NCBI GenBank assembly: GCA_032358255.1
Contig: JAULBX010029046.1
Span: forward strand, 1 to 64,000
Origin: Heterotrichella gracilis
Lineage: Eukaryota; Sar; Xanthophyceae; Tribonematales; Xanthonemataceae
Length of the DNA: 64,000 nucleotides
Direction of reading: 5' to 3'
The notes under the pieces were generated by a model, which was not told where the DNA came from, searched no databases, and saw nothing but the letters and a program-made list of their open reading frames with translations. This document shows, piece after piece, positions 1-64,000 of this stretch. Positions within the stretch are counted from its first letter, which is position 1. The number at the start of each line of letters is the position of its first letter. Made by a program: the position numbers and the translations under genes.

Positions 1-24
1 CACCCCCCACCTCCCCCCTCCCAG

Positions 25-3000
25 CTGGGCGGCAAGGGCGCTAACCTGTGTGAGATGGCGCGCATTGGCCTCAACGTGCCACCTGGCATGACCATCACCA
101 CGGAGGTGTGCCGCGAGTTCTACCGATCGGGCAAGCGCCTGCCAGATGGGCTGTGGGAAGAGGTCCTTGAGGGTCTGCGCCAGGTGGAGGACGCCTTTGG
201 GGCCAAGTTTGCCGACCCAGCCAACCCGTTGCTGCTGTCCATCCGCTCAGGAGCCGCGGTAAGTGAATCCCCCTACCTTCATTACCAAAGGTGAACACCC
301 TTCTTGTACCCTAACCTACACCTCTTGTACCCTTCTTGTACCCTAGAATACCCTTCTGTACCATAGCATACCCCAGCCAACCCGCTGCTGCTGTCCATCC
401 GCTCAGGAGCCGCGGTGAGGGGCATACCTAATTGTACCCTAGCGTGTGGAACCTGCCTTGCGTACCCTCCCCACACCTAATGGTGAGCTGCCCTGTCGAG
501 CATACCTTCTGTACCCTCAGAAATGGACGACCAATTTGGGTGATCATTGAGTGTGGAATTGGTATATGTTAATGCAGCAAAGCCTGCCTCTAGTTTTGAT
601 TAGCAATCCCCACAGCCCAACTTCAGGTCTGGCGACACCGGTGTACTCCACCTTGCATATGTCCCCATATCAATGTGTGTGTGTACATCGTGGTTACACA
701 CTCCCCTCCTACCTTTCAAATCTCCTCCCATGCAATGTTGGATAAACTGCTCAAACCCCCCTCCCTTGCCTCTCATCCCCCCCTTGCTCCCCCACGCACA
801 GCTGTCCATGCCAGGCATGATGGACACCGTGCTCAACCTGGGCCTCAACGATGACGTCGTCCAGGGCCTGGCCGCACGCTGGGGTGAGCGCTTTGCCTAC
901 GACAGCTACCGCAGGCTTCTGGACATGTTTGGAGACGTGGTGCTGGGGCTGGACCACAGGCTGTTTGAGGAGCAGATGGCGGCGCTCAAGGTGGGGAAGG
1001 GGATGCATGCCTGCAAGCGCTTTTTTTATGGATCCCAAGCTGTTGCTGGAGGGATCCCAAGCTGCTCCGGAGCTGTTGCTGAACCTTCAGTTGCATCTTG
1101 GCTTTAGGAGTTTGTTTGGCTTGTGACTCTACGCTATCCACATGGTACCAACCCTTTTTGTAAGTTTGAGTAGAATGACCACCGGTGATACCTTGCGTGA
1201 GGCCTGTCCTCAGCTCCTCTTTCCTCCTCTCTCCTGTCCCCATTAACCGCATCCGCTCCCTCCTCCCCTTTTCCAGGAGCAGCGCGGCCTCAAATATGAT
1301 GTTGAGATGACAGCTGACGATCTAAAGGAGCTGGTGCAGCGCTACAAGAAGGTGTACCTGAGCCAGGGGGTTGCAATTCCGGAGGACCCCTATGAACAGA
1401 TGCGCCTGGCAATCAGCGCGGTGTTCGGGTGAGGCCACATGTGGATGGGTTTAGGGTATAGGGTGTAGGGTTTTGGCCACATGTCTTCCATTTGCCTATC
1501 ATGATTTGGCACCATGTGCAATGCTCAAGTTGACGCTGTAGTATTGGATGCCACGCTGCAATGCATGGTACTGGCTCAACAGCCATGTGGCACCACATGA
1601 GTCATGTCACATGACCATGTCAATGCTTATCAGCTGCTGCTGCTGGCCTACACAATATGGCAACACAATGTATGGTATATTGTATTGAAAATGGAGATCT
1701 GCCGCAAGTAGGATAGAAATCATGGCCTTCCCCTATGTGTTGTTTTGATTGCTTCTATCCTACTGCGGCAGTTTTCCCATCCTCCCCGCCCATCCTCTCC
1801 GCCCCCGTGCATTAATCCCCGCCTCCCCCTGCCGCAGCTCCTGGAACACCCCCCGCGCAGTCAAGTACCGTGAGATCAACCGCATCAGCGGCCTGCGCGG
1901 CACCGCTGTCAACATCCAGTCCATGGTGTACGGCAACCTCAGCGACCGCAGCGGCACGGGTGTGTGCTTCACGCGCAACCCCTCCAACGGCACCAAGGAG
2001 CTCTTTGGGGAGTACCTGTGCAATGCGCAGGGGGAGGATGTGGTGGCGGGTGAGTGGGCTGGTGTTTGACCGTAGACAGAGCTCTGTCAAACGTACACAT
2101 GTACATGGTGCTGCTCTCTGTCCACATGTGGCACTGCAGTCTTGATAGCAAAACAGCAACATTGGTTAACCAACGAGGGTGCGCCCCCATGTACCATTGG
2201 CATCAAATAAATGTGTGCTTACCACACCTCATCTCAAGGATGAGGTTTAAGGGTTTAAATTTTGGTAAATGGTTGCTTTTGCTACTCCTCAGCTGCAGTC
2301 GAACCCGTTAGTTCAATTTGGCCCCTTCCCCTCCCCTTCATTTTATTATTTATTGGGTCCCCTCCCCTCTTCCCTGCAGGTATCCGCACCCCCCTGCCAG
2401 TCTCCCAGATGGCTGACAAGTTCCCCCAGGCCTACACCGACCTGGTGCACAACACCAACCTGCTTGAGAACCACATGAAGGACATGCAGGACTGCGAGTT
2501 CACGGTGCAGGAGGGGCGCCTATTCATGCTGCAGACGCGCAACGGCAAGCGCACGGGAGCGGCGGCGCTCAAGATCGCGGTGGATATGGTCAAGGAGGTG
2601 GGTGGGGAGGCCCTTTTAGGGTTTAGGTGTGGTGCGTAGGGTATGGTGGTGAGGTGTGCTGGAGATTGCTGTGAATGTAGTCTAGTAAGGCAGAAAGCCC
2701 TTGCTAGGGTCTGGAATGGGGTGGTTGATAGGTAGGAGCCCTTAGCTCTCGATTCTCGAGATGATTCAACCCATCTGGTCTAGGAGGCAGGTAATTGCTT
2801 TCCCATGATTCTGTTGGTGTTGGACGTTGGTGACCGGCTAAAATACACACTGTGAAATCAGACCTTGCCCTACAACCCTTGCATGAACCATTCCGCAGGG
2901 TTTCTTTGGCGAGAGCGAGGCTGTGCTGATGGTTGAGCCGCGCCACCTGGACCAGCTGCTGCACCCCCAGTTTGAGGACACCAAGAAATACGCGCCAGAT

Positions 3001-6000
3001 GTGGTGGCCACGGGCCTGGCTGCCTCCCCGGGGGCTGCTGTGGGGCGCATTGTGTTCACGGCTGAGGAGGCGGAGAGGTGGAAGGAAAGGGGGGAAAAGG
3101 TATGGATGGATGAGAGGGGATGGAAAATCAAGGATGGGTCATTGGCAATCCATCATCCATGCCATGCCAGCGGCTGCAGAAGGATGGTGCCATTTCAGGC
3201 AGCATCCGCCCACACCATTCCATTGCTCATCCACTCACAGTACCCTCCCTCGACCCTTTAAGAATCAACTTAAAAAGAATTATAATCTTAGAAATTGCCC
3301 TATTGCCCCGCAGGTCATCCTGGTGCGCATAGAGACCAGTCCTGAGGATGTTGGAGGGATGCACGCTGCGCAGGGCATCCTCACTGCCCGGGGAGGCATG
3401 ACCTCCCACGCGGCAGTGGTGGCGCGCGGGTGGGGCAAGCCCTGCATCTGCGGGTGCGACGCAATCTCCATCGAGACCAATGCTGGCAACAAGATGCGGC
3501 TACGCATCGGGCAGCTGGCACTGGAGGAAGGGGATTGGATCAGCTTGAATGGGACCAGCGGGGAGGTCGTCAAGGGGCAGCAGCCGCTGAAGCGGGCAAG
3601 CCTGTCAGGTGGGACCCAGTGTGATGGATGGTGAAAACCCTTGTGTAGGGTTTTGCTTGCACGATGGTGCAGAAAGCTTGTCTGCACATCACTGGACACA
3701 ACGGCGGCTTGAAGTCCATTTCTGTTGACCTTACATCATTTAAGGCAAGCAATGAACCAAGCATGCCCAACTTCCCCCTTGTCACTGCAGTCCTTTTGCC
3801 TCCCATTGCCTGGCAGTGCTCACTGTCTCCATGAAATGGTATCAAGGCTTTTTGACATGAATTCAACACTGCAGGCGAGCTGGGCCTGTTCATGAGCTGG
3901 GTGGACAAGCAGCGGCGCCTGCAGGTGCTGACCAACGCAGACACCCCAGAGGACGCAATCATTGCGCGCGAGAACGGGGCCCAGGGCATCGGTCTGTGCC
4001 GCACCGAGCACATGTTCTTCAGCAGCCACGACCGCATCGACGCCATGCGCCGCATGATCGCCGCGGAGGAGCTCAACATCAAGGGGAAGTGAGTGAAGGA
4101 GGGGAGGGAGGGGAGGGAGGGGAGGGAGGCGGCCCTGCTGCGGCGCCTGTGCCTGTGGCGGCGGCATCCATATGTTGCCGTGCCACGCTAATCGGACAAG
4201 CTCTTCTCTTGAGTGAATCCTTTGTACCTGAAGGACTCTGTACCTTGATTGGTTCATCAACGCAAAGGCAAATTAAGAAGGTTTAAAACGTTTATTTACT
4301 CCTATGCGCTTGCCCATGTCAACCCATGCCATGGCAGTGCACTTTTCCGATGCCATGTGCCACAAATCCCCGTTTTTTACCAATCCCAACTCGACCCCTC
4401 CCCGCACCCCAGGGATGAGGCCTTGGAGGAGCTGAAGGACTTCCAGCGCAGGGACTTTGAGGGCATCTTCCGCGCAATGGACGGCCTGCCCGTCACCATC
4501 CGCTTGCTTGACCCCCCCCTGCATGAGTTCCTGCCAAAGGAGGGTGCGGCGCTAGAGAGCCTGTGCTCCGAGCTCAGCTCACAGTACACCTCCACCCCTG
4601 ACACACTGGTGGGTTTAGGGTTCAGGGATTAGGGTTTAGGGTACATGCTACAGTTACACTGACAGTAGAAAGCGTCCCTGACTTCAATAGCTGGTTGCCG
4701 TGTGCGTCCCTAAAGGCACACATATGGGACACCAAATATACAATTTTATGATACTTAGAGTGAGTCTACCAGGGTACTGACTACTATGTGCAGTGTCCCT
4801 CTCAAACTTGCAACTATTGGGTACCACTGTTTTGCACAGGTTTTCTTAATACTCACCAGAAGGGAGCATGCTGCAGCATGCTTGACAAACCGCTGTCTAT
4901 TGCAAACACGCTTTGGCATGACCTCCTCAGAATGTTTTTGACAAGGGAAAAGCAACATTTGTTCCATTGCCACAGAGCGTTGAGGTGATGAAGGCCAAGC
5001 TGCACAAGCTTGAGGAGGCAAACCCTATGATGGGGTTCAGGGGCTGCCGCCTGGGAATCGTGCACACCGACATCACAGAGATGCAGGTAGGGGTGGCTCT
5101 TGCATCTCCTGCTGTGGTTCATGCAAGGCAATGCTGTTATTGCGGCAATCATGACCTCTTGATCCAGGATCTAGTCGCCTTGCCTAATGTTTACGGCCCA
5201 AGTTGGACATGTTGAACATGACTTGACTCCACACCAGCACACTACTATACACACTGGGAACCAAACGCCAAACACCATAACAGCTACATAGTCACAGGTT
5301 TGCTCATCTACAGACATTACTGAATCTCCCCACCTCCTCCTTCCACCCAGGTTGCCGCCATCCTTGAGGCCGCTGTGAACGTGTCTGCTGAGGGTTGCCG
5401 CGTGCACCCCCACATCATGGTGCCCCTGGTGGGCATCCTGGAGGAGCTGGAGGCGCAGGTGGAGGTCATCAAGCAGACCGCGGAGGGGGTGTTTGCCGCC
5501 AAGGGGCGGGCAGTGGAGTACTCCTACGGCACCATGATCGAGGTGCCACGTGGCGCGCTGCAGGTGAGGGATACGCTGAATTTAATGCACCATGCGCATG
5601 ACATTTTATTAGCAAAAGTGCCAGGTTTGAGGGGAGGTATGCAATGGGTAGTGAGCATGAACAGGGCGGCCTTGGTGCTAGCTGCGCAGCAGAATATGCT
5701 CCATGCGCATGTTAAGCTGAGGGTTGGTCCGGCACGGGCACTGTCACCCTTACTGACTGTCTAAATATGCATTGAATCTCTGCCACCTCGCTCTTGTCCA
5801 GGCTGGCAAGCTGGCCAAGGTTGCGCAGTTCTTCAGCTTTGGGACCAATGACCTCACGCAGATGACCTTTGGCTTCTCCAGGGATGACGCAGGGAAGTTC
5901 CTCCCCTTCTACGTCAAACATGTGAGTGGTCCCTGGAGCATGCACAGTCATGACAAAACCTTTGTGAACATATTCTGAGATTTTCATTAATTTGTAATCA

Positions 6001-6956
6001 GGTATAATAGAAAATTGCGTGGCCTCTAACCATCTGGTTCTGGAACCAGAACGCACACACACCTGCAGTCCACTCCAGGAATGGGTGACTATAGTTGTAC
6101 CCTAAGCTATATGCATGTGCATTCCATTGAGTCACAGAAGGTCTGCATGCGCGGGCCCCAATTTTGTGGTGAAACTGTTGACATCCACTAGATGGTGACC
6201 GGAACCCTAAACCCTAAAGCCTCCGCATTGCGCAGGGCATCCTCCCTGCCGATGTGTTCCAGGAGGTGGATCAGGAGGGGGTTGGGGAGCTGATTCGCAT
6301 TGCGGTGGAGCGCGGAAGGGCAACCAACCCCGAACTGCAGATTGGCGTGTGCGGTGCGTGGCGGATGGGGGATGGGGGGCTTTGGGCATACAGTGCACGT
6401 TGGGGCAAGGCGCATGGGGCGTACAGTAGGAACGCAAAGTGGATGCATGCGAGGACATATGCCTTGCTTAAATTTGCAGGAACAGCTAGGAAAAACGAGC
6501 AATTGTTTTTAGCACAAATCTTGTACAATGGTCTTTCAATAACATTGCGCTAGTGCTCCCTGGTGGCGCTGGTTGGCCAGGGTAAAAGCGCCGGTATCCA
6601 TGCCAGTGCTACGTGCATAAGCAAGATGTGCAGCCCCACGCCATCCCAGGCACTATGGCCTGGCCTAGCACTGTAAGGGGCACGTCTGTGTGTAATTATC
6701 ATGTGAGCATGCAGGGTACCCAATCAATTATCTCCTTTGATTCAAACCCTCAACCCTCAACCCCAAACATGCCATACCTGTGTGTGCAGGCGAGCACGGA
6801 GGGGACCCCACCTCGGTGACCTTCTTCAACACCCTGGCCATTGACTACGTGTCCTGCTCCCCCCTGCGCGTGCCCATCGCCAGGCTGGCAGCCGCACAGG
6901 CAGCCATCAAGCAAGCAGACACCAAGGGGAATGGCCTGGAGCACTGCCAAGACTAG
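25..6956 (+). CDS. PPDK: Pyruvate, phosphate dikinase (5' end cut by window edge)
   Basis: Interconverts pyruvate + ATP + Pi and phosphoenolpyruvate + AMP + PPi, in plastid or cytosol. Fourteen exons join in frame: 25-258, 802-990, 1277-1428, 1838-2049, 2380-2597, 2899-3099, 3314-3608, 3875-4088, 4413-4608, 4976-5086, 5351-5563, 5802-5921, 6236-6353, 6790-6956, giving 879 visible residues. It opens at [11 protein letters not shown], the start of the ATP-grasp domain, so only about 30 residues plus any transit peptide are missing. The swivelling phospho-domain motif [18 protein letters not shown] holds the phosphocarrier His (visible residue 434), with Thr two residues before it, the position targeted by the PPDK regulatory protein in plants. 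The C-terminal barrel shows [17 protein letters not shown] and GVCGEHGGDP, whose catalytic Cys (visible residue 824) lies at the exon 13/14 junction. All key residues are present. A plastid location is likely but the targeting sequence is outside the window. Confidence 0.97.
371..417 (+). repeat. Copy of the end of PPDK visible exon 1 inside its intron
   Basis: About 45 bp repeat the last 44 bases of the upstream exon and its donor (215-260) almost perfectly; one C/T difference and a gtaagt-to-gtgagg donor change are visible. Using this second donor would read through an in-frame stop at 292-294, so it should not code. Confidence 0.9.
1447..1475. repeat. Degenerate TTTAGGG-like repeat, PPDK intron
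   Basis: Four degenerate telomere-like units start about 20 bases after the exon 3 donor. Similar units sit in PPDK introns at about 2611-2640, 4614-4642 and 6205-6218. Confidence 0.7.
4614..4642. repeat. TTTAGGG-like repeat next to a splice donor
   Basis: Four imperfect units of the plant-type telomere motif begin five bases inside the PPDK intron that follows the exon ending at 4608. Confidence 0.8.
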
Positions 6957-7613
6957 GAGGGGGAGGAGGGGATTTAGCACCGGGCAGAGCTGTGCACAGG
7001 GCAAGTGCTATACTACGCACGTGTGGCTCTTCAACTAAATGATGCATGTAGTCATTGTTGATATAGTTTTGATCAAAGCTGCTTGAGCTTCGCAATGCGT
7101 ATCATAAGCAGCGTTGGATACAGCCGCATTGACCTTCAAGGCATGGCAAATTTAGATCGTCAATGTGGGTCACATTTTTGAGAAAGGCAGATCGATTTTG
7201 GAACGCGTGTAGGTTGTAGATCCTAATAATAAAATGTGCACTAATTTTGGAGTATGCATTTGTCACCTGGATTGAGCTTGCAAAATGATTACAGACGAAC
7301 CCTTGTTTATGAAAGCGGCGGCGTCACCTAGCCTAGGCTTTGCTCCTTACATGTTAGTCTCCACCTCAATGTCACGGTACAATGCATGCGTGCAACATTG
7401 CATCAGAAGACTTGTTGAAACTCTAACCACTGCGCATTGACAGTGTCAACATCCGTTGATTGCCGTATTGTGCTTACGGAATGTGCTGCAGCCTATGGTA
7501 TTGGAAAGCATATCTGTTACATTATTGCACTAGGTGATCCCCGTGCACATATATGGGGAATATATATGTAGCCCAAGATTAAAAGCTACTAGTACTAGTT
7601 GCATATTGCAGGT

Positions 7614-7618
7614 TGTAA
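7614..7618 (+). terminator. Candidate TGTAA poly(A) signal for PPDK
   Basis: First clear TGTAA on the sense strand after the PPDK stop, implying a 3' UTR of about 660 bases. TGTAA is the usual chlorophycean signal; use here is inferred. Confidence 0.3.
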
Positions 7619-7656
7619 ATCATTGCAATTTATATAAATCATTGCAATTTATATAC
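7617..7656. repeat. Tandem pair of 20-bp AT-rich units
   Basis: The unit AAATCATTGCAATTTATAT occurs twice in a row in the spacer after PPDK. Confidence 0.7.
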
Positions 7657-8371
7657 TAACAGTATTGCAAGGTTGGATTTAAAAAATTTAGTCACTGTAC
7701 TATGTTCGCAATACAACGGTGCTGCATTGCGAAATTAGTTTCTCAAAGTTCAAGTCATTGACCAGATTGCATCGAATGACTTGCTGAGCCAGGCCCGGTC
7801 TGTAGTAAAGTCATCGACGGTGTGGCGTGATGTCACAGAGGAAGATATGCAGTACCATACAGGCTGTTACACACAGGAAATTTTAGAGTGAGGTGCAACG
7901 ATCACAGCGTCAGATTCTGAAAGCTGGCGAGGTATTTCAAAAAGTCCAATTCAAGTTTGAAATATTCACCGTCACTCAGTCTGATAACGTAGCCTAGTGT
8001 CAGGCAAATTTTTCTAACATGATACTGCCAAACTTTATAAAAATAGCTGTTGGTTTTGCGGTGCTGAATCTTCATAGCAGTTCAGGCTGAGGTAGCCATT
8101 GCATATCTTCAAACAATGTACAATACTTGGTTCAAATGATCGCTAGTCAGGGCACCAGGGGATCATCAGGGTACTACTGACAGTGTAACGAGCAAATACA
8201 TAGCTTGACAAGTGTTTGAATTGGAGCCTGGCATGCCACACTACGGAACCTCAAGGCCCTCCAGAACAATGCTCAGCCTGAGGCTACTGATATGAATCTA
8301 AACGGTACCACAGCACCACTATGCGCAGCCCAATTGCTGCTTATCACGAAACTTGGCCGCAATTCCGCCCT

Positions 8372-10571
8372 TCAGCCCTGTGCCCCCTCCATGCTGAACC
8401 CTGCAGCCTGGGCCTGCGCCAGCTGCTGCTGTGGGACCTGCTGCTGGATCTGGGGTGCGCAGATGGTGAAGGCGGTGGTCTGGGTGAAGGTCTGCGCGAC
8501 GTTGACCGGGCCAGCGATGGCAAAGGCAGAGGCAAAGGCAAAGGCGACCGCGGTACAGTTGCCGTTCTGGGCGATGGTGACGACGGCGGACACGGCTGCC
8601 GCTGCTGCAACGCCGCCTTGGGCAATGGCGAAGCCAAAGGTCTGCAAGTTGGGAAAGAAAGGGAGTGAGTCACAGTGTATAGTTGAGATGGGAACTGGGC
8701 AGCATCAGCAAGTTTTGTCATTCCATACCATGATTGTCACTCACCCCGGGTAGCAAATGGAAAGTGTGCGTGCTATACACTGCGTGTTTTGAATCATCAG
8801 TGCATGTCATGTGCAGTGCCCCACGACTGAGGGGCACCCAATGAGGCACGTACACATAGATGACATACATTCGAGCAATAACTTGTTCACATACATGGCG
8901 CTTCCAATGTAGGGTCTACGGTCAGGAGTCTGTGATGCAGCCGCATTGTCAATCATTGCCCACGAGCATGTCATGAGTGTTCCCTGAAGGCTAGATCTTA
9001 CCGATGCAAAAGCCTGGGCGTTGCTGCCTGAGGTCTGGATGAGTGCGGACGTGAATGCGCTGGCTACCGCCTGGCCGTTACCCGCCTGAGCCGCTGCATT
9101 GGCCATCACCTGGACCACGGACTGGCTGTTGCTGCCGCCTGCAGGCATGTAGATATGAAGTCAGTACTCAGGTACTAGCTGTTGAGGGCTGGGCTGAATG
9201 GGTGAATCCGGTTGCATTTGCCAGCGACTCGTGGCCCGGCGGCGTGGGGCTTTAAATGGTGAGGTGATTAATTACATGGTCCATTATGAGTTATGGCCCA
9301 GAACAATCATTGCACTAAGCCTTGCGTTGCTGTCCTTGATCAACAGGTGCATTGCTTCGATGCTGACTATACATTTTTCCTGAGATCCATAATGAACATC
9401 TATCAGGTCACTACATTAATGCGGTCATTAAATCTGCACTGATGGGTTCCCACCAACTATTTGCCATGTAAACTCACTTGTGATTGCGCTGGTGAAGGCG
9501 TTGGTGACTGCCTGCGTGTTGCCCCCCTGTGCCGCCTGGGCCATGGCACCAGCAGCGGCATCCACCAATGAGGAGTCACCGCTCGCCAGTGTGGAGGTGA
9601 AGGTCTGCGCAAAGGCATTGCTGTTTTGGCCAGCAGACTGGGCCAGGGCGCTTGCAAAAGACTGCGCGATGGTGTTCTTGTCCCCGCCAGAGCTGATGGC
9701 GCGTGTGGCAGTCTGCACTAGTGCTTGGGACTGCCCACCTGAAGAGAGGTAGTGACAAACATACCATGGTTACACATTGCAGCATGGTGTGCGCATGACA
9801 CTGGCAAACAGTCTGTTTTTGATGATAAATCATGCTGGGTCCTGAAATGCACAGTGATCATTGCATGGGGCCTATCCTATGGGGCATGGGGCCTAGCCTA
9901 GCCTGTCGGACAGCGATGCGCAGGCCAGACCAGGCTGAATGGAACAGATTCAACGAGGTTGCAATTAAAAGCAAATGACTAGGCATGCATGCTGTCTAAC
10001 CAACCACCTCAGAACAGGATGTCACACTGCAGAACTGCAACTGCCCACATGGGCAGATCATGATGAAGCACTTACTTGCAATTGCCTGGGTGAAGGTTGA
10101 GGTGAGGGCCTGGCCATTTCCAGCCCTGGCCAGAGCAATCGAGGCAGACGAGGCCATGGCGATGTTGTTGCCAGCCAGGGCAGAGCTGAGGGTATCGGCT
10201 GAAGACATGGGCTGCTGCTGCTGCTGCTGCTGACCGAAGTTCTGACCCTGGTTGCCATTGCCCTGGCCGTTGGTCCGAGAGTTCCCCTGACTGTTGGAGT
10301 TGCCGGCAGCAAAGTTCTGGTCGAGAGGAGGAGGGGGAGGAGAAGAATCAGTCCTACCTTGCTGGTTGCCACCGTTGAACCCATTCTGGCCGAAGTTCTG
10401 TGGGAAGTTGGAGTTTGCGTTTCCAATGTTGCCATTCCTGTTAAACTGCCCATTGCCCCTGTTGTTGCCGAACTGGGCAGCTGCGGGCCCCACCAAGCAC
10501 CATGCCATCAGAAGTGCAGCCATTAGCACCAGAGTGGTGTGCTTGCAGCTGGAGGAGGGAGAGCGAGCCAT
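8372..10571 (-). CDS. Secreted Ala/Ser/Gln-rich silk-like repeat protein
   Basis: Four exons (10571-10076, 9738-9478, 9138-9002, 8641-8372) give 387 residues. The ATG at 10571 is chosen over one 24 bases upstream because it opens a textbook signal peptide: basic start, hydrophobic core LVLMAALLMAWCLV, likely cleavage after AAA-32. Residues 33 to about 120 are Gly/Asn/Gln-rich with a Pro run and a Gln run. The rest is four to five imperfect units of about 43 residues, each with a core like GNGQAVASAFTSAL and mostly starting Ser-Gly; exon 2 holds two units. The last exon is more hydrophobic, has two Cys, and ends in a Gln-rich tail. Two introns are phase 1 and fall on unit boundaries. The style recalls spider-silk repeats (poly-Ala/Ser/Gln helices), but no homology is claimed. 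Extracellular matrix or cell wall is a plausible site; function unknown. Confidence 0.75.
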
Positions 10572-11853
10572 GGTGGGCGAACAACTGCTGAACAAAAGTG
10601 CGGCCTGAGAATTTCAAAAGTTGGCAACGGTGACACTGTTGTAAGGCAGTGACCGTCCCTCAGGCTGGTGGGCCACACAAAAGACCAATAAACCACTTCA
10701 CAAACTTCAAACAGTTTCTTGCAGTGCGTGAGGCTTTTAAGTGCAACAAGGGTTTGGGTGCAGGCAAGTTGGCAACAGGGCAAGTTGGCAAGACTGGATG
10801 AGGGAAGGCAGGAGGTTTTGATACTGTGCGAGCCAAGGCGTGGCTTAATATACATTTTCTGGCCTGCAACATCTGCGCCGCGGCCTCCGAGTCAGGAAGA
10901 ACATACCTTACAACGCGGCCCCGCTGCGCCGCAGTCTGACACCCGCGGTTGTCAGTGACCCACAACCTGCCTTTTTGGGTGATACTCGAAGGACCATTGG
11001 AGTCTGACTCTTTTTTGGCACCCTGAACGGTAATGGGTCCAATGAATCGAGTCGGACGGTTCAGTCGGGCATAGCAAATGCACCGCGCGAAGGAAGCCTG
11101 CTCAGTGGCGGATTGCCCAATTGGACCTTCCAAAAAATGACAGCTGGTCTGGAAGCTGTCCTGGACTGCCCACTAATGAACTGCTCAAGGCCAAAGGCTG
11201 CACATTGAACTTCAAGGGCACTTCAGATGGCATGGAGTGAATCAGAGCATTTAGGGTAGGAGCTGGAGGTCATGGACAGTCTACAATGCCAATGGCTGCC
11301 GCATGGGATGGCATAATCATCCAATGCCAGTACTGTCACATACACACCATGTTACTACAGAAGTGACTACCGCGCGCAAGCTGAACTTCTGCAATGCTAC
11401 ATTGAACGCTCAATGTTTAAAGTTCTCTGTCACTGTGACTGCTGCAGCAGCTGAGCAATCAACCAGTGCACTTGGAAGGTGCAGCTATTGATGGCATGAG
11501 GATGATTGAATTTCAAAACGTTCAGTCAACTTTGAGTAATGGAGTGGACCCATCTCGTCTTGATGTCACCCAATGGGAAGGACAACAAGTACGGCTTGAG
11601 GCCCGTGCTTCATCCCCACATCACGTGCCATGCATGCACCCTGCTATGTTCCCATATCCACATGGATGCCTGAACCCAAAACCCTAGCAGGCCACATGAT
11701 CGTATCAACCCCACCCAGCCGCATGATGCATACCACAGCAAGAGCGCCCCCATCTCTGAGCACGCAGGCACCATATCCACCCTACAATCCCAACCCCCCA
11801 CAATCCCCCCCCACTGACCCTCCCCACAACCCCCCTCCCCTCCCCTCTCACGC
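10572..11853. other. Promoter side of silk-like gene and 3' flank of BRE1
   Basis: Upstream of the silk-like gene an AT-rich TATATT-like patch lies near 10848-10855 on the minus strand. No coding exon is recognisable. The 11000-11800 part is probably BRE1 3' UTR and spacer. Confidence 0.4.
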
Positions 11854-14800
11854 TCACGTGAAGTAGAACTGGTGCACATCCGCCGCGCCAAAGGGCACGT
11901 TGCACCCAGGACACTTCCTGTGGCGCGTCTCCAGGTTGCGCTGGATGCAGCGCTGGCAGAACATGTGCCAGCACTTTGTGATGATCACGTCCTTCTGGCG
12001 CTCGTGGCACACGTGGCAGCGCAGCAGCGAGCGCAGCCCCTCAACCTCGGTCTGCGCCTCGCGCACCGTGGCGCCTGCGTTGTCCAGCTTGCGCAGTTTT
12101 TCCACCTTGGCGGTCAGCATCTGGGGGGGAGGGAGCGAGGAGGTTGGGGTGGGCGCCATGCATGGAGGTGGTGGCGTACAAGCGACACAGGTAGGAAGGG
12201 GCACAGGTAGGAAGGGGGCACTGTGAACATCAGTATGGGTCAGCACAGATGAAGTGATATTACCGGGCTTCGAGTAGCGCGTGCACACCATGCTGCAATG
12301 ATGTTTGCCCTTGTTCACATTGCCCAGCCACTCCATGCTGCCGTCAGCGGGGGCAGCATGTATAGCAAAATGCCGGAATTCAAGTATTGCATGCACACCA
12401 TGCTGCCATCATGCATGCCGTTGCAACACAGGAGCGCTCGCCACTCCATGCCCACCATCGCCTAACCCCCCCACCAACCCCTACACCCCAACCCCACCAC
12501 CACCACCGCACCTTGTTCTCCTCCTCCACCCGCTGCCGCTTGGCGCACTCCCTTGCCACCTTTTCGACCTCCTCGTCCACCTGGCGCTTGCGCTCAGCCG
12601 CGTTGCGCTGCGCCAGCTCAAGCATGCCCTGCCGGGCCACAGCCGCCTCGTCGCGCTCCGCCAACTCCCGCTGCAGCGCCTCCACGCGGCCCCCAACCCC
12701 CCGCACCTGCTCGCGCGCGCTGCCCAGGTCGTGCAGCAGGTTCTGCGCGTGGGGGATAGGGTGGGGTGTCAGGGTTATGGAAGGATTTTGACAAGGTGGA
12801 GCGCATAAGTGGCAATTCACGAGCAGCGCTAAGAGGTACGCAATAGTATAGGGATTCTAGCAGAGTGTGGGCAAGATCGGGATGACCCTTTGCCCTTGAC
12901 ATGCGTCCGGCTGCTAAAACCGGTGGAAATTGATCCAACCCTAAACCCTGTACCCTAAACCATAAAATGCACATGCAAATTGCTGCAGGCTGGGCACTCG
13001 ACCCCACACACAGCACCCACCGCCCCACCAGCCCCCGCCCCCTCCCCTCCCCTCAACCTTCCCACCCACCTGCAGCTTGCCTTCCAGGTCCTTGACCTGC
13101 CCCCTGGCCGCCTCCAGCAGCCCGTCACTGGTGCGAAGCCGGGAGGAAAGCTCGTCGCGCTCCTCGGTCAGCGACCGAATCTGCTGGCTCAGCTTCAGGC
13201 GCTCAGACTGCGGGTGGGTAAGTGGGTGGGTGTGTGGTTACAAGCAATTTGAACAAGGCAGCCTGATTGGCAGCCTGCAGGTGGGCGGGTGCAGGGGGAT
13301 TGCAAAAAACTGTTGTCTCAGATAACAGGTTGATATCCACGCAAACACAGATGCCCCTACCCATGGCTACAATCTATTCGATATTCATGTCCATGCCCAT
13401 GTGCATGGCATTCATGGGCCATGTGGTGATCAACATAATATGCCCAATTAGTCAACATTTATGCCCATGCTCATGCTTATGTCATCGATATGCCAAGCCA
13501 TATCTACTTTAACCCATTGGGCATGCGCCTGCAGCCCCCGCCAGTGCTCCCTACCATCAGCCTGTTTGCGTCGTCGTCCCGCTCCGTCAGCTGCTGCACC
13601 AGCCTGGTGTTCTGCGCCTGCATGTCCTCGTACGCGCCAGACACAACCTCAATCTCGGACAGGTAGGCGTCGCTCTCGGCCTGAAGGAGGGGGTGATATG
13701 CCGTGAGTGGTGTGATGGGGGGAGTTAGTTGTTTTCAAATTCAAAATAATTTGGCTCATATAAAAAAATGATACTTTACAAAACATGTCCACTGGCGTAT
13801 GGGTGCACATGTGAGCCAGCAACGCAGCAGAAAGTGGTGCACAGTACGGCATGAGCAGCACCCACATCCCCTTGCCCAGTCCCCCCACCCACCTTTACCG
13901 CCGCCAGCTTCCCCTCCAGCAGGCTGTGGCCCTTCCTCACCTCAGCCATCTGCACACACACACACACAGCATTAAGTGCGCATCAATCACCCGCTTTGCC
14001 AATGCATCCGCGCCGTGCCACAAACAGGGCAACATACCCTCACTACATACACCACCACATCAGCAGCTGGGTAATTGCCAACGGGTCCCAGTCAGGAATT
14101 CGATTTTGCGGAATAATAGAAGATGTGGCGCCGGCACAGCCACCAGAGAATTGATGGCTCACTTACTTCATAGTTTTATCTTCTTTTTACGTTCTAAAAT
14201 ATCAAAGTTTTATGGGGCATGTGCCCCAAACAGCTCATTGAGGCCTCGCACAATTGTGCAAACCCCAAATGCCCAATCTGCCCCCACATAATGCCACATA
14301 ACACAAGCGCCACGCATGCATCTGTACCTGCATCTTGATCTTGGCCACCTCCGCCTGTGCCTCCGCCAAGGCTGCCCGAGCCGCTTGCTCTGACTCAACT
14401 GCCCGCTGCACGACGGGCTGGTGCTCCCGACCCTCAAGCTGGGCCTGCACCCACAACGAGTACAGTGATAAAAACAATCAAAATAATAAAAATAGGCACA
14501 GCGAGTACGTTGCTTAGGATGCGAGCGCCCAGCCCCAAATTGCAGAATTCCACAACTATTGACCTTGGTCACAGCCAACAGCCACGACCCTACTGACGAC
14601 TTAACAATTGTACACCGATCAGAATACAAGCGCTCCGCTCAATCCTCCTCAATTAATGGACCTGGTGCCGGCCAGCAGTCATTGCTCAGCTGGATTTACG
14701 TCTGCCGGAATGCACCACCCAGAACCCTCTCCTTTAGTGCAAAGGTTTCTAGGGGTTTAGGTTTTACCGCCGCACCTGTAGTGTGGCCACCTGCGTCCTC

Positions 14801-17800
14801 AGCCGCGCCTCGCTGCCACGCACATCCACCAAATCCCGGGGATCGTCGCAGAAGGTGGTCAGCATTTCAACAAACACCTGCAGGTCCTGGATGCGATCCT
14901 GGTGGGGGGCGTGTGTGTCAGTGCACTTGTGGGGGGTGATCAGCGCATGGACAATGGATGAAGATTCCCATTGGGATGGTACGATGATGCTAGGCACGCA
15001 GATGATGCTAGGCATGCTCCAAAGGGGTCCAGCTACATGGTGGCGCAGCGTGCATCCCCAGGTAGCCATAGCGCACCCCACTGCATGCTGCATGCCCCGC
15101 ATGAAGATTGTCTAAACCCCACCCCTGTCCCCTCACCTTGAGCTGCTTGTCCTGTTGCTTTGCGCTGTCATACTCCCCCTGCAGCTTGCCCACCCTGGCG
15201 CCCAGGTCCTTCAGCTCGCTGTCCTTGGCCTGGGGGCATGGGGCCACACAAGGATCAAATGGACGTACAGAGTCAAAATGTATCTTTTTTCCATTTCATT
15301 GAATTTATTATTGTTTATAAAGGAAGTCCAAAACAGGAGGATTTTAATACGTCATCGTGATTGTGACAGAAATGTCAATCAATGCCTATATGATGACTTC
15401 TACATCTAAACAATATATGGTAAAGTAGGACCCTGATGGGGATTGTCATGCAGCAGCTGGCCCTAGAGACCCCAACTTATGCAGCAGCTGGTAGGGACTG
15501 ATATGCCGCACCCACCGCCACCAGCGCATGCGCGTCGAGTATCCTCTGCTTTGCCCCATCCACCAGCTCCGCGGCTGTCTTCTCCTGCGCCACCTTGGCC
15601 TGGCACACACCCATCTCCTGCTGCAGGGTGCTGATCATCAGCTTCAGCTCAGACACGGTCTGGGAGTTGCCCAGCTTGAAGCGCTCACCCTGCAGGGAAG
15701 GGAAACCGCAGGGGTGAAGGTTCAAACCCTAAACCCCAAGCCCAGCATAGAGCGCTCGGGGATCCATGCGGCGTGTCCCTAAGTTGCACAAAGCACAGGC
15801 CTCGCAACCGGCTCCTGGAGCGACGGCTACTCCACATTGCGTGCCATTTCTTCCATCGCATGCTCACTGAAGCACTAGGGACCATCCCACAAACCAAGAC
15901 GTCCTCACATCCACCCCATGGTGCCCCTCATGCCCACACCAAGATGTAGCTTGCACTGCGTGTTGCTCCACCCAAACCCCCACCCACCTGCAGCTGCTGC
16001 TCCCAATTCGTCCCTTGTCCTAAAACCCTAAACCCTATTGATCATACATACTATTATCCCCCCCATTCCCCCACCTGCAACTGCTGCTCCAGCTCATCCC
16101 TTGCCCTGGCCAGCGCCTGGTTGCGCTGCTCAAGGTCAGAAACGCGCGCCTCAAGGGCGGGGGCAGAGCGGTGCTGGTGATCACGCGCGTCGAGCTGCAG
16201 GGGAGGGGCAGGGGAGGGGTTTGGTCATGCAGGGGAGGGCATGTGGTTTAGTGGTGTGTAGGGGGGAAAGTACGTGCACACCTAGGATCGAGCTGCGGGT
16301 GGTGGCGGTGATGAAAGGGAAAGGGGAAAGGGGTGGTGATACAGGGTGCTCATTGGCGTGTGTGTGAATGGTCAAGCTGCTGTATCTGATGAATCAATCG
16401 GCAGCTGTGGGGTGGCGCACATGGTGCGATTCTGAGCAATGAGAGCCGAGGCCATGCATGCCAGCTGTGCCCTGGTGATGTCTCCCAGCATGCCTAGCAG
16501 CCCCCCTCGTCATGGGACCACCCCCCTCCCCGCCCGTCCGCATCCCAACCACCCACCTCCCTGTGCAGCAGACCCCCTCCATGCCACCCCCCACTTACCC
16601 CCACCCACCCACCCACCTCCCTGTGCAACTTCTGCTCCTTGAGAAATCGCCCCCTTCACCCGACACCCCCTACCCCCCCACTAACACTCCCCCCCTTTTA
16701 ACACCCCCACCCACCTCCCTGTGCATCTTCTGCTCCTTGATGAAGGCCTGCTCCCTGTCCCGCTGCAGCTCGTGGATGGTGGCGCTCATCTTCTCAATCT
16801 CGGAGGACAGCATGGCCACCTGGCGCTGGCTGTGCTGGAAGGAGCGCGAGTGCTGCACGTGCGCCTCGTCGGCAAGCACCGCGCGCGCGTCGCGCAGCTC
16901 CCTGCAATGGGTTGGGTGTGTGTGTGTGTGTGGGTGTGTGGTGATGGTGGTGGTGGAGAGTGAGTGCTGTATGTGCACCTCGTCGGCGAGCACCGCACGC
17001 GCGTCGCGCAGCTCCCTGCGGTGGGGAGTGGTATGCGTTTGTGGTGGTGGTAGTGGTGGTAGTGGAGGTGGTGGCACTAGGTGGTGCGTTGTGTGTGTGC
17101 GTGTAGAGCGGGTGGTGGTGGCAGTGGGTGGGGAGTAAGTGCTGCAGGTGCGCCTCGTTGGCAAGCATGGCGTGAGCGTCTCGCAGCTTGCGCCATAATG
17201 CCCAGGTCACCCTGACCCCCCATGGTGCACCCTCCAGCAGGCCCCCACACCAAGCGCATGCACGAGACTACAAGATAGTAGTAGCTGGGGAAATTGCAGA
17301 CAAGCCAGTTGCGCTTCGGGGAAAATATATGCCTGTAACCCTCGCCCACACCCTTCAACCCCCCACCCACCTCTGCAGCTGTGCAGCCACCTCCCGCTCC
17401 TGTGCCACCTCAGCGTCCCTGCGCCCCACCAGCGCCCGCAGCTCCTCCAGCTCACCCGCGGCCTCAAGCCCAGCGGCGGCGCCGCCGGAGCCATCCCCGG
17501 GCTTGCCTGCGGGGGCAGGGTTGGTGAGTGGTGGTGCTGGGGAAATGGTGGGTGGCAGTACTGAGTAGAATGTGCAGGGCAAGGTTTGGTCAGCGCTGCC
17601 ACCAGGGGCTGTACAGCCAGTGGAGGGACTGGCAATGGTGGCTGGGGTGGGTTTGAGGGAGCAGTGCATACAGTAGGTCCAGCCCCCCACTGATGTCTGT
17701 GGGGTGGGACATACCATGCACCATCACCGCACCCTGCAACCAATATGTGCTGACCAACCCCGTACCTGTGGGTCCAGTGGTGGAGGCCTTGTCGCCCGCC

Positions 17801-18483
17801 CCCCTGCCCCCCTCCCCCGACTTTGCGCTGACCAGCTTGCGCTGCAACGAGGCAATGTCCTCCCGCTTGTCCGCCAGCTCGTTTTCCAGCAGCTTCACCT
17901 TGTGCTCCTGCTTGACCATGTCGTCGGACAGCTGCCGGTACTTGGCCTCCACCGCCTTGCTGATGGCGCGTTGCTGGTCCAGCGCTACAGTGAGCTGTGG
18001 GACCTGGCGGGTGAGGTCGTCGGCGGTGGGAGGGGTGGTGAGGGCTTGTTGCTGCTGTATGAGCCCCACCAGCTGGGACACAGCAGAGGCTGTCGCCAGT
18101 GTCCTGGACCGGAACTCCTTTTCCACGTCTGAGGAGAACTGGAGCAGCTCCTCGTGGTGCTTCCGCACCTCTGCAAGCGTGCTGTCGTCGCCCTGGGCCA
18201 GGGCATCGAGCAGGGGGTCGGTTTTGGTGGTGGCTGCACCCGCGGTGGCTGGTTCTGCGCTCCAGCCTGTTGCCCTGGAGATGATGTACTGGATGTCGGT
18301 GTTGAACTGGTCTAGCAACGTGTTGAGGCACAGCACGCGGTCGTTGTAGCCTTCTTGTTCCTTCTCGAAGTTGACCACCCGCTCCTCCAGCTCGTTGATC
18401 TCCTTGCGCTGCAGCTCAACCTGCGCAGCCAGCTTCTGGTTCCGAAACTGGAGCAGCTGGGGGTCTACGGGCTTGCTCTCCAT
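11854..18483 (-). CDS. BRE1: BRE1/HUB-type RING E3 ubiquitin ligase (histone H2B)
   Basis: Thirteen exons read right to left: 18483-17766, 17506-17371, 16901-16715, 16194-16075, 15689-15516, 15229-15137, 14898-14776, 14444-14328, 13949-13893, 13680-13555, 13207-13070, 12742-12512, 12120-11854; 828 residues, close to plant HUB1/HUB2. The start LLQFRNQKLAAQVE and nearly continuous coiled coil match the BRE1/HUB N-terminus; the segment YEDMQAQNTRLVQQL is a BRE1 hallmark. The C-terminal C3HC4 RING begins at Cys775 (CHVCHERQKDVIITKCWHMF) and continues ETRHRKCPGCNVPFG, nearly identical across BRE1 proteins. The family mono-ubiquitinates histone H2B in the nucleus with RAD6/UBC2, supporting transcription elongation and H3K4 methylation. 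All zinc ligands are present. Several introns contain copies of the adjoining exon ends (separate entries). Confidence 0.93.
12935..12962. repeat. CCCTAAA-type repeats in BRE1 intron
   Basis: Degenerate CCCTAAA units lie between the exons at 12512-12742 and 13070-13207. Another set is at about 15722-15738. Confidence 0.6.
15981..16020 (-). repeat. Copy of the end of BRE1 exon 4 in the next intron
   Basis: The segment repeats the end of the exon 16075-16194 with its donor (CTGCAG then gtgggt on the minus strand), at about 80-85 percent identity over roughly 37 bases. It is directly followed by CCCTAAA units at 16021-16037, which separate copy from original. Confidence 0.8.
16551..16646 (-). 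repeat. Two partial copies of the end of BRE1 exon 3
   Basis: Segments at about 16551-16570 and 16611-16646 repeat the donor end of the exon 16715-16901. The second matches about 30 bases, including the CTTCTGCTCCTTGA stretch. Confidence 0.75.
16961..17025 (-). repeat. Copy of the start of BRE1 exon 3, with acceptor
   Basis: Close to 90 percent identical to 16847-16910 over about 60 bases. The minus-strand CAG acceptor and the reading ELRDARAVLADE are kept, but there is no obvious donor after it. A GT-rich simple repeat separates it from the real exon. Confidence 0.88.
17136..17190 (-). repeat. Second, diverged copy of the start of BRE1 exon 3
   Basis: Reads LRDAHAMLANEAHLQH on the minus strand, against LRDARAVLADEAHVQH in the real exon. 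The acceptor has decayed and the phase would not join exon 2, so this copy is probably dead. Confidence 0.82.
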
Positions 18484-18587
18484 TGCGCCTCAAAGGCCAC
18501 GCGCCACGGCTTTAGGCACTAAAGCAAGACTGTTTAGGTCCTGCCATGGCGCGCACTGCTTCAGCGCAGCGAATCAGGCGCTGTGGG

Positions 18588-18835
18588 GGTGGTAAGGGTG
18601 GCATGGGGCGCCCCGTAGCCAGCCACGCATATGCATGCATGCACTAGATGGCCTTCAGAGAGGCAGCATGCCAGCCAGCACACACAACTTCATAACTTAA
18701 GTTTGCCGAACGTTGCTTACTGTCGTAGCGGAGTGCAGACAAGACATATAGCTGATTACAGCTGTTTGCAGTCAACTGGCGCAAGTAGGGTTTTTGGGAG
18801 GAAGGTCAGGACCCTATAAATAGGGTTGGTTGTAG
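18588..18835 (+). repeat. Dispersed direct repeat, copy A
   Basis: Matches copy B at about 20594-20862 in the same orientation: shared blocks run from the GCATATGCATGCATGCA core through GCCAGCCAGCACAC, the GTGCAGACAAG block, GATTACAGCTGT and a GAAGGT(C/T)AGG-ACCCTA end. Identity looks like 70-75 percent with gaps. Confidence 0.7.
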
Positions 18836-19376
18836 GGTTATTATATGCTTCCATGAAGCCGTTGTGAGTCACAATCAACGTGCATACTGTAGCATATGCC
18901 ACGCCAAACAACAACCTGCTTCTAAGCACAATGCCGCCCATTCGTGCCGTGAAGAAGCGCCAAAACATGTGTCTGCCTGTAACACCAGCCCCAACATGCT
19001 CGAGGGTACGCTGGTTGAGGGTATGCAGCTTGACAGTAAAATACAAAGTAACAAAAACAAAATGGACGTGTATGCCCTACTGCCCGCGCTAGATGCTTGC
19101 AACAAATCAGGAGATCTTTGTCTACTGTCTCTACTCCTTTACAAACAGTGGCCTCAGTTCACAGTTCACAGCGCCATCGGTTCACAAACAGATAGTATAC
19201 AGGCTCAGACATGCTACAGTACAGTGACAGGATTGCTGACGCCACACAGGATTGCTGACACCACCAACATCCTCCAGTATGTCAGCTGCGCCATCCTGGG
19301 CACAGCCCCCACTTGTCGCTCTCAACTTGATGCCCTCCTCCCACCCAACCCCATATCCGGCATGTTTGCTGGCTTA

Positions 19377-19656
19377 GGCAGTGGCAACCCCTGCTGCCTC
19401 ACACCTGCCTTGTAACACCCCAAAACAACGCCTCATAGTGGTCTGTTTGGTTTCCTGGCTTGTGCTGCCTCCCCGTGCGATTGATGCTGGAGCCCAGGGG
19501 GACCAGCAGTGCCGCAGGTGTGAATCTGGGTCCCGCTGGGCTCCAGCATCAACCGCACGGGGTGGCAGGACAAGCCAGTAAACCAAACAAGTCCACAATG
19601 AGGCGTTGGTTCAGGGTGTTACAACGCAGTGTGCGGCAGCAGGGGTTGCCACTGGC
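19377..19656. repeat. Foldback element: 121-bp inverted arms, 38-bp loop
   Basis: Left arm 19377-19497 and right arm 19536-19656 are reverse complements at close to 90 percent identity, with almost no length change. The loop 19498-19535 has further short pairing. No terminal repeat structure or coding is evident. A transcript from either strand would form one long hairpin. Confidence 0.9.
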
Positions 19657-19990
19657 TATAGGGTAGGGCAGATCCCACGGAGGATGGGATGGTCCAGAGG
19701 GTGCCAGCGCACGCTTCCCGTGGACAGGCCAGCACAGGGAAAACAAACTAGGTTTCTTATAAATGTGCCAGGCAGGTGGCCCTCGGTTGGTGCGGGGTGG
19801 CAACAGGGCATGGCAACAACAGGTCACAGGCTGCCAGAGAGCAGTGGATGATCGCTTGGTGGCAAAAATGCAAGCAATCATTCAAGCAAGCCTATTCATG
19901 TGTGCTTTTGACGTCCAAGATGCGGAGTAGCAGGTGCAAAAGATCTACTCTTGGTCCTGAAAGCCCACATCACCACCTTACCTGCACATT

Positions 19991-20125
19991 TCACTCGGAC
20001 CAAAAGCGGTGAGTACCGAAGTACAGGATGGCAAGGGTACCAAAGAAGTAAACTGAGCAGCTGATGAGGAGGTAGATGATATCTGCCAGGGGGCTGGTGA
20101 GCGCGTCCTTGACTTTCGTCAGCCC
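19991..20125 (-). CDS. Candidate terminal exon of a small membrane protein
   Basis: Read on the minus strand, a good acceptor (ttccacacag) opens a 44-codon frame ending in a stop at 19991-19993. The product is amphipathic, KVKDALTSPLADII, followed by one strong membrane span (YLLISCSVYFFGTLAILYF) and a short polar tail, HRFWSE. This resembles single-span subunits of organelle membrane complexes, but I do not recognise the family. No convincing upstream exon with an ATG was found up to about 20560. It sits between the two copies of a direct repeat, so a decayed or transposed gene is possible. Confidence 0.35.
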   Translation of the reverse strand, partial: GLTKVKDALTSPLADIIYLLISCSVYFFGTLAILYFGTHRFWSE

Positions 20126-21255
20126 CTGTGTGGAACATGCCAGTTAGCAATGCTAACAACTAGTCACACGGGCAAAAACACCACCAGGCACAGCCCAAGA
20201 GCAGTAAGATGAGGTGGCGTGGAGCAGTACTCAACCAACGCAGAGGGTGCAGAGTTTTTCCTGCTTGCTGGGGCTCGACCTTGACTGGCTGAGGCGAGAA
20301 GCTGGTCTCAGGACCCTCGTCCCTTCTTGGGGGACTCGCATGACAAGAGAGCCTGTCTGGCCATCGGTTGAGGCAGGGAACAGGGCGTGCGGCACAAAGC
20401 TTGCGAGGTGCAGTCACCTTGGCACAAGGCAACTGGCGGAAGGTGGGGAAATTTCAAGCTGTTGCTGCTGTCACGATAGCCATATTTGCGGGTGGACTCG
20501 AGAGCACTTGAGGTCCGGTGAGGAAGTTGGGCAAGCAGACTTTGGAGGCGGCAGCTTAAAAGTCACGCTCATAGAACAGCAGAAGCCTGTCTGCGTGGTA
20601 AAGAGTGTCGCTGGAGTGTGTGATGGCCAGATGCGCATATGCATGCATGCATTAGATGGCGGTCAGGGGGGCGTCATGCCAGCCAGCACACGCAGTCGTG
20701 TGACTAGAATTTGCCAAACGTGGCTTATAAGCCAAGTACAACGTCGTCGCGGTGCAGACAAGGGCAGTATATGTGGATTACAGCTGTACGTACAGGTCGT
20801 ACCAGTCACACATGGGCAATTAGGGTTTTAAGAAGGAAGGTTAGGGACCCTAAATTAGCTTAAAATATATATAAAAAAGAAAAGAAATAGCTTTTTGGGA
20901 ACACTGCCACACCCCGCAAGCTTTCGCAGCAGAATGACACTGGTGCAAACAAAGTGATGATACATCAACCACCCTGGGATGGCGGTGACAAGGAGCGGTC
21001 ATGTCCAAGAAGGACACTGGATGCCATCCATTGGACCGCCTTGTGACCGTAAATGAATGCCGCTACCTTCTCAGGTGTTGAGATTTGACCACAAATGCCG
21101 TTGACTGAGTCTCCCTAGTCCTCCTCCAACTTAGTTCCACCTCCTCCCGTTTGTGATTACGATTCGCCCCAGACTCCCTCCTCAAATCCCTCTCAGTCTA
21201 GGCCCCCTCCTGCTTATAATTTTGACACCTCCCCATAGCCGCCCTCGAATCCCCC
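20126..21255. other. Spacer with second direct-repeat copy and TOP6A 3' flank
   Basis: No recognisable coding exon. On the minus strand a TGTAA near 20776-20780 lies about 480 bases after the TOP6A stop. Confidence 0.4.
20594..20862 (+). repeat. Dispersed direct repeat, copy B
   Basis: Same-orientation partner of the copy near 18588-18835, about 2 kb apart. Together the copies bracket the foldback and the orphan exon. Confidence 0.7.
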
Positions 21256-24200
21256 TCAAATCCAGTCCCCCTCCTGCAGCTTGAGCGGCAGGTACACCTG
21301 GCTCAGGTACTGGAACCCAAAGCTGGACAGCGCCTGGATCTCAGCCTTCACCTTGGTGCTCACCATCAGCTCAAGCTCGGACACCCACTCGGGGTTGGCG
21401 CGGATGAAGTCCTCCTGGAGCTGCGGGCAGGGGGTGTGGGGGGTGAAGGGAAGGGGGTGTGGGGGTGGGTGGGCTGCTATGGATGGAGTCCTCCTGGAGC
21501 TAGGCAGGGTGGTGGTGAAGGGCGAAGGGTGAAGGGCGAAGGGCCGGGTGAGGGGAGGGTGGATGGGCATTAGGGATGGGGGGTGGGTACACTGAACCGC
21601 CCGTGTGAGTTGCGTGGATTGCGCCATAACCAGGACAGCTCTCACGACCCCCTGCAAACTGCATTCACGCCCAAAAGACATGCAAGGGATTGCCAGCAGC
21701 GGCCAGGGATGACCAACATGCATGCATCCACAGTGTTGACGTGCGCCCCCATGCGCCCCCCCATCCACCCACCACACACACACACACGCCCAAACCCACC
21801 CCTCGCCTTACCAGCTTCTTCCCCGTCTTGATATCCTCCTCCGTCATGGGCAGGCGGCACTGCTGGGGTATGTTGAATCGGTCCAGGTCTGATGGGCGCA
21901 CCCCCAGCCACTTGATGTCCGGGGTGGTGAGGTTGGAGCTGTCGTAGGACATGTTCATGGAGCCTGCGGGGGGATGGGGTTGGGGGGTGAAACCCTAAAA
22001 AAGGGTCTATAGGGTAAACCAGAGAATTTTGGGGTCAGAAGCTTGGGACCCAACCTGTCAACCTTCCCGCGTGTGGCACCAATTACACTGCTAACCCCCT
22101 CGTGCGCACGATTTGCCCTCTTGCGTGTGATCAAGAGTAGTAAGATAATATTAGTTCTATTTGTCATAGTATTTGTAATCTGCCGTCATGCATGTGAGCC
22201 CAGCCCCCACTCACCCCTTCATGCACCCCAGTACCCCAGGCCTCCTCCCCCTTTCACAACATCCCCCGATCTCACCTTTCATGTACACCGACAGAATCTT
22301 GAGGCCGTAGGGGTCGGAGTCCACCAGCGCCAGCACAGGGATCTGGAGGGTGTGCTTCAGCTTACGCAGGAACAGCCTGGGGGGGTGGGGAGGATCGGGG
22401 AAAGGGTGGATCAACTGTGTAGTTGATTATGTGCGAAATTAATTATGTACATTAGCAACGTTACTGGGGCTGCCGGCAATCCCTCAGCAGGTGAAAAGTT
22501 CAAGTATGCACACATATGAACCATGCTTGCAAGCTGTGTTTGCCACTGGTGCTGCATGCTCCAGATCCAGCTCACGCAACCCCTTGCACATGCACCGCTA
22601 GCCACATGCACCCCTTGCATCACACACATCCTCCACCTTGCCCCATGCACCCCATATGCCACATGTCCCCAGTCATGTGGGCAAGCTAGCGCCAACCAGC
22701 TGTCCCTCCCCCCGCAACAGCCCCCACCTTGTGGCCACGTCCGGCTGCCCCTTTGCCGTGAGTATGATGCATGGGTAGGTGTTGTAGAACCTGTCCTCAG
22801 CCAACCGCATGAAGGCTGCATCCTTCTCGACAAGCAGGATGAACAGCGCGTCGCTCACGATGTGGTCAACCTAGGATTGAAGGGTATATGCGGTTTAGGG
22901 TTCAGGGTTAGGGTTTCATGCTTGGCGGGTCATCAACACAGGGAGGGGTGAACAGCGCATCGCTTACTATGTGGTGAGTCTGAGAGTGGGAGGGGTTGGG
23001 GTGGGGTGGGAAAGGGGAGTTGGCAGTGAACAGCCTGCGCTGGGGGTGGATGAGGGGCGTATGGGACGGAAGGCAGTCACAGAAAAATAGAGCATGCTCA
23101 GAATGAATGCATGTAGGGAGGTATTGATGCAGGATGGGTGGAGAAAGGGGGCAGCTGATTATCAGAGGACAGCACAGGTGGAGCATCCATCCCCTGTTCC
23201 CCTCCTAAGAATAGCCCACCCACCTGCTGTAATCATTATTATTATAAATTCAGACTAGCCCACCCACCTTGTCGACGTTGGGCGGCACCGCCTTGCCCCC
23301 CACGCCCATGCGCGTGCAGTCTATGAGGTCGCCATCCTCCCTGAAGCTCAGCCGCCCAACCACCACACCCTTCTCGGAGGCAACCACTGGGGCAGAGGGA
23401 GGGGGGGGTGGAGGTGGGGGAGGGGGAAGGAGGGCAGGGTGGAGATTGGCGCGTGGGGCATGCACGGCTGGGGATGGCACGAGTGGGGATGCAAGGATGG
23501 TTCACAGGGATTGTACATCTGACTCTATGGCGCATTTGACTTGCCCACCTATTACTGGTTACTACACATGGGCGGCATGCAATGCACCCATTGCAAGCAA
23601 ACATTTCACCCCATGCCTCCACATGATGGCACATGCATTGTTTCTTGAGTGGGTGTTGGGGAGGGGTGGGGGGCGCACCGTGCAGGCTCGACCGCGTGCA
23701 GCCCAGCATGCAGGCCACGTCATCCAGCACCGAATCAGAGTTGCCCTGGTCCTGTAGGGGAAATGGGGAGAAAGGGGTGAGAGATACACAGCACAGGGGA
23801 AGCATTCAAGGGTGATGTCCATGGTGCAGTCTTTGGGTGATTTTCAGCCAGTGCGGCAGAATAAGAACATATACCATCAAATATCAGCAATATGTTTAAA
23901 AATCAGTAACAATGCCACCCACAGCCACATCCACACCCAGCCCCACACCAACCATCCAGGCGCGCCCACCTCGAACAGCTTGACGTCAGTGTAGAACAGG
24001 TCACGCTTGGTGACGTGAATGCGCTTGTTGCACAGCTGATGCACCAGCTCCAGCACCCGCGTAGTGATCACCGCTTTCTTGCACGTGGAGGTGTGCGAGA
24101 AGGCGCGCGCGCTCACGCTGTCCCGCAGCACGATGCGGTCCAGCTCAGGGACGTACAGCTGGTTGCCCTGGTGGGGTGAGGGGGTGAGGGTGTGTGGGGT

Positions 24201-25366
24201 GCATGTGCTGAGGTTGGTGTGGTGGTGGAGGCGGAGGGGGAAGGGGAGGGGTTCCATCACGACAGATTTTTTGCAGAAAAGCGCATGCTCACACTCGCGC
24301 AACACAAACTGGTCCCATTTTAGGACTGGTGTGGGAGTGAGTAGGAGAGGGGGAATGGGGGGGTAGGTGGGTGCACAAACCCTAAACCCTGAACCCTAAA
24401 TCCACTTGCCGCATGGTGGCAGAGCGTACTCGTATGCTAACCCTAACCCTAAACCCTAAACCCACGTTGGCGCAGGGCGTATCCCAAACACTCAACCCCA
24501 GCCTCACCATGGCGTGCAAGGGCAGGGCGTGTCCAAACCCTAAATTCTAAGCTTACCTTGGCACGGGATGGGAGGGCGTATGCAAACCCGTCGCCCTTGA
24601 GTATGGTGGCTGCAATGCCCAAAATGGCGGCCTCGATTTCATCCAGCACAGCCTGCGGGTCCTTGTCCACCACCTCTCGGCAAGCGTGGGGTAGGTTCAG
24701 GTCGGCAAGGGACCTGGGGGAGGCTTTAGGGTTTAGGGTCTGATGGTCAATGGCGCCGGGGTTAGAGGTATTGCGAGCTGGTGGATGGGGGCAAGTGGTG
24801 CTGGTACAGTGTGCAGTGGGGTGGTCCGGGCGAGTGCGTGCATGGGATGACGTGTGGGGCAGTGGATGGTCAATAGTTTCCTACAATTTTGAATAGCTCA
24901 GACGATAAGTTTGAACCGTTTCAGCTTGAGATGGCCAAGTGCAAGCCGGCTCTTATGGAGTTGCTATGAAACATGCAAGCACCTTACAACTGCGGATCTA
25001 TGCAGCGCTCGGATACAGTACAGCAGTGGCCACCGGTGCATTCGTTCACTACAACATGCATGCATAGGGACTTGCTCGAGTGCAAGATGCATGCATATCA
25101 TTACCGCTGCTACGGCTCGCTGTGCGCTCAGCGCTCACCTTTGAACCTCTGGTTCTGCTTTCAACTTGACGGCTAACTTTTTCACAGCAGCAAGGACGTC
25201 CTGCGCGGGAAGTTTGAAGATAGGGTCATGGAACATGATTTCACGGTAAGCCATGCTGTCGTCCAGAACAAGGGCGACATACCTCCGCGGTTTTGATTTT
25301 CTTTTTGGCTTTCAGGGCGATCTCTTCCGCCTCATCTAACCGCTTCCGCCCGGCAGCCTTCGACAT
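21256..25366 (-). CDS. TOP6A: DNA topoisomerase VI subunit A (SPO11-3/TOP6A type)
   Basis: Ten exons (25366-25283, 25200-25139, 24713-24557, 24167-23970, 23751-23679, 23386-23268, 22870-22728, 22376-22276, 21963-21812, 21420-21256) give 417 residues, against about 427 for plant SPO11-3. The start [12 protein letters not shown] and a Lys-rich stretch precede the winged-helix domain. [13 protein letters not shown] carries the strand-cleaving Tyr160. The Toprim metal site is Glu246 (LLVEKDAAF) with VDSDPYG at 297-303. [17 protein letters not shown] and the end [16 protein letters not shown] are diagnostic for the plant TOP6A branch rather than meiotic SPO11-1/-2. With subunit B it makes an ATP-dependent type IIB topoisomerase in the nucleus, needed in plants for endoreduplication. 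Intact. Confidence 0.96.
21481..21508 (-). repeat. Copy of the start of TOP6A last exon
   Basis: About 27 bases resemble 21402-21428, including the exon's first bases and acceptor region. It lies 60 bases upstream, in the sense of the gene, of the real acceptor. Confidence 0.7.
22945..22976 (-). repeat. Copy of the start of TOP6A exon 7
   Basis: Thirty bases repeat 22836-22868 (reads HIVSDALF on the minus strand) with four to five changes. TTAGGG-like units at 22893-22915 separate copy and original. Confidence 0.85.
24402..24552 (-). repeat. Degenerate tandem copies of the end of TOP6A exon 3 with CCCTAAA units
   Basis: About three copies, with a rough 50-base period, repeat the donor end of the exon 24557-24713 (minus-strand AGGGCGTATGCAAACCC-like core at about 24410, 24475 and 24525). 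Runs of CCCTAAA are interleaved (24440-24462, 24536-24545). Confidence 0.75.
24725..24739. repeat. TTTAGGG repeat just upstream of a TOP6A acceptor
   Basis: Two perfect units lie 12 bases beyond the minus-strand acceptor of exon 3. Confidence 0.8.
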
Positions 25367-26282
25367 CTTGCAATATTATTGTCAAGCCTTGCCATGCACT
25401 ACCGGGGTCCCGTAAGCACACCCAGATGGCTGTTCAGTTGTTCCACAGACACCCACCAACCTCTAAAGTTAGATTTCTCGGCTCAATTTGGGAAAGTGTG
25501 CATTGCCACCCTAGTGGTGCGCGAAAGGTCCAATGCATGCACTAGACTTCCAATCACCCATGCAGCACGCAGGGCCACGGCTCAACCCAATCGCATAGCT
25601 GGACGGCTTAAGCACATAGAAGGAGAGATAGATTTGCGAATTGTTGCAACTTCTGGGCACCGGCTGACTCCGTTCGCCATATAACAACCCAGCAAACTTT
25701 GGGCCTGGAGTCCAGCTGGGGACCCCACCCTAAACCCTATCCTGAACCCTAATAACTCAGCTCAGACAGACAGTAGAGCGTTCCTTTCCCAACATCGCGG
25801 CAAATTCTCGGGGTTCCAGCGCCCTGCACTGGTCATTGTGCAGACTGGTCATTGTGAAAATTTAGGCAGGAGAAAGTAGTTGCTAGGACCTGGATGTCAA
25901 TGACATCCGACGTAAAGCACCACATCCATTACCCAACGGGTGAATATTTTGCAACAACACAAGACCGTGATGACCCACTTCAAAGAAAAGCACAAATCAC
26001 CCATTCATTGATACCATAATTGAGAAGTCACAATCTCCATAATTGTATAACCCCGCCACTCGCACCAACAGGTCCAAGCCGTAGCCATGGTGGACCACGC
26101 TGCTCAAGGCACTCTAGACATACGTGTACCCCAGTGAATGGAAGCAATGGAGCCTGGATGATAGACCTGAGCTAGTCGCACGCAATCAGACAATGCATGC
26201 ATGGCTCAAGTGATCCACCTGACCAACCCATCCCCACCCATCCTCGCCCAATCCCCGCCCAAACCCCGCCATGACCCGCCGT
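25367..26282. other. Spacer between TOP6A start and BRX1 stop
   Basis: Must contain the TOP6A promoter and the BRX1 3' UTR. CCCTAAA-like units occur at about 25727-25752. No coding exon is evident. Confidence 0.5.
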
Positions 26283-29200
26283 TCACTTGAACACGTCTGC
26301 CAGTGGGTTCTTGGGCATTGGGTTCTCTGCCTTGTGATTCTTGTGCCGCACCCGCGCCTGCACCTTGTGAGCGTACTTGCCACCCGCCTTCTTCTTCAGC
26401 ATAGCCCGCACCTGCAGAGGGGGGACCGAGTTGATGAGTGCCTAAATTATACTTCGGGATCACACCACATACAAATAAACAGACATACATATGCATGCGT
26501 GCAACGGGTGATGTCACCGGGGAGGGATCCACCAATTGGGGGGGGTGAGTGCATTGCGCTGAGCGCTCAATGTGATGGCGATGCATGTCACATTCAAGGT
26601 CGAGGGCATTTGATAAGTACTTTCAATGGCATTACCGGCAGCAGCTGAGCACCATACAATGCTTGCATCTCAGCATTTCCACCACCACATTTTGGTTTAC
26701 CACTCGCAAAAGTGTGTTTGCAATGGTAGCACATGGTTAAACAGTGCGCAATACAGAGGGGATGCAACATGCCCAAGGGGTGCGTACCGTGTTGGGTGAG
26801 ACGTAGGACGGGTTCTCGTAGATGACTGGCCCCCCAAAACTGCCAGCAAACATCTTGATGGGGTTGAGGCAGCAGCGAGGGCCAACCTGCAGCCGCCACA
26901 TGACACACGATCCGATTAAACGTTTTATATTGAATATTTAAATATAAGGGATAAAGTTTTACTTCTCTGACCAACCAGCACTCATGGCTAGACAATACAT
27001 ACCACAGGCCATATACAACGTCTTCACACCTGGGTCATATAACACTGTCCTAACCCCCTTCCCTCCACCCCACCCCACCCATTCCTATAACCCCCTCCAC
27101 CAGACGGGATTGCAAACCACTCATCAAAACCATGCGCCCACCACCCGCCTCCCACCCACCCACCTCCACCAGCGACGCGCTGTCCGCGCGCGCCTTCTTC
27201 TTGTCCAGTGGCGCTAGCAGCTGGTAGTTGCGCATCCACACGCGGCCGTCGGCCAGCGCAAACACCACCACGTGGTCGAAGAAGGGCTTGCTCTTGTGGT
27301 GGCCCTTGGGGGTCACAAAGAACTGCAGCAGGAGGGGGGGTTGATTGATGAAAAGGATAGGGGAGCATGCTCATGCAGAGCACGTTCTTTCCATACGCGG
27401 GGGTCACAAAAAACAGGAGGGAGGGTGTGAATGGTAAAAGGATAGGGGAGCAGTATGCTTTTTCCATTACTGTGATTGGGTTCTGCTGTGGGTGTTGATT
27501 GATCTTGTGGATGCGCCTGGGCGTAACAAGAACATGTGCAGGGGAATGGACGCAACCCACGTAGATGTAGATGGTAGGTGAAATAAATGGTAAATGGATA
27601 AAGGGAAAAGAGTAAGTGTCATATTAATGTGCAGGGGGATGAGCGGCTTCACATGCATGCGTACCAGGGTGGCAGTACACGCCAGGAACTTCCCATAGGA
27701 GTTTGTGCGTGCACGCAGTTGTCCAGGCAAGGGGATTGGGGTATCAGAATCTGGGATGGATGCAAAAACTTGTATCCCAGGACACTGTGCTTGATGTAGG
27801 TCTGAGGCCCACCCCAAATCCGTCCATGCGATTAAATTGGACACTAATGATTGCAAATGTTTATGTGGTTGATTCCTGCCACGGCGATGCAGCATGCGTT
27901 CCATTGTTCAGGGTTTATAGTTACCCACCTGTGTCAGCATCTCCTTGAGCAGCTGCAAGTGGGGCTCGCCGTCAAAACCCTGCAAGCAAAGGTGAGGGTT
28001 TCAGGGATTAGGACTTCGGGTTTGCATCTTAAATGTCTCAACCAAAGCATGTCAACACCCTCTGCACACACCAGACATCCCTGGCCAAATCCCGCCCCAG
28101 CACACACTTACGTGCACCATGATGCAGGCCATGCCGTAACCGAAGTACATGCAATCCTCTAAGACACACCCTGCCCATCTGAGTCAGGCCCAACCACCTC
28201 GCATGCATCGACACGATCATACCATCCCTAACTCAGCCCTCACCGAGTTCCCCATTAAAGCGCCACCGCACCCCGCCCACCTGCCCACTTCATCAATGAT
28301 TGTCCCCCGCAACATCAATAATTGTCCACCACCACCTCTTCCCAGATAAAATTACCCGTGCCACCCCCCACCCCACACACACACCACTCCTCCTCTCCCG
28401 CCTTACCGCATCAAACACCAGCACCGGCCGTGAGCCCTTGAGGTGGTTGCCACTCAGCTTGAGCTCGGCCATGGTGTGGACTGCACCACATACCAGGGGG
28501 GTCAACGGGGGTACTCATGCAAAACACAAGATTCATCATCATCATTATAATTACTTGTGATCACAAGATACCATAGTAATAACAGACTCGGATGCATCCA
28601 GTGGACGTAACAGTGCAGCATATGCATGTACACGCAAGCATGTAAACCTGAGTTAGCCAGTCCCCCATAGCTGGAACATAGCGTGGGCTGGCTTCATCCC
28701 AACGAGGGATGGACTACTACCCTAAGTAAGGTCTTGCTGCGCCATGGGCCTACACCCATGGCACCTTGCGCAGTGTGCGCCCATGGCTGTGGCGCCCCAT
28801 GGGCAACAGTGCAGTAGTGCAGCAGCAAGACACGTACTGTTTGCCACGTGGAACTTTGCCGAGGGGCCATTTGGCGTCTTTGCCAGCCACATGTACAGGT
28901 CCTTCTTCTTGCGCGCCTCAAAGAAGATGACGGAGGAGCAGCCCTGCAGGGTGGGTGGGGGTGGTGGTGAGCGGGTGGTGGTGGTGGCGGCGAGTGGGGT
29001 GATCTGACACCGCCCAGTGCCATACTCAGTGCCATGGATGTGCAGGGTATGGGAAGGATTTTATCTCCGCCAGGAGAGTTTCTTGATGAAAAGCGCGTGT
29101 GACAGTTGGGACAATCACAGCCGTGGCCTTCACATCGTACAGGGGTAGGTAGGGTCTTCCAAGCAACTGGGCTAGGGTTACTATTAGGGTTTCCCCCACC

Positions 29201-29673
29201 TTCATGTCCGCCACCTCGTTGATGATGCCCCTGTCCGACTTGGTGTCCAATTTCGAATCCTTCTTGCAGTGGGGAAGCAGCTGGATGAGGTCGAGCATGA
29301 GGTGCCGGAACCTGCGGGGAGGTGAGGGACAAGTGTATCTAGGGGGCAGTAAACCTTTAACGGGTACGACGCGCTTGTGAGCAAGCAAAATAGATACAAT
29401 CTCTGTCTAGATTATACAAGAAGGGTGCGCCCAATAGGCGATGCAAACTTTTGGCAAGGCTTGAGAAGAGCGTGGCTACGCATGTGTATCTTACTAGGTT
29501 GATTTGCCACATGCATGCATATGGCACAACCCGAACACTCACCTAAAAGTAATTCCTCTCGAGCACAGTATGAGGGGCTTTTCCTTGTTCTTGAACCGTG
29601 GCTCTCCGTTCGTTTTCTGCTGCTTCTGTTCCGGCTGTGCAGCCTCCAGCCGCTCCGCCTTTCGTTTGCCCAT
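26283..29673 (-). CDS. BRX1: Ribosome biogenesis protein BRX1 (Brix domain)
   Basis: Eight exons (29673-29543, 29311-29200, 28943-28838, 28480-28407, 27979-27929, 27322-27164, 26886-26788, 26411-26283) encode 286 residues. A basic head MGKRKAERLEAAQ is followed by a full Brix domain: ILCSRGITFRFRHLMLDL, the LLPHCKKDSKLDTKSDRG block, FFEARKKKDLYMWLAKTPNG, ELKLSGNHLKGSRPVL, and VGPRCCLNPIKMFAGSFGG with YENPSYVSPN. The order and spacing fit BRX1 rather than RPF1, RPF2, IMP4 or PPAN. In yeast and plants BRX1 binds 25S pre-rRNA in the nucleolus and is needed for large-subunit assembly. The basic tail KKKAGGKYAHKVQARVR is typical. No defect is seen. Confidence 0.95.
27391..27460 (-). repeat. Copy of the start of BRX1 exon 6 plus flanking intron
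   Basis: The GGGGGTCACAAA exon start and downstream intron text (AAAGGATAGGGGAGCA) at 27308-27370 recur here, with the CAG acceptor decayed. Confidence 0.8.
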
Positions 29674-30459
29674 GGTGGCTGGCGGCTTATGTCGACAAAC
29701 GCGTTCACTTGCGTTCAGGTGGTTGAGGTGACAAAGTACAATAGGGCGGAAAAGATAGACGGGTAGCACGTTGTCACAGGGCAGGCTTGTTGCCAGTGGA
29801 CGAGGAGACGAGCGCTGAGAGGAGATAGATGGGGAGAGACAGACGACAATGCATGCTTGCACTTGAGAGACTGGATTCCACAGTGACGGGCAGGGGTGTT
29901 TAGGACAACAGCATGCAACGCGCGCAAACGTTTAGACTGAGGAGTTATTGTTGCTTTGTTGTTAAACACACATGTCCTGGACCCTTGAATGGAACGAAGG
30001 GCCGCAGCCAAGGCCTAGGCCCGCGCCTCGAGTTTCGCGGGCGGGGTCCCTGGAGTTCACACTTTTACAAATACTAACTGTTCGTTGCTGTGCCACGATC
30101 CTTATGCCCCTGGAGTTGATGGAGTTTCTCCTTGGCGTAAAAAGGAGTGTTTTGTGTTTCCATTAGGGCAGACTTGACGACCGCTGACTGTCGCGACACA
30201 TCGCATCACATCAGCGCTCTAATAAGCCCAGAGAGTGTTTTGCCCTTCAACCGCCTCAAACTGCCACTTGCGTTTGCTGAACCTCTTTGTTTTGGGATCA
30301 TTGTGCCACTGAGGCACTGCATCGATACGTGTGTACAGCTCTATAGGGCATCCCCACCCGATTGGGTTCTGGAGGGTCGGGGGCAGTTTGGAAGGCGAGG
30401 GCGCTGTTGGGGTATAAACCAACTGGTGCACGCCAGGATACTATATATCGTTAAGGACG
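29674..30459. other. Divergent promoter gap between BRX1 and pinin
   Basis: 786 bases separate the two ATGs, so both promoters lie here. No clear TATA element is placed well for either gene; a TATATAT stretch at 30442-30448 sits only 12 bases before the pinin ATG. Confidence 0.5.
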
Positions 30460-33400
30460 ATGGAACTCGATGTTGACGCAATTAAAGGGGAGCTGGACCA
30501 GCTGAGCAAGGAGAGATATGAGGTCAGTGGGCATGCATGCATGCTGCTGATGCAAGTGGTTCCTTCCAACAAGCTCAAACAACGCTCAAACAACAATGAC
30601 CACCACAGTCGGGTTGATCCTGGCTTTGCCGGTCAGTCCTGCTTGACATAACTGCCTGTTCATGCCTGGCAGTTTCACCAGGCAGATTCACCATCCCAGG
30701 CATATTCTGCAACATACAGAGTGTTGGCAGACCTGCTGAACCCGCACTGTGTGAGAGCAGGTCAATGAGCGCATCCGAATGCTGTCCGGGCGGGGCCGGG
30801 GGCGGGGCAGGGGGGACATGGTGTTTGGCGGCAGGGGCAGGGGGGGGCCACCACCCTTCAGAGGGGAGGGGCCCTACCGAGAGGGACCCCATGGGGGGGA
30901 GGGTCCTTACAGGGAGGGTCCATCTAGGGAGGGTCCCAACAGGGGGGAGGGGCCCTATCGACCAGACGGACCCTACCGCGGTGACGCGCCCTACCGCCCC
31001 CGCTACCCTGGGGCGCCTGGAGACTTCCATGGAATGGTATGCACTTTGCACCTCCATGGTGGGCATACACGTGCAGGCTATACAGCTTCTCGCAACGAGT
31101 TGGACAACGTGTGCATATTGCTGTACTGTTGCCTTGGACCACAGTATTGTCCTGTTCCTGGGCCTGCACCCGCTACTGGAACCCCCCGCAACCCTACCTG
31201 TGCACTGACACACACATGCTGCGCGGCACTGCACTGGCACTAACTTTGTGTGCTGCATCACACTGCCCTCACTTGGCGTGCTGCACTGTTCCACAGCTTA
31301 CATTGTGTGGTGCACCTCATGGCGCTCACATGCCGTTTTGCCCACAGAGTGGCTACCCGGCCCTTCCTCCCGAGCCCGTGCGCTTGAAGCTTTCCTCCGC
31401 TGTGGTGGTGGATGGAGAGACGCGCACGCTTGCACAGCCGGTACGCCACACTGCATGCACCACTGCTTGGGCCAGCACACCCTACCTGCCTGCCTCCACC
31501 TGCCCACTTAGGGGAGCCTTGCCTGGCATCGCAGCGCCACAAAAATCTAAGTGGGTTTCCAGGGTTCTGATACTATTTGAGGCAACAGTGCAATTTGTTT
31601 AGGGTTTAGGGTCCACACTGATGGCTCCTGTCAGGTTGCTGGCCTCACACACAGGCCCTTGTGCCCCAATACCCCTGTCACATTGCCATGTCTCCCCTTG
31701 TCACCCCATATGCACCCCCCCCGCCTCACCCCATAGCCACGCCTCCCTTTCACTCCCCTGCTGCAATGCCACACCTCCCCTTCCACCCCATTGCCATGCA
31801 CCTGCAGGCCCCAGAGCCCCTGGTTGGCATGAAGCGCCCCGCCCCTGGTGAGCTGGCCACCGAGGCCGACCCCGACGCCAAGCGCCGCAACCGCCGCATG
31901 TTTGGGAGCCTGCTGGGCACACTGGCCAGGTTCAAGGAGGAGGATGCACAGGTGAGGGTGGGGTGTGTGTGGGAGGGGGAGGGGGGGGAAACAAAGCAGG
32001 GTGGTGGGGCGGGGATGGGGCAATGGCCAGGTGCAGCATGGCGCCATGGCTGAACGCCCTGGCCGTAGCAATGGCGGACAACAGTTTCGGGCATGCAGCG
32101 GGATGCATGTATGCCGCGCATGGTGCGCATCGACTGTGTGTAGATGGCGGCACAGCCACCGCTCAAGAATCAGTGCGTCACCGGCTGGCTGAAGACTTGG
32201 CAACCTCTGGGCCACACATCCATCTTGCCTCTGTCTCCCCCTTGTGCCCAACCTTCATGTGTCACCATCTTGGTGCCCATGCTTGTGACCTCGCCCGCAT
32301 GCTCCCCCTGCAGTTCCGCGGCAGCCAGGTCTCCCAGCGGCGCCAGGAGCTGCTTGCAAAGGCGGAGCAGCGCGCGGCGGAGGCCACCCGCCAGGCCAGG
32401 CAGGAAGTGCGCGCGGACATGCAGGCCAAGAGGTGGGGAACACACAGGGGCGGCACCCATGGGGGCGGCGTGTTTGGGCCTGCATGCTGCATTTGCATGT
32501 GCACGCTAGGTCATGTGGGTGCTGCATGTGATGGCTCAGGAGCAGCGGAGCTTGCCGTGTGCATGGCGCCTGCTCCCACCTATCCGTGTGCCATGTTCCA
32601 TCCTGTGTGTGGCAGCCTGGCCAACAGTCGGAGCTATACTGCATGTAGGACATACACTTTGTGGGTCACCCACTGCAAAAGCGCACTGGGCATACCACTG
32701 CCGAGTGCAACACATGTGGGTGGCTATGGCACTGCTGCCCTTGTAAATGGTGCATTCAATCTTGCACCATGGATGATCAAACAGGCGCCAGCCACCACCC
32801 CCCCCCTTATAGTTCACCCCCTGGGTTGGCGGGGTGGCTATGGCGCTGCCGCCCTTGTGAGTTTTCACCCTTCCATTTCCCCCTAGGCTGGCTGAGATCA
32901 CCCGCAAGCGCGAGATCAACCTGCGCGCCGACATCAAGGTCATTGAGCTGGTGTACGCACAGAAGGCGGCGCACCACACGCACAACTGCGCCTTCTTCCT
33001 GCGCACCGCCACCTCGCCCGCCGTGTTCTGGCTGCCCAACAAGCCCAACCCAATCACGCAGGCGCTGTTTGAGCGCCAGCAGCAGGGGCTGGAGGAGTGG
33101 AAGGTGGGGACTGGGAGGGGGGCTGGGAGAGGGTGGGGGAGGGCTTGCATGTGTTGGATGCAAGGTGTGACATGCCCTGCAGGTGCACACCCTGACCCAT
33201 TTTCTCCCAAAACGTTTTCAAAATGAGAACAGTGTATATTCCAGTGCGGATGTACCCTTCTGTGGCTTGTCGTCCACTTGAATTTTTTTCACCACACAAG
33301 TGCCTTGCGGTGGATGTATGTGCCTGTGGACTGGGTGGGTACGTGTGTGTGGTGCTGAGCGGCTGTGCGTCGGCTCGCAGACGGAGCAGTTGCAGCAGAT

Positions 33401-34126
33401 GGAGCGGGAAAAGGGCGCAGTGGAGGAGCGCATGCAGCGGCTGCTGTCAAATGGGCGTGCTGAGGCGGAGCAGGGGAATGGTGGCACGCATGAAGACGGG
33501 GAGGAGGAGCAGGGTGCTGCTATGGAGGATGGTACGGATTTCATCATCACTCTGGTATGCTTTGCTCATCGCATGCTTTGCAGCACTGTACCGCATCCCC
33601 AACAATTGTTGGTACTCGCACGTCAGCTGTGCACATGGTGGAGTCGTCCAACCGCCTGTGGCATGTGCAGGTGATGAGGGGCATGCTGGCGAGGAGAAGG
33701 AGCAAGGGGAGGTTGCAGCAGGTGCTGACCAGGAGCCCACCAGCGCTGTAGACAACGATGAGCGCTACAAGCCAGAGCAGGATCAAACACAGGAAATGGA
33801 GCACGATGAAGCGTACGTGCACACACACTCCTTGCAAGCAACAGTGCTTATCTGGTGTTAGGCTGCATGTCCATGAACCCCGCATGGCACACTCCCTGTC
33901 TTTCTGATGCGACAACCTCAAGTGCAACCCTGTGGTAGTCTGCTGTGCCACATGCGTTGTGGACCGTTGCTTGTGGCCTGAGGGTAAAGTTGGGTTTGAA
34001 AGTTGATTTTAAAAATGTTTTGTGCTGTGCAGTGTGCAGGCTGTGAGTGACGAGGAGGAAGAGGCGCCTCGTGTGCCACTGGGCAGAGACGAGGAGGCGG
34101 TCACCCTGGATGACATGATGGCCTAG
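30460..34126 (+). CDS. PNN: Pinin-family splicing/exon-junction protein with RGG region
   Basis: Nine exons (30460-30522, 30761-31036, 31348-31440, 31808-31951, 32314-32432, 32887-33103, 33381-33531, 33671-33812, 34033-34126) encode 432 residues. The N-terminus, up to VNERIRMLSGRGRG, matches the pinin N-terminal helix (animal form: DENIRKLTGR). An Arg/Gly tract follows, then seven or so GEGPYREGP-type units (residues about 50-100). The pinin/SDK/memA domain starts near residue 172: RNRRMFGSLLGTLARFKEED, RRQELLAKAEQRA, then a basic coiled coil ending about residue 255. The acidic Glu-rich tail closes with VTLDDMMA. Pinin acts in the nucleus in pre-mRNA splicing and the ASAP/PSAP exon-junction assembly. 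The RGG/PYR block is expanded compared with animal pinin. The tail is weakly conserved, but its three short exons join in phase. Confidence 0.9.
30840..30975 (+). repeat. Coding minisatellite for GEGPYREGP units
   Basis: Imperfect 15-27-base units rich in GAGGG(G/T)CC encode the Gly-Pro-Tyr-Arg repeats of pinin exon 2. Confidence 0.75.
31595..31613. repeat. TTTAGGG pair in pinin intron
   Basis: Two perfect units in the intron between 31440 and 31808. Confidence 0.8.
32717..32862. repeat. Direct repeat pair in pinin intron 5
   Basis: A 31-34-base unit (GGGTGGCTATGGC then GCTGCCCTTGT) occurs at 32717-32750 and 32832-32862, just before the exon at 32887. It does not match exon sequence. Confidence 0.75.
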
Positions 34127-34611
34127 GGGCCTGTGCCGCATGCTATGTACGTGTTGCGGCGCTGTGGGGTTTCTGTTGGCAACATGTACTGCTGCTAGGC
34201 ATGAAGGGTGCCTGATTTCTCCAGAACATTCCATGACCTGCCCTTGTCGCGTGTTTTACAAACTTTGAGCAGAAACAACAAGGTTAAATCAGACACACCA
34301 GAAGACTGTGCAACGTGATGTATGACAGTAGGGTGTGTGGTGTTTCCATTGGCAACCGTGGAGCCGAATTGAAAGACAAAGTAAAGGCAAGCAGTCCTCT
34401 TGTCATCTGATGCGAACGTGTTTGCAAGGGAACAGGAAAGTCTCACCAATAAAGTTTGTTGCACCAATAAACCAGAGCAGTAACAGTCGTGGCAAAGCAC
34501 CAAGGCCACCCTGTAGTATGCATACTCACTAGGGAACTTCAAAGGTCCACAGCTAGAGGACTGCACAGCCAAATAGAAAATTCAAACTTTGAAAAAAAAC
34601 ACCAAGCACAC
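34127..34611. other. Convergent 3' ends of pinin and BTB gene
   Basis: No coding signal. A minus-strand TGTAA at 34256-34260 fits the BTB gene; none is obvious for pinin. Confidence 0.5.
34256..34260 (-). terminator. Candidate TGTAA poly(A) signal for BTB gene
   Basis: Reads TGTAA on the minus strand, about 350 bases after the stop at 34612. Confidence 0.35.
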
Positions 34612-35484
34612 CTAGAACAAGCCGACAGTGACCTGGGGATAGGTCATCCTGGTTATGCTGGTGATGTACTGCTTGTGGTCCTTGTTGCTTTGCTGGTGCT
34701 GGCACAGCGCGTTCTTCTTGCCCCCCCTGTACCCTTCTGTGAAGCGGTTGTGCGCCCCATTCTGGATGCACAGCTTGCACTTGACCACACCATGGTTCTC
34801 TGCCCTAGGGTCCCCCTCCTCCACCTCAGGCCAGTAGATGTTGCCGTCAGGCAGGCCTGCAGGCAGCTTAAACATCTCGTCTGACTCCCACTCCTTCTTG
34901 GCGTATTCAAAGTACCGCTTCTTCTTTGACCCGTTCTCCCCACTTTGCGAGGGCGTGGCGCCGGTGCCGGCAGAGTTTGTGCGGGGGCGGGGTGCAGTCC
35001 TGGGCATCACTTGGTGCTGGGCTGGTGCGTAGGTGGGGATATAGCCCTGCACGGGGGAGGCCCCTGTGGCCACCCCATTGCCTGCCAGGAGCCGTGACAG
35101 GTCCTGCTGCGCTACCAGCGACGCGATGACTGCCTGAATCTGGTGCACCTTCTCCGTGATCTTGTGCTCCAGCTCCAGGAGACCAAACCGCTTTGCGGCA
35201 TGTCTGAATTTCTCCAAGTCGAAGACGGTGCCCGGCATAACGCAGTCCCCATTGCGGAGGTAGTCGAGGATGAGGTCGAAGAACGCGGGGCTGGCGTCGA
35301 TGAAGATGGCCCCTTCGGCGTCCAAAGCCACCTGCCCAGTGGCCCCAACCATGGCTTGACGCACACCCACAGCCTGGTCTTGCAGGATAGTCTCCTTGCT
35401 GGTGGTGAACTGGTGGCCACCCACATTCACCTTGATGACCGCTGGCCCCGCTTCGAGGTACGTTCGAGCCACATGGGGCTCCAT
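34612..35484 (-). CDS. BTB/T1 (KCTD-like) protein with C-terminal zinc-finger-like motif
   Basis: An intronless frame of 290 residues, starting MEPHVARTYLE. Residues about 15-110 are a potassium-channel-tetramerisation-type BTB domain: VIKVNVGGHQFTTSKETIL, FIDASPAFFDLILDYLRNG and FDLEKFRHAAKRFGLLEL. Such domains assemble into rings and often hand substrates to cullin-3. A Thr/Pro/Ser linker (about 145-195) leads to a tail with KCKLCIQN, Gly/Lys residues and ALCQHQQSNKDHKQYI, a Cys-x2-Cys then Cys/His layout like a BED or TTF finger (DNA or protein binding). This domain pairing is not one I recognise. Lack of introns in an intron-rich neighbourhood suggests a retrocopy or later gain. Substrate and role unknown. 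Confidence 0.85.
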   Translation of the reverse strand: MEPHVARTYLEAGPAVIKVNVGGHQFTTSKETILQDQAVGVRQAMVGATGQVALDAEGAIFIDASPAFFDLILDYLRNGDCVMPGTVFDLEKFRHAAKRFGLLELEHKITEKVHQIQAVIASLVAQQDLSRLLAGNGVATGASPVQGYIPTYAPAQHQVMPRTAPRPRTNSAGTGATPSQSGENGSKKKRYFEYAKKEWESDEMFKLPAGLPDGNIYWPEVEEGDPRAENHGVVKCKLCIQNGAHNRFTEGYRGGKKNALCQHQQSNKDHKQYITSITRMTYPQVTVGLF

Positions 35485-36358
35485 GACGGTGGAAAACTAC
35501 TGCTGCTGCACAGGGAAACACCACGATCGAAAGGCGCTGACCAGCTGATCCGGGGGCCCACCGTCAAGCCGTGCAAGTGGAGATGTGGACCGTAACCGAC
35601 CAAGAGCGTGCTGGGGGATGCGAGCGTGCGAAACGGCAGTTACCCCTGTGGCAAATGGGACTGAGATACAAGCTGATTGCAACACCCCACACACGCCACA
35701 CACGCAATCTGTCTGATGCTCAACTTTTGAATCTTCGGCGGTGTTGTGCCGTTTGTTGCGGTGGTCTGGCCGCTTTTGCTGCTTGCGTTGTAGGCGGCTG
35801 TGTGGCAACGCAAACGGCTTTGATACGGCCCCGCCACCCTTTTTTGCAAGGGGGATAGTGACCAGAAGCGGGGGTGTCATGTGCCAGGTGGCGTGCTCAC
35901 AACGAAGGCTATCCCCATGGTACAGTAGACGTTTGCATGCACGCTGTTCCTTCTGTTATAGTGCAGGGTCCACCTTGAGAGCACCAAAGATCGTGGCATG
36001 CTACCAGTTTTGAAGTTTGTGCCGATTGTGGAAGCCAACCCTGTTGTCGCGGTGGTGTCACATTGAAGCGGAGTTGGGTTGGAGTTCACTACGGTTTGCT
36101 CCAACAGTGGACTAACCTTTCGGTTGGCAAGTTGCCACTGCTATCTACAGGTAAACATGCCACCAGCCTATTCATGGGTACCAACTGGCGTGCATACCCA
36201 GGCTGAATGGCCCCATGCATGCGTAACCTCTTCCCCACGCATGCATGCATGGTTTGGACGCCTTTGGAAAGCACTTCCACAGTAGCATCGGCTAGAAAGG
36301 GCAGCTGCTTGGCAAACTGAGCTGAGAACGCTGTTGTGCATGCAGGGCGAAATTGAGC
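35485..36358. other. Divergent gap between BTB gene and DUF1279 gene
   Basis: Holds both promoters. No coding exon or clear core element recognised. A GCATGC-rich patch lies near 36210-36252. Confidence 0.5.
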
Positions 36359-37576
36359 ATGGCTGCCCAGCCCACCTCCCTTGGGTGTTCAGCCCTGCAC
36401 ACCCATTGCAGCTCCACCTGCGCCCGCACAAGGCTCCTGCGTGGCTCCAGCTTGCTGAACCCGCAGCGGCCAGCAGGCAGCCTCAGACCCAGGCATCAGG
36501 CCGCCAGCGCACCCGCAGCTTGTAGAGGAGGCTTGCGGGTGGTGTGCTCTGCAGGCGCAGGCGCTGCGACGCCACCTGCTGATGATACACCTCCTCTAGG
36601 TGGGCTCACAGTTCGCTGATTAAAGCTACACAAGCATTTTTGGAAACGTTTCATATTGCAAGTCACTGCCACCTCCCTGCCCGTCTTACCCCCTGCACCG
36701 TGAGCAGCATGGTATTGTGTGCCTGAACCATGTAGCACCGCGCACCCGCAGTGCAAGAGAGCAGCGCGCCCTCCTCGCCAATCAAAAGGGCCCTGGGTGG
36801 CGTCAAGAGGTTTTTCATTGGGGGCAAAATGGACAAGGAGCGGCTGGCTGCGCTGGGCATGGGCGCGTTTGCCTCCTATGGCGTCATCAGCAATGTCACA
36901 TATGGCATGTGCCTCACGATTGCCTGGGTGGGGTTTGTGAAGAAGACAGGTAGGCGGGCAGGGTGTTGCCTGTGCCAGCAAGGGTAATAAGATTAAATAA
37001 TAATAGGACTATTTATTATCGTATGTCCTATTTTTATCTTGTTACCCGTGGTGCCAATGGCACATTTGTTGGCTGAATGTGGCCTCTGAAATGTGCACCC
37101 TGATCTTTGCCACCTGCCGCTTGTGCAACCTCACGCATCTGAGTTCCCCAGGCTGCGGGGTTGAAGCTTGCTGTGCAAATTGCATGCAGGGGTTTCACCC
37201 CTTGCACCAGGCCAGTGGAAGGGTTTCCTGGCCTTCTACGCCGGGCTATGGACGATGCAGAACATCGTACGGCCTCTGAGGTTCAGCCTTGCACTCGCCC
37301 TCGCTCCATTTTTTGACAGGTAGATATTGAACATTACTTGGAATTCTAATCACAGTTTCCCACTGGATTTCACGCTTGCAAATTTAAAAATGCAGCAATT
37401 CACTGACGTGCTTGTGTGCTGGCAGAATGATTGGAGGCATCTCTAGGCGGACAGGGCTGTCCAGGCAGGTCGCTTTTGGGGTACTGCTGGGCTGCATCGC
37501 TGTGGGAACCATGGCATTTTTTGCGTCCCTCCTCTTCCTGGTGGGCGGCTTCTCAGCGCCCATGACGGTAGCGTGA
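36359..37576 (+). CDS. DUF1279/FAM210-type plastid membrane protein
   Basis: Four exons (36359-36599, 36752-36949, 37190-37319, 37426-37576) encode 239 residues. The first 80 residues, MAAQPTSLGCSAL onward, are Ser/Ala/Arg-rich and poor in acidic residues: a plastid transit peptide. The core has two or three membrane segments: LAALGMGAFASYGVISNVTY, the block GVSPLAPGQWKGFLAFYAGL, RPLRFSLALALAPFFDR, and a final hydrophobic stretch ending VAFGVLLGCIAVGTMAFFA. This matches the plant plastid DUF1279 family. The exon 3 acceptor was set at 37189 because it restores the conserved SPLxPGQWK; a later CAG would delete it. Function is not established; animal FAM210 proteins are mitochondrial. Confidence 0.88.
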
Positions 37577-39197
37577 CCGAGACCCTGGACGTGTGCGTGC
37601 CCAGCAGTGGCTTCAGCTTTGGTGCTTGTCAGCCATCCCTATGAGCAACCATAGAACACACGGTGCACATGGTTGCTTGGTGTTGTTGTGGCCTACGTCC
37701 ATAAGCTACCGCATTCCATAAGTGTGACATCATTCCATTTTACCAACATATACACTTGCGTTTTGGCTAGCATTGTTCACTGTCATGGCAAATATGCAAA
37801 TGGCGCCTCAAATGTGTAGCCAATTGTATGTGTTCACGTAGTAATGCAACGTGGCCCAGCCAGAATGTGTATAAATGCTCTTCCGGGCAGACTTCATCTG
37901 TTCTCAAAGAACTGTTTTGAGAGATACTCTTTGTATGAATCAATTGCTGTTGTTCCAATTATTGTTTCGCGGCGGTCTGTTCTTTGGCCCAGGAGTAGTT
38001 TCCCACATGTGGCCCACTAAACAGTTGGATTGACTTCGCTTTATAGCAATCAAGGTTTAGGCTGCATCAGTGTCACTGCAGGACAACTATAAGTATGAGT
38101 ATTTGGTAATGGTGCATTCACGTGTGTGTGTTCCTGGCTAGTCTTATGTGGGCGGTACCTTTCTTTGTTTCTTCTAGACTAAGCCTAAGGCTTAATTCAT
38201 GCATGCAGAGCTGGGCATGACTTGGGGCCCCCTAAATTCTCTGCGATGTTCGCTGCAGCGTCATGACCTGGGTTACCAAGGGTCCACATGCTTCATTATA
38301 TTTTGTTGCCGACCGGCTGTTTAAACAATTGAACACACTGTAAACACTCACTCTAGCTGCTGCTAGTAGCAGCTCTCAGCAATTATACTAAGCAGTCATA
38401 TTTGACATTTGTTACCCTCTTACAGTAAGGGGACCTCGAGGTTTCATTGGCAAAGGGTTTAAAAGCTGTAAAGCAGCCATGGCGGCCTGCTCCGGATTGC
38501 TCAACTTGACCTTTACGCAGGGCCTGCAGCATGCCATGGCTGGTGAATGAATGGCATGGAGCAGGTTGCAGCATGCGCGCCTCTGTCCGACAGTGGCTTT
38601 GAAAGTGGCTGCCGCAAATATGGCCTATCATAGGTGACCTGCCGTGTACATGTATATATCTGAAACGCACATGTTGCAACTGCAGTCTGCAACTGAGAAC
38701 AGCGTGGTGGCCAGGCAACTGTCACATTGTCAGCGCAAATTTGGCTTAAGGCTAAGGCTCAGCTGGGTACTGTACCCAGCCGTCAAGTGTAATACATGTA
38801 AAAGGCTTAGCCTCTATATATCACATGTGTATACATAATTTGCTAGCAAGCCCCTAGTCAGCCATGATATTATACATGTGTTCACATCTGTCACCACGAA
38901 TTAATAATTGGAAGTGGCCAATTGCTGTTGAAGAACAAGTTGCTGCCAGGTGGTTCGAGATGATCTGCGTCGCGTGCGTGGCATGCTGGAGCCGCTGCAA
39001 AGAATGCCTCATGTGACACTAATAGTTTTGGCCCTCAATCATGGTCTGCTGTGTCACACTCTTGCAGCCCCATGCCTCCTATCCAACCATACTGACTGCG
39101 CAGTCAGCATGCGCTCCACCGTGGCTGGACTACAGTGTAACAGTAAGTACACCAAACAGGCGGACTGTATGCACTGTGTCCAAGGGGCACTGCTAGG
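37577..39197. other. Convergent spacer, DUF1279 and ARF 3' ends
   Basis: AT-richer than the genes, many stops, no coding exon recognised. Contains 3' UTRs of both neighbours. No repeats of note beyond scattered ATGCATGC words. Confidence 0.5.
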
Positions 39198-42118
<2,921 letters not shown>

Positions 42119-43436
42119 TCATGTCCTGGTTCCCGTGACCCCCCGTGTGAAGGCCGCCTGCACACAAGACCACCATTAACACGCTTCATTGCCAAGACAA
42201 ACCGTGGTGGTGCACAAGGGTGGATGTTATTTCTCCATGGCGTTGTCAGGGTTGTGCAGCTGGCCAAGGCAGTGAAGAATTGTACTGCAGCTTTTGCTCA
42301 CCGTGAGGGAATTTGTCACAGCATTGGAAGCGTAGTCACTGAGGGCCTTCTGAGCTTCCTTACTGCACTTGGTAAAGCCCACCAAGTTGGCAGCAGACAG
42401 CACCACAGCGATGACCACCACGAGCAAGTATTCTGCAAGCAATGTATGCAGCGTCAGCTGACTGTCGATTATGCATCCAAGGTCACAATGCAATGCAATG
42501 CAATGCAAAGCTTTCGAGCATCCAGAAATGACAGCCATACAGCACATGACACGTCTATAGCCGGACCATACCTAGCTTCAGACGGAAGAACGCAAACACC
42601 CCAAGCAGTATCCACACCAATGGCTGCAAGGGCACACCAATGCTGTTGACGCAAACCAATAAACAGTTGTGGCAAGGACAGCAGGTTCCTCACTTTGCCA
42701 CACACCAAGCCCAATGTACTGTTAACACCTCACCGTGATGTACAAGAACGTCCAGAATACCCAGGAGTCTTTCTTGTCTACCGTTCGTTGTCCCTGCAGT
42801 GTGATCAACGTCAGTGAGAATGGCGCAGTTAGCGGCATGCCAAGGCATGAGACCTACCCCCCCCCTCTCTGCACCATGCAGAACAGGACAACAAACCACA
42901 ATCATGGGCGCCCTGGACAAAAAAACGTACCTCTTGCAACGTTTCAAACCTCCAGACACTGCCATCATCTGTTGCCTCGTTCCAGTACCTCAGGCCCACT
43001 AGGAGTCTGCCAGTGATGTTCTTCACCTGAGACAATGCAGGTGGAGTCAGTTACCTCTATTCTTCCACGACACAGTGTGCTCACGGTAAAGGATTCAAAA
43101 GGCAAGGCAAGCCAATGCAAGGCGACGGTCGAGATCTGAAGCTGGCATCCAGATCGTTCCCTGGACATGTCCATATGCATGCAACTCACCGTCCAGAAGT
43201 CCAGCATCAACAAGAGGATGATGACCACGAAGTTGGTCACGAAACTCTTGCTGACCCACTCACATAGTATGTAAGTCACCACGGACCCGCCCTGCACCAA
43301 TGAACCACCACGGTTTGAAGAGCGCATTCAGCCGGTTCTGAAGTGACCTCAACAAGGAATACCCACTTACCTTGAAGAACACATGGAAAAAACAGGCTGT
43401 TGGGTGAGCATAGGTTGCGGAAACCTGGTCAGCCAT
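42119..43436 (-). CDS. TVP23: TVP23/ECHIDNA Golgi membrane protein
   Basis: Seven exons (43436-43371, 43291-43190, 43026-42931, 42793-42734, 42623-42572, 42432-42302, 42157-42119) encode 181 residues, like plant ECHIDNA (about 186). The start MADQVSATYAHPTACFFHVF replaces the usual HP-x-AVFFH. Four membrane spans follow: around SVVTYIL, FVVIILLLMLDFWT, WVFWTFLYITPLVWILLGVF and YLLVVVIAVVLSAANLVGF. Between spans 2 and 3 is the family signature VKNITGRLLVGLRYWNE. ECHIDNA works with YIP4-type proteins at the trans-Golgi network in secretory-vesicle formation. The last exon supplies only 12 residues; its acceptor and phase are good but the sequence is not conserved. Confidence 0.93.
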
Positions 43437-44024
43437 CGCTACACGGCTTTCTGGCTACGATGCCCTGGCATGCATGCAAATAGGAGACGATTTCGGCATG
43501 CGATGATGCAGTTGCAAAACCCGCGCGGACGATGGTCGATCCAGCAACGGATGGGAAAGTGGACAGGCAATGACAGACTTGTTGGGATTCTGGTCTGTAT
43601 GGAGACTTTCGATTCGAGGCATCCACTTAAGGGTTTATGCCTGGCAATTTTTGGCGCTTTTCTGAGAACAAAATTTGAGATATTTACGACTTATTTGCTG
43701 TGAGCAACAACTTGCCTGCCTCTTTCTGCGCCTCTGCCAAAGGCTTTGGAGAACGCTTGAAGCTGGCTCCTTGCAAACCGCTGTAAAACATTCAGCCCAA
43801 TTGGCTGATGATCGTGCATGCAATTGATATTGACTCCGCACGCTTGTAGCTGGTCCATAGTCCAGTTGAAACCAGAGTTTTCAAAAATCTGTTCTCATTC
43901 ATGCGCATTGTTTGAGTTCCACTAGTTTACCATGCATGGGATGTTGGCAGTGTTCCACCTGCCATATGCCTCCTATGGGAGGGGGTAACCGTCAGTGAAG
44001 AAGTCTCCAAGCACGCCCTCTGAC
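43437..44024. other. Divergent promoter gap, TVP23 and golgin
   Basis: 588 bases between two Golgi-gene ATGs transcribed in opposite directions. Shared regulation is possible but nothing in the sequence proves it. Confidence 0.5.
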
Positions 44025-47000
44025 ATGGATGCTGCCGCAAAGAAACAGGCGAGCCTAGAGGCTGGCCGGCGGAAGGTATGGATCAGGCCAGTAACGACAT
44101 GTGCCCCAGCCTAGCCCTGCATGCATCGGATCTGAGTGGCCCTGTGTGCACCCTTTCAGCTAGAAGAGTTCAAGAAGAAAAAGGCGCAAAAGGGGCCCAA
44201 GAAAGCTGTGCAGCAGCCCGCCAACAGCACTACAGCAACCAATGTGCAGCTCCATGCTGTGGACAGTGTGGCCCCAGAACCCAAAGCAAGTATTGACCTG
44301 GCTCCTGCCAAAGAGACACCTCACTTGGCCACAGCGGAGTCGGTTGCTTCCTCTCTACAGCCGTTGACCGCTGCTGAACCTTTGCATCCAGCCACAGCAC
44401 AACCACAGGTGGAAACATCCGGCAGCCCAGCAGCACTGCCGGACAAGGAGGCAGCAAACGGGCAGGCGCACGACCCTGTCTTTGCAGAGCCTGGCATATT
44501 AGCCTCTGTGCCTGCAGAGGACGTCTTAGCAGCAGACAACTATGCCAACGCTTGGGATGATGCTGCCAATGCATGGGACGAGGCAGATGATGGTCCCAAT
44601 TGTGCCACTGATGCTGTTGCCACAGCAGCACCAGTCCATCAACAGGCTGTGCCTGACTCCATTGCCAGCTCACCTGACGATCTCCCCGTCATCACCGAAT
44701 CGTATGTGGCTCCACCCTCAGTCACCCACCACAACGAGCTGGTATATGAGAGCACTATTGCAGAGTCAAACGAGCTGAGGAAGCAGCTTCAGGAGGCAAC
44801 AGCCGCCCTGCTTCTTGTGCAACAGCAGCTTGAGGCGGAACAGGCTGGCAGGACCTCCGCCACCTCCCAGCTTGACGCGCATGTTCAGCAGCTGACCGTC
44901 CAGAACGAGCAGCTAGCTGCCAGCAACCACCAGCTGTCTGACCAGCTAGCCCAACAGGCATCTCAGCAACAGCAACTCGCAGACGCCCACTCCCAGCTCA
45001 GCAAGGAGGTTGAAACCCTTGCAGAGGTACGCCAATTGGCTTGAACACAGGCCAATGGAATGCGAATTTCTGCGCCCGAGCACCACTCCGTGAGGGTCAC
45101 CCATGCACTAGTGCCGCGATTTGCATCGATTTGTTGTGTACATATGCACGAGGTCCTACCAGGTGTGCCCCTCATGTATTCCTTTGTCATGCTGTAGGAG
45201 AAATCGCAGCTGCGGCAGCAGCTGGACCTGACGAGCACTGAGCAAGCTGATCTCCAGCAGCAATTGGCCTCCTGGGTGGCTGAGTTAGACGCAGCCAAGC
45301 GCCAGGCCCACAGCGCACATGTGCAGCTTGCATCAGCCGAGGAGCAGCTGCAGGCCACTGTGGCGGAATGGCGAGGCAAAGCGGAGGCCCTGGAGAGCGA
45401 GGTGGCGGACAAAGACACCAGGTACTGCTGCATGGGGGGTGCATGCCATGCTGCACAGCCGTTGCATGGGTCTGCAAGGCCACCACCATGAGGCAGTGCC
45501 ATGCAGCCATGTGACACAGCCTTGCAGCATAGTTGTGCAGCTGGCCATCACCATGAGGCATTGCCACCCACAGGATGGATGGATAGCCTTGCACACAGCA
45601 TGGCGCTCCATCGCATTTGGGCAGAGCAATGCTGGTCCCATGGATGGCCAGCATGCTGTTCCTGACAGCCATGGCTCCCATGTATGATACATGGTCATAG
45701 ATCATGTATAGACCACTTCCCATTTGGCTTGCAGGATGGAGGCATTCACCTACCAGCTGCAGATGGCGCAGGCAGAGAAGGAGCAGCTGCAGACCGAGCT
45801 GGCAGGCCTGCAGGAGCAGCTGGCAGAGGGGCAGCGCAGCGCCCCGGAGCAGCAAGCGCATGTGCAGCAGCTGCAGGCGCATGTCGTCAGCCTGGAGTCG
45901 GACCTCGAGGCAGCCCGCTCCGTGCAGCAGCAGTCAGGGCAGCAGCTGGCGGAGGCCAATCAGCTCACGCAGCAGCTACAGGTGGAGCTGGAACAGGCCA
46001 GTGCCCAGGTGCCCGCCCTGGAGCAAGAGGCCGAGGAGCTTCAGGCACAGGTGGACCAGTTGCAGTTCGAGCTCAACGCCGCCACCACCGCCATCCACTC
46101 CGCCGTCTCTCAGTTCAGCGAGACAGCCAGTACCCTGGAGGCCGACATCCAGCTCCTGCGGGGGAATGTGGTCAGCCTGGAGGGTCAGCTGCTTGAGGCG
46201 CGCGCGGTGATTCTTGAGGACACCATCGGCCTGCAGCAGCGCAAGCGCGAGCTTGTGGAGCTGACGGCGGAGATGACGGCCACGCTGCAGGAGTTTGGGA
46301 GCGTGGACGCCGACAACACCGCGCTCAAGCTGAAGCTGTCGCAGGTGGAGGTGGAGCTGGCGCAGGCACAAGAGGAGCTGGCGCAGGCAAGTGCAGCACA
46401 TCCCTTAAACACGGGCTCATGCGGAAGCTGTCGCAGGCGCAGGAAGCGCTGGTGCATGCAAGTGCAGCATTATCGAGGAGTTCATATTTGAGATACAATT
46501 TTCCACATGTGATTTATTTTTTTAAATAATCATCGCAACTTATTTTATTTCACACCAGGAATAATCTGATTTTCAAACAGGTATATAAGCAGCTAGGGCA
46601 GCACGATAAACACCAACAGTTGGGGAATTGCCCGGAGCAGTGCACAGTGTAAATGCTGACGGTCCATGCATGCTTGTGATCTCAATGACAATGTATCACA
46701 TTGCAAAAATGCCGCATCCTACCCGTATGAGCAGTGTTAGGGTGTGGCAATCCTTAGACTAATGGCGTATTTGCATGTAGTGCGCTTTATTGTCCTGATA
46801 CATGGCGCCTGCATGTTGACAGCTGGCTGAACCCGCTGCTTGTATGTTGCAGGCAAAGTCAACTGAACCCCAGACTGGCGCTGAGCTGGAGCATGTGCGC
46901 GGTGAGCTGCAGGCGGCGCAGGAGGCTGTGGCGGTCGCCGCTGAGGAGAACAAGGAGCTGCTGCAGCAGGTGAGCGCGCATGAAGGTGGTTGTGCAAGAC

Positions 47001-50000
47001 CGAAAACTTGGTTGGTGCCATGACGCACATGCACCAGGCTTGCTGCGGCGCTTGCTGACGGCGCGTACTGTCACTAGTGTCTGGCGCAGCACCCTTGCGG
47101 TTTGTGGCACCTCATGCGTGCCCTGTGCGTGCAGATCATGGATATTGAAACTGCCAACAGCGAGCTCGACGACAGCAACACGCGCTTGGAGGCGGAGCTG
47201 GTGCGGGCCGCGGGGGAGAAGGATGTGCTGCGGGTTGAGAGGGATGGTCTACAGGTGGAGAGGGATGAGCTGCAGCAGCGGGTTGCCCAGCTGGAGGAGC
47301 AGCAGCTGGAGGTGCAAAGCCTGGGGCAGCGGCTAGAGGAGTCGCAGGTGGGTGCCTGACCCGACACCAATGGTACTGATTATATTGGCGTATGATTTTT
47401 CATTCGTGCGCTTCTAAATAATGAAGATTCCAAGTAGTGCATTGTGTGAATGTGGGGTCGGTGTCGTGCAGGCATCTGCGGCAGCATCGCAACAGGAGGC
47501 TGACCAGCTACGGGAGGCGGCCGCAGCCCATGAAGCCCAGCTTGCGCACCTGCATGCTGACGTGGACGCTGCCCAGGCCGCCGCAGCTGCCCTCCAGGAG
47601 CAGCTAGATGCCACCCAGGCCAGCCTTGGCGACAGCCAATCGGCGCAGGAGCAAGTGGCTGCTCTCCAAGCCCAGCTTGAGCAATCAGCTGTGGACAGTG
47701 CTGCTTGGCAGGAGCAGGTTGCTGCCCTGCAAGCGCAGGTTGACCAGTCTGCTGCTGATAGCGCAGCGTGGCAGGCACAGGTTGCTGGGCTCCAGGCGCA
47801 GGTGGACCAATCCGCTGCGGACATCGCTGCCTGGCAGGAGGCCTATGCTGCGCTGCAGGAGCAGCTGGAAGCTGAGCAGGCGGCTGCGGCGGGGGTGGCG
47901 GCGCAGCTTCAGGAGGCGCAGGCGGGAGCCAGCAAGGAGGCGGAGGCTGTTGCCAAGCTGAACGCTGAGCTGGAGGTGGCCAGGGGGGAGAATGCGTCCA
48001 TTGCCAAGGAGCTGGAGGAGACCAGGTATCTAAATTTGGCAGGCTTTCTGTCATCTGGGTTTGGTAACCTACATTGCTGGTGCTGGGGTGACATGGGCGC
48101 CAACGTTGACATGCTGCGATGCCTGCATGGCGCATCACAGGAAAGGCATGCTCGCAAGATCCTGTCGGGCCCATGCTGCATGTGGTTAACAATTACTTTT
48201 TTGGTGCGCAGGGACTCTGTGTACGGTCAGATTGGTGAGTACAAGCAGGAGATCTACAGCCTCACTGCGCAGCTGGAGGAGCTGCAGGGCCAGGCGGCGG
48301 GGCACGAGGCGGTGCAACAGCAGGTGGAGCAGCTGCGGGCGCAGCTGGAGGCAGCCACACAGGAGCTGGCATGGTGGGTGGTCTGCGGCTGGCCAGGGGC
48401 TGAGGGGTGTTTTCAGTATGTACACTGTGGGGGTCATGGGATAGTGTTCACCCCTTGCTGGATGGCGGCTTCTTGTTTCACTCAATGTCCATCCCAGCTC
48501 AAGCTGTTGTTGTTGCTTGGCTTGTGAGTGGGGGAAATGTTTGCAGGCACCAAGGGCAGGTGGCCAGCCTTGGCGAGCAGCTGGCGGCCGCTGAGGCCGC
48601 CGCTGCGCAAGGCCAGGAGGCGGCACTGCTGCAACAGCAGCTGGCAGAGATTTCACAGGTATGGACAGCATCATCATCAGCGGCCATGCATGTGCTCTGT
48701 GAAAATAGCCTGGAGAGGGAACTGTAATGGCTATAGCGTGGACTACAGGGGTATAAAGCACCAGGTGAAAGGGCAGGGTTGCATCATGTACATGAATGGC
48801 ATTGTATGCGTATTCTTGCTGATCCAGGTTGCCGCCCATGTGCAGGAGAAGGATGGGTATGTGCGGGAGCTGGAGGGGCTGATCAGCCAGACGGAGAGGC
48901 TTGTGGCAGACAACACTGCGCTGCAAGAAACAGTTGAATCCCTGAAAGCTGACCAACACCAGGCTTCCAGCGGCCTGCGGGACATGGCGAAGCAGCTGCA
49001 GGAGGCCGAATCCAGCAGGTGAGCAGCAGTGACATGATGGGGATGTGGGATTGGTACTCCAATGTGACACTGACATTGTGGGATATGCGAACCTGTAATG
49101 TACACCTAACACTGGCATTGTGGGGGCATGGGAGCCAGTCCAGCGCCTACCACTGGCATTGTGGGGCATGGGAACCAGGCCAGTCACCTACCGCTGGCAT
49201 TGTGGGGCATGGGAAGCAATCAATTTAAACCTGACCCTGCCATTGGGTTGCTGCAGGGCTGCCAGCAAGCAGCACGCGCACCAATTGCAAGGTGCGCTGG
49301 CTCAGCTCCAGCAGCAGCTCCAGGATCTCAGCAGCACCTTTGAGGGCCAGGCCGCACAGCTGACCTCCGAAGTGGAGGCCCTGCGGTCCTCCCTCCACCA
49401 GTCCCAGGCCCAAGTAGCCACACTGGAGCAGCAGGCTGCAGCCAGGGCGGCTGAGCAGGAGTCATCTGCTGCTGCTGAGGTGGACCAGCTGCGCGCCGCG
49501 TTGCAGTTCTTGGAGAGCCAGGTGGCGGGCCTGCAGCAGCAGCTGGAGGCAGCCACCGCTGCCACATCTGCTGTTGACCAGCTCCAGGCGTCGCTGCAGT
49601 TTGCTGAGAGCCACGCCGCCGCGTTGGAGCAGCAGCTGGCGGCTGTGCAGGAGGAGTGCGAGGGCCTGCGGCGGGAGGTGGGGGATGCATCTGCGCGGGG
49701 GGCGGGGGCGGAGGGGGTGCAAGCGCAGCTTGAGCAGGCAGAGGCCAGCCTGGCAGCGGCGCAGACGGAGGTTGAGGGCAAGGCTGCAGAGCTGGAGAGC
49801 ATGCAGGTGGGTCTCGTGGGTTGCTTTCCAGGGGCTGTAGTCCCCTGCAGCCCTTTGCTGCATGTGGTGGCCATGGTATAGATGAGGACATGTTGACATG
49901 GGCAATGATCAGTTTGTGTCGTGCGGAGGATATGAAGGAGCTGTGTCTACTATCTTGGCTCAGGTCACATGAGTCATGTGACCTGATCTGGCAACCGCCT

Positions 50001-51532
50001 CAATAGGGCAAGGTTTTCCACTGCCCAGCTGGGTGGGTGGTGTGTCGATCACTGCACGTACAGGATGCAGGCAATGGTGTTGTCACACGCCAGTCATGCG
50101 CATGCGGCCACACTCACAGAACCCCCATTACACCCACCCGCCTCATGCTTCAACATATTCACGTGGCGCATTCCCTTCATCGTAGGCTGCGTACGCGCAG
50201 ATGGAGCAGGCATTCAATTCCTCTGCTGAGGTCGTGCAGCAGTGGCAGACTGCATACGAGCAGCTCCAGCAACAGCAGGTGGACACGGCCGCATCACTGG
50301 AGGAGCACACCGCACGTTGCCAGGAGCTGGAGGCGCAGGTGGCAGACAGGTGCGGTCGGAGAGGTTACGTGGGTGGGCGTTGCACAGCGTATCAGTATTG
50401 TGCCTGGTTGGACCTGATGATGGATTATGGCAGTCTCATCATGTCATGGCATTGCCATGCATGTGGCATGTGGATGATCTGGCGAATGTGGCGCACAGGG
50501 AGGCATTGGCAGGCCAAGTTGCAGGGCTCCAATCGCAGCTGGAGGCAGCGCAGTCTGCTGCAGCGGTCATCCCCGCCATGCCCACCGCCTCGCCCGCCAC
50601 CCCCGCCACCGGGGGCGCCCCGCGCGGCTTCCAAATGGACCCCTCGGTGCGCCTGCGGGAGATGCACCAGCAGGTGGCGGATGTGGAGCTCCAGGTCACA
50701 CAGCTGAGGGTGAGTGGTGCCACTGACATATGCACGCCATGGGTTGTAAGGGGAAAACCACACAACCCTGGGAATGGGTTTTGCAGAGCTTGTGTCAATG
50801 GTGTAGCACCATGGTGCGACACCATTGACAGGGCCTGATTGATGTACAGGTATATGGGCAGTGACATAAGAGTAAGCTTTGCAAGGTTGTGACTGTTGGT
50901 ATCTGTATTGCAGGGCGAGAACACGGTACTGAAGCGCGACTTGGAGGCGGAGCGCAGGCGTGGTGCCGAGCTGGAGGAGCTGTACCGACAGTTCTCCATG
51001 CAGCGGCCAGCCATGCAGCGCATGGATGTGCAACAGCCTGGGGCACGGATGACCAACAAGAAGAATGAGGTGGGGAGGCACTCCGCGGCGCCATGGGCAT
51101 GTTTGTGCCACACAACGTGCAAGCGTGTACCTGCATAATTAAAGCGTGGTGGCAGGGGTCTATAAGCCAGGACTCCAACGTCACTTCCTGGTTCATGTAT
51201 TACCATGTATTATAATATAGTAGGTTGACACCCCTGGTGGTGTTGGTGCTCCACATTCCTTGCTGCATGCTTGCACCTGGGTGATAGCTGTGTTGTGGAT
51301 GCAGGACTCGCCGTTTGATGTGGAGGCCGCGGTGCTGAGCGGTGGCGGGAGCGGGTTCCAGCCACTGGCAGGGCTGCTGCGCGGTGCCGCACTCCCCTTC
51401 CGCTTGCCCCCATGCATCAAGACTGCTCACCAGCTGGACAGGGTGTCGGTAGCGCTGGACCAACGGCCGCTGGCGCGCGCTGCACTGTTGGCCTACATGG
51501 TCATATTGCACGTGCTTGTATTTATCACGTAG
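44025..51532 (+). CDS. Golgin: long coiled-coil Golgi tether with C-terminal membrane anchor
   Basis: Fifteen exons (44025-44075, 44160-45026, 45198-45421, 45735-46386, 46853-46969, 47135-47347, 47472-48025, 48212-48373, 48547-48658, 48828-49018, 49257-49806, 50186-50349, 50499-50709, 50914-51069, 51305-51532) encode 1483 residues. The N-terminus (KKQASLEAGRRKLEEFKKK) is a basic helix like the p115-binding end of GM130 and the start of plant BLISTER. Residues 30-240 are acidic and disordered. From about 245 on it is almost all Gln/Ala/Glu-rich coiled coil, including three 21-residue units of the form QVAALQAQVDQSAADSAAWQ. A Pro-rich break lies near residue 1275. The end RPLARAALLAYMVILHVLVF is a tail anchor as in golgin-84 and CASP. 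The role is probably vesicle tethering or Golgi stacking. Intron 4 has a GC donor. Confidence 0.85.
46387..46852 (+). other. GC-AG intron in the golgin gene
   Basis: The exon ends CTGGCGCAG and the intron opens gcaagt, the standard consensus for rare GC donors. The next exon starts after TTGCAG at 46853 in the same phase. No GT nearby keeps the frame. Confidence 0.75.
46424..46470 (+). repeat. Copy of the end of golgin exon 4 with its GC donor
   Basis: GAAGCTGTCGCAGG, a GCGCAGGAAG-like part and GCAAGTGCAGCA recur about 75-95 bases after the original (46331-46400). The copy keeps the gcaagt donor. Confidence 0.8.
49050..49240 (+). repeat. Intronic minisatellite, golgin intron 10
   Basis: Four units of about 45-50 bases share the core ACTGGCATTGTGGGGCATGGGA. 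The array ends some 20 bases before the acceptor at 49256. Confidence 0.85.
49961..49985. repeat. Perfect 25-bp palindrome in golgin intron
   Basis: Twelve-base arms CAGGTCACATGA and TCATGTGACCTG flank one central G. Each arm contains CACATG/CATGTG, an E-box-like core. Confidence 0.9.
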
Positions 51533-52248
51533 CGTGCAGTCCTTGCCATTGTCAAGAGGCTGCCTCGCATGCGTACAAGGGTGGCAGACCGATCCGGACG
51601 AGGGCAGTGGTGCATGCCAAACGTACACTGCACAGCATTGGGCTAAAGTTTGATCCCATAGTTTCCCAGGCGTGTACAGCAACAGCGGTGGCAGCCGCAT
51701 GCCAGTGTTTTGTTGTGTATTTGTTAGGGTTTTTTAGGGTGTGAAAGGAGCACATTTTGAAGTCGTCTTTGGCTGGGTCGTTGCCTACCATGGGTGGCTT
51801 GCTGCATGCGAGCATGAGGACTCAGTCTGCGTACCACTGTCGCAATATCCATAAACTGACTGTCCAAGTTTGTATTGAGAACTGTGGCATTTCCCACTTT
51901 GACTTGCATGCGGCAAGATTATGCAAGCCTCCCGTTTTATTTCGAGGTGTGTGTTGTAACTCAAAGTATGCTTTATATAACACCACACTTGTGGTCTGTA
52001 CCGGCATTTCCTCCATATGGATATCCACAGCATGCAGCATTTGAGGCCTTCGCAGTGTGCGCTCTGCCCAACTGACAGGTTTAGACCAGGTTGCAAGAGC
52101 CCTATAGGGCAACCCTCTGCAACCCTTCGCCCTGGACCCTTGTAGGGTATTCAGGGTCAGCACTGCCACGTCGGATCAGTCAGAGCAATTCATTCGCGGC
52201 TGGGACTCGACGAGGCGAGCTGCACCGCCCAAGCTGTCAGGTGATTGT
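51533..52248. other. Golgin 3' UTR and BCCP promoter
   Basis: Same-direction spacer. TGTAA at 51955-51959, about 425 bases after the stop, could end the golgin mRNA, leaving under 300 bases for the BCCP promoter. Confidence 0.5.
51955..51959 (+). terminator. Candidate TGTAA poly(A) signal for golgin
   Basis: First good sense-strand TGTAA downstream of the golgin stop. Confidence 0.35.
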
Positions 52249-54210
52249 ATGATATCGGTGCTTCAGCTGGCCTGTACGTTGCTGCTTTCGCATAACAAGT
52301 TGGTTATATCCGTCTTCTTCACCTCTGTGCCTTCAAACGCCAAGTTCTGTAGGTGCTCCCGCCCTTGCATCCACAGACATAAAGCCTCTCACTCCTTGTG
52401 CACGGCTTGTCGCTTTGAAGGCACAAAATGCTGTCAATGGAAGCCGTTCGTGGGCAAACTGTGGTGCCGTCCACACACAGCGCCAGCTCGTCAAGGAGGC
52501 TTTACAGCAAACCTGCGCGGCCAGCGGGCAGCAAAGTAAGGACCCACACGCATGCTGCACATTGAACGACTGTAGCAAGGCTGTGCCCTTGGCAGGGCCT
52601 ATGGGATGGCGTGCAGTCCGTGGTTGTAAGAATGGGCGTTACCTAGGCAAGGTGTAGGTCAATTACCGTCCGCAAACTCTAGTGGGTACACCCCAGTGGC
52701 ATGGAACCTTGAGTGCAGGACTGCATCCCTTTCGCCACGGTACACAAGGCTACCAGCCTGCAGCTATTGGTACTGGAGTGAGGTCGTAGGTTGCGTTGCG
52801 TGATCTAGGCTGTCCACACCGGTGTTTTGCCTGGTTTAAGGCTTTGTACTTAATGCAACTGTCGGATAAGGAGCAATGCCGCATTACATTTGGCTCGGAG
52901 CTAGCCAAATTTACAGAGTAGCGGGGTGGACACCCCGCCTGCTATTTATAAACCCACGTTATCTCAGTGATCCCGCTTGTGTAGGGAAGTGATCCCGGTT
53001 GATTGCAGGCTCGTACCCACCGGTCCGCTCTTCCATGCCTCTCGCCGAGTGCCATGACCTGACTGCTGCTTGTGTTTGATAGGTGGCCTTCAGGCCCCTT
53101 GTGGCAGCCAAGGCAGCAGCAGAGGCTGTCAGCGCTGTGGAGAACGGCAACGGCGCCGTGCTGGAGTTCGACGAGATAACAGATATCATTCGGTGCGCAG
53201 CCCATCTGGGTGTGTTGTATGTCTTGCAGTGTCGGACGCCAGAGTCTTGCGGGCACATGTCACGACAGGGGCTGCGTTGCAGTGCACCATTCCGCCATAC
53301 AACTAAACCCAATACGAAAGCCAAGCCTCAGATCACGTTCTGGTGATGGGGCAGCCCATGTGCCTTTGGGGATTGTTGTGCTCACCACGTAGTGGGGTGA
53401 TCTCAGACCACTGTCTGCTTTCCTCCCTCTGGGAGCTGTTGCAACTAGCAGCGCTGTTTTCAGACAGCGTCTTTGAACAGTGCCTCCACCTGCAGGTTGG
53501 TACACGACACCGACATTGTGGACTTTGAACTCAAGAACAGCAAGTTCTCCTTGGCCATCAAGAAGAAGGAGGCTCTGGAGCCCGTCGCGGTGAGTCACCC
53601 ACTGCATATGACAAGCATACTTGGGTAATCACCTGCTCTTCACCTTATCGCCTGACATTTGGCACACTGCATCGCATCTGGGTGCATGCCACCTTGTGCG
53701 AACTACAAAGCTGCCGGCAGTACGATATGGGTTGTTGTGCTTCTGTGCCAGGTGGCTGCCCCCGCCCCAGTGTACATCTCTGGACCTGCCCCTGCTGCCG
53801 CGCCAGCACCAGCCGCAGCACCAGCACCAGCGGCTCCTGCCGCGCCAGCACCTGCAGCGGCCGCACCACCACCACCACCTGCCCCAGCTGCCAAGGTTGA
53901 TGGCATGGAGGTACGCCACCACCATGCCCTGTGTGCAGATTGCCTCTTGCAATGCCCACCTCCCTGCAGTCGTTCTAATATACGTGTACACCGGTCCTGC
54001 TGATGGGTACCAAACTCGGGTGGCCAATGCGGTCTTTGTGGCTCTGGGGATTGCCGCCAGTGATCTTGGGTTCCGCACTCACCCCTGCATGGTGGCCTGC
54101 AGATTGCCTCCCCCATGGGCGGAACCTTCTACGGCTCCCCCGCCCCCGGCGAGCCCCATTTTGTGAAGGAGGGTGACCGCATCACCAAGGGCCAAACCAT
54201 CTGCATCATT

Positions 54211-54241
<31 letters not shown>

Positions 54242-54922
54242 TGGGTGCAGGCTTCATGGCATCTGCATCTGCCATGGCATCTGCATCTGCCGTGGCATCT
54301 GCAATGCTGGGCAAGGCATCACGATGTGAACCGAGGCCATTGCTTGCAAACCATGTCCAACATGCAGCCCACATCAAGATTGTTGTCATGATTTTTGTGT
54401 CAACTTATTTGCAAATAAGGTCCAACATGCAGCCCATCTTGAGATGAACGTCATGGTTGGGTGGCGATGTGCGCCTGGCTGTAGTTGATTGTTTCCCCCG
54501 TGTCTGCAGGCTGAGGTCAGCGGCGAGGTGGTCAAGCTTTTGCTGGACAACGGCACCCCAGTCAGCCCGGGCCAGGTGGGTGGCCACACACCACGCGCAT
54601 GGCACAATTTGTGTGAATCCTGGCATGATCACACAATCATTCATCATTGTGATCATCACTGGATCACCAATCAGCCGCGTTGGTAACCATCTCATTCACG
54701 TGGTGAGAACATATCAACTCACTCTTGGTTCTGCGTGTGGCAAGCATCTTGCATGCAACACTCTGTATAAGGGGCAACCCAGTTCACCTGCAATTGTGCA
54801 TCCATGAGGTGCACAAACGCCATGCTAGATGGCTGAGCGGCCAGCCAGGACTTAGGGCGATGCCAAGTTGCTGACGGGGTTTGTGTGGTGTGCAGACCCT
54901 CATGATCATCAGGCCGTCGTAG
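52249..54922 (+). CDS. BCCP: Biotin carboxyl carrier protein of plastid acetyl-CoA carboxylase
   Basis: Carries the biotin that passes carboxyl groups between carboxylase and transferase in fatty-acid synthesis. Likely exons: 52249-52273, 52353-52535, (unresolved), 53083-53192, 53496-53589, 53752-53910, 54103-54240, 54510-54575, 54896-54922. The N-terminus, [16 protein letters not shown] onward, is transit-peptide-like. Then come the BCCP pre-domain ([20 protein letters not shown]), a Pro/Ala linker (exon 53752-53910), and the biotinyl domain: [38 protein letters not shown] with the biotin Lys, then [18 protein letters not shown]. The end TLMIIRP is normal. From 53083 on the model is firm. 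Between exon 2 and 53083 the phase fails by two bases, so either a short exon is missing (14 bases at 53009-53022 would fit) or exon 2 runs to 52651. Confidence 0.92.
54256..54310 (+). repeat. Three tandem 18-bp units in BCCP intron
   Basis: The unit ATGGCATCTGCATCTGCC repeats from just after the donor of the biotin-site exon. A second direct repeat, TCCAACATGCAGCCCA, occurs at about 54356 and 54421 in the same intron. Confidence 0.85.
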
Positions 54923-56611
54923 ATAGCCAGCGAGGCAGGCGCCCAGCGAGGTAGGCGCCTGTACGCATGGGTTGTGCTGAGCCCATATGGTGCGTGCGCG
55001 TGGTGACAGGCTCTGGCGTTGGTGAAGGCGTCGCTGGCGGACACTGGCAGTGGCAATGCAGTCATGGCAGCAACAACTGTCTCGGCAAGCTAGCATTAGC
55101 TAGTGCTAAGTTAGATAAGGAGCTGTGCAGCTAGGCGCATGCGACCTCATTTATTTAGCTGCTCCATGCTCTCAGCATCATGGCCATATATGTTGGAGGT
55201 TTCAACTCAGCTGGAGTGAGATTGTACAAGTGGCGAAAGGGGGGGGGGTAGCTCACAGGCGCTGCCTTGCAAGCTGCATGCTGAGGGTTGCGGTCATTGG
55301 GTTGGAAAGCTAGCTCGCTATCAGCAAACTCGGCAAAATCTGGTATCAAGCTAGCAGTTGTGACAGCAGGGTGTGTTGCTATTGCCTCCGGTGGAATGGA
55401 TCTGTGCCAGACTGTTAAAGTTTGCAAGGCCATGGCGTTGTGACAGGTACTGATTGCTGCAACACGCGCAGGTGCTGTACTGTACACCTGTTGGTTGGTA
55501 GGATGTGGTATGTTGGAGAGTGTGTATATTTTCGTAGTATTGCCAGCTCAAGACTGCAATGGCATGACTTGCCTGCGTTGGCAGTGATTGCCGATGTGAA
55601 GCTTGGACTAGTTGTTTACCTTGTCACATGTGTGTGGGACTGGGCCATTGGTGGTAGTGTGGGACTGGCATGGTGGCTTTAGGCCTAGTAGAGCCACTCA
55701 GAGGCTCAGTCTGACTGGGCATGCTGTTTCTGCCAAAGAAATTTGTTTGTGGCCCTTCCCCCCCACCATTCCCCCCCACCATTGCCATTTGACCAAGACC
55801 CTTCTATTATTTCCTTTAATCCTTACGCAGGGTAAATTCCCATCACACTACTGTAACTCTTTCATTGACAAGGGTCAATGTCTGGCAGTGCCATCGTCAC
55901 GCCATGCATGCATGAAGCATGTTGAATAGCCCTGAGGCTGAGAAATACCGTGGAATTGATCCATGTCGGTCCAGCCGTTGATGCCGTCATGCAAGCACCA
56001 GCTGTCAAGGTTGACAATAATACACTAAGTGGTCTTGGTGCAAGTGTGGCACAAAAGAAAATGAAATATATGAAGTCAATCGTACTATGACTCCATGAAG
56101 ATATTCATATTGAGCAGCAAATAGCAATTATTATGTTGTCAATCCATCCACAAAAACATCCTGATAAATTTAACTTCTCAATGAGCGGGTGGGCTAAGCG
56201 GGCGGGCCATATGGCCCTGCCGGCATTGTGCAAGCAGGCTGGAGATTTAATGGCCATGACCTGGTGGTCATCACTGCGCAGGCAGAGTAAACAATCCAAT
56301 TGTACTGCTTGCAACAGAGTAGCGTCAAAGTCCACCTGGTGGGCATCACTGAACAGGTGAAGTAGACGATCCAAATGATAAACTGTTTGCAAATCTTGAT
56401 AACAGAATAGCGTCAATGTCCAGCGGTACCAGAACGCGTGCAGTACACGTGCATTGCCATGCACACAGCACCCTAGACAGCCCCATATCAGCAGTGCGTG
56501 GCCGCCAATCTGACCCTTTGTATGCGCCATCACAATTCCGGTGAGCGCCTGCCTATCTCACACCTCGCAAGCGCACGTTCATCCCCCTGGAGCATGGCAT
56601 GCGCATCCCCA
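54923..56611. other. Convergent spacer after BCCP
   Basis: Contains BCCP 3' UTR and the 3' flank of the gene at 56612-58155. TGTAA at 55852-55856 is the nearest sense signal I see for BCCP. No coding exon recognised. A tandem duplication lies at about 56255-56425. Confidence 0.5.
56255..56425. repeat. Two diverged tandem units of about 80 bp
   Basis: Shared blocks in order: CTGGTGG(T/G)CATCACTG, CAGG, AGTA(A/G)AC(A/G)ATCCAA, CTG(C/T)TTGCAA, ACAGA(G/A)TAGCGTCAA, GTCCA. Confidence 0.7.
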
Positions 56612-58155
56612 TCATGCCCCATACTTTGGGGCGCATGCCAGCTTGTACGCCAGCTCATGCAGCAACCTGTCTGCCCTGATGCAGCCATTGCCACCTTGCG
56701 CCAGGATGTCCTCAACAGCAAAATGCTGCAGTGCATCCCGCCTGCATACACACAGGCACGCATGTTGCACTGCATCTGTAATGCACGCAGCCTTGCATGT
56801 ACCAATTGCAGCATTGAAAGTAGAAGCCAGTGCAAAGGTACCTTGTCACTCCATCCAGGTGCTGGATGCAGATGATGGACTGCGCCCCTGCCTCTCCCGC
56901 TGCGCCCCCCATCTGGAAGCTTTGCATTGGCTTTGATATCCGGATGCCATCGGACTTCATGTGCACACTGGCTGTGCTCATCGGTGGCAGGGGGATGGCA
57001 CCTGCCTCCCCAGACAGCACCAGCGCCAGCAGCAGGGATTCATGCACACCTGGCTTCTGCAACAGCTCCTTCAGCAGCGCATCCAGCCACTCCATCGATG
57101 CACAGCACCGCTCCTCGCTGCTCAGAGGGCCTGCCTGATGCTCGCCAGGAGCGCCAGGAGCTGCGCTCTCCAAGAGGGGGCAGCTGTCACCAGGTTGCTT
57201 TAGACCGACATGCAGCACGAGCAGGTCCACAGTGGTGTCAGAGTCGTAATGCTGGTCGCCTTCACCTTGCAGGCCAGCGGGCATCCTGGGCGTGGCCAGG
57301 GTTGGTGGCTTCACTCCTACACAGGACAGGCATGCGGGGTTTTGGGCATGGCTTGTCTTTCCTGGCAACATGCACATTGCGGAGGACTCACCTAACCGGT
57401 CAATGACCAACTGTGCGGTGGCACTTGGGCTTGGCAGAGCCATGTCGCCATCAATGCCATTGCCTGATGGCAGCTCATCATGCCTGTTGAACTCGTACTT
57501 GTCAACTGCAGCCGCGCTGCTGTGCTTGTTGTAGGCAAGCCCAGCCGAGATACCCTTGAACCTGTGACCGGGGAAGCCACGTCAGCCAAGGTGGCAACCC
57601 AAAACAGCATATGACACGGCTGCAGTAATGCGTCTCCATGCGGGGATTGGCACTACCTTGCCTTGAGGGACAGACCAGTCTGTTTCACTCCCTGCAGAGC
57701 AGAAGAGTTGGAAATGTATGAATTCTGCTTGTACCACAACGGAATTTAACCACTTGTGCACCAACCCATGTCCATACCTGTTCCTGCTCTGGTGCTCCAA
57801 GGAGTGTGTCCAGCAACGCTCCACCTGTGCAGCCTGTTGATAACTAGGTGTTAGTAACTGCGCACTGAGTCTGTCTAAGCGAGACAACTAGATGACTATC
57901 TGCATGGGTGCTACCTCCTGAGCCTGGCGCATACAACAGGCCACTGACGCCCTTCTGTACAAGCTTGTCCAAGTGGAGGAGTGGCTCTGGCGGTGCTGAA
58001 CCAGGGAGAAAGCCCTCACAGAACAGCAGGAGGCACTTGGGAGGTGGATCCTGCCTTGCACTTGCTATGTAAAAGTCGTCACCCACTGCCCCCCACGAGC
58101 TGTCTAGGCAGGTTGTGCAGTCACAGGGTTCTCGCTTGGGACGCACCCTCGGCAT
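56612..58155 (-). CDS. Green-lineage protein resembling phosphoglycerate-mutase/phosphatase-like plant family
   Basis: Six exons (58155-57915, 57824-57778, 57691-57657, 57561-57392, 57265-56842, 56741-56612) encode 348 residues. From MPRVRPKREPCDC, conserved-looking blocks are LLLFCEGFLPGSAPPEPLL, LDKLVQKGVSGLLYAPGSGG, GALLDTLLGAPEQEQ, FKGISAGLAYNK, VDLLVLHVGL, and the end RADRLLHELAYKLACAPKYGA. The last block, including PKYGA at the very end, matches plant proteins of the same length often labelled alkaline-phosphatase-like or phosphoglycerate-mutase-like; I recall that family only in outline. I see no full set of metal ligands of the alkaline-phosphatase fold, so catalysis is doubtful. The ATG at 58155 is the first in frame. 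The last acceptor was chosen for phase and to keep TRRDALQHFAVED. Confidence 0.75.
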
Positions 58156-58724
58156 TCTGTCAACTGGGCTCTGCACCTACGCTATCTGTTGATAGAACTG
58201 CCTAGAATAAGATGCTTCTGGCCCCCAACGCAGCTCACAAACTACACGGCATGGTTTGCACTGGTTGGACCCTTAATAATTGCTGAAGCAACGACGTGAA
58301 GGCTTTCGTTAACTGCTACCGCCCAGAAGAACCCTATAATAAAACGGGTACAGCAAAATGTTGCAAATTGTGGAAGTCCCACAACTTAAGGCACAAGTTT
58401 GTATTTGAGTTTCGTATCAGTTTCACAGTTCAAGCTGTTCCGGTATACATATATATGCAGCTGTTCCGGAAAGGCTGCATAGGTGCAACCCGGCAATACA
58501 ACGATAATAAATTTTGAAAAAGTGTTGGGCTTGTGACAATTAACGCTCAAGTATCCCTGAAGCACATGCATGCTGTCGAAATAGGGGTGCAGAGCACCTA
58601 GGTTGTGGCGTGTGACGTTCGCTTCAACGGCGTGCTCTGTTCCGACACAACCCCACACTGGCAAAGCTGAGAGAAGTCAACATGGCACTCCTGTTCTAGG
58701 CGCGGGGTGGCCAGCAACAGCAGG
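58156..58724. other. Divergent promoter gap
   Basis: 569 bases between two divergent ATGs. AGCTGTTCCGG occurs twice around a TATACATATATA stretch (58430-58472). No exon seen. Confidence 0.5.
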
Positions 58725-61521
58725 ATGATGGGCCTCAACTATACACTCTCCGTATGGACAGCTTGGGTGGCAATGAGTTTGGCCGTTGGCCACGGCAGCG
58801 TTATCTTACAGGTGAGCTCGCGCTGGGCAACACGTTTGGTATATCGGTTCACTTCTGCTCAAGCGGGGTTGGTTTCGCAAGTTGACTAAAATCCTCATGA
58901 CTAACACACGTTGGGTTCACCCTCAGACTGGGAACCTTACACTGGACCCCTTCCCTGACATGCCCGCTGACTTTGGTTCCAGTATTCCAGACAGTGGCAG
59001 GCAAGGCTTGTTGGTGGTAAGTACTCAATACAGGGTGTGCACCAAAGCGTGTGCATATGCATGCATATGTGGGAGCTCTTGGGCAAGTGCACCGCCTTGC
59101 GCAGACTCAGAACGGGTCTATCTTTTGCACCTTGAGCTTCAAATTGCCTTGACATTGTTCAACAGTTGTTGTGCCAGTGCCGAGGTTGCAACCACATACA
59201 CCTTGTTTGGGCACACAGGTTGCAGACCCCGAAGACGGGTGTTCGCCATTGAGGAACGCTGTGGTTGGGCCGTTTATCCCACTCATTGTGCGCAGTCAGA
59301 AGGTTCCCAGCAACTGCACTTTCGATGTCAAGGTACGATGAGGTGGCATGCTGCAATGAAAATGCGGAAAATACTTTATATGGCGCAACACAGCGCAACA
59401 CGCATATACTTGCTTTTTTTATTTTTATATGATGTTTTGTCCATCAACATTCTTGTAACAAATATCCTGGCATTCATGGTGTACGTTCAGACGGTTTCGT
59501 TCCCTCATGCCATTTGTGTTCACATGAGCGCAGTAGGCATGAGCAGCATGCATAAGTAACAGTGTGGCACAGTACTGGCGGGCACCAATGGTTTTCTGCA
59601 GCGACGTGTGGCACACTGCAACAGAATAGCTTGTAACACTTTGCTGGTGGTCAATATAATCACGGATTTGTCCTGTGCAGGTGCACAACGCCGAGATGGC
59701 GGGCGCAGTGGCGGCAATAATATACGACGATGTGTATGAGTCGCTCATCATCATGTCCAAACCCATAGACCACGCAGACCCAGGCATCCCCGCCGTGTTT
59801 GTGACGCAGCGGACGGGGATCCTGATGAAGAAGCTGATGACTCCGGGTGTCACATGGGTCTTCATTACTCCAGTGAGTACATAGAGGGATCACTGATCGC
59901 TTGCATTTTGCATATCGTGATCAGCGGTGTCTTATATAATCCCTGTGGATCTCCTGCACTCTTTGGTCGGCATGTTGCATGCCGATTTGCTGAGCCTTGC
60001 CAGTTTGCATGCTGACTCATGGTGGTCCATTGACAGATCTCGGAAGCCGCTTGGATCTCGATGCTGCTCAGTTCATTTGCCGGAGTGCTGGCGGTGGGTG
60101 TGGTGGTTGCGACCTTCTACTTCATACGCCGCCATCAAGTGCGTGCGCTGCCCACCCGCATGGGGTACAGCATGATGTCCACTCGCCCAGATGGCATGTC
60201 AGCAGCTGAGCTGCGGGCGCTGCCTGTAGTCATCCACGAGCCCCACCATCGGACTCATGAACCGGGTACGTTTAGGGTTTAGGGTTTGTAAGGGGTTAAT
60301 TATTGTTAACACTGCCAGCGCCATTGGTGTTGGTTGGGTGATGCATGACGCAGACAAACGCTGTGTGGGATGCACTTGGTGTACGCTGGTGACTGATACC
60401 TGGTGTTTTGGTCGCAGACGACATCGAGATTGGGTTCAGTGACAGTGACAGTGATGGGAGCCACATTGGGCGCAAGGGCGGGGGCACACTGAAGACCTGC
60501 GCCATATGCATCGAAGAATACAAGTACGCCTCCTTTACATTTACTGCAGTTCCCCTACATCATTCAGGGGTGGACATGTGCCTTGCCATGGCATGTGATC
60601 TCTGGATACTGTGTCTAATATATAGAATGCGTGGCAGAATCTGCATGCATGCTGATGCAGTATAATACCATTGCAGGGAGGGCGAGAAGCTGCGCGTGCT
60701 CCCATGCAAGCACCGCTTCCACATGGAGTGCATTGACCAGTGGCTCTCACAGCGGAGGCCGCTGTGCCCTGTGTGCAAGCACGACGCCACCCAGCCTCTG
60801 ACAAGCGATTCGGAGGGGGAGGAGGAGGAGGATGTGCAGCAACAGCCAAGGGTGCCGTTTGCCCAGCAGATTGCAAGGTAGGGACCGAGCTGGTGTGCCC
60901 CAATGCATTGCACAGCAGGGTGGTCTACAGATACCACGAGACTTCAATTTTTTAAAGCTTATGACGATCCTCCTGGTGATGCAATGAGGATGTGGTGCTG
61001 TATGCTATTAGTCTAGAGCGCTGGCAGTTATTCGGAGGTTGCAGGGGCCATTGCTGGCTGTCCAATGCTGATTGTGAAGCTGTCACATGTCCAGCTAGTT
61101 ATTAAATAATTTACATGCATTCCAGCAATACAGCCAGATTAGCAGTCGGTCTGTTACATGCCCAGCTAATTTCAATGTTGTGTGCAGGCTGCTGTCGTTG
61201 CCGTGGACCCGCCCTGTCCCCATCTCGCCTTCACCTCAACAAGGGCAGCAGGCAAGCTCCAGCGCACAGAGAGGGTTTGCCCCAGAGTCAGCTACACCCG
61301 ATAATTTTCCCGGTATGCATTACACTCGCCGCATGGCTCAGGCTGTAGCAGTTGCTGCTGCGGATGATGGTGATGCTGGTGCCGATGGTGGTGAAATCAC
61401 TGCTGCACCTGAACCTGTGGACCCCAATGATCCTGGCACAGCAGAGGTCATGGGTGTGGCGGCATCAGCTGGTGTGGCGCCGCGTGTTGGACAAGCTGCG
61501 GCCAGCCTGCCCTCTGGGTGA
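58725..61521 (+). CDS. PA-TM-RING E3 ubiquitin ligase (RNF13/RMR type)
   Basis: Eight exons (58725-58811, 58927-59016, 59219-59332, 59681-59872, 60037-60265, 60418-60523, 60677-60877, 61188-61521) encode 450 residues. Order: signal peptide (about 1-24, core [17 protein letters not shown]); protease-associated lumenal domain ([26 protein letters not shown]); one membrane span around 167-190 ([20 protein letters not shown]); an acidic Ser-Asp stretch; a RING-H2 finger from Cys265 (CAICIEEY, then [16 protein letters not shown] and CPVC); and a long, mostly disordered Ala/Pro/Gln-rich tail. All eight zinc ligands are present. In animals and plants such proteins sit in endosome/vacuole or secretory membranes, as ubiquitin ligases (RNF13) or vacuolar sorting receptors (RMR). 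Which applies here is not decided by sequence. Confidence 0.93.
60270..60289. repeat. TTTAGGG repeat four bases after a splice donor
   Basis: Nearly three perfect units inside the intron that follows the exon ending at 60265. Confidence 0.85.
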
Positions 61522-62652
61522 ATGGAGCTGTTGTAATGGGGGGGAGGGGGAGGCTTTTGCCCTGGTGTGGGGTCATGATGTGCTGCCCTTTTAAGGCTTA
61601 TGTTCATCAGGAGCATGTATTGTTATGTGTAACCATAGATTAGCAGCTTTGCATAGGCCAAAGCAGACTTTCAAACAACAATGTTGCAGGCCGATTGGCG
61701 AGTTCTGGGAAATCTTGATTGTCGGGCATCCCTCCGTGCAGGAACCCATTCCCGATTTTGCAGTGTTGTCACATGTTGATCATCAGTGGGGCTTGTACAT
61801 AAGGATTTTGTCATCATTTCATAGTCACTGCTCAAAGGTATGACATATCATATGTATGTCACATATGTGGAGGGTTGCGCAGTAAGGTATACCTCCCAAG
61901 TTGAAAATGCGGTTGAAAAAACCATTCACCCTATTGTGATGCACCACACACACATGCATTTTTAGCACCTAGTAACAGTGGTGGCATGACAATGTGTGAG
62001 TGCACTACTGAAGCAGGTGTGCAAAGCATGCCGCATTTGTTACACTGCAGCCCGTGGCGTTAATTGTAAAGCATGCGTGATGTGTGATGTGTAATGCATC
62101 GTGTTTATACAATAAAGTCAACCTTCGCTTGGTTACTAATGTTATCAGGCTTGGTAGGGTACAGTGTGCTACCTTGTATCAGCCCAGCACTGCTGAGCAG
62201 GCGTGTTCACTGCTGCCCACACCTGGAGGGTCATGCCCTTGCCAACATGGCATTGCCCTTGCCAATGGCACACAATGGCAAGTAACATCAGGTGGGGAAT
62301 GCCTGCAGGCAGACTGCAGTGTATTTACTCAACTGGAGGGCTGCAGACGTTAGCTAGCCCCGGGGCCAGTCTGTGTCCATGTATGCGCTCGTCAGGCGGT
62401 TCAATGAGGGGGACCCAGTTCACCACCCGGCAAGGGTGTGATAATATGGCACTAAAACCCTGCAAGCCTCACTGGCCCAGACACATGCCGTTGATGGATT
62501 CACAAAAGCATCCACGCAAATACTGTGGACGACTGACCTCGCACATATATATGTATGCGAGTGTTTCTCGAGACTGTAACATAGGCTTGGAGGGATTGGA
62601 CGTAAAGCTGCGCAGAGCACGCTACTGGATGTGCCAGTGACACAGCCACAAC
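61522..62652. other. RING gene 3' UTR and dynein promoter
   Basis: No coding exon. TGTAA occurs at 61532-61536 (probably too close to the stop) and 61628-61632. Confidence 0.5.
61628..61632 (+). terminator. Candidate TGTAA poly(A) signal for PA-TM-RING gene
   Basis: 107 bases after the stop codon, on the sense strand. Confidence 0.35.
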
Positions 62653-63827
62653 ATGGCAGACGCCAGGGTTGCGTGGATTGCCGTCAAGGTGCCAAATAGC
62701 TAGTACCCTTTTAATTGGCGAATGATGTAACCCACCTGAGGCAGTGCGCTTCTAACCATGTTCCTGCCACTTGCAGCTTTCGGAGGCTTTCGGGTGTGCC
62801 ACCGCATGTGCCGAGCGACAAGTCTTGTAAGTCCTTGACTGGCTTGATGTGGCACAAAAGAGCACTGCCCAAAACGCCATTGTCAACCAACTGTCTGTAT
62901 TGCACCGTCCAGGAAATGCAAGGAAGAAGTTTTTGCATTTTTTGAGCCCTCTGGACCACAGAGCCTAATTTGGTGTGCTCAGGTTCGCCAATGCACACAT
63001 TTCCCTCCCAGGCACTGCGGCCATTCAGTGGCTCGGTGCAATACAGTGGTTCACAAGTTGTTTGTTTGCTTCCAGTTTGTTTGCTTCCAACCTGGCTGCT
63101 GCTTGGTATCTTCTTGTCTGTCTAAGTTGGGGCTAGTGTCAAGTGTGTGGCCTTGCACAGGTTGACAGGGCAGCAACCGAGTTGCAGACAAAAGATGCCC
63201 CTATCAGTCTATATCTACCAACGGTAAGAATGGGTAAATAGCCCTCAGCAGACTGCTGCCCTACTCATGCAAGCACTTGCATTGCATTCCTAACTTTGGG
63301 GCGGTTAGCCCAATTTTTTGCCAAACTGCCCTGCCCAGCAAAGCGCACAGCAACCATGAAGTAGACTTGCAAAACGATGCACTCTTGAGCATATGTGATA
63401 CATGAAGCATGCTAACACTTGTACTGGCAACATGAAAAATCATCTTGTTGTATAGCCTTCGCCCCTGCATGTGGCAGTCCCACAGGCATCTGCTTTCCTC
63501 ACTGCAAGTGTAATACATGTGGGCACTGCATCCCCATTTGCACCCTGTGCCATCGCACTGCTGAGTATAAGTGATGGATAAGAATTCACTGCTGTGCCAT
63601 GGAACGACCAGGACAAGCTCCCCACCGGTTGCCAAGCGGCATACATTCTGCGAGCCAACCCGAGGGGTGTCAGCGAGAAAGCATGTGAGCAGGATATGCT
63701 GTTTGGAGAGGTGGTGCCAGAAGGCCTGGATGCAACGCGGGTTCTCCTGGCTGAACTATTCCTGCCTGCACTGCAAGCCCAGAGCAACCTTCATGGGGCT
63801 GAAGGATACACCGTGGAGTTCTTCCAG
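62653..63827 (+). CDS. Dynein heavy chain, N-terminal exons (continues past window)
   Basis: Six exons keep phase: 62653-62688, 62777-62826, 62913-62982, 63161-63223, 63486-63507, 63583-63827; 162 residues so far. The ATG opens MADARVAWIAVK, the style of axonemal dynein heavy-chain starts. VFAFFEPSGPQSLIW, GCQAAYILRANPRG and the segment from DMLFGEVVPEGLDAT to LLAELFLPALQAQ match the N-terminal tail (DHC_N1) that dimerises and binds intermediate chains. These motors bend flagella. The motor domain is off the window. The 22-base exon at 63486 was inferred only to link phases, and the acceptor at 63582 is purine-rich, so that join is the weak point. The first donor (gtgcca) is also poor. The dynein type is not decided. 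Confidence 0.75.
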
Positions 63828-64000
63828 GTGAGGCTCCATGCATATAATACCCTAAAACCCTAAACCCTAGATGCGTGCAGCACAGCAGGGCAAGCAAAGC
63901 AGGGCGAGCTAGCTGCACAGGGAAACTCTACATTGTGCTAAGGGGAACATGCCCGGCAGAAATGATACCCTGTATCATACTGAGGTGCAGCGTCCATTGC
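63828..64000 (+). other. Dynein intron to window end, with CCCTAAA units
   Basis: Starts with a good donor (gtgagg). CCCTAAA-type units lie at 63850-63869. No further exon is visible before the window ends. Confidence 0.6.

Follow-up and report, generated by a model that had tools for sequence, protein, structure and literature searches.

Introduction

Intron lengthening, and the differences in intron length between lineages, are usually ascribed to transposons or to slippage. Among the reports that come closest to the observations below, Pace et al. (2009; PMC2671141) attribute to break repair a set of 824 human cases of linked duplication of up to 619 bp, with filler of 1–68 nt: 295 of the 824 copies are intronic, four of the 824 donors comprise partial exon/intron sequence, one of the two whole-exon copies is inverted, and two duplicated exons that were tested showed no coding constraint. 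In mammals, telomere repeats can be inserted at double-strand breaks, an event attributed to telomerase (Nergadze et al., 2007; PMC2246262), and a study of human and horse loci (PMC7215372) ascribes the duplication of the flank seen at three of 66 horse loci to staggered breaks. The presence of 31% of human interstitial arrays in introns is called compatible with random insertion (PMC2246262, PMC7215372), and interstitial telomeric sequences are reported to be breakage-prone (PMC11626172). In mammalian cells, CST-guided fill-in by Pol α-primase at breaks with 3′ overhangs makes small direct tandem duplications (PMC8355091) and, in the potato RdRp gene, a tandem genomic duplication involving splice signals gave rise to intron gain (PMC4974935).

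Here we analyse copies of exon edges within the introns of an alga, starting from a 64,000-nt stretch of its genome (the window). These duplications are like those of Pace et al. in that source and copy are closely linked (42–407 nt apart, compared with up to ~600 nt in PMC2671141). They are unlike them in that 68 of 88 copies found in a junction-anchored search span an exon–intron junction, against four of 824 partial exon/intron donors, in that no inverted pair occurs among repeats less than 300 nt apart (at score 50), and in that a telomeric word lies beside about half of the copies. As with the mammalian interstitial arrays (PMC2246262, PMC7215372), we find short internal arrays of the genome's own telomere repeat, TTTAGGG, which, unlike the human arrays as described there, have an intronic density about four times that in intergenic DNA, peak near splice sites and mark tandem duplications. 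The head-to-tail, direct arrangement of the copies and the tandem intron part that many of them retain recall CST/Pol α fill-in, the accessible account of which (PMC8355091) is mammalian and makes no mention of telomere filler, whereas here the organism is an alga and the seams are telomeric; since CST is a telomere complex, a link of fill-in to telomere repeats is plausible. The potato RdRp case (PMC4974935) is one of intron gain, whereas here existing introns are extended. In the open-access literature, among the matches listed, no title or abstract opening dealt with telomere repeats as the seams of tandem duplications in introns, or with telomere repeats in introns for any alga.

Experimental procedures

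The source genome (68.5 Mb in 903 contigs, the window being a stretch of contig C651) is that of a photosynthetic eukaryote, probably a green alga, in which the chlorophyll a/b-binding family is matched 43 times. The DNA scanned amounted to 284 kb and consisted of the window, L003 and another 21 stretches of 10 kb each, drawn from twelve other contigs, with L004 and L005 (from the bacterial contig C1), L027 (81% N) and L001 and L002 (which overlap the window) excluded ahead of counting. L004 and L005, from C1 (894 kb), have 36% GC, and the long intronless ORFs in L004, of Bacteroidota type by eye, point to an associated or contaminating bacterium in the assembly.

Gene models came from a single program working on DNA sequence only: a purpose-written 13-state model that included profiles of donor and acceptor sites, started from five PPDK exons picked by eye and was self-trained on the 284 kb. 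It returned 452 exons and 400 introns, 397 of which were used once introns less than 100 nt from the end of a stretch had been omitted. Every boundary of the five seed exons was recovered but one, the first exon being extended at its start to the window edge. Five proteins predicted in affected stretches were compared with Pfam, which supported four of them (lipin LNS2, E = 5e-79; Rft-1, 2e-112; DUF389, 2e-30; pyruvate kinase, 3e-74) and gave no match for the fifth. The names PPDK, BRE1, TOP6A, BRX1 and golgin were given by eye. In the window, the model fused to the BRE1-like gene a Q/N/G/A-rich, low-complexity and secreted-looking protein (8375–10548), which is probably a separate gene.

For the cases named in the window, each local direct repeat was scored against 200 shuffled neighbourhoods. 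In the scan of all introns, the terminal 60 nt of the exon together with 12 nt of intron were compared with the exon's own intron (search reach ~800 nt), and swapped introns provided the null.

Direct copies of exon edges in the window

The preliminary description of the window had reported exon ends, with their splice sites, recurring in the adjacent introns of five genes. We found the local direct repeat to be real in every one of these, golgin included, with none of 200 shuffles reaching any of them. In PPDK (forward strand), where the repeat had been placed at 215–260 and 371–417, correctly to within a few bases, the pair measured here is 216–263 and 372–419, gapless and identical at 46 of 48 positions (score 86, against 28 for the best of 200 shuffles). 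The source, 216–263, comprises the end of exon 25–258, an exon end that the gene model places here too, and the donor GT at 259–260, and the intronic copy, 372–419, lies 156 nt downstream with its own GT at 415–416. The intronic portion of this first unit, 264–371, is rich in TACCCT-like words and contains one exact telomeric heptamer, at 308. Its alignment to the stretch beyond the copy scores 18 (8.4 ± 1.9 for 500 random intron pieces), but homology is ambiguous because a TACCCT-rich minisatellite, judged by eye, is common to both sides, and the similarity may reflect this shared minisatellite instead. Read-through past the exon end at 258 reaches a TGA at 292–294, so that a transcript left unspliced at this donor would yield a truncated protein. 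The gene model took the PPDK copy for an exon (367–414), and for this reason it is missing from the 88 copies counted below.

In the BRE1-like gene (reverse strand), exon 16715–16897 has been copied from both its sides. On the donor side, the source 16706–16740 (exon end plus donor) recurs in the downstream intron at 16608–16642 with 34 of 35 letters identical (score 65, 0 of 200 shuffles), and a short third copy at 16549–16567 matches 16707–16725 at 19 of 19. On the acceptor side, the exon start and acceptor (16841–16928) are repeated in the upstream intron at 16955–17043 (74 of 88 identical, one gap), and a second copy, 17138–17188, matches 16849–16899 at 44 of 51. One BRE1-like copy, having been called exon by the model, is also absent from the 88. 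On the same strand, the TOP6A-like gene carries the start of exon 21259–21420 with its acceptor (21402–21455) again at 21481–21536 (47 of 52 aligned letters identical, four gaps), and the BRX1-like gene the start of exon 27164–27322 with its acceptor (27308–27367) again at 27399–27452 (49 of 53 aligned letters, three gaps), the junction being spanned in both. A second TOP6A-like source, 22837–22866, is confined to exon 22728–22870; its copy in intron 22871–23267, at 22946–22975 (26 of 30 identical), is separated from it by telomeric heptamers whose first letters fall at 22892–22910. The junction-spanning copies previously reported for BRE1, TOP6A and BRX1 are thus all present. The golgin gene, listed with them, does not belong there, since one of its pairs (49068/49151) is entirely intronic and the other (46315/46408) looks by eye like a coding coiled-coil repeat.

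Frequency and spread of the copies

At a score of at least 40, the scan returned copies for 37 of 397 introns on the donor side (0.2 expected from swapped introns) and for 30 of 397 on the acceptor side (0.15 expected). When several per junction were allowed, the count rose to 88 copies, distributed over 65 junctions and 57 of the 397 introns, with fewer than one expected; 68 of them reach across the junction by 2 nt or more, as found by a junction-anchored search, and one, at 46351 and counted in the window, is the doubtful golgin repeat. Copy and source are separated by 42–407 nt. Copies occur in 11 of the 13 stretches examined but their spread is uneven: 20 of 62 junctions bear them in L022 (the lipin stretch) and 11 of 62 in L012, as against four of 226 in the copy-poor window together with L003, none of 54 in L020 and none of 16 in L026. 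Exon-edge copying is therefore not confined to the window. The preliminary description had suggested a lineage-wide process and had named a scan without excess over matched random segments as its refutation; over 284 kb of the 68.5 Mb, the scan gave the opposite, a strong excess over swapped introns.

In the lipin gene, intron 6521–7182 of L022 contains copies of the exon end at 114, 264 and 378 nt. The copied exon end holds the DVDGT motif, which we take to be catalytic, and a comparison of 19 whole codons shows the first copy to differ from the exon at five synonymous sites only.

That the copies are errors of assembly might be thought from the 19 of 88 that are at least 95% identical to their source. 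Identities nevertheless range from 72 to 100%, the flanks differ in the 14 copies viewed, and telomere heptamers stand at the seams, all of which makes such an error extremely improbable.

Direct tandem units of two spacing classes

Local repeats at score 50 are exclusively direct at short range, with 118 direct and no inverted pairs at 30–300 nt and 12 direct to two inverted at 300–600 nt. The spacing of successive copies is bimodal, with classes at 97 ± 20 nt (59%) and 186 ± 27 nt (41%; BIC 930 for two classes versus 946 for one). Among 65 testable copies that span a junction, 35 also show homology in the unit's intron part (6% by chance), and about half are therefore tandem duplications of a unit that exceeds the visible match. 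These data support the tandem duplication across splice junctions proposed in the preliminary description. Homology of the intron part is no commoner in the closest copies (six of 12 at identities of at least 95%, eight of 17 below 85%), and some copies at 90–95% identity lose homology within ~10 bases of the donor, where plain tandem duplication predicts otherwise.

Copies that stop abruptly just past the splice site would suit another origin, in which proximal DNA is captured during synthesis-dependent break repair, as in vertebrate repair-mediated duplication, rather than produced by fill-in of staggered ends. It would also accord with the sizes, proximity and filler, which are similar to those of the human duplications in Pace et al. 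(824 cases; PMC2671141). Capture should, however, yield inverted copies as well, against the 0 inverted and 118 direct pairs found below 300 nt, and it does not lead one to expect the homologous tandem intron part in 35 of 65. We consider this origin unlikely.

An exon boundary is involved in 107 of 128 local direct repeats (0.84, two pairs classed as 'other' having been dropped), whereas the junction-spanning share was 0.38–0.46 in a simulation of random duplication that spared coding sequence and omitted units containing a whole exon or a whole intron. Part of this preference is a detection effect, because selection freezes the exon sequence, which stays recognizable for longer; only 16 of the 65 spanning units are detectable through their intron part alone. 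When calculated by hand from 76 loci at junctions and 13 elsewhere, the bias-corrected share is ~0.6. Targeting of splice junctions, as read from the repeats alone, was rejected, since most of the excess over the simulation is detection bias, and on this evidence the preference for junctions is modest at most.

Fate of the copies

Over the 65 testable copies, the synonymous share of the differences between exon and copy is 0.452 (0.37–0.52), compared with the 0.428 expected when the copy is neutral and the exon constrained, and the 983 codons in the 88 copies include five stops. Splice dinucleotides are retained to an extent similar to that of neighbouring bases (GT in 35 of 49, AG in 24 of 31), and distances from source to copy are not enriched in multiples of 3 (15 of 51 donors, nine of 37 acceptors). 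Given these neutral-like substitutions and the loss of splice sites, the copies behave as neutral debris. The spare splice sites to which attention had been drawn thus exist anatomically but decay neutrally, and a copied donor outscores the real one in only three of 35 cases, a comparison biased by the model's own selection of good donors.

Were the copies functional alternative exons, or splice-site decoys under selection, one might point to the gene models, which call some of them exons (that of PPDK among them), to copies such as that of lipin, which differ nearly only at synonymous sites, and to a synonymous share of 0.507 (0.40–0.61, versus 0.428) where the intron part is not homologous. 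The pooled share, a retention of GT no higher than that of neighbouring bases and the lack of an excess of spacings in multiples of 3 speak against selection, and we reject this explanation as highly improbable, because substitutions and splice-site retention look neutral. An early split by hand had indicated constraint on sharp-ended copies; the formal bootstrap, which gave the interval just cited, did not confirm it.

Introns with copies have a median length of 425 nt and those without, of 292 nt, in line with the earlier proposal that copies lengthen introns. The same source had mentioned tandem duplication across a splice junction as a proposed route to new introns. In this genome, such creation finds no support: at score 40, only four of 333 introns on each side are bounded by in-register copies of the exon end, a signature that is visible in recent births only and whose four instances are possibly gene-model artefacts. 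Introner elements were likewise rejected, the 397 introns yielding two similar pairs once telomere-like letters had been masked and pairs from different stretches only were counted.

Telomere repeats in introns and at the seams

TTTAGGG, of plant type, is the telomere repeat of this genome, arrays of it being present at the termini of contigs C70 and C140. The genome also encodes a TERT RNA-binding domain. A three-unit array has 834 exact matches genome-wide (overlaps and chromosome ends counted), and the reversed pattern has none. The five commonest 7-mers of the introns are all rotations of TTTAGGG/CCCTAAA, and the 158.5 kb of intron contain 1667 telomeric heptamers (10.5 per kb, as against 0.8 in exons and 2.7 in intergenic DNA); relative to words of the same composition, the ratios are 9.7 in introns, 1.2 in exons and 2.5 in intergenic DNA. 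At least one heptamer is present in 173 of the 374 introns of up to 900 nt.

The positions of telomeric patches reveal a preference for splice junctions separate from that of the repeats. In 257 introns of 220–900 nt, patches reach 4.8 per kb at 12–60 nt from donors and 4.2 per kb at the same distance from acceptors, compared with 2.4 per kb in the interior, and the 193 of these introns without a detected repeat behave similarly (3.0, 2.8 and 1.3 per kb). Three control words showed no comparable rise near splice sites in introns of 220–900 nt. Examples in the window are the PPDK patches at 4611–4642 (exact TTTAGGG rotations), which begins 2 nt inside the intron that starts at 4609, and at 6203–6218, 17 nt ahead of the end of intron 5922–6235; a patch at 60270–60287, 4 nt inside the intron starting at 60266; and a cluster at 24377–24463 in TOP6A-like intron 24168–24556.

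We then considered the seam, that is, the exon-side end of the copy. A heptamer lies within 45 nt outside it in 43 of the 88 copies, or at 29 of 65 junctions, whereas the fraction at the same offsets is 0.11 for introns free of copies and 0.23 for other introns that bear them; the remaining 45 copies have no exact heptamer so close to the seam. Where at least 90 nt separate seam and splice site (57 copies), density in the first two 15-nt bins is 58.5 and 73.7 per kb, against 6.7 and 6.1 in copy-free introns. PPDK, with its nearest exact heptamer 57 nt from the copy, is a poor example of this tagging. Starting instead from the patches, with telomere-like letters masked, 79 of 186 (score 32) are flanked by a local direct duplication, as against 0.115 of 920 random intron points; the share exceeds that of the control in 11 of 13 stretches, by a small margin in L008 and with the largest numbers in L012 and L022, and the excess is nil or slight in L026, L016 and L008.

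Might these words be splicing elements, such as branch points or enhancers, beside which generic tandem duplication or slippage has taken place, the link with seams being incidental? At 15–30 nt from acceptors, the C-type orientation far exceeds the G-type (29.2 versus 1.8 per kb), a dominance that fits, and is likely due to, use of CTAAA as branch point or exclusion of AG. At the same distance from donors, the two orientations are nearly equal (18.2 and 16.6 per kb), unlike an RNA element, and an RNA signal is therefore unlikely there. Moreover, the enrichment at seams exceeds that at matched offsets in both copy-free and copy-bearing introns and extends to seams at least 90 nt from the splice site. 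An incidental association of this kind seems to us quite improbable.

Another possibility is that the arrays are cause rather than consequence, interstitial telomere arrays already present in introns being fragile, with breaks there and duplication of their neighbours on repair. Arrays are indeed common near splice sites even in repeat-free introns, at the densities given above for the 193. Among the 51 readable junctions (of 65), 24 have an array at the seam and 13 at the far end of the last unit; some arrays must therefore have belonged to the duplicated unit. An array that was already present at the edge of the unit should nonetheless be found equally often at the seam and at the far end, whereas the discordant cases are 11 with an array at the seam only and none with one at the far end only (p = 0.001), and fragility leaves the origin of the arrays unexplained. 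Arrays as the cause are thus a rather doubtful explanation, although the far-end arrays speak for it.

No strand polarity was apparent at donor seams, with nine introns of C-type and eight of G-type. Extension of both ends by telomerase predicts that TTTAGGG precedes CCCTAAA where arrays meet within 40 nt. This prediction failed, with nine cases for and 17 against; when patches of a single heptamer were left out, four were for and two against.

Proposed mechanism

In our preferred interpretation, introns in this genome probably grow by recurrent short tandem duplications that arise from break repair, with telomere repeats as filler at the seams. The direct-only tandem units and their telomeric seam filler fit the repair of staggered breaks. 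A break with long staggered ends, its nicks ~97 or 186 nt apart, would occur at or near an exon–intron boundary, and fill-in of both overhangs would leave two direct copies of the intervening stretch. Joining of the ends would then enclose, at the seam, telomere repeats that telomerase had most likely added to a 3′ end. Precedents exist for every one of these steps (PMC8355091, PMC2246262, PMC7215372, PMC2671141). Where the duplicated stretch spanned a splice site, a fragment of exon and a spare site would come to lie within the intron, to be spliced out with it and to drift neutrally.

More speculatively, telomerase could be one of the chief drivers of intron lengthening in this lineage, acting at breaks near splice junctions whose overhangs are filled in and whose seams receive telomere repeats; much of the intron sequence would then be layered duplication debris, and the 1:2 ratio of ~97 to ~186 nt would reflect chromatin spacing of the nicks. 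This extended version is a tentative one, which we put forward with less confidence than the repair process itself. If true, break repair, telomerase and intron evolution would be joined in one testable process. The telomere tag at about half of the seams makes events recognizable, and countable, after the copied exon has decayed, and spare splice sites, naturally present in large numbers and at graded ages, lend themselves to the study of how the spliceosome chooses the right one.

Repeats in intergenic DNA

Five repeat pairs are intergenic. One of them, at 8901–9325 of L025 (18901–19325 of joined L024 and L025), is a near full-length tandem duplication with a unit of 218 nt and 80% identity. 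In the window, an inverted repeat occupies the intergenic segment 19405–19629 between the BRE1-like and TOP6A-like genes, with 61-nt arms that are 92% complementary, a 24-nt loop and outer arms.
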